From: Nanobdellati archaeon
GTDB taxonomy: Archaea; EX4484-52; GLR71
Length of the DNA: 37,118 bases
Assembly: GCA_019429125.1 (NCBI GenBank)
Contig: JAHYJO010000015.1
Span: forward strand, 1 to 37,118
Direction: 5' to 3'
The translations under genes and the position numbers were made by a program. The notes under the pieces were generated by a model, which searched no databases, was not told the origin of the DNA, and saw only the letters and a list, made by a program, of their open reading frames with translations. This document shows positions 1 through 37,118 of the stretch, piece by piece. Positions within the stretch are counted from its first letter, which is position 1; each line of letters starts with the position of its first letter.

Positions 1-165
1 TGAAAATGTGTAGTTAATTTTTGTTAAAAAATATTTACTCCTTTTTTGTAAAATCGATAGCCCGCAAGTAACGTAGAAAATTAGAACTTAAAAATATTTC
101 AACAAATAATGACCCTATCAAAAAAATCGTAAGCAAGTAAGACAAAATTTAGCTAAACAAGTACA
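1..165 (-). mobile_element. MITE-like element, copy 1 (cut by window edge)
   Basis: Positions 1-165 are the reverse complement of 28341-28505, without gaps and with four mismatches by eye (about 98% identity). The right end, 152-165 (GCTAAACAAGTACA), is the terminal inverted repeat of the element fully visible at 28341-28599. The other roughly 94 bp should lie left of the window. No transposase is encoded, so the element would depend on an enzyme supplied in trans. Confidence 0.8.
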
Positions 166-609
166 AAAATTATATAAAAAAATAGAAAAAAATAAAAAAT
201 ACCCTTAGATTAGGTGAAAGATAGCAAAAACAATACTGGAATACTTCCTGAGGAGTTTAATCATTCACCCGACCAATAATGAAAGACATAAACATACCAC
301 ATTAATTGACTGCCCAAAGATACATGTCACATGACCGTGAAAAGAGATTTTATTCCCTGAATTTCTTTGACAGCCATTATCTATATCCTTCAAGATATAT
401 ATTGTTTTAACTGCTTATAAATCTGACTCACACAACACATACAATTTTTGCATACATAATACACAATCATTGAAAAATAACTAACATTTAACAAATATTA
501 TTAATATTCAGGTCAAAACTGCATATTAAAACCAAATATTTAATTATCAAATAGTGACCAACTAAAACCAAAATATCAGAATAAACTTTTAAATCTGCCA
601 AAATAATAA
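166..609. other. Intergenic region upstream of mre11
   Basis: This is 444 bases of AT-rich sequence without a convincing gene on either strand. It holds a small perfect inverted repeat (TATATC, loop CTTCAA, GATATA) at 382-399. A TATA-like TTTTAAAT at 587-594 is the likely mre11 promoter, and a second weak TATA-like stretch lies near 535-545. A 16-codon minus-strand reading frame here is too short to support. Confidence 0.5.
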
Positions 610-1875
610 ATGCATAAAGGTGATACTATAAAGATAGCTATATTCTCAGACACTCATTTTGGTTTCGGCACAGGCAAAGAAACAGAAACAGATAGTTATG
701 ACCAGGCCGAAGAAGCATTCACTCTCTCACAAGGCTGCGACCTAATAATTGTACCTGGCGACATATTTGATTCAAGAGTACCAAAACAAGATGTATTAGC
801 AAAAGCGTTAAACCTCTTTTTCAGACCCAAAGAACTAACTTGTGAAACTGAATTAATTGAAATAAAAGGAAAAAACCATCACAAAATACACCCCCTTAAC
901 AAGAGTGGAATACCAATCATAGCAATTGCAGGTACACATGAAAGACGCGGAAAAGATGTAATCAACCCCGTAGAACTCATGGACCAAACAGGCTACCTAA
1001 TCAATCTTCACGGAGAAACTGTAATATACAAAAAAGACAATGAAAAAGTTGCAATAACAGGAATATCAGGTGTCCCTGAAACTTTTGCAAAAGACGTGTT
1101 TGAAAAGATTGACCCTAAACCAGAAAATGGATGCGCCAACATATTTCTAATGCACCAGTCAGTCGGTGAATATGTATACACAGACGAAAAAAGCCCCGGA
1201 CTTGAACTTGAACAATTACCAAAAAATTTCGATCTCATAGTAAACGGCCACATACACTGGCGCAACCAATGCCACATAGGACCAAAAAAAGAAACACTTT
1301 TTCTCCTACCAGGAAGCACAATAACAACACAGATTAGAAAAAACGAAGCTGAAAAAGATAAAGGCATAACCATCTACGACACAGAAACAAAGACAACTGA
1401 ATTTTTACCGCTCAAGTCACAAAGAAAAGTAATATACAAAGAAATCAGATGTGACAGTGAAGACATAAAGACAATAAAATGCAAAATAATTGAATACCTC
1501 ACAGAACTTGAAAAAAAAGAAGAGTTCAGAAAAAAACCACTCTTAAGAATAAAAGTATTAGGCAAAATCCAAGGCAACAACCATCGGATAGACTTTTCTG
1601 ACATTATAAAAAATTACGAAAAAAACTTCATACTTTCCGTAAAAAACAACCTTGAAAGTGAAACTCAAGCAAAAAACAAAGAACTAGTAGCTAAACTCAT
1701 AGAAAACAGAATGTCAATAGACTCCATGGGATTAAATATAATGAAAGACTATGCAGACAAAGAAAAAATCACCTTTAATTACAATCACATATTTGAACTG
1801 CTTGCAGACGGTAATATTGACTCAGCAGAAATTGAACTTCTAGAAAATATCACAATAAGCAAAGAAACAAAATAA
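610..1875 (+). CDS. mre11: DNA double-strand break repair nuclease Mre11
   Basis: Mre11 is the Mn-dependent nuclease subunit of the Mre11-Rad50 complex that processes DNA ends. The calcineurin-like phosphoesterase motifs are in order: SDTHFG (D14, H16), GDIFD (D51), GTHE (H110), MHQ (H182) and GHIHW (H214, H216). The third motif is normally GNHD; here Asn and Asp are replaced by Thr and Glu while His is kept. At 421 aa it has normal archaeal length, with a C-terminal Rad50-binding and capping region after about residue 240. rad50 follows after 18 bases, so the two are one operon. The start is uncertain. The ATG at 610 gives seven extra residues before the usual KIAIFSDTH beginning. A strong AGGTGAT site (618-624) precedes an ATA codon at 628, exactly where the family normally begins. 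Confidence 0.95.
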   Translation: MHKGDTIKIAIFSDTHFGFGTGKETETDSYDQAEEAFTLSQGCDLIIVPGDIFDSRVPKQDVLAKALNLFFRPKELTCETELIEIKGKNHHKIHPLNKSGIPIIAIAGTHERRGKDVINPVELMDQTGYLINLHGETVIYKKDNEKVAITGISGVPETFAKDVFEKIDPKPENGCANIFLMHQSVGEYVYTDEKSPGLELEQLPKNFDLIVNGHIHWRNQCHIGPKKETLFLLPGSTITTQIRKNEAEKDKGITIYDTETKTTEFLPLKSQRKVIYKEIRCDSEDIKTIKCKIIEYLTELEKKEEFRKKPLLRIKVLGKIQGNNHRIDFSDIIKNYEKNFILSVKNNLESETQAKNKELVAKLIENRMSIDSMGLNIMKDYADKEKITFNYNHIFELLADGNIDSAEIELLENITISKETK

Positions 1876-1893
1876 CAAAAAGATGAACCAACC

Positions 1894-4167
1894 ATGATAA
1901 CAAAAATCAGGCTCAAGAACTGGCAGACACACATAGACTCATCTTTTGACTTTTCAGAAGGCATAAACGCACTTTTAGGAGTCATGGGCTCCGGAAAATC
2001 ATCAGTCCTTGACGCCATATCATTCGCATTCTTTGGCACATTCCCAGCTGCGCAACAAAGACGAATAAAACTAGACAATGTAATCACAGACCTATTTACA
2101 AAACACGACAATGCAAAAGTGACACTTGAATTCGAAAAAGATAACAAAAAATACGAAATAAAAAGAAAGATTGACCGAAAAAAATCATCAACATCCGAAC
2201 TAAGATGCAACGGTCTTTTAATTGAATCACCCGCCAGCCAACGCGTGACAGAAAGAATTGAAAAGATATTAAGCGTTGACTACAACACATTTTCTCAAGT
2301 TGTCTATTGTGAACAAAATAAGCTTGACCAATTTCTCCAAATTCCTCGTGGCCAGAGGATGAAAAAGATTGACGAGCTATTAAAGATAGACCGATTTGAG
2401 ACTGCAAGGTCAAACATAGTCTCTCTTAAAAACCGTATCTCAAAAAGCACAAAAGAACTTGAGATACATACCGCTTCATTAAAAGAAGTAATACAATCAA
2501 AAGATTTGACAACCCTAAAATCAGAAATTGATACTATCGCATTTAAAATTGAAACTTTTAGCCGACACCTTAACGAAATAAAAGAAAAAAGAGATATTCT
2601 ACAAAAAGAGACTGAAACCCTCCAAAAGAAAAAAACCATCTATGACCTACAAAAAAACAGAGAAATTGCAGTCCATTCCAGAATTGACCAAATTACAAAA
2701 GAATTAGCAAACTACACAAATGTAGATGATGTACAATCATATACTCAAGAATTCATAGACACACAGACAGAACGGCTCAATTCAGTACTAAAAACACAAA
2801 AATCCCTTGAAAAAGAAATAACCATCCTTGAAGAAAAAATCAATACCTACACAACTAATCTAAACAGTGAAAATGAAAGGCTAAACGTCCTTGAAAGTAA
2901 GCGCCCAGAAATAGAAAAGCTTAAAGATACTGACAAAACAATTGAAAATATAAAAACAAAAATAGAAGCCCTCCAAAAAGAGGAAGCAGGCATCATCTCA
3001 AAGATGGACGACTCAACACAATCAATAACCACTCTTGAAAAATCAGACGCCAATTGCCCAACCTGCGACACACACTTAAACACAGAAAAAAAATCAATCA
3101 TCATCAAAGAAAAAAAAGACCAGATAGACCGACTTGAAAACTCGCTTGTGATAATTAACAAAGAAATCAAATCTGAAAAAGAAAAGATGGCTGAAAACGA
3201 GAGCAAAAAACGAGAACTACTAAAATACATAAATCTTGAAAGAGACATACTTGAAAAGGCAGACACAATTAAAAAAATAAATTCCGAATTAAAAACACTC
3301 AAGACCAAACTTGACGAATCAATAACAATATTCTCAAAAGACAAAATCAAAAAGATAGAACAAGAAATTAGACGCTTTGAGACCACAAAAACCATATTGC
3401 GCCATCTCCAGGAAAAAAAACAACTTGAAGAAGAAAAAAAACAGATAAGAATAAACTTGGATGAATTAAAGTTCAAACCAGAACAACTTGAAACAAAAAG
3501 AACAGAATTCAACGCACATGACAAGCTTTACAGTACAGACATAGTCCAATTAAGATCCCATCAAGAAATCTATCTTGAAAAGACAAAAAACCTGTCAGTC
3601 CTTGAAAAACAAGCCAAACTCGTAAATGACAATGAACTAAAAATTGAAAATATGAAAGATATCATCCCAGAACTTGAAAGATTCAAGATAGTACTTGAAA
3701 GCACACAAATTATGCTTCGTGAACAGTTTATAGAAACCATCAACAACATAATGGATGACTTATGGACATCAATTTATCCTTACAAAGATTACACAGGGAT
3801 ACAAATTTCAGTCGATGAAGGTGACTACATACTTAAACTAAGAAACCAAGACGAGACCTGGATGAATGTTGAGGGCACAGTCTCAGGTGGCGAACGGATG
3901 ACCGCAGTCCTTGTCCTGCGCATCGCAATGTCCACAATCCTCGCCCCTGGAATGAAAATGCTCCTTCTTGACGAACCGACACACAACCTAGACAGAAAAG
4001 CTGTTGAAGAACTTGCAGAGACATTGAGAACCAAAGTATCAGACATAGTAGACCAGGTATTCCTGATAACCCATGACGAAGCCATGGAAGCTGCAGTCAC
4101 AGGAAAACTATACCGCTTAAATCGCGGAGAGAACAAAGAAGACGTAACAGAAGTAATTGAAGTCTAA
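1894..4167 (+). CDS. rad50: DNA double-strand break repair ATPase Rad50
   Basis: Rad50 is the SMC-like ABC ATPase partner of Mre11; ATP binding opens and closes the complex on DNA ends. The N-terminal half has a Walker A motif (G29-V-M-G-S-G-K-S36). A long charged coiled coil fills roughly residues 180-600, interrupted by the CPTC zinc hook (C388, C391) that dimerises two coils. The C-terminal lobe has the signature VSGGE (S664-E667), Walker B LLLDEP (D693, E694) and the D-loop region after it. At 757 aa it is shorter than the roughly 880 aa of Pyrococcus Rad50, mostly because the coils are shorter. All ATPase motifs are intact. The ATG start has no clear ribosome binding site, and translation probably follows mre11 on the same mRNA. 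Confidence 0.96.
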   Translation: MITKIRLKNWQTHIDSSFDFSEGINALLGVMGSGKSSVLDAISFAFFGTFPAAQQRRIKLDNVITDLFTKHDNAKVTLEFEKDNKKYEIKRKIDRKKSSTSELRCNGLLIESPASQRVTERIEKILSVDYNTFSQVVYCEQNKLDQFLQIPRGQRMKKIDELLKIDRFETARSNIVSLKNRISKSTKELEIHTASLKEVIQSKDLTTLKSEIDTIAFKIETFSRHLNEIKEKRDILQKETETLQKKKTIYDLQKNREIAVHSRIDQITKELANYTNVDDVQSYTQEFIDTQTERLNSVLKTQKSLEKEITILEEKINTYTTNLNSENERLNVLESKRPEIEKLKDTDKTIENIKTKIEALQKEEAGIISKMDDSTQSITTLEKSDANCPTCDTHLNTEKKSIIIKEKKDQIDRLENSLVIINKEIKSEKEKMAENESKKRELLKYINLERDILEKADTIKKINSELKTLKTKLDESITIFSKDKIKKIEQEIRRFETTKTILRHLQEKKQLEEEKKQIRINLDELKFKPEQLETKRTEFNAHDKLYSTDIVQLRSHQEIYLEKTKNLSVLEKQAKLVNDNELKIENMKDIIPELERFKIVLESTQIMLREQFIETINNIMDDLWTSIYPYKDYTGIQISVDEGDYILKLRNQDETWMNVEGTVSGGERMTAVLVLRIAMSTILAPGMKMLLLDEPTHNLDRKAVEELAETLRTKVSDIVDQVFLITHDEAMEAAVTGKLYRLNRGENKEDVTEVIEV

Positions 4168-4197
4168 GATTAATAAAAATATAAACAAAAATCTCAT

Positions 4198-4791
4198 CTA
4201 ATTCCCAAAAAATTTAAGCATAAACCGTATCGCCTGCCCATAAAACCCTGCAAACACAGGAATAATTAAATTATCATCTAACTCATCAACAAGAGTCTCA
4301 ACAATTGTTGCAGTAAATGCCATGAGCAATATAATTATTACAGAATCAATAAACAGATAACCTATAATCAAATTAACAAAAAGTTCGGCAAAACAGCCTT
4401 CAACCTTTTTATTTCTTATTCCAGGAATCGAGACCTTGCCATATCGCCTGCCGATAATAGTCGCTGCAGAATCACCAAAAGTTGTCATAAGTATGGCCGC
4501 GACAGCAATGTCCATATCAAAAACAGATATGGAGATTATTGCACCCATAATAAAAAATATATGTCCTGCAAGACGATTTTGTTCCTTATCCCTGACATAA
4601 TCATGCAAAAGCGGTATAGTTATACCTTTCTCAACCCTTAGATACTCACTTTCAATAAACAAGATAAGAGCAAAGACAAGGATAAAAAGAGTGACCTCCT
4701 TACCAAGATAATAATAAAATACCACAATGAGTAAAGATGTCAGATGTATCAGTTTCCTGAAAAACTCTTTCTTTAAACTCATTTCAGCCAT
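4198..4791 (-). CDS. Dolichol/diacylglycerol kinase-like membrane protein (CTP-dependent family)
   Basis: This multi-pass membrane protein of about 197 aa resembles the SEC59/DGK1/phytol-kinase family, which phosphorylates polyprenols or diacylglycerol with CTP. Family-like features are the N-terminal FRKLIHL segment, the central FGDSAATIIGRRYGK stretch, the following KKVEG and the late ETLVDELDDNL. The substrate cannot be told; archaeal polyprenol recycling for glycosylation or lipid salvage are options. I chose ATG at 4791 because a GAGGTG site overlaps the stop codon of the upstream gene; a GTG at 4803 is in frame but sits inside that site. It follows the 4807-5820 gene closely and is probably co-transcribed, which links it to lipid-carrier metabolism. 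It converges on rad50. Confidence 0.75.
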   Translation of the reverse strand: MAEMSLKKEFFRKLIHLTSLLIVVFYYYLGKEVTLFILVFALILFIESEYLRVEKGITIPLLHDYVRDKEQNRLAGHIFFIMGAIISISVFDMDIAVAAILMTTFGDSAATIIGRRYGKVSIPGIRNKKVEGCFAELFVNLIIGYLFIDSVIIILLMAFTATIVETLVDELDDNLIIPVFAGFYGQAIRFMLKFFGN

Positions 4792-4806
4792 AATATTGCC
4801 CACACC

Positions 4807-5820
4807 TCAATTTTTAATCTTAAGATAAACAGTTGCGACATATCCAATTCCAAAACTGATTACATAATACATACCCCTATCAACAAGCGCAACAATTGCA
4901 GCCACATCAGGATCAACACCGACGGCCACATAAAGACTAATAAGCGCAATCTCAGTCACACCAGCACCACCAGGCGTGAGCATCATATAACTTATTGCAG
5001 AACCTAATGTGACCACAACAATTATAAGGATAAGATCAATATCATAGCTCAGACCGATAAATAAGACCCATACACGCGCAAAAGAGAGAAAGAACATCAA
5101 AACAGATAATATTATATTTGTTAGCACCCCCTTTTTATGTTCCAGCAACATATTAAAAGACTCAAAAAATTCAGAAAATATACCCATTATGAAATCTTCA
5201 AATATCTTATATGTCTCAAACCGCCGCTTTATGAATTCAAAAACGCGTAGATGATATATAAAATTTAATATAGAAAACAATATCTCATTTTTTCGTATCC
5301 AATACTTCTGATTGACAAGTATTATGACAACCGACAACAAAACTACAAGACCTAAAGACACTCTGAATATACCAGTAATTACTGACGGTATCTTAAGAAA
5401 CAAGACAGTATATAAAGACGTCATCATAAGCATGACAGCAAACACAGCCATAAGTATTGACTTATCCAAAAGTATTGTCGCATACACCTTCGATTGAGGT
5501 ATATCAAATAATTTAGAGGTATAATGCGCTTTTACAATCTCACCACCGCTTTTTGCCCCAGGTGTCAACGCATTGAACATATCCCCTGAAAAATATATAG
5601 GCAAAAGCTTTGAAAACCGGACTTTATTTATTCTTGAAAGAAATATAGACCACTTAAAACAATCAACAAAAGACCATGATAATGCAATAAGAAACGCAAT
5701 AATAATTATTAGAGAATCAAGAGAAGCAAAAGTATCATAAATATTTTTTAGTCCTATAACATTCACAATATACACAAGAAAAATAATGCTTCCTAAAAAA
5801 TAAGCTATTTTCTTTTTCAT
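4807..5820 (-). CDS. LPG-synthase TM / YbhN / AglD-like membrane protein (UPF0104)
   Basis: This 337-aa integral membrane protein has about eight hydrophobic segments. Its pattern matches the UPF0104 / lysylphosphatidylglycerol-synthase transmembrane family: an early WS..CFKWSIFLSRI segment, then the FSGDMFNALTPGAKSGGEIVKA block, and a late LTPGGAGVTEIALISLY motif. Family members include the flippase-like domain of MprF and archaeal AglD, so a role in moving or modifying lipid-linked molecules is likely but not shown here. There is no soluble catalytic domain. The ATG lies about 27 bases from a weak TATA-like stretch in the short region shared with the divergent agmatinase-like gene. The next gene, a polyprenol-kinase-like protein, starts just after this stop codon. 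Confidence 0.8.
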   Translation of the reverse strand: MKKKIAYFLGSIIFLVYIVNVIGLKNIYDTFASLDSLIIIIAFLIALSWSFVDCFKWSIFLSRINKVRFSKLLPIYFSGDMFNALTPGAKSGGEIVKAHYTSKLFDIPQSKVYATILLDKSILMAVFAVMLMMTSLYTVLFLKIPSVITGIFRVSLGLVVLLSVVIILVNQKYWIRKNEILFSILNFIYHLRVFEFIKRRFETYKIFEDFIMGIFSEFFESFNMLLEHKKGVLTNIILSVLMFFLSFARVWVLFIGLSYDIDLILIIVVVTLGSAISYMMLTPGGAGVTEIALISLYVAVGVDPDVAAIVALVDRGMYYVISFGIGYVATVYLKIKN

Positions 5821-5897
5821 AAAATCTCAACCAGGATACTATATTTACATAAATAAGAATATATCTTTAACACAATATCACAAAAAATATCTAAACC

Positions 5898-5905
5898 TAT
5901 ATAAA
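5898..5905 (+). promoter_or_regulatory. TATA box of the agmatinase-like gene
   Basis: TATATAAA is centred about 27 bases before the ATG at 5929. Only unremarkable A/T-rich sequence lies between, and there is no Shine-Dalgarno site, so the transcript is probably leaderless. Confidence 0.6.
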
Positions 5906-5928
5906 AATATAGACTAAAAATATATTTC

Positions 5929-6732
5929 ATGTTATTCCACACAGAAAGACTAAAACTAATTTCAGAGATAGATACACCCACAAATACCAAATTCTGTATC
6001 ATAGGATTACCGTTTGATTCTACTGAGACAAACACACCCGGACAAAGATTTGGTCCTACATCAATAAGAGACAAATTTCTAGCACTTGAATCAAAAGACA
6101 TAACAACCAAAATATTTGATGCAGGCGACATCATACCTGTGCATGGAAATGCAGAAAATACCTTACATAAACTGACAGAGACAATAGTAGACATATTTTC
6201 AGATAACAAAAAAATAATGCCCATTCTTCTTGGTGGAGAACATACAGGCACCCTTGGTTCTGTAAAAGCTCTAAAAAATACCTACCCAGACCTGCAAGTT
6301 ATATCATTTGATGCCCACTACGACCTTAAAGACACAGTTGAAGACGAAAAACTATCCCACGCAACCGTAATGAGACGCATCCATGAACTTAATATTCCGG
6401 TAACAGTACTAGGCGCAAGAACTGGCTCAGAGGAAGAGAACACATTTTCCGAAAAGATTAACACAGACATCGAAAAGATAGACCTTGATAAGCCTATCTA
6501 CATATCTCTTGACATAGATTTCTTCGACCCGTCATCAGCACCAGGTGTAGGAGACCCTGAAATAGGCGGGTTTTTTTACGAGAATTTTAAAGCAATTCTA
6601 AAACAATTATCAAAGGGAAATATAGTAGGCGCAGACATAATGGAAGTAAATCCTATGCTAGAGAACAACATAACACCAAATCTTGCAGCACGATGCCTTC
6701 TAGATATCTTAGAAATCATGGACAATAACTAA
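5929..6732 (+). CDS. Ureohydrolase family protein (agmatinase-like)
   Basis: This 267-aa enzyme belongs to the arginase/agmatinase/formiminoglutamase superfamily, which uses two Mn ions to hydrolyse guanidino groups to urea. The metal-binding motifs are visible: GGEHT (H105, usually GGDHS), DAHYD (D128, H130, D132), SHATV near 143-147, and SLDIDFFDP (D195, D197). All metal ligands are present. Agmatinase (agmatine to putrescine, or aminopropylagmatine to spermidine in some archaea) is the likeliest role in an archaeon, but arginase cannot be excluded from these motifs. It has its own TATA box, is divergent from the UPF0104 gene, and is followed by tRNA-Ile on the same strand. Confidence 0.85.
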   Translation: MLFHTERLKLISEIDTPTNTKFCIIGLPFDSTETNTPGQRFGPTSIRDKFLALESKDITTKIFDAGDIIPVHGNAENTLHKLTETIVDIFSDNKKIMPILLGGEHTGTLGSVKALKNTYPDLQVISFDAHYDLKDTVEDEKLSHATVMRRIHELNIPVTVLGARTGSEEENTFSEKINTDIEKIDLDKPIYISLDIDFFDPSSAPGVGDPEIGGFFYENFKAILKQLSKGNIVGADIMEVNPMLENNITPNLAARCLLDILEIMDNN

Positions 6733-6736
6733 TAAC

Positions 6737-6745
6737 GTTTAAAAA
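6737..6745 (+). promoter_or_regulatory. TATA box (box A) of tRNA-Ile
   Basis: GTTTAAAAA is centred about 49 bases before the mature tRNA. With initiation about 26 bases downstream this gives a 5' leader of roughly 22 bases, normal for an archaeal pre-tRNA. Confidence 0.5.
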
Positions 6746-6789
6746 GGTTTCTCATTAATTAATCTTGTTAATTTTATTTCATACAATAT

Positions 6790-6864
6790 GGACCAGTGGC
6801 CTAGCCTGGTTAAGGCGCACGGCTGATAACCGTGAAATCGTGAGTTCAAACCTCATCTGGTCCA
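6790..6864 (+). tRNA. tRNA-Ile (GAU)
   Basis: This is a 75-base cloverleaf. The acceptor stem GGACCAG pairs with CTGGTCC, followed by discriminator A at 6864. The D stem is GCC/GGC. The anticodon stem CACGG/CCGTG encloses the loop CTGATAA, with anticodon GAT. The T stem is GTGAG/CTCAT around TTCAAAC. No intron is seen and the 3' CCA is not encoded. A run of six T follows directly. Confidence 0.95.
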
Positions 6865-6870
6865 TTTTTT
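6865..6870 (+). terminator. Oligo-T terminator after tRNA-Ile
   Basis: Six consecutive T follow the discriminator base directly, the usual intrinsic stop signal for archaeal RNA polymerase. Confidence 0.6.
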
Positions 6871-6931
6871 TCTTATATATACATACCAAAAAAAACAAAT
6901 ATATATACACACAAACGATAAAAGATATATC

Positions 6932-8584
6932 ATGAGACATCTTACAACCACAAGAACCTTATCATTTATATCAATCCTAGCACTTCTAATTTTCATAACC
7001 ATCCCACAGACTTACGCATACGACACCTGGACCACCTACCAAAACGATATACGACATGTAAGCGCAATCACAGCCCCACAATTCACAAACGCCTCAGAAG
7101 AAATAAAACTTAAATGGCGATATACCATAGGCCTTCAGGTAGATTCCTCTCCAGCAATTGCAGACATTGATAATGACGGAAGACTAGAAATAATAATTGG
7201 CTCTTTTGACGGCCACCTTTACGTCTTTGACAGCGAAAACGGAAACATAGCTTGGAAATACAAGACCGGTGGAGGTATCATCTCATCCCCTACAATAATA
7301 GACATAAACAATGATTCCCAACTAGACATCCTATTCGGCTCAGACGACACATACATCTATGCCCTAAACGGCAACAACGGAACACTTATATGGAAATTCA
7401 AGACCGGAAACCTAGTACACTCATCCCCAACAGTAACCGATATAAACCATGATGGAACACTTGAGGTAGCTATTGGTTCAAGTGATGGATATGTATATCT
7501 TCTTAACGCAAGAGACGGAACAGAAATCTGGAAAAATAATGTAGGTGGAATATTTTTATCTTCTCCTGCAATTACAGACATTAATGAAAACAACATAGAA
7601 GACATAATCATAGGCACCGGTAACTTCAACATAGTAGCTCTTGAAGGCACAGATGGACACATTATATGGAACTACACGACCGATGACGTAATCTTAGGTT
7701 CAGTTGCGATTGCAGACATTGACAACAACAATGAACTTGAAGTCGTATTTGGTTCATCAGATTTCAATATATATGCCCTTACCGCTAAAACAGGCATCCT
7801 AAAGTGGTCACAAAAAACAGACGATAGAGTACTTTCAACACCCGCAATATATGACATAAACAATGACAACACAACAGAGATTGTAATAGGCTCCACAGAT
7901 AGACACCTATACATCCTTAACGGCTCAAACGGTGAAATCTTGAAAACATACACAACCGAAGACGAAATCATGTCATCACCAGTATTAGTAGACATAAATA
8001 ACGATTCATATATGGATATAATTGTCGGGTCAAACGACAGGTCAATATACGCAATCAACCATCAAGGAACTGAAATCTGGTCTTTTGCAACAGAAGGCAA
8101 GATTGTCTCACCTCCCACAGTTTTAGACATTGATAATGATGGTTTCCTCGACGTGATTTTCGGATCATATGATGGAAAGATATATGTACTATCAACAAAC
8201 CCCGATACAGAAACACTTAACCTTGAAGCTGACCTTAATGCAGACTATATAGAGACCTTAACTGAATATGAAGAACGCCTACCAATTTCTGCAAATTATA
8301 ACACTATAGATTCTAACTCCGGCAAAAACATAGACCCGAACAATATTACAGACGATAATTATTATGACAATAATGCATCATACGTAACAGCAACAAATAA
8401 TAACATGACAAAAAAAACAACAGATTCAGAAAATAACAAAACTGAAAACAACATTACAAAAAAGATAGACATATTAACTTATGCAAAATCTCTTGCTATC
8501 TTTACAATATTAGTCTTATTAATATTCATAACTTATAGGATATACAAAAAAAGAACAAGCATAGATTATCTTCTTAAAAGATAA
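6932..8584 (+). CDS. Membrane-anchored eight-repeat beta-propeller protein (PQQ / FG-GAP type)
   Basis: This 550-aa exported protein begins with a signal sequence (about residues 1-29, hydrophobic core LSFISILALLIFITI, then QTYAYD). Eight repeats of about 43 residues follow. Each has a start like SSPxIxDIxxD, then LEIIIGSxDGxIY and a late GxxxW, as in PQQ/pyrrolo-quinoline-type and FG-GAP propellers. The D-x-D/N-x-D loops resemble calcium sites. An Asn-rich stalk of about 70 residues is followed by a transmembrane helix (LAIFTILVLLIFITYRIY) and a short basic cytoplasmic tail. The topology therefore places an extracellular propeller on a membrane anchor. Substrate or partner is unknown; adhesion or surface scaffolding are typical guesses, and no catalytic residues are recognised. 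It stands alone after tRNA-Ile. Confidence 0.85.
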   Translation: MRHLTTTRTLSFISILALLIFITIPQTYAYDTWTTYQNDIRHVSAITAPQFTNASEEIKLKWRYTIGLQVDSSPAIADIDNDGRLEIIIGSFDGHLYVFDSENGNIAWKYKTGGGIISSPTIIDINNDSQLDILFGSDDTYIYALNGNNGTLIWKFKTGNLVHSSPTVTDINHDGTLEVAIGSSDGYVYLLNARDGTEIWKNNVGGIFLSSPAITDINENNIEDIIIGTGNFNIVALEGTDGHIIWNYTTDDVILGSVAIADIDNNNELEVVFGSSDFNIYALTAKTGILKWSQKTDDRVLSTPAIYDINNDNTTEIVIGSTDRHLYILNGSNGEILKTYTTEDEIMSSPVLVDINNDSYMDIIVGSNDRSIYAINHQGTEIWSFATEGKIVSPPTVLDIDNDGFLDVIFGSYDGKIYVLSTNPDTETLNLEADLNADYIETLTEYEERLPISANYNTIDSNSGKNIDPNNITDDNYYDNNASYVTATNNNMTKKTTDSENNKTENNITKKIDILTYAKSLAIFTILVLLIFITYRIYKKRTSIDYLLKR

Positions 8585-8636
8585 TCAAATACTAAAAACT
8601 AAAAATAAACAAAAGATTAAAACAATATTATTAGAT

Positions 8637-9356
8637 TCATTCTTTTTTTTTCTTTTTATCTTTCTCAAACTCTTCATAATTGGAATAAACCTGACTCAAG
8701 AAAGAATTATTATCTTTTTTCACATTTTTAGCTACTGACTGGTCATCTATATGTTCCTCAGTTTTTTCAACATATATATCATCAGAACCATCATATTCAT
8801 CAGAAGCTAATTTCTCACGACCCTTCCAGAACTCCTCATCAGATTCATCTGTCTTATGCTCTTTATATCCTTTTTTGTTCTTTTCATCTTTTCCTTCTCT
8901 CTTATCTTCTTTGCTAGTCCCTTTAAGATCAGATATCATCCGACCTATAAATTTTATTGGTGTAATTACAAGTTGTCCTAAAAACTTCAAAAGTTTTATT
9001 GTCACCTCACCGACAAATGCAAGAACCCGTACTGGAAGCGATGCGGCCTTGCCTGTTGTCTTCAAAAGGCCATAAAGCATGACCAATAAAGAATACAGCC
9101 CATACACAATAACTGCAAGAACAGCAAAAGTAAGACTTGATTTAAAACCTGGTTCAACAAGACCAGAAACCTTAAGTACATCATTTATAATAACTGGGAA
9201 TACTGCACCAACGACAGCAGCTATGCCAAGACCAAAAATAAGTTTGGTTATCTTGATAGCGACTATAATAATTGCAATAAAAAGAATAATAAGATATAAC
9301 GGATAATCACCAAATGAAGACAATATTGAAGAAATTGTTGCTACAATATCGACCAT
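8637..9356 (-). CDS. Membrane protein with charged C-terminal tail, unknown function
   Basis: I do not recognise a family. The protein is about 239 aa. It has several hydrophobic segments in the first roughly 95 residues, then an amphipathic linker (VRVLAFVGEVTIKLLKFL), then about 100 residues very rich in Lys, Glu and Asp, ending in a poly-Lys stretch. It looks like a membrane anchor with a disordered cytoplasmic tail. ATG at 9356 is chosen because a TGAGGT site overlaps the upstream stop codon at a good distance; an in-frame TTG at 9371 is less likely. It is the second gene of a pair with 9368-10063, so the two products may act together at the membrane. Confidence 0.7.
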   Translation of the reverse strand: MVDIVATISSILSSFGDYPLYLIILFIAIIIVAIKITKLIFGLGIAAVVGAVFPVIINDVLKVSGLVEPGFKSSLTFAVLAVIVYGLYSLLVMLYGLLKTTGKAASLPVRVLAFVGEVTIKLLKFLGQLVITPIKFIGRMISDLKGTSKEDKREGKDEKNKKGYKEHKTDESDEEFWKGREKLASDEYDGSDDIYVEKTEEHIDDQSVAKNVKKDNNSFLSQVYSNYEEFEKDKKKKKE

Positions 9357-9367
9357 AATGCTCAACC

Positions 9368-10063
9368 TCAAATCCCTGGACTGTTAAGAACATCTGCCTT
9401 TAAGATACCAGTACCTTCTATATAAATGACACCATTATCAATCCACAAGTTGCCTTCAAAAGATCTTATATCCATATCACCCATATTTTTCTGATACACA
9501 AGATTACCACTTTGAGCAGATACATTTATGACACCATATACATCTTTTAGATTGAAAGACTTACCAGAAATTCCAGATATTGCCAAATTATCCACAGATA
9601 CATTTTCAATAACTACAGGAATTTGCACATTAGGTCTTATATCCACATCATTAAAAAACAACCCAGAAACATCGCCATCTATTGTAGTTTTATCAGATAT
9701 GACAACATTACCGATAAATTCATCAATGACCACATAATTTATTTCAGATGTAAAAGGCATACCATTGACTATAATAGGTGGATTGGGTATTGTATAATTT
9801 AATTCAATTGACTCCACTGGCTTCCTAAACTTAAACTCTAAATTCTGATGTTCTAAAGACAGAAGTCTTGCGCTGAACTGTACAGTCTCCGTACTTGAGT
9901 GAAACATACCTTTAAGAAGATTACCAGTCGGTTCTTTAAGTCCTGACAAATCAAAACCGAAATCAAATCCAGAACCATCTCCAGAATATGATACAAGCCC
10001 AATTATACCTGCAATAAGAACAAACGCTCCGACAATAACAGTAAGCATAGATTCATCAGCCAC
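9368..10063 (-). CDS. Membrane-anchored beta-rich protein, unknown function
   Basis: This protein of about 231 aa has one N-terminal transmembrane segment (LTVIVGAFVLIAGIIGLV) followed by Gly-rich linker sequence. The long remainder is rich in short hydrophobic strands with regular Asp/Asn turns, suggesting a beta-solenoid or beta-sandwich exposed outside the cell. No family is recognised. The start chosen is GTG at 10063: GGGAG lies seven bases upstream and a TATA-like ATTTAAATAG lies farther up, whereas the in-frame ATG at 10096 falls before the expected transcription start. It is directly followed by the membrane protein at 8637-9356, most likely on one transcript. Confidence 0.7.
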   Translation of the reverse strand: MADESMLTVIVGAFVLIAGIIGLVSYSGDGSGFDFGFDLSGLKEPTGNLLKGMFHSSTETVQFSARLLSLEHQNLEFKFRKPVESIELNYTIPNPPIIVNGMPFTSEINYVVIDEFIGNVVISDKTTIDGDVSGLFFNDVDIRPNVQIPVVIENVSVDNLAISGISGKSFNLKDVYGVINVSAQSGNLVYQKNMGDMDIRSFEGNLWIDNGVIYIEGTGILKADVLNSPGI

Positions 10064-10193
10064 AATAACACTCCCTATAATAAAATATTTATACACACTT
10101 CTATTTAAATGATTTCAGTTTTTGATAAATTTTAGAGATTAATTCAAAATATTAAGATAATTAAGATATAATCAATGCATATTTTACACAGAT

Positions 10194-11147
10194 TTACTTT
10201 TCGGGTACCATCTCACAGATTTTTGAAGAATATAATAGAGGATGCCAAAATCCAAGAGGTATATGTTTACCATTAAACCGATCAATACTATCTTTATTAT
10301 GATTTCTTAATCTTATAGCCCTATTCTTTCTACCATTAGAAGTCAGATAAACATCATAATCAAGCTGACCATCTACTATTTTTCCAGAATGTTCTTCTAT
10401 TTTTACAAACCCGTAGTTAAATATAATAATTTCTTTTTTGGTAACTACATCTTTAACAAATTTAGAGATATCATCATCACAAATAACTCCTGAAGAGTTA
10501 TCATATCCCGGAACAAATTTTAATATATGTTTCAATCGTATCCTCAATGATTTATTATCTGCATCAACAGGAAGACAGAAAAGGATATCCTTAATATCTT
10601 CAATTGTAAAATAATCTTTATCTTTTGGAAAATGTTCATACCCATAAGAAACTAAACGATATTCTTTTAAGATATTACCTTTGACATCATCCAAAGACGC
10701 ATTAGTATTATTTAAAGTAGGTATTGCATCACGACCTAACTTATTAAATACTACCTTTAATGATTCATATTTATTATGACTCATATTGAATTTAGTATCA
10801 CCCTTAAATGTCTCAACCACAGAATTAATATCCTCATAAATCTCCTGAAGTGGTTTTAAAACAGTTAATATATATTCATTATGACCTTTTGTCGTATAAT
10901 CACTAACATCCTTAATCAATTTCAAAAAATGACACATCTTATCTGTGACAGATACCCCCGTATCAAGTATATTAGTTTCAATATCATTATTAATCACACA
11001 ATTTTGGGTTGAACCCTCCATATACGAAAACACATAATCCAACAACTCCGAAACAGTATAAGGATGTTCCTCAGTATTTTTAAGAATAGATTCCCAATCC
11101 AATTGTTTTTTCAAAACATCTAACTTTAAAGAAATATCACTACTCAT
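10194..11147 (-). CDS. Hypothetical protein in the NurA cluster
   Basis: I do not recognise this protein of about 317 aa. It lacks a signal peptide and membrane segments, so it is probably cytoplasmic. It appears largely helical in its first two thirds (LKLDVLKKQL, LLDYVFSYM, KPLQEIYEDINSVVETF). The C-terminal third is more beta-rich, with an IIFNYGFVKIEE stretch and a basic NGRKNRAIRLRNHN segment that could bind nucleic acid; that last point is inference. ATG at 11147 is preferred over an in-frame start at 11174 because it removes an atypical hydrophobic leader. It lies 85 bases downstream of NurA on the same strand, with its own A/T-rich promoter region. Confidence 0.65.
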   Translation of the reverse strand: MSSDISLKLDVLKKQLDWESILKNTEEHPYTVSELLDYVFSYMEGSTQNCVINNDIETNILDTGVSVTDKMCHFLKLIKDVSDYTTKGHNEYILTVLKPLQEIYEDINSVVETFKGDTKFNMSHNKYESLKVVFNKLGRDAIPTLNNTNASLDDVKGNILKEYRLVSYGYEHFPKDKDYFTIEDIKDILFCLPVDADNKSLRIRLKHILKFVPGYDNSSGVICDDDISKFVKDVVTKKEIIIFNYGFVKIEEHSGKIVDGQLDYDVYLTSNGRKNRAIRLRNHNKDSIDRFNGKHIPLGFWHPLLYSSKICEMVPEK

Positions 11148-11232
11148 AATATACACAAAAACTATAAAGAACATATACTATTATAAATATACTCCTTAAA
11201 TATAACAATCCTATACTCCAAAAACTCACACT

Positions 11233-12324
11233 TCAAACTGGTCTAGAGTTCCGTCTAAGTTCTGAAAATGATGCAATGTTACCGGCACCACGTTTAATCT
11301 CATTCTCAACAAACGAAAGTTCATCACCTGAAAGCTTAGCTCTCTGATCTGCATCAATTATGACAGGAGGTATACCATAAGCACTGTTATGCCTTGACAT
11401 TGAAAATATAGATGACGCAATTTTAGATGCAACCATAACAGGATTATTTTTTGCAATAAAATCAATCCTTAATGCCCTATCAAACTCAGAAGGTCGAATA
11501 TAAAATGAAAAAAGATTATTTTCAAAACCTTTCACTTCAGAAGTCACACCACCATCAATACCATCTACAGTCCTAAAAACAGAAGTCCTTTCCCCCACAG
11601 AAAGAAGGTAGGTCAATAGATGCGTATCTTTGACATTCACAAGAGACTTGACCATCTCAATATCAAGCATAGACCTACAATTTTTGATAAACGCCTGACT
11701 CCTAGAATCTTCAACAATACCAGAAAGAACTGTATCTTTCTCAAGAGCTAACATATACATATTCTTCACTGTCCTAAGAAGGTCATCATATGCCTGCTTA
11801 TTCTTAACAGAACCAGTACTACCCCCAGAAACCGAGGGATGTAAAATCAAAGATCCATCAAGGAAAAGAAAATCTAAATCATTTTGTGTGCTAAGCATAT
11901 TACAAGCAAGACCCAATTCCCTCCCAAGTCGTACAATGGATGCAATTGACGAAAAACTAGTAGGATCAAAAGAGGATTTAACTATTTTTATTTCGGGTTT
12001 AGGAAATGCAGACGGATAATACTCAGATCCTAAAAGTTTTCCAGCTTTATACTTAAAGACTGCGCACACAGCTCTCGTAATTATTATATTGACTCCATGA
12101 TACTCTTTCTGAATAAGACCTCCATCAATACCCCCAACATTACAATTTAACGAATTATTTAGTTCAACTTTGACAAGCAATGTATCATCAAGAAAGTTAC
12201 CACCACATTCACCCGCAGAACCTTTAGTCTTATCTCTTAGTATTTTTGCAATAGATACTACCTTTTTCTCCCAACCGATAAGGTCCGAAACTATTGCATC
12301 TATCCCAGAACTAATATCAACCAT
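11233..12324 (-). CDS. nurA: DNA end-resection nuclease NurA
   Basis: NurA is the 5'-3' nuclease that works with the HerA translocase and Mre11-Rad50 in archaeal end resection. The NurA-domain motifs are present: GGIDGG with D67, FLDGS with D156, the GIVEDSRS loop near 202-209, and IDADQR with D324 near the C-terminus. Length (363 aa) fits the family. I chose ATG at 12324: a GATATATAAT element is centred about 26 bases upstream, giving a leaderless start, while a TTG at 12342 would lie before that transcription start. Unlike the classical herA-mre11-rad50-nurA operon, no herA is in this window and mre11-rad50 lies 7 kb away on the other strand. Its neighbours are unrecognised genes on the same strand. 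Confidence 0.9.
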   Translation of the reverse strand: MVDISSGIDAIVSDLIGWEKKVVSIAKILRDKTKGSAGECGGNFLDDTLLVKVELNNSLNCNVGGIDGGLIQKEYHGVNIIITRAVCAVFKYKAGKLLGSEYYPSAFPKPEIKIVKSSFDPTSFSSIASIVRLGRELGLACNMLSTQNDLDFLFLDGSLILHPSVSGGSTGSVKNKQAYDDLLRTVKNMYMLALEKDTVLSGIVEDSRSQAFIKNCRSMLDIEMVKSLVNVKDTHLLTYLLSVGERTSVFRTVDGIDGGVTSEVKGFENNLFSFYIRPSEFDRALRIDFIAKNNPVMVASKIASSIFSMSRHNSAYGIPPVIIDADQRAKLSGDELSFVENEIKRGAGNIASFSELRRNSRPV

Positions 12325-12345
12325 AAATAAAATTATCTGCAAAAG

Positions 12346-12355
12346 ATTATATATC
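12346..12355 (-). promoter_or_regulatory. TATA box of nurA
   Basis: GATATATAAT on the minus strand is centred about 26 bases before the nurA ATG at 12324. It overlaps the 3' end of the upstream gene (stop at 12347), so nurA can be expressed separately from that gene. Confidence 0.55.
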
Positions 12356-13264
12356 TGATTTTGATTGAGACTTAATTAAAGAATATCTGTTATACACACC
12401 ATTGATGATTGTATTTACCATATCCATTTTAGACCTCTCAAAAATGCCACCCTCAATACAATTAATTATTTCGGGCTCATTAGATTCCTTCAAAAAAGAA
12501 GATAGACGATATTCATCTTTGATAATATCCCTAAAGAAAATAAGAGAAGACCTTTCATCATCCTCAATAAAAGACACATCACTATTTTCAATAAAATCAC
12601 TGCCTATCACAAACAGACCATTATCATCAAGAATCTTATTAATATCAAGAAGCCTTCTAAATATACAACTATATCCTATATATATCAAAAATGATGATTT
12701 TAAAATAAATTTAGTCTTTTCAAACTCTACCTTAAATTGATCTTTATTTACCACATTATAATTAAGATCATTAAGATTATCAATATAATTGATATGACCT
12801 AAAAGTGCATTTTGATATACCAACGCGCAAGGTATATCTTTATCAAATTTATCCTTGACACTTTTAAGATGTTCAACATATCCTGTCAACTTTTCAATCC
12901 GCGCACGATTAATATCCCTCTTTTCATCAGGACTAATATCATAAATCAACCCAGAATAGACCGCATCCTCTAAATTTTCAAAAATACCCATCTGATAACT
13001 TAAACTCTGAATAAGCGAAATACCACCAATTAAAGAATCCCCCGAAAGAGTATCTTTCATATCCTTAAGCACTCGTGAATAATCAATCTCAAAAGTACTA
13101 TCTCCAAAAATTTCAAATAATGGAGACTCACCAACAGACATCTCAGATAATAGACACCCTAATTTGCGAGAAATAAAAGATGCATAATCATTAAGTTTAT
13201 ACATTTTAGAATTGACTTTTTTATAATCCAAAACACAATTATCATCCATAGGGGCAATACACAT
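12347..13264 (-). CDS. Hypothetical helical protein upstream of nurA
   Basis: I do not recognise this 305-aa protein. It has no signal peptide or clear membrane segment and reads as mostly helical, with charged amphipathic stretches (RARIEKLTGYVEHLKSVKDKF, then a hydrophobic LKSSFLIYIGYSCIFRRLL region near residue 200). No Cys/His cluster or nucleotide-binding motif is evident. Its ATG at 13264 lies 13 bases after the stop of the 663-aa gene, so the two are likely co-transcribed; ATG at 13249 is an alternative start. Its stop sits inside the nurA promoter region. The context (unknown, unknown, NurA, unknown on one strand) suggests, but does not prove, a common DNA-related role. Confidence 0.65.
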   Translation of the reverse strand: MCIAPMDDNCVLDYKKVNSKMYKLNDYASFISRKLGCLLSEMSVGESPLFEIFGDSTFEIDYSRVLKDMKDTLSGDSLIGGISLIQSLSYQMGIFENLEDAVYSGLIYDISPDEKRDINRARIEKLTGYVEHLKSVKDKFDKDIPCALVYQNALLGHINYIDNLNDLNYNVVNKDQFKVEFEKTKFILKSSFLIYIGYSCIFRRLLDINKILDDNGLFVIGSDFIENSDVSFIEDDERSSLIFFRDIIKDEYRLSSFLKESNEPEIINCIEGGIFERSKMDMVNTIINGVYNRYSLIKSQSKSDI

Positions 13265-13277
13265 CCAATAATTATTA

Positions 13278-15269
13278 TCAATTCATGAGCCTTAAAAACA
13301 TTTCATTCCTGCATGTTACATCCTTTAACACAGATAAAGTATCAGGCTCACAACAATAAGTCTTTGCCAAAAAAGAATACGATTTTTCATGATTTGCAAA
13401 CAGTCTAACAACTTCACCTAAAAGAGCAGTATTATTTTTTTGAAAAATACCCGAAAAAGTATCAGACACAGGTGAAACCTGCAATTTAGGGACATAACTT
13501 AAATCCGCAAATTCATACATAGGTTTTGAGTATGCTTTTTCTTTATCCTGTAATGATTTCTCTATTTTTTCAATTGTACGTTCATCAATATTGAAAAGAC
13601 AACTTGTCTTTAATCTTGAACCAGGCCTCTTCAATCCATATTTTTTATCAATATCATTTATCTCCATACTGAGTAACTTTAGAAACAATGTAACATCTTC
13701 CTCACAATCATTACCTGATTTAATAGTAGGATAATCATCAATCAATGTATTGCGCATCAATTCAAACCTATCCCTTATATCTTCAAGAATATCCTCACTA
13801 AAATTAAGCATATACTTTTCAATTATTGGCTTTACACCCTCAAGCTCATTACAGATATATTTAATGCCATCAAACCCATAATCAAAAAGCATTGTCTTTA
13901 TAGATTGCTCAAAAAGTTCAAGAGTAACAACGTCAGTTGCTTTTTTAATCTTATTAAAATATATTCCATTTGTAAATGCATATTTTTCTATAACTTCAGA
14001 CCACTCATCATTTTTACTATTTCCGACAAAATTACATATTACCCTTTTCACATTTCCTTTAGAATCAAATTCTTTAAGCCCTGAAAAATCCTCAATATTA
14101 TCACTAGTAAGTTTAAAAATGACTTGTTCGGGTTTAACATCATATGCAATAACTGCGTGAGGATAATCAAGACCACAAACATTTTCAATATCAACCATAT
14201 CTTTCAAAGAAAAAGCAGTAGGGTCTGATGAAAGTATATCTGATATTGTACTTATAGTTCTAATCTTCTCACTCACCCCAAACTCACGAAAATAACGATT
14301 TAACAGATTTATCTTTTTAGGACCGAATGCAAGATTAACATATCTATTTAAACTATTATTATCATCTATATCTATCTTTCTTGCACCAACAGACAATGTA
14401 CTACCTATACTCATCACCTTACCATAATCAGAACCAGACATGACAAGATCAGAAATTTCAAAAATAACTTTTGCGATATCATTATCAGACAGAGTCAAAA
14501 ACGCAACCGTATCATAACATTTTCTTAGAAGCATAAGGTCCTGAAAATATGTCTGTGTCATACAGGTTTTTTCAGGATGCGCACACATTTCTTTCAAAAA
14601 ATGTAACTTCGCCTCAAAAAAAGCCTTACCTCCATCAACCTTATGAAGATTATATATTTCCGCAAACCCTCGACTTAAATGCAAATCCATCTTTGAAAGT
14701 TTTTCATAATCATATATTCCCTCAAGACTTATTATACTTTTTCCATTTAGGGAAATATCAGACATATCCATATAATCAGAGAAAATTTCATAAGGTGAAT
14801 TAAATATACCCTGCTTAACACCCACATCCATAAGCCCAATCATGTTTGAATTATGAGGATTAAATGTCAAATTCCCATCTTGAAAAAGAGTATTATCAAC
14901 ATCAAAAACAGCAATATTACGTTTTTTGAAACCATCATTCATAAGATCCCTAAAATAAAGATCAACAAAAAAATTATCATATGATAACAATCCACCGGTC
15001 AATAAATTAGAATTTGTATTTTGCATTTCAAAAACATTAGAATCCCAAAAGTCCCAATATTCATTAATACGTTTCCGATTATCCTCAGTAATCCTTAATT
15101 TCACTCGCTCTGCCACATCTTTAACAGTATCATTTACCTCTGAATCCGAAGATGAAATATCAGGTAACGTTTGACTGCTCACACCATCTAAATCATCATC
15201 AATTGCAGGTTCAACAACAGACTTCCCAAATAACCTCAATAAACTATTAAAAACAGGTTTTCCGCCCAT
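13278..15269 (-). CDS. Large protein with HAD-like core, unknown function
   Basis: This 663-aa soluble protein has a recognisable haloacid-dehalogenase-type motif I, VFDVDNTLF (D123, D125), after a roughly 115-residue N-terminal region. Possible motif II is FLTLSD (T259 or S261), motif III lysine is in FGPKKINLL (K319), and motif IV may be STISD (D344), where the first Asp of the usual GDSxxD appears replaced by Ser. The spacing, with a helical cap of about 120 residues after motif I, resembles SerB/HAD-IB enzymes. About 280 further C-terminal residues match nothing I know. Phosphatase activity is possible but the altered motif IV makes it uncertain. It has an upstream TATA-like CTTTATATATAG and leads a probable operon with the 305-aa gene before nurA. 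Confidence 0.7.
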   Translation of the reverse strand: MGGKPVFNSLLRLFGKSVVEPAIDDDLDGVSSQTLPDISSSDSEVNDTVKDVAERVKLRITEDNRKRINEYWDFWDSNVFEMQNTNSNLLTGGLLSYDNFFVDLYFRDLMNDGFKKRNIAVFDVDNTLFQDGNLTFNPHNSNMIGLMDVGVKQGIFNSPYEIFSDYMDMSDISLNGKSIISLEGIYDYEKLSKMDLHLSRGFAEIYNLHKVDGGKAFFEAKLHFLKEMCAHPEKTCMTQTYFQDLMLLRKCYDTVAFLTLSDNDIAKVIFEISDLVMSGSDYGKVMSIGSTLSVGARKIDIDDNNSLNRYVNLAFGPKKINLLNRYFREFGVSEKIRTISTISDILSSDPTAFSLKDMVDIENVCGLDYPHAVIAYDVKPEQVIFKLTSDNIEDFSGLKEFDSKGNVKRVICNFVGNSKNDEWSEVIEKYAFTNGIYFNKIKKATDVVTLELFEQSIKTMLFDYGFDGIKYICNELEGVKPIIEKYMLNFSEDILEDIRDRFELMRNTLIDDYPTIKSGNDCEEDVTLFLKLLSMEINDIDKKYGLKRPGSRLKTSCLFNIDERTIEKIEKSLQDKEKAYSKPMYEFADLSYVPKLQVSPVSDTFSGIFQKNNTALLGEVVRLFANHEKSYSFLAKTYCCEPDTLSVLKDVTCRNEMFLRLMN

Positions 15270-15350
15270 ATAAACAAATACTTTAGTTGAAACTTTATAT
15301 ATAGTTTATCCAAAGATATGATAAAAAACGCCTAAAAAACCAGAAAGACA

Positions 15351-15764
15351 TCAATTAACAGAATTATCAGATTTTATTTCATGATTCTTTTCAAGAAGAA
15401 GTTCAATTATGACCGAAAGTTTATTACTAATTTCACAAAGACGCTCATCAACCCTGTTTGAGGTATCGACCTCTGTACCTTTTTTAAATTCTAAAGAATA
15501 CTCAGTTTCTATTTTTCCAGACTCAGATAATGCATTGTTATCGTAAATGGTCTTATTTTCTATCATCTTCTTTTCAATAAGAGTTATATTCTTAAAATTT
15601 CCAGACACAGAATAAGAATATTCAACAGTATCACCCACACAGATATTTTCAATATAAGACGGTTCCCATACTGAAAAACTATCCCGCGATATACCTATTA
15701 TAAAATAAGATTTACCATTCCTGCTTTTTTTAGGTTCACTTATGCTTTCAACAATACCTTCCAT
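15351..15764 (-). CDS. Small OB-fold-like protein with C-terminal helix
   Basis: This 137-aa protein has an N-terminal stretch (about residues 1-66) that reads like a small OB-fold domain: EGIVESISEP, a basic KKSRNGKSY turn, FIIGISRDSFSVW, a central VGDTVEYSYSVSG, and a last FKNITLIEK strand. Similar small domains occur in archaea and phages and often bind single-stranded DNA; that function is inference here. A variable linker follows, then an amphipathic helix (RLCEISNKLSVIIELLLEK) that may mediate oligomerisation. The ATG has a TATA-like TTTATAAATT about 28 bases upstream, so it is probably a leaderless single gene. It lies between the 663-aa HAD-like gene and a membrane-anchored protein. 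Confidence 0.65.
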   Translation of the reverse strand: MEGIVESISEPKKSRNGKSYFIIGISRDSFSVWEPSYIENICVGDTVEYSYSVSGNFKNITLIEKKMIENKTIYDNNALSESGKIETEYSLEFKKGTEVDTSNRVDERLCEISNKLSVIIELLLEKNHEIKSDNSVN

Positions 15765-15815
15765 AACATAAAAGAACTTTCAATAATTTATAAATCTATC
15801 TTAATTTAATCTAAT

Positions 15816-16682
15816 CTAATCCAAGAGCCAAGTAACAAATCTATCACTTATTGAAAGTCCAGAAAGGCTGTATCTTATTTTCAAACTCCAAGAACTCACA
15901 GGAATCTCAAACACAACACGACCACTACTTTCAGTTCCTGTATAAATTCTCTTAGATTTAGGCAACGCATCATATCCTTCATATATAATTGGTTCAAATG
16001 TATAAACATTATTTGAAATTAAAGTGATTTTACTTGACCCAACATAAAAAGACGAACCACCAGTATTATTCACCGAAAAATAAGCAATAAGAAACTGTTT
16101 ACCCGCTCTTGCAGTATCAGTTAGATTTTTACCATCTTCTTCTTCCTGATAAATATAACTTGTAGAGAACTCATAAGACTCAAGAGTCACATCAATTGCG
16201 TCAGTTTCAACAACCACACCGACCTTAGCAACAACCTCTCCAGCCTCAAGGATATAAGATGTATCCTGTTCAGATTCAGAAATTGAAAAATCAGAAACCA
16301 CATCATACTCAGATATAGAACCAGTACCATGCAAACTAGTATCATCAACTTTCGAATCATTAACGATTATACCATTATTTCCACCATCAATTGATGGAGT
16401 CCCTAAAGATATACCATCCTTATCTACTATAATATCATTTTGTTTTTTATAATCTGAATCATCAACGTCATCAGATAAAATAACAAAAAAACCAACAGAG
16501 ACCATAATAATAACAACAAAAACAATTGCATAAACAAACGATTTCTTATCTATTGAAAAAGTAATCTTTTCAGAAGCTACATCTTTTGAATCATTTTGTA
16601 TATTATTTAGAGTATTTACACTCTTTGCTTTCTTTACTTCCACTTTAGCTTCAGAACTTTTAACAGTCTTTTTTTCAGGCAT
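15816..16682 (-). CDS. Membrane-anchored DUF4352-like protein
   Basis: This protein of about 288 aa has a basic cytoplasmic N-terminus (about 48 residues, KK-rich), one transmembrane helix (FVYAIVFVVIIMVSVGFFVIL) and a low-complexity Asp/Ser/Gly stalk. The outer beta-sandwich domain, from about AKVGVVVETDAIDV to the C-terminus, resembles DUF4352 / telokin-like domains: an ARAGKQFLIAYFSVNNTG core and a later SSGRVVFEIP strand. Such domains are extracytoplasmic binding modules of unknown ligand. ATG at 16682 was chosen because TTTATATAAA lies about 27 bases upstream; an in-frame upstream codon would add an odd hydrophobic leader. It follows the PEP-synthase-like gene on the same strand but has its own promoter. 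Confidence 0.7.
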   Translation of the reverse strand: MPEKKTVKSSEAKVEVKKAKSVNTLNNIQNDSKDVASEKITFSIDKKSFVYAIVFVVIIMVSVGFFVILSDDVDDSDYKKQNDIIVDKDGISLGTPSIDGGNNGIIVNDSKVDDTSLHGTGSISEYDVVSDFSISESEQDTSYILEAGEVVAKVGVVVETDAIDVTLESYEFSTSYIYQEEEDGKNLTDTARAGKQFLIAYFSVNNTGGSSFYVGSSKITLISNNVYTFEPIIYEGYDALPKSKRIYTGTESSGRVVFEIPVSSWSLKIRYSLSGLSISDRFVTWLLD

Positions 16683-16704
16683 ACTATATACTAGTCCTTT
16701 GTGA

Positions 16705-16714
16705 TTTATATAAA
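16705..16714 (-). promoter_or_regulatory. TATA box of the DUF4352-like gene
   Basis: TTTATATAAA is palindromic and centred about 27 bases before the ATG at 16682 on the minus strand. It supports the shorter protein start and a leaderless transcript. Confidence 0.55.
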
Positions 16715-16772
16715 TAAAAAGAATAACCAACTCAAGAATTAAAAAATATAGTATTATCAAATTAAGAACAAC

Positions 16773-19721
16773 CTAATAATTACCACGCTCGCGCATGATA
16801 TTCAAAAGCATCTTTCTTTCGACACGCGCAACAATATACTTTGATACTTTTGCCTTGTCAGACGGAACAACAATTGCATCCACACCGAACTCTACAAGTT
16901 TCTCAATAATCTCAGAATCATTTAGCATTGACCCACCAATACTTACAGGAACCTTATTTTTCTTGTAACCATCAATTATCATCTTTATCATCCTCAATAC
17001 ACCAGGATGTTTTGCATCAAAATGCTTGTTAACTTTCTCATTTGAAGAATCGATACCAAGCATATGCTCAGCTAACCTATCAGAATCAATGAATACAAAA
17101 TCTATGCCAGCCTTAACAAATTCAGTTGACGCCAATCCTGCGGCAGGTACCTCAACGCTTATGCCCACTTTAAGGTTAGCCATATCAACCCCACATTCTT
17201 TAAAAAGACTATTTATTTCATACACTTGCTGTGGATGATGCACAAAGGGAAGAAGTATCTCGATATTTTTATACCCTTTAAGTATAAGATTATTAATTGC
17301 CTTAAGTTCAGCTTTAAATATTGCAGGTGAATCAAGAGTCCGTCTTATGCCTCGCCACCCAAGCTTAGGATTAGTTTCAACCATCTCATGCCCCCCTCCG
17401 GGAAGCTTCATTAATATTGACGTCTGGGCGCTAAGTGTCCTAAAAGTTACAGGCTTAGGGTATGAAGACTCAACAATAGGACCTAATTTAATCTCAATAT
17501 ATTTGACCAGCTCATCCTCCATACCTTCAGAAAGTATCTTGTCCGGATGCTTTCCTAAATTTAATAGCACAAGTTCAGATGGAAAAAGACCTATACCATC
17601 AAAAACTTCCTCAGTCTTCTGCAAATTTCCCGCAAGCACTTTAACTTTTGTTCCAGTAATCATTGCCAACGGATCATCTTCAATCATATTACTCACATCA
17701 GAATTATTATAATTATTACAATTATTATTACTGTTATTATTACGGTTATAATCACTATTGTTAGTATTAGTATTAATATTAGCATTAATATTAGTATTTG
17801 CATTATTGTTAGTATTTGCATTATTGTTAGTATTTGCATTATTGTTAGTATTTGCATTATTGTTAATATTTGAATTATTGTTAGTATTTGCATTATTGTT
17901 AGTATTTGCATTATTGTTAATATTTGAATTAATATTAGTATTAATATTAGCATTAATATTAGCATTATTGTTAGTATTAGTATTATTTATCCTATTATCT
18001 ATTCTGCTTCCAACATTATTATAAACACTATTATTTAAATTAGAATTTTTATTTTCTAAAACTGAAAAATCACGATTACCAGATTCTTTAGATTGTTTTA
18101 AATGTTTGTTATCAAATAGTCTCACAAATGTATTATCCTCCCTACGAGATAAAGACATCACATTCTGTAAAGACTGTTCAGCATGTCGTAACTGTTGTGT
18201 TTGAGCACCAATATCTGTACATGCGCCCCCTAAACTTTCAACAGGTTCAAAATCACTCTTTATCTCAGAAACACTGACTGACTGCGAATCCCCACCATAT
18301 GATTTTGAAAGATTAGATACCTCTTGTGGCATCTCATTTGCAACCCTTTCTTGAGGAGGTATTTCTTTGACATATATTTTTCCGGAAGTTGCATCGATGG
18401 CAATCCGTGTACCCTCAACAAGACCCCCACAAATACCTTGACAACTGACAACTAAAGGAATATCCAGCTCACGACATAATATAGACATATCAGACAAGAG
18501 ACCACCATTTTCTGAAATGACACCACCGACACGATTAAGAACAAGTATTGATGATGATTCAATGACGTGCGCCACAAATATGTTTCCCGCCCTAACTTTA
18601 GCAACATCTGAAATGCTGTACACTTTGACAGCCAGACCTTCTGCATTCCCACTATTTGCACCAATACCCTTAAATGACGGCGGGTTCGGAGTATCATAAA
18701 TTGCTTTTAGTGGTTTATTTATAGTTGAAATGTTAGACACATCAACAAGATACAATTTATCTCTTTTAAATACCCATTCAATGTATACTGGATATTTTGC
18801 AAAAGCTTCAACACTTTTTGCAAGATTACCTACTGAAACAATCTCATTCTTATCAATAGACTCTGAATTAGTAAGCTCCGGCAACACTTTTTCTTTTATC
18901 ACATCACCACTGACAGCATGTTTAACAAGACGCCATTCTTTAGCATTTATCTTCTTACCTTTTAATGTTGAAGAGGTCTTATCAATTATGAACACGTCAG
19001 GTGTAATCTCCCCAAAAGACACAAGACCGCAACCAAAACTGCTTTCAACAACAATCTCATTAACATTATTTGTCACAGGATTCGCAGTAGAGCACATACC
19101 TGATTTTTCACCATCTATCATCTTCTGGATAATGACACCTAAAAAAATATCCTGCCCTCCATTATATTTTTGCCGTGCAAAAATTGCTTCATCACTATAT
19201 ATATTTGACCATGCTTCCTTTATTGCATCTATCACGCCTTGAAGCCCGCTCACATGAAGGTATGACTTGTAAAAACCCCTAAACGATATCTTTTTAGAAC
19301 CCTCTGTAAATACACTTGATCTTACAGCAACTGACGCATTATTTCCACCAGCATTTATAGTGCCTAACGCATCATGGTCAAGATTCTGCATCCCAGGACT
19401 CATCCCCAAAGAAGAATATGCCAATTTTATCTCATCTTTAAGATTTTTAGGAATTTTACCAGAAATTATAAGTTCTCGAACCTTCTTTGATTTCTCCGCA
19501 AGTTCATCAGGACCACAAGAACCAATTTCCTGAAGTAACCGAATTATAGATTCAGAAATATTATTTTCTACAGCAAACTCATGAAAACCATCATTTGTAA
19601 TCACAAAACCTTCAGGAACTGGAAATTTTGCAGCCATAAGCTGTGACAATGCAATTGCCTTATCTCCTGCTTTTTCACGGTCTTCAACCGAAAGCATTGA
19701 CAGGTCGAAAATAAATTCCAT
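16773..19721 (-). CDS. PEP-synthase-like protein with degenerate active sites and Asn-rich linker
   Basis: The 982-aa protein has the full phosphoenolpyruvate synthase layout. An ATP-grasp-like N-terminal domain (AGDKAIALSQL, VAVRSS, EKSG...TANPVT, GEITPD) is followed by the swivelling phosphohistidine domain and a C-terminal TIM barrel (FRTLSAQT, LGWRG, GISVEVPAAG). Key residues are changed. The phosphohistidine motif GGxTCHAAI reads GGLLSDMSI (His to Asp). The ATP-site QxRP near the end of the first domain reads VDVS. The metal-binding TNDL reads SDRL, and the catalytic Cys motif GICG reads SIGG. Between the swivel domain and the barrel sits an insert of about 190 residues, including about 110 of Asn/Thr/Ala repeats. 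It is therefore probably a non-catalytic regulator or scaffold. A GGTAGGT site precedes the ATG, with a TATA-like element near 19756. Confidence 0.85.
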   Translation of the reverse strand: MEFIFDLSMLSVEDREKAGDKAIALSQLMAAKFPVPEGFVITNDGFHEFAVENNISESIIRLLQEIGSCGPDELAEKSKKVRELIISGKIPKNLKDEIKLAYSSLGMSPGMQNLDHDALGTINAGGNNASVAVRSSVFTEGSKKISFRGFYKSYLHVSGLQGVIDAIKEAWSNIYSDEAIFARQKYNGGQDIFLGVIIQKMIDGEKSGMCSTANPVTNNVNEIVVESSFGCGLVSFGEITPDVFIIDKTSSTLKGKKINAKEWRLVKHAVSGDVIKEKVLPELTNSESIDKNEIVSVGNLAKSVEAFAKYPVYIEWVFKRDKLYLVDVSNISTINKPLKAIYDTPNPPSFKGIGANSGNAEGLAVKVYSISDVAKVRAGNIFVAHVIESSSILVLNRVGGVISENGGLLSDMSILCRELDIPLVVSCQGICGGLVEGTRIAIDATSGKIYVKEIPPQERVANEMPQEVSNLSKSYGGDSQSVSVSEIKSDFEPVESLGGACTDIGAQTQQLRHAEQSLQNVMSLSRREDNTFVRLFDNKHLKQSKESGNRDFSVLENKNSNLNNSVYNNVGSRIDNRINNTNTNNNANINANINTNINSNINNNANTNNNANTNNNSNINNNANTNNNANTNNNANTNNNANTNINANINTNTNNSDYNRNNNSNNNCNNYNNSDVSNMIEDDPLAMITGTKVKVLAGNLQKTEEVFDGIGLFPSELVLLNLGKHPDKILSEGMEDELVKYIEIKLGPIVESSYPKPVTFRTLSAQTSILMKLPGGGHEMVETNPKLGWRGIRRTLDSPAIFKAELKAINNLILKGYKNIEILLPFVHHPQQVYEINSLFKECGVDMANLKVGISVEVPAAGLASTEFVKAGIDFVFIDSDRLAEHMLGIDSSNEKVNKHFDAKHPGVLRMIKMIIDGYKKNKVPVSIGGSMLNDSEIIEKLVEFGVDAIVVPSDKAKVSKYIVARVERKMLLNIMRERGNY
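17791..17934. repeat. 18-bp minisatellite encoding an Asn-rich linker
   Basis: Eight tandem 18-base units run head to tail, type TTAGTATTTGCATTATTG on the plus strand. Units 1-4, 6 and 7 look identical, unit 5 (17863-17880) has two changes, and unit 8 (17917-17934) is diverged. On the coding minus strand each unit gives six residues of the NNANTN type. Degenerate versions extend over roughly 17700-18050. Confidence 0.9.
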
Positions 19722-19771
19722 AGCTACCTACCAATAAATTAGTACCTATATGTATAAAAATATATTTGTGA

Positions 19772-19800
19772 ATAAAAAATAAAAATAAAATAAAATAAAA
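19772..19800. repeat. Simple AAAAT repeat between genes
   Basis: A short AAAAT/AAAATA simple repeat lies in the 94-base gap between the PEP-synthase-like gene and the downstream stop of the membrane protein at 19816. It has no clear function. Confidence 0.5.
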
Positions 19801-19815
19801 GTTTCAATTGTTCTA

Positions 19816-20595
19816 TTATTTTTTATTGCCTTCTTTATAGACTCCAACAATCACAAAAGACATGAAAGGAAACGCCAAAAACAACACAAAAAACATTGCA
19901 ACAGCAATCGCCACTAAAAATGGTATAGATAGATAAATACTAATCTCTGCCAAATATCCAGCAATTGCAGTAACTCCTAATATTACAAGCATAACTGAAA
20001 AAAAGATTACAAATACTGACAGTATTACCCCCACAACAAGAGAAACATTACTTGTGAAAAACTTTGCACTTTTCTTGACTGCCTCAAACCCATCAACTTT
20101 AGTGACGGCAACGATAGTAATTGAAAATATAAGTGATAACTGAACCAATAAAGCAAAAGCAAACACAGCCGAATATACAACAACAGAAGCAAACGTAGAA
20201 TCAAAAACATAATTAGTCATTAAAGTATTAATTCCAAAACCAACAACATATGCAATTAATTGAATAACGATAAACGCTTTGAAAATATCCATCCAACGTG
20301 TATCTATACCAACACGAATATCCGCAAGCTTAATCTTTTTTTTAGCTTTCATAAGATATATACTATAATAAACACCACCTGAAAGCATTGCAAGCACAAA
20401 CGAAAGGAAAATACTCATAACAGATATCATTGAAGATGTACCAACAGATAACTGTTCTAGAGTCACAAGACCCGTAACCATAAAAAAACCTTCAATAATA
20501 AGCACCACAGACCAAAAAACAAGACCTATAAACAAAGATTCACGGAAATTATCTTTCACAAGATTAAACGAATTTTTCAATATTTCACTGACTGC
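19816..20595 (-). CDS. Multi-pass membrane protein (DUF7847-like / GDPD membrane-domain-like)
   Basis: This protein of about 259 aa has roughly six hydrophobic helices and a start (MAVSEILKNSFNLVKDNF) typical of archaeal membrane proteins resembling the glycerophosphodiester phosphodiesterase membrane domain or DUF7847. The cytoplasmic loop KAKKKIKLADIRVGIDTRWMDIFKAF fits that family, as does VTKVDGFEAVKKSAKFFTSN later on. No enzymatic motif is seen and the function is unknown. ATG at 20595 is favoured over ATG at 20607 since the family normally begins at MAVSEIL. A TATA-like TTATATATAGG is present near 20648. It is divergent from nadM. Confidence 0.7.
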   Translation of the reverse strand, partial: AVSEILKNSFNLVKDNFRESLFIGLVFWSVVLIIEGFFMVTGLVTLEQLSVGTSSMISVMSIFLSFVLAMLSGGVYYSIYLMKAKKKIKLADIRVGIDTRWMDIFKAFIVIQLIAYVVGFGINTLMTNYVFDSTFASVVVYSAVFAFALLVQLSLIFSITIVAVTKVDGFEAVKKSAKFFTSNVSLVVGVILSVFVIFFSVMLVILGVTAIAGYLAEISIYLSIPFLVAIAVAMFFVLFLAFPFMSFVIVGVYKEGNKK

Positions 20596-20730
20596 CATAA
20601 AAACCATCTACAAGAGTTACTCAATGTTATTTACTTAAACCCCTATATATAACTTAACATCAATAGAGATATTACAAACATTTAAAATATTTACGAAATC
20701 ACTTATCTCATCTTATAGTCGATGATACTA

Positions 20731-21204
20731 ATGAAAAAAGCTATTTTTGTTGGCAGATTCCAACCATTGCACAACGGTCATGTAAATGCAATAAAACGCA
20801 TTGTTGAACAAGATGACATATACCACTTACACATAATAATAGGAAGCGCAAATAAGAAATACACAGATGACAACCCATTATCTTTTGAGACACGAAAATA
20901 TATTATTTCTGAAACTCTAAACGACCTAATACGCGCAGGAAAGATAACCATCTCAGGCCTTGACGACCACGCAAACGACGAGGACTGGATAAAAAACCTA
21001 AAACAAATTGTGCCAGATGCAGATATCACCTACAGTGGCAATGAATGGACAAGACGTTGCATTGAACCTTTCTGTAAAGTTGAAGAACCAGACTTTCTTG
21101 ACAAAGACATTCTAAACGGCACAAACATCCGATTGCGCATAAAAGAAAAAAAAGAAATAAAACACCTCGTGCCTGAGAAGGTGTTTGAACACTTCAAAAA
21201 ATAA
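20731..21204 (+). CDS. nadM: Nicotinamide-nucleotide adenylyltransferase, archaeal type
   Basis: This enzyme makes NAD from NMN and ATP. The 157-aa protein has the archaeal NadM hallmark GRFQPLHNGH (residues 8-17, the HxGH nucleotidyl-transferase motif). A late LNGTNIRLR stands where the ISGTxIR motif binds ATP phosphates. Length fits the archaeal family of about 170 aa. ATG at 20731 gives the usual MKKAIFVGRF start and follows a GATGAT site; ATG at 20722 would add three residues and cannot be excluded. It is a single gene between the divergent membrane protein and the convergent copper ATPase. Confidence 0.93.
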   Translation: MKKAIFVGRFQPLHNGHVNAIKRIVEQDDIYHLHIIIGSANKKYTDDNPLSFETRKYIISETLNDLIRAGKITISGLDDHANDEDWIKNLKQIVPDADITYSGNEWTRRCIEPFCKVEEPDFLDKDILNGTNIRLRIKEKKEIKHLVPEKVFEHFKK

Positions 21205-21227
21205 AAAAAAGATAGATAAAAAACCTA

Positions 21228-23642
21228 TCAAATCTTATTTCTAAACCTTTTCAAAAGAAGCGAATTAGTCACAACACTAACTGACGACATTGCCATCGCA
21301 AGCGCTGCAAACTCAGGTTTAAGATACCCTAATGCTGCAATAGGAACCCCAATTGAATTGTAAAAGAGTGCCCAGAACATGTTCTGTTTAATCTTAGCCA
21401 TTGTAGCCTTACTAAGTTTTATTGCGCCGACAACGTCACGCAAATCATTTTTAACAAGCACAATTTCACCCGTCTCAATCGCAACATCAGTTCCGGACCC
21501 TAAAGCAATCCCCACATCAGCCTGTGCAAGTGCAGGCGCATCATTTATGCCATCCCCAACCATAGCAACTTTCTTTCCAGACTCCTGCAACCTTTTGATA
21601 TTTTTCGCCTTATCTTCAGGCAAAACTTCAGACAACACATTATCAATTCCTGCCTTTTTAGCAATAGCATTAGCAGTCCTTTTATTGTCCCCAGTTATCA
21701 TTGTTACATCTATTCCCATAACTTTAAGACTAGCAACTGCCTCACGAGAACTCTCTTTGATAGTATCAGCGACAGCGATTATACCTGACAATTTCCCGCC
21801 GTAAGCTACAAGCATGGCAGTCTTGCCTTCATCTTCAAGCTTTTCCATCTGATCTGTAGTACTCTTATCATAAACTATCTTTTCCTCAGACATAAGTTTC
21901 CTGTTCCCAAGCAACACTTTCTTACCATTATAGACACACTCAACACCATGACCTGATATCGCCTTAAATTTTTCAGGTTCTAAAATCTCAATATTTCTTG
22001 ATTTAGCGCCAAGTACGATAGCTTCACCTAAAGGATGTTCAGAATGTTTTTCAACAATGGCAGAAACTTTAAGCAATTCATTTTCATCAAAATCACCCAA
22101 AGTTATAATGTCTGTAACCTCAGGTTTACCTTTTGTCAATGTGCCAGTCTTATCAAATACGATTGATTTTATCTTGTACACACTTTCTAAAGCCGAACCT
22201 CCTTTAATCAATATACCTTTCTCAGCGCCGACACCAGTCCCCACCATTATAGCAGTCGGTGTTGCAAGACCTAACGCGCAAGGACATGCAATAACTAATA
22301 CAGCAATTGCAGGAAGAAATGCGCCAATAAACGTTGAACCCACTACAAAATACCATATTACAAATGTAAGAAGCGATAGTACTACCACACCCTGAACAAA
22401 ATACCCAGAAATCATGTCTGCATATCTTTGTATAGGCGCTTTTGACCCTTGAGCATCTTCAACAAATTTTATAATGTGCGCGAGCGCCGTATCAGCTCCG
22501 ACCTTTGTTGCCTTAAATTTAATGACACCATTCTTATTTATTGTAGCACCGATTACAGTATCTCCTTTGACTTTTTTAACAGGCATACTCTCACCTGTAA
22601 TCATAGATTCATCAACAGACGAGTCACCATCAACAACCGCACCATCAACCGGTATTTTTTCACCAGGTTTAACTATTATAATATCACCTACGATAACTTC
22701 TTCAATAGGAATATCCATCTCTTTACCATTCCTAATAACTTTAGCAGTCTTTGCCTGAAGCCCTATCAACTTTTTTATTGCGTCACTTGTTTTCCCTTTA
22801 GCTTTCGCCTCAAGATATTTACCTAATACGACAAATGTAATAAGCAATGCTGTCGTCTCAAAAAATACTGCGTCTCCAAAATGATTAGGATAAAACAATG
22901 CCAAGATACTATAGACATATGCAGCTGAGGTTCCAAGAGTAATCAAGACATCCATATTTGCAGACTTATTTTTGAGTGCAAAATATGTACCCCTAAAAAA
23001 CTGCCAACCAACATAAAAAAGTACAGGTGTAGTAAGTATAAACTGAATATACATATTAAATGGGAAATCCATAAATACCATACTTAAAAGAAATACAGGC
23101 GCTGTCAATATTGCTCCAATAATCAATTTTCGTTTCTGCAAACTTATCTCATCAACTTTGGTATCATCTTTTGCATTATCACCAGAAAAAGCACCTTTAT
23201 ATCCCAGACTTTTTATCTTTGTCAAAATCATTTTATCAGTCAATATCTCTGAATCATACTCAAGATTCATAGTCTCAGTTGCAAAATTGACTGACACTTT
23301 TTTAACACCATCAACTTTTTTGAACACGTTTTCAGTGTTTAGTGCGCACGAGGCACAATGCATACCTTTGACCCTTACATCTGCCTTAGTAATACCTGTC
23401 ATTTTACTTACATCATTTCCCACACCTATAGCTTTTGCCTTATAACCGAGCTTATTTATTTTTGAAGTTATATCAGTTATAGATGTTTTTTCATCATCAT
23501 AGTTAACTGTAACTTTCTCAACCGCAAAATTAACATTTGCTTCAGAAACACCATCAAGATTATTCAATACATTCTCAATAGTGAGTGCGCACGAGGCACA
23601 ATGCATCCCAGATATATCAAAAATATCAGTCTTTTTTCCCAT
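21228..23642 (-). CDS. copA: Copper-exporting P1B-type ATPase CopA
   Basis: This is a Cu(+)-transporting P-type ATPase of 804 aa. Two N-terminal heavy-metal-associated domains each carry GMHCASC (C15/C18 and about C96/C99). The transmembrane metal site has CPC (VIACPCALG), and the last helices carry YN (FYNSIG) and an MSS stretch (MAMSSVSVV), the copper-type signature. The cytoplasmic core has TGES, the phosphorylated [17 protein letters not shown] and [10 protein letters not shown], all intact. ATG at 23642 is one base after the PadR stop; ATG at 23651, overlapping that gene, is an alternative. It is co-transcribed with the PadR-TRASH regulator, which probably senses the exported metal. Confidence 0.95.
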
Positions 23643-23643
23643 A

Positions 23644-24069
23644 TCATTCATCTCTCCCATCTTTAAACGATTTTGCGCAATGGCAACAACAAAATACATA
23701 ATGTTTACCATTTATATCTTCCTTGTGCCCGCCTTCATAAACTTTGCAACCGCAATGTGCGCATGTTGAAAGGCTCGGTTCAATTGCAATCTTTATAATT
23801 TCACCAAATCGTGAAATCATGTTATTAACAAATTTCTTGCCTGACACTGTCAATTTATACTCAACTTTATCTCTAGACCCCGGCGCCAAAGCATCAATGT
23901 AACCGTGCTCCTCAAGCGTCTTTAAAAACGGATAAATCTGTCCAGGACTAGTATTTTTTTCCATTTTAGCGCCCGTCTCTTTAATTATTTCATACCCCGT
24001 TTTAGGACCTTCCAAAAGTAAAAGGACAGTATAAAATTTCACCATATTTGTTATCTTGAGTTCTTCCAT
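23644..24069 (-). CDS. PadR-family regulator with C-terminal TRASH metal-binding domain
   Basis: The 141-aa protein has a winged-helix PadR-type N-terminal domain ([14 protein letters not shown], then [19 protein letters not shown], the recognition-helix region, and [12 protein letters not shown]). Its C-terminus has the pattern C-x2-C-x20-C-x3-C (CAHC ... CCCHC), which fits the TRASH metallochaperone/sensor domain found in archaeal copper regulators. Since copA follows after one base, it most likely responds to copper and controls its own operon. ATG at 24069 is preferred: TTTAAATAGT is centred about 27 bases upstream, while a GTG at 24087 would precede the likely transcription start. An inverted repeat at 24113-24130 lies just upstream of this TATA element. 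Confidence 0.88.
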
Positions 24070-24091
24070 AGATGTAATAATGCACACAAAA

Positions 24092-24102
24092 CTATTTAAA
24101 AT
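24092..24102 (-). promoter_or_regulatory. TATA box of the padR-copA operon
   Basis: An A/T-rich element reading ATTTAAATAG-like on the minus strand is centred about 27 bases before the PadR ATG at 24069. This gives a leaderless or near-leaderless transcript. Confidence 0.55.
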
Positions 24103-24112
24103 GACCTGTCGG

Positions 24113-24130
24113 TTTATGATATGTCATAAA
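24113..24130. promoter_or_regulatory. Inverted repeat, candidate operator for the copper regulator
   Basis: TTTATGA, spacer TATG, TCATAAA is a perfect 7-bp inverted repeat just upstream of the padR TATA box, in the divergent region shared with the Gdt1-family gene. A longer ATGAC ... GTCAT pair (24101-24105 and 24123-24127) overlaps it. Binding by the PadR protein is inference. Confidence 0.4.
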
Positions 24131-24157
24131 TTTATTATTTGAACTAAAATCAAAAAA

Positions 24158-24165
24158 TTATATAA
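24158..24165 (+). promoter_or_regulatory. TATA box of the Gdt1-family gene
   Basis: TTATATAA is centred about 26 bases before the ATG at 24188, consistent with a leaderless transcript. Confidence 0.55.
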
Positions 24166-24187
24166 CTCACAACACCAAAATAAACAC

Positions 24188-24751
24188 ATGCTTTCTGATT
24201 TCATAATACCATTTATGATTGTAGGTCTCGCCGAACTAGGTGACAAGACACAGATTACCATGCTTGCGCTTTCAACACGTTTCAATGACCCTTACAAGAT
24301 ATTTACAGGTAGCATGCTAGCATTCCTTTTAGTTGACGGCACAGCCATAGCTTTAGGGAGCATGTTATCCTCATACATATCCATATCACTAGTACATCTC
24401 TCTTCCGGAGTGATATTTCTAGCTTTCGGAATTTACATATACTTCTCAAAAGACGAAGAAGAAACAAAAATAAAACCCAAATCCGCATTTATATCATCAT
24501 TTGCAATAATATTTCTTGCAGAATTAGGCGACAAGACACAGGTGACCTCACTTCTTTTTGCCACACATTTCAATCCCTGGATAGTCCTTGTAGCAGTCAT
24601 GATAGCGCTTGCAACACTGACAGCAACAGCAATAATCCTTGGCACAAAAATCAAGAGACATATAAAACCCAAAACAATAAAATACACAGCAACAACAATG
24701 TTCATACTGTTCGGACTTTTCGAAATATATTCATACCTAAAAATAGTATAA
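24188..24751 (+). CDS. Gdt1/MneA-family cation transporter (UPF0016)
   Basis: The 187-aa membrane protein has two homologous halves, each with the diagnostic ExGDKT motif: AELGDKTQI near residue 16 and AELGDKTQV near residue 113. Roughly six transmembrane helices surround them. Members of UPF0016 move Mn2+ or Ca2+ in exchange for protons (yeast Gdt1, bacterial MneA). Manganese export is the best guess for an archaeon. It is divergent from the copper regulator and copA, so the area forms a small metal-homeostasis island, although different metals may be involved. Confidence 0.88.
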   Translation: MLSDFIIPFMIVGLAELGDKTQITMLALSTRFNDPYKIFTGSMLAFLLVDGTAIALGSMLSSYISISLVHLSSGVIFLAFGIYIYFSKDEEETKIKPKSAFISSFAIIFLAELGDKTQVTSLLFATHFNPWIVLVAVMIALATLTATAIILGTKIKRHIKPKTIKYTATTMFILFGLFEIYSYLKIV

Positions 24752-24758
24752 GAAATAA

Positions 24759-25493
24759 TCATCCAAACAATCCAAAAGACATCTTCTTAACCCTTATCTT
24801 TGCAGTATTAACGATTGACAGCTTTGCAAGCCACTTCTCAGCATCTTTATACTTTTCAAACTTCATCTCATCAACCTTAAACTTACTGTGATGCGCACGC
24901 ATCTGATAATTTGTCTTTTCAACATCATGGATTATGTGCAACATCTCATGATACAATACAAACTCAGCAACAAACCGAGGCACACGAGAATCATCAAGAG
25001 TTTTGCTAATTAAAATTGCATGTTTTGAAGGATCATAGTGTCCATATTTTCTTGTAGTCAGCCGTGGTCCCCAACAAAGAGCAGGCATGGCAAGCACATC
25101 TGAAAAATATTTACTATTAATTTCATAAAACATCTCAGAAAGATTATAAGCACTGCCGGCAGGTGTATGTTTAGCTTTTCTGCCACGAACTTTCTTGAGA
25201 TCCTTATGCCTATCATTCATCATCTCAGAATTAATCCAAAGGCGATAAACCCTCTGATACACACAAGGGCACTTCTTTTTCTTTATCTTAGATATCAATA
25301 TGTACGCAAGAGCAGAAATAACTTTTTCAGGCGCATCAGACAATGCATCAGACACCTTAACTTCAAGAACACCTGCACAGACACGGACAGAGCTCTTGAC
25401 CCCCGCATACTTATAGAACTTAGCAGAGACATCAATATGAGAACCTGAAATTTCTTGATACACCGACGAAAAAATCTCATTAAGGTCAAGCAT
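24759..25493 (-). CDS. SprT-like zinc metalloprotease
   Basis: This 244-aa protein has the zinc protease motif HEMLH in YHEMLHIIHD near residue 190, with a downstream HHSKFKVDEMKF. The preceding RKYGHYDP and DDSRVPRFVAEFVLYHE stretches match SprT-like proteins. Family members include the eukaryotic SPRTN protease that digests DNA-protein crosslinks, but a DNA role here is inference. The N-terminal ~110 residues are poorly conserved, with a basic RHKDLKKVRGRKAKH region. ATG at 25493 is five bases after the helicase stop, so it is co-transcribed with the XPD-like helicase. An in-frame TTG at 25502 is less likely. Confidence 0.82.
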   Translation of the reverse strand: MLDLNEIFSSVYQEISGSHIDVSAKFYKYAGVKSSVRVCAGVLEVKVSDALSDAPEKVISALAYILISKIKKKKCPCVYQRVYRLWINSEMMNDRHKDLKKVRGRKAKHTPAGSAYNLSEMFYEINSKYFSDVLAMPALCWGPRLTTRKYGHYDPSKHAILISKTLDDSRVPRFVAEFVLYHEMLHIIHDVEKTNYQMRAHHSKFKVDEMKFEKYKDAEKWLAKLSIVNTAKIRVKKMSFGLFG

Positions 25494-25498
25494 GATAA

Positions 25499-27385
25499 TC
25501 AAATCCTGTAAAACTCATAAAGCTCAGCTGACAAGTCACCGCTTATATATATCTGAGCCTCGCGCGGAAGAAGCCCCCTGTAAGGATTCCATAAAAATCT
25601 CTTATCCATAAGGACAATGACACCCCTATCCGTCTCAGACCTTATACACCTGCCTGCCGTCTGCATAACTTTGTTCATCGCAGGATAAGTATATCCATAA
25701 TCCCATCCTTTCTTAAACTTCATCTCGTAATAATTAATTAATGCTTGGTTCTTTATATCTGGCCTTTCAAGTGGAAGCCCCACAACAACTACCCCATTCA
25801 TGATCTCGCCCGGAAAATCCACACCCTCACTAAAGTTAGCCCCGACAACCGCAAAAAGAGCCGCAGACTTATCAGTTTTCACAAAAGACGCAAATTTATT
25901 AAATAACATTTTCTTATCATTTTTAGTCATACCTCGTGCCTCAAGAAGTATCTCTTTATCAATTGTAAACTGTGCCATCAACTCATAGACCGTATTAAGC
26001 ATGCTATATGACGGAAAAAATACCCCCAAGTTTCCAGAAGTATTATTGATAACTTTCACAATATTGCCAGCAATCTTATATGACTGCTCCTCGCTCCGTT
26101 CAGTAAATTTAGTAGTCACATCATCTTTTATGAGAATCAGACAATTCTCGCGTGGAAAAGGAGAATCAAGAACAAGTGATTCCGTAAGCATCTTATTAAG
26201 ACCCAAAACTTCCATAAACATATCAACAGGAGTAAGAGTCCCTGACATAAGTATCACAGAATGAAGCTTCTCAAACAAGTTCTTTGTAAGCATAGAAGGA
26301 TCAAGACAATCATAGCATACCTCAAATCCTACAACACCCATAATATTCCTTTCAGTCTTAACAATCCTTACAAACCCTAAATCCAATCCACACCAATCAA
26401 GCAAGAACTTACCGACACCACCTATATAAGAAATCTTACGTTCATTGGTAACAATGTCTCCTGCAATGACCAATTCATTTACAAACTGATTAAAATCATC
26501 ATATACATCTTTTACAATTTTTACCAGAAATTCTTTTTTTGCTAGTTTCTCATCTTCTTTCCCAGTATGTGTGATACAATATTCATTTAGAATGTTCCTG
26601 AATTTACGCAGATTTTTTGATATGTCCTGAAAATTAAATTTATCAGATTCTTTTATCGCCTTATCTAAAACATCAGACGTAAGATGTGACGACATTAATT
26701 CACGCACCCTTCCAGGCACATTATGCGCCTCATCAATGACAAGTATTATATCCCCCATATCTTTCTCAAGCTTTGACAAAAACATTTTCTGCACAAACGG
26801 GTGAAGCATGTGATAATAATCAGCAATTATGACATTTGAATCTTTTAGGTATTGCATAAGTATCTCATAAGGACACAACTCATTCTGCAAGCAGATATCT
26901 TTGGCATCTTCAGAAGTCATGATATGTTCTTTTAGTTCACTTATAACCGAAACAGCCACAGGTGAAAGGTCCCCTCCTTTTTTAAATATCTTCTTGTAAT
27001 GCGAACATTTCTCTGAACCTTTAAGCTTCTTGCACATCTCAGACAAATTTTCAGAATTCTGCATTTTTGCATCTTCAAGCGCGCACAACCATCTTTTACC
27101 CACAATGTTTGCCACAGAAATGTCAATGTCTGGATTTTTTGCCTTGATAGCTTTCAAAGTATCAACAACAATTTTGTGTTGCATATGGCGTGGAGTCAGA
27201 AACACCACAGTCTTGTTGTTCTCAAGCGCATACTTAACAGCAGGCGCAAGCGCAGACACAGTTTTTCCGATACCTGTCGGTGCATGAACTACATAATTTT
27301 TTTTAGCTGAGAGACATTTATATACATCATCCATGAACTTAATCTGTCCAGGTCGTGTCTTATCAAAAGGAAAAAGAGTCTGCAT
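25499..27385 (-). CDS. XPD/Rad3-like (DinG-related) superfamily 2 helicase
   Basis: The 628-aa protein has the helicase motifs of the XPD/DinG group: Walker A APTGIGKT (residues 35-42), DEAH box VIDEAHNVPGR (D218, E219, H221), SGTLTPVDMF and a late QTAGRCIRSETDRG. Between Walker A and the DEAH box are cysteines at 101, 118, 127, 165 and 171; four of them probably hold the 4Fe-4S cluster typical of this group. Such enzymes unwind DNA 5' to 3' in repair. ATG at 27385 starts the usual LFPFDKTRPGQIKFM beginning. The SprT-like protease follows in the same operon, and the divergent ThiI-like gene starts 96 bases away. Confidence 0.9.
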   Translation of the reverse strand: MQTLFPFDKTRPGQIKFMDDVYKCLSAKKNYVVHAPTGIGKTVSALAPAVKYALENNKTVVFLTPRHMQHKIVVDTLKAIKAKNPDIDISVANIVGKRWLCALEDAKMQNSENLSEMCKKLKGSEKCSHYKKIFKKGGDLSPVAVSVISELKEHIMTSEDAKDICLQNELCPYEILMQYLKDSNVIIADYYHMLHPFVQKMFLSKLEKDMGDIILVIDEAHNVPGRVRELMSSHLTSDVLDKAIKESDKFNFQDISKNLRKFRNILNEYCITHTGKEDEKLAKKEFLVKIVKDVYDDFNQFVNELVIAGDIVTNERKISYIGGVGKFLLDWCGLDLGFVRIVKTERNIMGVVGFEVCYDCLDPSMLTKNLFEKLHSVILMSGTLTPVDMFMEVLGLNKMLTESLVLDSPFPRENCLILIKDDVTTKFTERSEEQSYKIAGNIVKVINNTSGNLGVFFPSYSMLNTVYELMAQFTIDKEILLEARGMTKNDKKMLFNKFASFVKTDKSAALFAVVGANFSEGVDFPGEIMNGVVVVGLPLERPDIKNQALINYYEMKFKKGWDYGYTYPAMNKVMQTAGRCIRSETDRGVIVLMDKRFLWNPYRGLLPREAQIYISGDLSAELYEFYRI

Positions 27386-27450
27386 ATCCTATCCGTTGTT
27401 TCAGAAGTTTTAAATGTGTAAGTGATTTCAAGATAAAATCCAACAATCTT

Positions 27451-27458
27451 TTTATATT
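27451..27458 (+). promoter_or_regulatory. TATA box of the ThiI-like gene
   Basis: TTTATATT is centred about 26 bases before the ATG at 27481. It supports this start over in-frame codons farther upstream. Confidence 0.55.
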
Positions 27459-27480
27459 TCTATCTTTTACAAAAATAACC

Positions 27481-28353
27481 ATGACACAACTTATCCTTTG
27501 CCGTTACGGTGAGCTCTGGCTCAAGTCAAAACCCGTAATGGATAAATTCTATTCAAAACTAATCTCCAACATGCAAAAGATGCTTGATAGAGAAGACGAT
27601 ATAGATTTCAAGATAATGAAAAAAAGAAACCGCGCATTCGTAAGAACAGACAACCCAGAGAAAGCAATAGAAATATTAAAACGAACCCCTGGCCTAATAT
27701 CAATATCCCCCGTACTAAAAACTGAAATGGATCTTGAAACTATAGAGACAGAACTCTTAAAACTTGCAGAAAAAAGACTTAAAGGCAACACAAAATCATG
27801 GGCAGTCAAAGTAAAAAGAGTAGGCACACACGATATAACAAGCAAAGAGATGGAATCCCGTTGGGGATTTGCAGTAGGCTCAATATATGATAATCCCGTA
27901 AACCTTTCAAAACCAGACATTGCATTAAATGTTGAAGTAAGAAACAGTTCAGCATACATATTCGCAGACACATACCAATGCGCAGGAGGATTGCCCGTAG
28001 GTGTTGAAGGAACAGTTGCCGCACTGATACAAAATGAAAAAGATGTAATAGCCACATACCTCATAATGAAACGAGGATGCGACGTCATAGCACTAACAAA
28101 TAATACACAACTAGCAAAAAAACTTCTCATATCCACACCACATCTTGAAATTATAGAGTTCAAGAAAGACTGGACAGACGCGCTTAAGGAAGCAATTGAA
28201 AAACACAATGCAAAAGCATTTGTCAGTGGAGAAAACTTAAAAAACCTGACAGATCTTGAAAAAGATATAAATCTTCCAATACTGAGACCATTAATAGGAA
28301 TTGATGACAACAAGATAAAAGAGATAAGAACAAATATATTTGTACTTGTTTAG
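27481..28353 (+). CDS. ThiI-like protein lacking the PP-loop
   Basis: ThiI makes 4-thiouridine in tRNA and has an N-terminal ferredoxin-like plus THUMP RNA-binding region followed by an ATP-pyrophosphatase domain. Here the first part is well kept (CRYGELWLKS, NRAFVRTD, WAVKVKRVGTHDITS, the QCAGGLPVG linker). The SGGxDS PP-loop that should follow VxALL is replaced by ALIQNEKDVIA. The later SLGQVASQT segment is also lost, while LPILRPLIGIDD is kept. The protein (290 aa) stops about 70-100 residues early. Catalysis of thiolation is therefore unlikely; RNA binding may remain. Its stop codon lies in the mobile element at 28341-28599. Removing the element and one target-site copy still gives a stop after NIF, so the short C-terminus predates the insertion. 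Confidence 0.8.
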   Translation: MTQLILCRYGELWLKSKPVMDKFYSKLISNMQKMLDREDDIDFKIMKKRNRAFVRTDNPEKAIEILKRTPGLISISPVLKTEMDLETIETELLKLAEKRLKGNTKSWAVKVKRVGTHDITSKEMESRWGFAVGSIYDNPVNLSKPDIALNVEVRNSSAYIFADTYQCAGGLPVGVEGTVAALIQNEKDVIATYLIMKRGCDVIALTNNTQLAKKLLISTPHLEIIEFKKDWTDALKEAIEKHNAKAFVSGENLKNLTDLEKDINLPILRPLIGIDDNKIKEIRTNIFVLV

Positions 28354-28605
28354 CTAAATTTTGTCTTACTTGCTTACGATTTTTTTGATAGGGTCATTAT
28401 TTGTTGAAATATTTTTAAGTTATAATTTTCTACATTACTTGCAGGCTATCGATTTTATAAAAAAGGAGTAAATATTTTTTAACAAAAATTAACTACACAT
28501 TTTCAAGCTGTAGCTATTGATTTTATAAAAAGTATAATGTATGTAAGTTACATCATGATGGTCGTAGCATGCCGATTATTTTTTTGCTAAACAAGTACAT
28601 ATATT
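28335..28605 (+). repeat. Putative 6-bp target-site duplication around the MITE
   Basis: TATATT is present at 28335-28340 and again at 28600-28605, directly flanking the element. In sequence this AT-rich a 6-bp match can arise by chance, so the support is moderate. Confidence 0.45.
28341..28599 (+). mobile_element. MITE-like non-autonomous element, complete copy
   Basis: This 259-bp element has perfect 14-bp terminal inverted repeats: TGTACTTGTTTAGC at 28341-28354 and GCTAAACAAGTACA at 28586-28599, nearly extendable to 18 with one mismatch. It is flanked by TATATT on both sides. A second copy in inverted orientation occupies 1-165. It has no open reading frame of useful size, so it is a non-autonomous element needing a transposase elsewhere. 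It contains two related internal stretches of the type CTATxGATTTTATAAAAA, at about 28446 and 28513. It supplies the last residues and stop of the ThiI-like gene. Confidence 0.8.
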
Positions 28606-28616
28606 TTAATTAAATT

Positions 28617-28781
28617 TCAATTATTCTTATTCGAAACCATACTTAGAACACCCGTTAAAACTTCATGAAGCCCACTTAAATCTGAATCATTATAACCCTA
28701 AAAAAACCCAGCGTCATCAACCATATCATAAATCTTACGATATGAAGAAGATAAACCACTTTCTATTTCCATACTAAACAT
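28617..28781 (-). pseudogene. Small reading frame interrupted by one in-frame TAG
   Basis: From ATG at 28781 the minus strand reads 27 residues (MFSMEIESGLSSSYRKIYDM, then VDDAGFF), then TAG at 28698-28700. It continues in the same frame for 26 residues (GYNDSDLSGLHEVLTGVL, then SMVSNKNN) to TGA at 28617. Composition is protein-like on both sides. Seven T precede the amber codon; changing their number does not keep the downstream frame. It is probably a decayed small gene; translation through TAG is unlikely because TAG is used as a normal stop nearby (for example at 4198). The family is unknown. Confidence 0.4.
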
Positions 28782-28785
28782 CACA

Positions 28786-28794
28786 TTTATTAAT
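28786..28794 (+). promoter_or_regulatory. TATA box of the Gins51 gene
   Basis: TTTATTAAT is centred 26 bases before the ATG at 28816. Confidence 0.45.
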
Positions 28795-28815
28795 TTAGAG
28801 ATCAAAATCAAAAAC

Positions 28816-29493
28816 ATGGCAAACATCCTAACATTCAGATTCTTAAGAGAACTACAAAAACAAGAAAGGACAACAAAGGAACTTGAAAAGCTAGACCCTG
28901 ATTTCTATAAGCAGGTCGCAAACTATATGGAAAAAAAGATGAGTCTTGACCTTAAAGATAATTCAGATTTCTCAACAAAACGAGACCTTGACCACACAAA
29001 GATAATAATTAAAGACATACTCAACAGACGAGAACGAAAAGTGATAAACCTTGCAATGTTGAGCGCACGAGAAAACATTCTACCAAAAAACATACTTCCT
29101 GAAGAGAAAGAACTTTTTGAAAAGATAACAACTGGAGTAAAAAAATACAGGAGCACTTTAGAATTCATATTTTATGATGAGAATGACGAGACTGGTGCAA
29201 CTGAAAAAAAAGAAAAAAAGATAAAAGACGGCATATCAAAACAGACACCAGAAAAAGAAAACACAAATAAAAACATAAAAACAGATGACGAAAATAAAAA
29301 TGACAATATAAACAACGAAAAAACACAACAAAAAACAGATACAATTAAAATAACTATCCTAGATAATGTCCCACAATTTATGGCAGCAGACGGCAAAGGT
29401 TACGGCCCTTTCAAAAAAAATGACTTTGTAGACATCCCGACAACAGCCGCAACGCTTTTAATAAAGATAAAAAAAGCAATAAAACACGAATAA
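28816..29493 (+). CDS. GINS complex subunit Gins51 (Gins15-type)
   Basis: GINS joins MCM and the Cdc45/RecJ-like protein in the archaeal replicative helicase. The 225-aa protein has the archaeal Gins51 arrangement. A helical A domain (about 1-118) shows LRELQKQERTTKELEKLDPDFY at the start, then DILNRRERKVINLAMLSAR and LPEEKELFEKI. A charged disordered linker rich in Lys, Asn and Asp covers about 120-176. The small B domain (about 177-225) has VPQFMAADGKGYGPFKKND. The domain order A-B is that of Gins51 rather than Gins23. It has its own TATA box and is followed after 11 bases by an MBL-fold hydrolase, probably in the same operon. Confidence 0.88.
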   Translation: MANILTFRFLRELQKQERTTKELEKLDPDFYKQVANYMEKKMSLDLKDNSDFSTKRDLDHTKIIIKDILNRRERKVINLAMLSARENILPKNILPEEKELFEKITTGVKKYRSTLEFIFYDENDETGATEKKEKKIKDGISKQTPEKENTNKNIKTDDENKNDNINNEKTQQKTDTIKITILDNVPQFMAADGKGYGPFKKNDFVDIPTTAATLLIKIKKAIKHE

Positions 29494-29504
29494 AAGATGA
29501 TTGC

Positions 29505-30281
29505 ATGAAAATACAATTTCTAGGAACTGCAGGCGGAAGGACCAGCGTCTCAAAACAATTGCGCACAAGTGGTGGCATATACATAGAAACCTCAGGCAAG
29601 AAACTGTATCTAGACCCTGGTCCGGGCGCACTTATACATTCAAGAAAAAACAATATCCCTATAGAAACCCTTGATGCTATACTTTTATCTCATGTGCACC
29701 AAGACCACACAAATGACATAAATACGATGATTGACGCCTGGAGTGAAGGTGGTAAAAACATAAAAGGAACACTTATTGGAAGCATAAGCGCAATAGATGG
29801 ATTTGAAGATATTGAAAAGATAGTTCTAAACTACCATAAAAACCATGTTAAAAAAATAATTGCAATGGTTGAGAATGATTCAACAGACATAGGGCAAGTC
29901 CATATAACCGCAACAAAGACACAACACAGCGACCCAAAAGGAATAGGTTTCATAATAAAAGGAGAATATAAAATACTATCATATATAGGTGACGGATGCT
30001 ATTTTGAAGGACTTGAAGAGTACCATAAAAATTCAGACATCTTAATTGTAAACAACATATTTCCAAGATCAAGAACAGATGCTGACAAAAAAATTGGATA
30101 TCACATGGACACCTATGGCACACTGAAACTCATAAATAAAATACGGCCTGAACTAGTCATACTCCAACATTTTGCACAGACAATACTAGCAATTGGACCC
30201 GAAAATGAAGCCAAATGGCTTGAAGAACAGAGTGGTGTAAAGGTTCTCGCAGCAAAAGATTTCGAAATATTTGAATTCTAA
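29505..30281 (+). CDS. MBL-fold metallo-hydrolase
   Basis: The 258-aa protein carries the metallo-beta-lactamase fold motifs: an early FLGTAGGRTSVS, HxHxDH in LSHVHQDH (H63, H65, D67, H68), TQHSDP as the third motif, GDG (Asp ligand) in YIGDGCYFE, and LQHF near the C-terminus. The layout is that of RNase Z / phosphorylcholine-hydrolase-like members with two Zn ions. It has no KH or beta-CASP domain. The substrate cannot be named. A GATGATTGC stretch before the ATG may serve as ribosome binding site. It is downstream of Gins51 by 11 bases, so a link to nucleic acid metabolism is possible. Confidence 0.85.
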   Translation: MKIQFLGTAGGRTSVSKQLRTSGGIYIETSGKKLYLDPGPGALIHSRKNNIPIETLDAILLSHVHQDHTNDINTMIDAWSEGGKNIKGTLIGSISAIDGFEDIEKIVLNYHKNHVKKIIAMVENDSTDIGQVHITATKTQHSDPKGIGFIIKGEYKILSYIGDGCYFEGLEEYHKNSDILIVNNIFPRSRTDADKKIGYHMDTYGTLKLINKIRPELVILQHFAQTILAIGPENEAKWLEEQSGVKVLAAKDFEIFEF

Positions 30282-30291
30282 AAAAATATAA

Positions 30292-30405
30292 TCAATGAAA
30301 TCTTTTCTCAAGATAATTCTTTAAATGTTTCTCACTAGGAAAAAACATTGACTTTTGAATTTCATAAAAATTGAACCATTTAACATCTAAATAACCAGTA
30401 TACAT
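30292..30405 (-). CDS. Possible small protein of 37 aa
   Basis: A minus-strand frame from ATG at 30405 to TGA at 30292 encodes 37 residues with protein-like composition (MYTGYLDVKWFNFYEIQKS, then MFFPSEKHLKNYLEKRFH). A TAG stands directly before the ATG. No ribosome binding site is obvious and no family is recognised. It could be a genuine small gene, a decayed remnant, or chance. Confidence 0.25.
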   Translation of the reverse strand: MYTGYLDVKWFNFYEIQKSMFFPSEKHLKNYLEKRFH

Positions 30406-30730
30406 CTAAAAGCCAAAGATATCAAAAATCACATAAAATCAATATTACCAAAAACATATTTTGAATAAACAATTAATGATTTAATATAAATGATTATATA
30501 AAATACACAAAAATACGATTTAATAGACAAATATAAACAGCATGAAACAAATTATAACGACTAAACAAAACATCAAAATATAGTTACTTTTCAATAACAA
30601 GCGCCGTCACAGACCAAAAACTTTATAATAGTTTAGATAAATATCAACTATTAAAGGTTACTTCAATGTAACCATCTATAAATTAAGTAATTTTTAAAAA
30701 AACTAAAAAAAATATTAAATGGTGATAACT
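30406..30730 (+). promoter_or_regulatory. Histone promoter and 5' region with hairpin
   Basis: No gene is seen here. CTTTATAATA at 30621-30630 is a good TATA box, with a transcription start expected near 30652. Directly after it GGTTAC, loop TTCAAT, GTAACC (30656-30673) forms a perfect 6-bp hairpin at or near the mRNA 5' end. A second TATA-like CTATAAATTA lies at 30675-30684. GGTGAT at 30721-30726 is a clear ribosome binding site four bases before the histone ATG. The rest is AT-rich spacer. Confidence 0.55.
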
Positions 30731-30901
30731 ATGAGTTATATCGTAAAAAGCAAAATAAGAGAATTGGCAAAAAAAATTGATGTCAGCATATCAAGCGAAG
30801 CAGATGAAGTAATCTCAAAAGCTGTTGAAGACATAATAAAAAAAGCTGCAAAAAGAGCTGAAGCAAACGGAAGAAAAACCGTAAAAGCAAGAGACATTTA
30901 A
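30731..30901 (+). CDS. Short histone-fold DNA-binding protein (DUF1931-like)
   Basis: The 56-aa protein begins SYIVKSKIREL and has a long central helix (EADEVISKAVEDIIKKAAKRAEA) followed by NGRKTVKARDI, the typical loop of archaeal histones. It ends at RDI, as do short DUF1931-type single-domain proteins of haloarchaea and small-genome archaea; canonical histones continue with a third helix of about ten residues. It probably compacts DNA as a dimer, though tetramer behaviour like HMf cannot be assumed. ATG at 30731 is set by GGTGAT four bases upstream; the ATG at 30719 overlaps that site. Confidence 0.8.
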   Translation: MSYIVKSKIRELAKKIDVSISSEADEVISKAVEDIIKKAAKRAEANGRKTVKARDI

Positions 30902-30910
30902 TTAAAATCT

Positions 30911-30935
30911 CTCTTTTCCTTTTTTATTTTTATTA
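30911..30935 (+). terminator. T-rich terminator after histone, overlapping the ogg promoter
   Basis: A T-rich tract (about 20 T of 25 bases) follows the histone stop. TTTTTATTTT at 30921-30930 is also placed about 26 bases before the next ATG, so terminator and TATA box share sequence. Confidence 0.4.
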
Positions 30936-30949
30936 TACAAATAAATAAC

Positions 30950-31612
30950 ATGTCTCAAAATTATGATTATATAAATCAATTGAAACAATCTTACATTGAC
31001 AAAAAAGAAGATATAGACAAAAGATTAGACTATTTCAGGTCAGTCTATAAAAAATCTGACAACTTCATATTCAAAGAGCTCTGTTTCTGTCTCCTGACAC
31101 CGCAATCTAAAGCACGATCCTGCAACATCGCAATCGAAAATATTTACAATAGCAACCTACTTTTCACAGCAACAGAAAAAAATATTGCAGATAACATAAA
31201 TCCGATTAGATTCAAAAACAACAAATCAAAGTACATTATCCTTGCGCGGACATTTTTCACAAATAAAGATACAAAAGATATATCGATAAAGAATCAAATA
31301 GACCTATTCCAAAACAACATACCAGAATTACGAAACTATCTTGTAAAAAACATAAAAGGCATGGGTATGAAAGAAGCAAGCCATTTCTTAAGAAATATAG
31401 GAAAAGGAGATAACATAGCGATACTTGACAGGCACATACTAAAAAACCTAAAAAGATACGGACAAATAACAGAAATACCCAGTACAATAACACCTAAAAG
31501 ATACATAGATATTGAAAATATAACAAAAACATTCTCAAAAAATACAAAGATTCCGATGGATGCCCTTGACCTTCTCTTTTGGTCAAATGAAACCGGGGAA
31601 ATATTCAAATGA
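30950..31612 (+). CDS. ogg: Ogg2-type N-glycosylase/DNA lyase
   Basis: This enzyme removes 8-oxoguanine from DNA and nicks the abasic site. The 220-aa protein has the archaeal Ogg2 features: ELCFCLLTPQSKAR early, a helix-hairpin-helix VKNIKGMGMKEASHFLRNIG with the catalytic lysine K141, and the catalytic aspartate D160 in AILDRHILKNL. The C-terminus ends LLFWSNETGEIFK as usual for the family. Length is normal. The start has a TATA-like element about 26 bases upstream, so it is probably leaderless. It lies between the histone and a small hypothetical gene on the same strand. Confidence 0.92.
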   Translation: MSQNYDYINQLKQSYIDKKEDIDKRLDYFRSVYKKSDNFIFKELCFCLLTPQSKARSCNIAIENIYNSNLLFTATEKNIADNINPIRFKNNKSKYIILARTFFTNKDTKDISIKNQIDLFQNNIPELRNYLVKNIKGMGMKEASHFLRNIGKGDNIAILDRHILKNLKRYGQITEIPSTITPKRYIDIENITKTFSKNTKIPMDALDLLFWSNETGEIFK

Positions 31613-31646
31613 ATAAATTATTAAATATTAGTGACAAAATATATAT

Positions 31647-32090
31647 ATGAATCCATTTCAAATAATAAAAAAGATACAAAAGATAGAATCAATTAACTTA
31701 AATAACCCAGAATATGTAGAAAATTATTTCAGATCACAATCTCCTTTTATGAAAAATGAAATAACTAAATATTATATACAGAAAAGTTGCGGCCAGATAC
31801 CAGACATATGCAAAGAGATTTATATTCAAAAAGAATACCCAATGCACATAAACCCAAAATTTCAAGCTTATGAGAATTATATAATCCTTGAAAGCATTAA
31901 AAACGATTCTGTCTGTACTTACAATTATAACCGATTACCTCCAGAACAAAAAGATGAAATCAACAGTATTTATGTAGATATACTGATGAAATCGATAACT
32001 ATAAACATATCAAAGGATTTCAAAGAGAAAATGAACGATATCAAAATTGAACATGAATTAAAACAAACAGCAATGCTTTCATTAAATTGA
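31647..32090 (+). CDS. Hypothetical protein next to ogg and uvrB
   Basis: I do not recognise this 147-aa protein. It is soluble, mainly helical by appearance (NPFQIIKKIQKIE; EYVENYFRSQSP; DEINSIYVDILMKSIT) and has three cysteines without a motif. TTAAATATTA near 31621-31630 may be its TATA box. It lies 34 bases after ogg on the same strand and converges on uvrB with only six bases between stop codons. Confidence 0.55.
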   Translation: MNPFQIIKKIQKIESINLNNPEYVENYFRSQSPFMKNEITKYYIQKSCGQIPDICKEIYIQKEYPMHINPKFQAYENYIILESIKNDSVCTYNYNRLPPEQKDEINSIYVDILMKSITINISKDFKEKMNDIKIEHELKQTAMLSLN

Positions 32091-32096
32091 CACCAA

Positions 32097-34061
32097 TCAT
32101 TTCTTCAACTCCGATATCTTATCTCTCAACAATGCAGCCTTCTCAAATTCAAGCATTTCAGCCGCCTCATTCATCAATTGCTCAAGTTCTATAATCAGCG
32201 TCTCTCTTTCAGAATCAGACATCTTAAGACTGTCTATTTTCTGTATAGCCTTTATATTTGAAAGTTCATCTTTAGGGATAATCCTGTCATGTACAGCTTT
32301 GACTATAGTCTTAGGAGTCATATTATGAACACAGTTATACTCATTTTGTATCTTTCTGCGCCGTAAAGTCTCATCCATCGCAAACTTCATAGAATCACTG
32401 ATTCTGTCCGCATATAATATGACTCTACCTTCACTGTTTCTTGATGCCCTGCCTATCGTCTGTATAAGAGACCTAGAATGCCTCAAAAAACCTTCCCTGT
32501 CGGCATCAAGTATGGCAACCAGACCAACTTCAGGAATATCAAGACCTTCCCTCAATAAATTGACACCTATAAGACAGTCAAACTTACCAAGCCGCAAATC
32601 ACGTATTATATCAGTCCTCTCAAGAGTCTTAATGTCAGAATGCATATATCTGACTTTTATTCCTTTAAGTGCCATAAATTCAGAAAGCTGTTCCGCCTGC
32701 TTTTTAGTGAGTGTTGTCGCAAGTGTTCTGAAACCAGACTCGTTCTGTTTCTTTACTTCAACCATTAAATCTTCAATCTGCCCTAAAGATGGCCTGACCT
32801 CAATATCAGGATCTAAAAGCCCAGTAGGCCTAATTATCTGTTCAACAACCTCACTACTTTTTTCAACTTCATAATTTTGCGGTGTAGCTGACAAATAAAT
32901 TATATTATGTATAGCTTTATTGAACTCCTCAAATTTAAGGGGTCTATTATCAAAAGCAGAAGGTAACCTAAAACCATAATCTATAAGACTTCCTTTTCGC
33001 GAATGGTCACCCGCATACATACCATTAATCTGTGGAATTGTAACATGAGACTCATCAATCACAATCAGAAAATCTTTAGGGAAAAAATTAAGTAAAGTTG
33101 ATGGTGCCTCACCAGGTTTCCGGCCATCAAAATGTCTGGAATAATTTTCAATGCCGTTACAGTATCCAATTTCGCTTATCATCTCAAGATCATATTCAGT
33201 CCGCTGTTCTAATCTTTGCGCCTCAACTAGCTTATTATTTTCAACTAAATATTTCAGCCTATCTTTAAGCTCAAGCCGTATAGTTTTTATAGCCTTTTTA
33301 GTAGTATCCTCAGGCACTACAAAATGTTTTGCAGGAAATATAAACATGTTTGAGACTTCATCTCTTAATTTCAATGTCACAGGATGAAGCTCTTTTATAG
33401 ACTCAACCAAATCACCTAAAAGTTCAATTCGAATTATTGTAGACTCATAGCTTAGATGTATGTCAATAACATCCCCACGTACCCTAAATCTACCTCTCTG
33501 AATTTCAGTATCATTTCGCTCATACTGCATATCAAGAAGACTATATATTATTTTTTCACGACCAACAATCATACCCTCACTGATTTCAAGAGACATAGCC
33601 TTATAATCTTTAGGTGTACCGATACCATATATGCAGGATACACTTGCAACAATTATAACATCATCACGCGTAAGAAGCGATCTTGTGGCAGAAAGCCTAA
33701 GCCGGTCTATATCTTCATTTATAGACGCATCTTTTGCAATGTAGGTGTCACTCTGGGGCAGATAGCTTTCAGGCTGATAATAATCATAGTAACTCACAAA
33801 ATATTCCACCGCATTATCTGGAAAAAATTCCTTGAACTCATTATAGAGTTGCGCAGCAAGAGTCTTATTATGTGTAATGACCATCACAGGTCGTTTCCAT
33901 TGAGATATTACATTTGCGACAGTAAACGTCTTTCCCGAACCAGTCACACCAAGAAGCGTCTGATGTTTTTTATTTTTCTTAAGTCCTGAAACAAGCGCAT
34001 CAATGGCTTTACTCTGATCACCTTTGGGTTCAAATTTCGAGACAAGTCTAAACTCCACCAT
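32097..34061 (-). CDS. uvrB: Excinuclease ABC subunit B
   Basis: UvrB is the damage-verifying helicase-like subunit of bacterial-type nucleotide excision repair; in archaea it is usually taken to come by transfer from bacteria. The 654-aa protein has Walker A GVTGSGKT (38-45) and the DNA-clamping beta-hairpin region YDYYQPESYLPQSDTYI. Further motifs are VIDESHVT, IYLSATPQ, QTIGRASRNSEGR and a C-terminal UvrC-binding UVR helix pair (IELEQLMNEAAEMLEFEKAA). All motifs look intact. uvrA and uvrC are not in the window. The ATG has a T/A-rich element about 27 bases upstream. It also coexists with XPD-like and Ogg2 repair genes of archaeal type. Confidence 0.95.
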   Translation of the reverse strand: MVEFRLVSKFEPKGDQSKAIDALVSGLKKNKKHQTLLGVTGSGKTFTVANVISQWKRPVMVITHNKTLAAQLYNEFKEFFPDNAVEYFVSYYDYYQPESYLPQSDTYIAKDASINEDIDRLRLSATRSLLTRDDVIIVASVSCIYGIGTPKDYKAMSLEISEGMIVGREKIIYSLLDMQYERNDTEIQRGRFRVRGDVIDIHLSYESTIIRIELLGDLVESIKELHPVTLKLRDEVSNMFIFPAKHFVVPEDTTKKAIKTIRLELKDRLKYLVENNKLVEAQRLEQRTEYDLEMISEIGYCNGIENYSRHFDGRKPGEAPSTLLNFFPKDFLIVIDESHVTIPQINGMYAGDHSRKGSLIDYGFRLPSAFDNRPLKFEEFNKAIHNIIYLSATPQNYEVEKSSEVVEQIIRPTGLLDPDIEVRPSLGQIEDLMVEVKKQNESGFRTLATTLTKKQAEQLSEFMALKGIKVRYMHSDIKTLERTDIIRDLRLGKFDCLIGVNLLREGLDIPEVGLVAILDADREGFLRHSRSLIQTIGRASRNSEGRVILYADRISDSMKFAMDETLRRRKIQNEYNCVHNMTPKTIVKAVHDRIIPKDELSNIKAIQKIDSLKMSDSERETLIIELEQLMNEAAEMLEFEKAALLRDKISELKK

Positions 34062-34152
34062 AAATATAATTAGAACTGATAAAAATAAAAATACTAATAT
34101 GAAATCAAATCAAAACTCAATTCAGATTTAGACAATAACATCTAAAAACTTT

Positions 34153-34811
34153 TTAATTTAGTCCTATCAACGTTTTTAGGTATGAACACTTTACTTGAAA
34201 AAAATAAGAATCACAATTCTTTTTTTCTAAACCGGGATATATTCTTTTCTGAAATTTTTTTGTAGCATCAATATAATTAAAACATATCTCAATATACCAC
34301 TGAACTCCCTCCCTATCATCACTAATTAAATTCATTAATTTAGGCACAGTTTCATCAAATAAATAATCAAACTGATAAGACACCGGGATTTCATCTTTTA
34401 ATTTAGATTTATTGTTAACAATATTACTCCGTAATTCATCCAAAAGTTCTGCAAAATTAATAAACCCAACGTATTTAATCGGTTTTATAACCTCAGCTCA
34501 AAATAAATCCAAAATAGAATTTATACATTTTCTTAAAAATAATTGATTCATGTTCGATTTCAAAATTCATAAAATATTTTTCACCATAAACATCATCCAT
34601 ACCATAAATTTCAATTATAGTATCTACAACACGATAAAGCGCATTTGTTTCAACCCACAAAGAATATATATTCATCAAATAATTAGAAGTACCATTATCT
34701 ATTTCAAAAATAGAATCTGCAAAAGCATTAGAATTAAGATTTAATTTAATGACATACTCTTTCACATCACCTTTATCAAAAGAAAACTGCCTGCCATAGG
34801 TACTATTTCAT
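34153..34811 (-). pseudogene. Frameshifted gene of unknown family
   Basis: Two adjacent reading frames seem to be pieces of one gene. The first (stop at 34493) reads KEYVIKLNLNSNAFADSIFE through KKMYKFYFGFILS. The second is open from 34497 and reads AEVIKPIKYVGFINFAELL through YLKTLIGLN to the stop at 34153, with no ATG or GTG start of its own. Removing one base near 34494-34498 would join them into about 200 residues. Upstream, protein-like codons continue to a leaderless-looking ATG at 34811, which is also out of frame (ATG AAA TAG). No family is recognised. Either the gene is decayed or the assembly has base errors. Confidence 0.5.
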
Positions 34812-35191
34812 ATGCAGGTATTACTCTATAAATCATATCAATCAATATTATTCATTTTAAGTGATAAAGTTTATAGGTTTATTCAAATTTTCAATCAATA
34901 CAAACATTTTATCTTAAAATTTAACAGTTATAAAACAGATACTGTTCAAAAAGTGAGTGATTTTGAATATTTATTAAATATTGTTCGTTTATAACTCCCT
35001 ACAAAATTTATTTAATATACGTATTTCACATCGAATTACAACAGAAATTAAGTACTTAATTAACTACATTTTGTTTGAAATCACTCAAAAATTAACAGTA
35101 CTATAAAACCGAAATATTTATATATTTAGATACATCAATAATATATTAATCAACAAATAGAAACAAAAAAATATATTGAAGGTAATTAACT
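34812..35191 (+). promoter_or_regulatory. ftsZ upstream region with TATA box and RBS
   Basis: The region has no convincing gene; a 60-codon plus-strand frame at 34812-34994 looks like chance. TTTATATATT at 35117-35126 is a good TATA box, giving a 5' leader of about 45 bases. GAAGGT near 35178-35183 is the likely ribosome binding site, eight bases before the ATG. Confidence 0.5.
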
Positions 35192-36547
35192 ATGAAATCA
35201 TTTATAGAAAGTGCGCTTGCAGCAAGGAAAAGTTCTGAAGAGAACAACGCGGACAATGCTCCGCAAAATACTCCAATGAGTAATAATTATCCTAATAATA
35301 ATAGCAATATGCAACAGAACACCCAAAATCAGAATTATCAAGAAAACGAAGAGCAACAATTCAGGTCACAACCAGAACCTCAATTCCAAAGACAAGAACA
35401 GCAACAATATAGATTACAACCAGAACAGCAATACCCTCAGCAACAAGCACAACCAATCTCACAGCAAATAAGAGATAATCAGTCCTTCACAACACCTCAA
35501 CCACAGCAAATTATGCAAAATTCAGAAACTGTCGGTATGTTTGATGACGTAGCAGACGCAAGAATCACAGTTATTGGTGCCGGCGGTATGGGTAACAATG
35601 CAGTCACAAGATTGCACAGAATGGGGATAAAGGGTGCAGATACTATTGTTATAAACACAGACAAGCAACATCTATTGATTTCAAGCGCAGACAAAAGAAT
35701 CCTAATTGGAAAAGATTCAACAAAAGGTCTTGGTGCAGGTGGATATCCTAATCGAGGAAAAGAAGCGGCAGAAGAATCTATGAACGAACTTGAAAAAGCA
35801 GTTAAACCAGCAGACCTTGTATTCATAATCGCAGGCATGGGTGGTGGCACAGGCACAGGAAGTGCACCGATAGTATCAAAGATTGCAAAGAAAAACAATG
35901 CAATAGTCATAGGCGTAGTCACAATGCCTTTCAAGATTGAAGGTGGAAGGATACCTAAAGCCGAAGAAGGTCTTGCACGATTAAGACAAGAATGCGACAC
36001 AGTAATTGTTATAGAAAATGACAAACTTCTAGAAGTTGCAGGAGAGATGCCATTACAGCAAGCATTTGCAGTGGCTGATGAAATAATTGTTACAATGATT
36101 AAAGGTATAACAGAAACAATCTCAACCCCATCAATTGTAAACCTTGACTTTGCAGACGTAAAATCTGTCATGAAAAATGGTGGAGTAGCAGTCATAGGAA
36201 TAGGTGAAAGCAGCACTGCAGCAAGAGCACGAGAAGCTGTTGAAGAAGCAATGTCAAACCCACTTTTAGATGTTGATTATCAGGGTGCTACAGGTGCACT
36301 TGTCCACATAGCAGGCGGACCTGATATGAAACTTACAGAGATTGGCGAGATTGGTGACTTTGTCTCAAAACATCTTGACAGTGACGCATCCACAATCTGG
36401 GGTGCTAGAGTTGACAAGAATATGCAGGGAAAAATACGAGTTATAACAATAATAACAGGAATTAAATCCCAATACATACTTGGTCCTCAAGACATGCGCG
36501 AAGACGACAGAAATCTGGGAGAATCATTAGGTATCAAGATGGTCTAA
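35192..36547 (+). CDS. ftsZ: Cell division protein FtsZ with Gln/Asn-rich N-terminal extension
   Basis: FtsZ is the tubulin-like GTPase that forms the division ring. The core starts near residue 124 (RITVIGAGGMGNNAVTRL). It has the tubulin signature GGGTGTG at 217-223, the NTDKQHL segment, and EGGRIPKAEEGLARLRQECDT with the synergy region later. The first 20 residues resemble the archaeal FtsZ1 start (MKSFIESALAARKS). Between them lies about 95 residues very rich in Gln, Asn and Pro, which are absent or short in most homologues. The C-terminus is short (ends NLGESLGIKMV) without an obvious partner-binding tail. At 451 aa it is about 70-90 residues longer than usual because of the N-terminal linker. 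It is monocistronic with its own TATA box and RBS. Confidence 0.95.
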   Translation: MKSFIESALAARKSSEENNADNAPQNTPMSNNYPNNNSNMQQNTQNQNYQENEEQQFRSQPEPQFQRQEQQQYRLQPEQQYPQQQAQPISQQIRDNQSFTTPQPQQIMQNSETVGMFDDVADARITVIGAGGMGNNAVTRLHRMGIKGADTIVINTDKQHLLISSADKRILIGKDSTKGLGAGGYPNRGKEAAEESMNELEKAVKPADLVFIIAGMGGGTGTGSAPIVSKIAKKNNAIVIGVVTMPFKIEGGRIPKAEEGLARLRQECDTVIVIENDKLLEVAGEMPLQQAFAVADEIIVTMIKGITETISTPSIVNLDFADVKSVMKNGGVAVIGIGESSTAARAREAVEEAMSNPLLDVDYQGATGALVHIAGGPDMKLTEIGEIGDFVSKHLDSDASTIWGARVDKNMQGKIRVITIITGIKSQYILGPQDMREDDRNLGESLGIKMV

Positions 36548-36555
36548 AATCATCA

Positions 36556-36578
36556 ATTCTTTCTTTTATTTTTTTATT
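36556..36578 (+). terminator. T-rich terminator after ftsZ
   Basis: A T-rich stretch (TTCTTTCTTTTATTTTTTTATT type) begins about ten bases after the ftsZ stop, the usual archaeal intrinsic termination signal. Further long T runs follow at 36604-36630. Confidence 0.5.
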
Positions 36579-37007
36579 TATTACCCAACTTTGACATTTC
36601 GGATTTTTTTGTTTTTTTTTGCGTTTTTTTAATACCTAAATTTGACAGATATTAGTATATTAATTGATTGCGTTTTTTATGTTTTTTCACCTATTTTTTA
36701 ATACTTCATTTGACAGTTTGTATTAGGAAATCAAAATATAGTATTATGGTTTGATCTATATTGAAATTCAGATTTAATCTAGAATAAAAATTAAGAAAAT
36801 TCACCAAAATTAGCCAAATGAATTTGACAGTTAGGCTAACATTTACAAAAATTAGGAAAAAATAGACATTTAACCTTATTTTTCTCCCGAAATTAATTTA
36901 TTTTTAGTCAAAAATCAAGAAATTTTTAAGTCTTTTGTGGATTTCAAGCTTTTTTATTGCGGTCAATACAATAAAAAATCAAGAAATTAATCCTGACCTC
37001 CCATTAT
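36579..37007. repeat. AT-rich intergenic region with degenerate TTTGACA repeats
   Basis: No gene is seen. TTTGACA occurs four times (near 36590, 36640, 36709 and 36822), the second and third in similar contexts (TTTAATACnT...TTTGACAG...ATTA). The fourth lies in the loop of an inverted repeat TTAGCC ... GGCTAA (36810-36815, 36834-36839). AAAAATCAAGAAAT occurs twice (about 36910 and 36973). This could be the end of the insertion sequence whose transposase tail begins at 37008, or a regulatory or replication-related tract. Confidence 0.4.
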
Positions 37008-37118
37008 TTAGGCACATAGTTTTAACGCATCCAAAATATCTCTTTGCTTTTTCGTCACTTCAGTTGTTACCATTTCTCCATTCTGCAATTTAACTTTCTT
37101 TATTTTTTCAAGTTCTAA
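37008..37118 (-). CDS. C-terminal end of a probable IS transposase (runs off the window)
   Basis: The last 36 codons of a minus-strand gene are visible, reading EKIKKVKLQNGEMVTTEV, then TKKQRDILDALKLCA and a TAA stop at 37008-37010. The pattern 'basic-NGE-...-KQ+-ILDAL' is typical of C-termini of IS4/IS1634-type transposases, but with so little sequence this is a tentative call. Confidence 0.4.
   Translation of the reverse strand, partial: LELEKIKKVKLQNGEMVTTEVTKKQRDILDALKLCA

Follow-up and report, generated by a model that had tools for sequence, protein, structure and literature searches.

The 982-residue protein encoded at the centre of this study is, judged from its residues, a full-length pseudoenzyme of PEP synthase (PpsA) that is conserved across its lineage, and it very likely lacks dikinase activity. 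Its gene, pseudo-ppsA, lies in the window, i.e. the whole stretch of 37,118 nucleotides that was analysed, and is under strong purifying selection. Pseudoenzymes are common and the protein is in this respect of a known kind; a literature search found no published example among PEP synthases.

Domain organisation

The sequence-only reading had described a full three-domain PEP synthase architecture and, indeed, Pfam finds PPDK_N, PEP-utilizers and PEP-utilizers_C (aa 701-968, 6e-42) in the order typical of PEP synthases (Table 1). The product scored 373 bits with TIGR01418 and 408 bits with NF005057, which is below the cut-offs of these two NCBIfam equivalogs (739.75 and 598, respectively). Mobile domain and barrel are connected by a linker of ~230 aa, which is shorter in relatives.

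Table 1 Position of pseudo-ppsA, its domains, key residues and flanking genes in the window
Feature	Position	Strand	Remark
pseudo-ppsA ORF, 982 aa	16773..19721	-	ATG start, no internal stop
PPDK_N ATP-grasp domain, aa 17-336	18714..19673	-	Pfam, 3e-58
PEP-utilizers mobile domain, aa 378-447, normal seat of the phosphohistidine	18381..18590	-	Pfam, 1.7e-14
Asn-rich disordered linker, aa 456-684, variable in length	17670..18356	-	dN/dS 0.5-1.0
18-bp tandem repeat, 11.9 copies, encoding the Asn-rich tract	17773..17987	.	longest in this genome
PEP-binding TIM-barrel domain, aa 685-982	16776..17669	-	dN/dS and AlphaFold model
D411 in the phosphohistidine position	18489..18491	-	alignment; Asn in two sister species
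DVS replacing QxR of QxRP, aa 327-329	18735..18743	-	alignment
DSDR replacing G(T/S)ND, aa 879-882	17076..17087	-	D879, D881 and R882 invariant in the genus
G929 replacing the catalytic Cys (Cys831; CGQ motif)	16935..16937	-	alignment
K21, ATP-site Lys, kept (PPDK K22)	19659..19661	-	alignment
R134, ATP-site Arg, kept (PPDK R92)	19320..19322	-	alignment; Lys in two sister species
E315, ATP-site Glu, kept (PPDK E323)	18777..18779	-	alignment
E857, barrel Glu, kept (PPDK E745)	17151..17153	-	alignment
263-aa predicted membrane protein	19816..20607	-	no Pfam match; directly upstream of pseudo-ppsA
DUF4352 protein	15816..16760	-	downstream of pseudo-ppsA

Changed and retained active-site residues

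Residues were mapped by alignment of the window protein to intact archaeal PpsA and are compared in PPDK numbering; the roles of residues so numbered follow what is generally known of this enzyme family. The phosphorylated His of the PEP synthase motif GGxT(S/C)HA is absent from the window protein. QxRP of the ATP site has become DVSN, with D327 in place of Q335 and S329 in place of R337, and D321 is replaced by Y313. In the barrel, the metal/substrate motif TND reads S880/D881/R882. The alignment thus bears out the four changes noted from the sequence alone (phosphohistidine, QxRP, TND and catalytic Cys). The accompanying description of every active centre as altered went too far, since K21, R134 and E315 of the ATP site and, in the barrel, R761 (R561), R790 (R617) and E857 are kept. 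R92 and E323 are taken here as the equivalents of Arg95 and Glu324 of the Flaveria enzyme. In Flaveria PPDK, these two residues contact ATP (PMC5507339).

Selection on pseudo-ppsA within the genus

Each of the six further species of the genus (G001-G006) has a pseudo-ppsA with the same altered sites, and the frame is open in 7/7. Y313, S329, S764, D879, D881, R882 and G929 are invariant across the seven species, as are the equivalents of R561, R617 and E745; position 411 varies between Asp and Asn. Comparison with the two nearest species (G006 and G003; dS 0.7-0.8) gave a dN/dS of 0.14-0.18 for the whole gene, 0.04-0.05 for the barrel, 0.08-0.10 for the ATP-grasp domain and 0.6-0.9 for the linker. 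For the same pairs, the intact PpsA of these genomes gave 0.05-0.06, and the constraint on the barrel is about that of a working PpsA. For the six pairs tested, which span an overall dS of 0.36-1.6, the dN/dS of the whole gene was 0.12-0.18 and that of the barrel 0.02-0.14.

A decaying pseudogene, or a redundant copy being lost, could be suspected since families f2 and f5 of the window phylum yielded no member of the lineage, f7 of that phylum has only stand-alone barrel fragments of it and residues are lost in a graded manner. Against this stand the open frame in every species, the low dN/dS values at these distances and the invariance in the genus of the altered residues themselves. A pseudogene is ruled out by the dN/dS values together with the open frames, and we regard decay in either form as extremely improbable.

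Origin in an older archaeal PPSA lineage

The same genome contains an intact ppsA (G000:C9, L040:9277-11649), whose product shares the overall PpsA alignment with the window protein and is 27-29% identical to it over its parts but has fully canonical motifs. Since this PpsA belongs to another subfamily in the tree, it is not a recent parent of the window gene, and a recent duplication of the genome's own ppsA is ruled out. In a tree whose long branches leave it uncertain how the most degenerate members connect, the window gene was placed in one clade with archaeal PPSA of the Pfu type and with the 'GWHG' PpsA found in a second phylum of archaea. By this placement, it is an end member of an older archaeal lineage of the Pyrococcus-PPSA type. 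The 'GWHG' PpsAs (e.g. L106, L107 and L021) often share the L10e or Dph2 neighbourhood of the degenerate members but have intact catalytic His, Cys, ND and QxRP, with His in place of the barrel Arg (R617 position), and are mostly the sole dikinase gene of their genome. Pyruvate phosphate dikinase and PTS enzyme I have mobile and PEP-barrel domains homologous to those of the window protein, but the similarity is far weaker and their own catalytic residues are present.

In the window phylum (34 genomes examined), degenerate members were found in families f1, f3, f6 and, in part, f4; those of the second phylum come from f11 and f56-f60. The lineage members of G007, G008 and G011 still carry the phosphohistidine. 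As far as the sequences tell, the lineage degenerates recurrently, in two archaeal phyla. The core of the earlier proposal, a PEP-synthase scaffold that is conserved but inactive, is supported: the changed residues are shared by all seven species (D411 apart), dN/dS is far below 1 and an intact ppsA is present elsewhere in the genome. Neither an intact orthologue nor a pseudogene was found within the genus; more distant members of the lineage are intact or half-intact, and the window gene belongs to a recurrently degenerating lineage instead of being an isolated oddity.

Besides, some unusual relatives were seen. Family f7 encodes stand-alone PEP-barrel proteins of 252-261 aa (L092:3435-4217; G014:C48), of which the one in G019 has the D-x-D pattern of the degenerate lineage. 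An over-long ppsA frame in G040 (L036) contains an intein-like, LAGLIDADG-like insert that ends at the phosphohistidine motif; ppsA frames of 1086-1277 aa in G066, G147, G090 and G107 may contain inteins, a guess from their length.

Association with a second dikinase

A second PPDK_N gene was found in 18 of the 19 window-phylum genomes bearing a pseudo copy. Over the whole lineage, an intact member is the only dikinase gene in 24 of 25 genomes, and a degenerate member occurs alongside a second dikinase in 33 of 36. The second enzyme in the degenerate genomes is either another PpsA or a PPDK-like protein of ~870-930 aa. G066 and G068 contain short PPDK_N fragments, which were not scored as dikinases, and the counts leave out G002 and G070 (unclear) and G168 (truncated gene, one PPDK_N gene). 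Initially, 25 intact genomes were without and one with a second dikinase, compared with 2 and 33 degenerate ones. G186 was recounted as degenerate because its second contig carries an altered metal motif; the counts then became 24/1 and 3/33, with a Fisher p of about 1e-12 that is uncorrected for phylogeny. The two contigs of G186 (L132 and L133) overlap by 820 bp in this gene with 95.9% identity and are probably strain variants. The three degenerate genomes without a second dikinase (G170, G163 and G186) are all incomplete assemblies. A phylogenetically independent test of degeneration in the presence of a second dikinase yielded two independent contrasts and was not significant on its own; since the tree holds only these two, the pattern is strong but not phylogenetically proven.

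Loss of residues across degenerate relatives

In 27 intact PpsAs 154 columns are invariant, and degenerate relatives keep 50% of them (clade-averaged). Seven positions picked after the alignment was seen (pHis, D321, Q335, R337, N768, D769 and Cys831) were kept to 18%, compared with 50% for all invariant columns (clade-averaged; resampling p = 0.002), but for all 12 testable catalytic positions, kept ones included, the difference in retention was not significant (p = 0.07). N768 and C831 were kept to 0%, D769 to 3%, R337 to 18%, D321 to 20% and pHis to 22%; K22, R92 and E323 were kept to 96, 88 and 78%, respectively. These values are clade averages that leave out f59, in which some members keep His and Cys. 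The pattern points to a loss of phosphotransfer in the degenerate clades, with nucleotide binding possibly kept.

Family f11 and the window phylum mostly have Asp at the position of G766, with Asp or Glu replacing N768; these residues may form a new acidic site. This raises the question of an altered chemistry, in which the cluster E857-D879-D881 would bind a metal anew and D411 or another residue would serve a different reaction. The recurrence of the changes G766 to D and N768 to D or E among degenerate proteins of the window phylum and in f11, their invariance in the genus and the very low dN/dS of the barrel would fit such an enzyme. However, the metal-binding Asp is replaced by R882, a Gly occupies the position of the catalytic Cys and the D-x-D pattern is absent from f59 and f60. 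The position of D411 is Asn in two sister species and N, P, R or H elsewhere; because it is so variable, a phospho-Asp in place of the phosphohistidine is unlikely as well. In sum, we consider an altered chemistry unlikely.

Gene neighbourhood

Many members of the lineage, intact or degenerate, have as neighbour the gene for L10e, a ribosomal protein, or Dph2, a diphthamide gene. L10e likewise adjoins some genes of another PpsA class (genomes G055, G101, G105 and G091; loci L033, L129, L136 and L143), which suggests that one ppsA has replaced another in place at a conserved L10e-ppsA locus; a link between ppsA and L10e was not found in the literature search. The neighbourhood in the window genus differs from this setting. 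There, the gene for the 263-aa membrane protein is co-directional with and directly upstream of pseudo-ppsA in all six loci for which upstream DNA is available, and a DUF4352 protein is encoded nearby in 6/7 loci, often with genes between.

Further genes of the window were recorded. Two ORFs of 663 and 137 aa without Pfam match (13278-15764, minus strand) are kept together near pseudo-ppsA in the genus. A heavy-metal P-type ATPase is adjoined by a PadR/TRASH-domain regulator and a GDT1-type cation/proton antiporter (21228-24751), and a BamB/PQQ-like beta-propeller protein is encoded in this archaeal genome at 6932-8584. The window also contains the DNA repair genes for a Mre11/Rad50-like pair, NurA, an XPD-like helicase (beside a SprT-like protein) and UvrB (610-4167, 11233-12342, 25499-27385 and 32097-34061).

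Structural relation to octahedral archaeal PPSA

The full-length AlphaFold model (8 sequences) had a pLDDT of 42 and was unusable, but the barrel was modelled with a moderate pLDDT of 69 and a pTM of 0.73. Its top structural match was 8a8e, 'PPSA C terminal octahedral structure' (TM 0.80), followed by 9dae, the multimeric PEP-binding domain of Staphylothermus marinus PPS; 8a8e was also the top PDB sequence match of the window protein (9.8e-118). All three domains align with the Pyrococcus furiosus (8a8e) and S. marinus (9dae) enzymes, and the Pfu-type enzymes fall into the same clade of the tree. Unlike these enzymes, the window protein is devoid of the phosphohistidine, QxRP, the metal-binding ND and the Cys, and the proteins of the genus have a disordered linker of ~100-230 aa between mobile domain and barrel. 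We know of no explained purpose for the large octahedral archaeal PPSA complexes. The PPS of S. marinus is a 24-subunit octahedral complex (PMC8100219); apart from this review, a literature search on the 24-mer was without match. In PPDK, the central domain carries the phosphoryl group about 40 Å between the sites (PMC5507339). The long disordered tether and the lost His would fit a protein that no longer shuttles.

Possible functions of the pseudoenzyme

Strong selection on a dead enzyme implies some non-catalytic role. Taken as a whole, the explanation that the pseudoenzyme is kept for such a role, and with less confidence for a structural one, is to our mind about evenly balanced between right and wrong. 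The window protein would be unable to interconvert pyruvate and PEP. The ancestral archaeal PPSA lineage would have had a second, non-catalytic role, which would be the reason for retention, and release from catalysis would have followed once another dikinase took over. With regard to structure, the barrel, which builds the octahedral 24-mer in the Pyrococcus and Staphylothermus PPSA, may assemble a large oligomer, with the mobile and ATP-grasp domains suspended from it by the long disordered linker, and K21, R134 and E315 may permit binding of ATP or AMP without transfer. Such a complex could be a scaffold or a nucleotide sensor, possibly located at the membrane via the adjacent 263-aa membrane protein. 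An oligomeric nucleotide-binding scaffold is our best, albeit unproven, guess, made because the modelled barrel matches 8a8e and 9dae and the S. marinus enzyme forms a 24-subunit complex. Since the degenerate members, pooled, keep fewer of the invariant positions in the barrel than in the ATP-grasp domain (41% vs 63%), a barrel-based scaffold may not be the role they share.

Alternatively, the protein could be a metabolite-sensing regulator that binds PEP or pyruvate (via R761, R790 and E857) or ATP or AMP and, through direct contact, regulates the intact PpsA or some other partner. The invariance in the genus of the R561, R617 and E745 equivalents and the kept K/R/E of the ATP site agree with such a sensor, as does the finding that the pseudo gene directly adjoins an intact ppsA in G007. 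But this tandem occurs in one genome only, and the barrel arginines are gone from most other families of the window phylum. Further, the pseudo copy persists with either type of second dikinase, PpsA or the PPDK-like protein of ~900 aa, which argues against a fixed enzyme partner. We therefore regard a regulator of this kind as rather doubtful.

Returning to the non-catalytic role, we tentatively suggest, as a possibility that may well not hold, that a second, hidden and non-catalytic function resides in the archaeal PPSA lineage, e.g. that of a nucleotide sensor or an octahedral scaffold, which the L10e/Dph2 neighbourhood perhaps ties to translation. It would become visible where several lineages with a second dikinase, in two archaeal phyla, lost catalysis and kept the protein. 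Automated annotation could label such genes ppsA and so overstate the gluconeogenic capacity of small archaeal genomes. For the octahedral PPSA complexes, a dead homologue that selection maintains offers a natural case of separation of function, and a three-domain dikinase of central metabolism that is kept whole without its chemistry would suggest that archaeal PPSA has a role besides making PEP.
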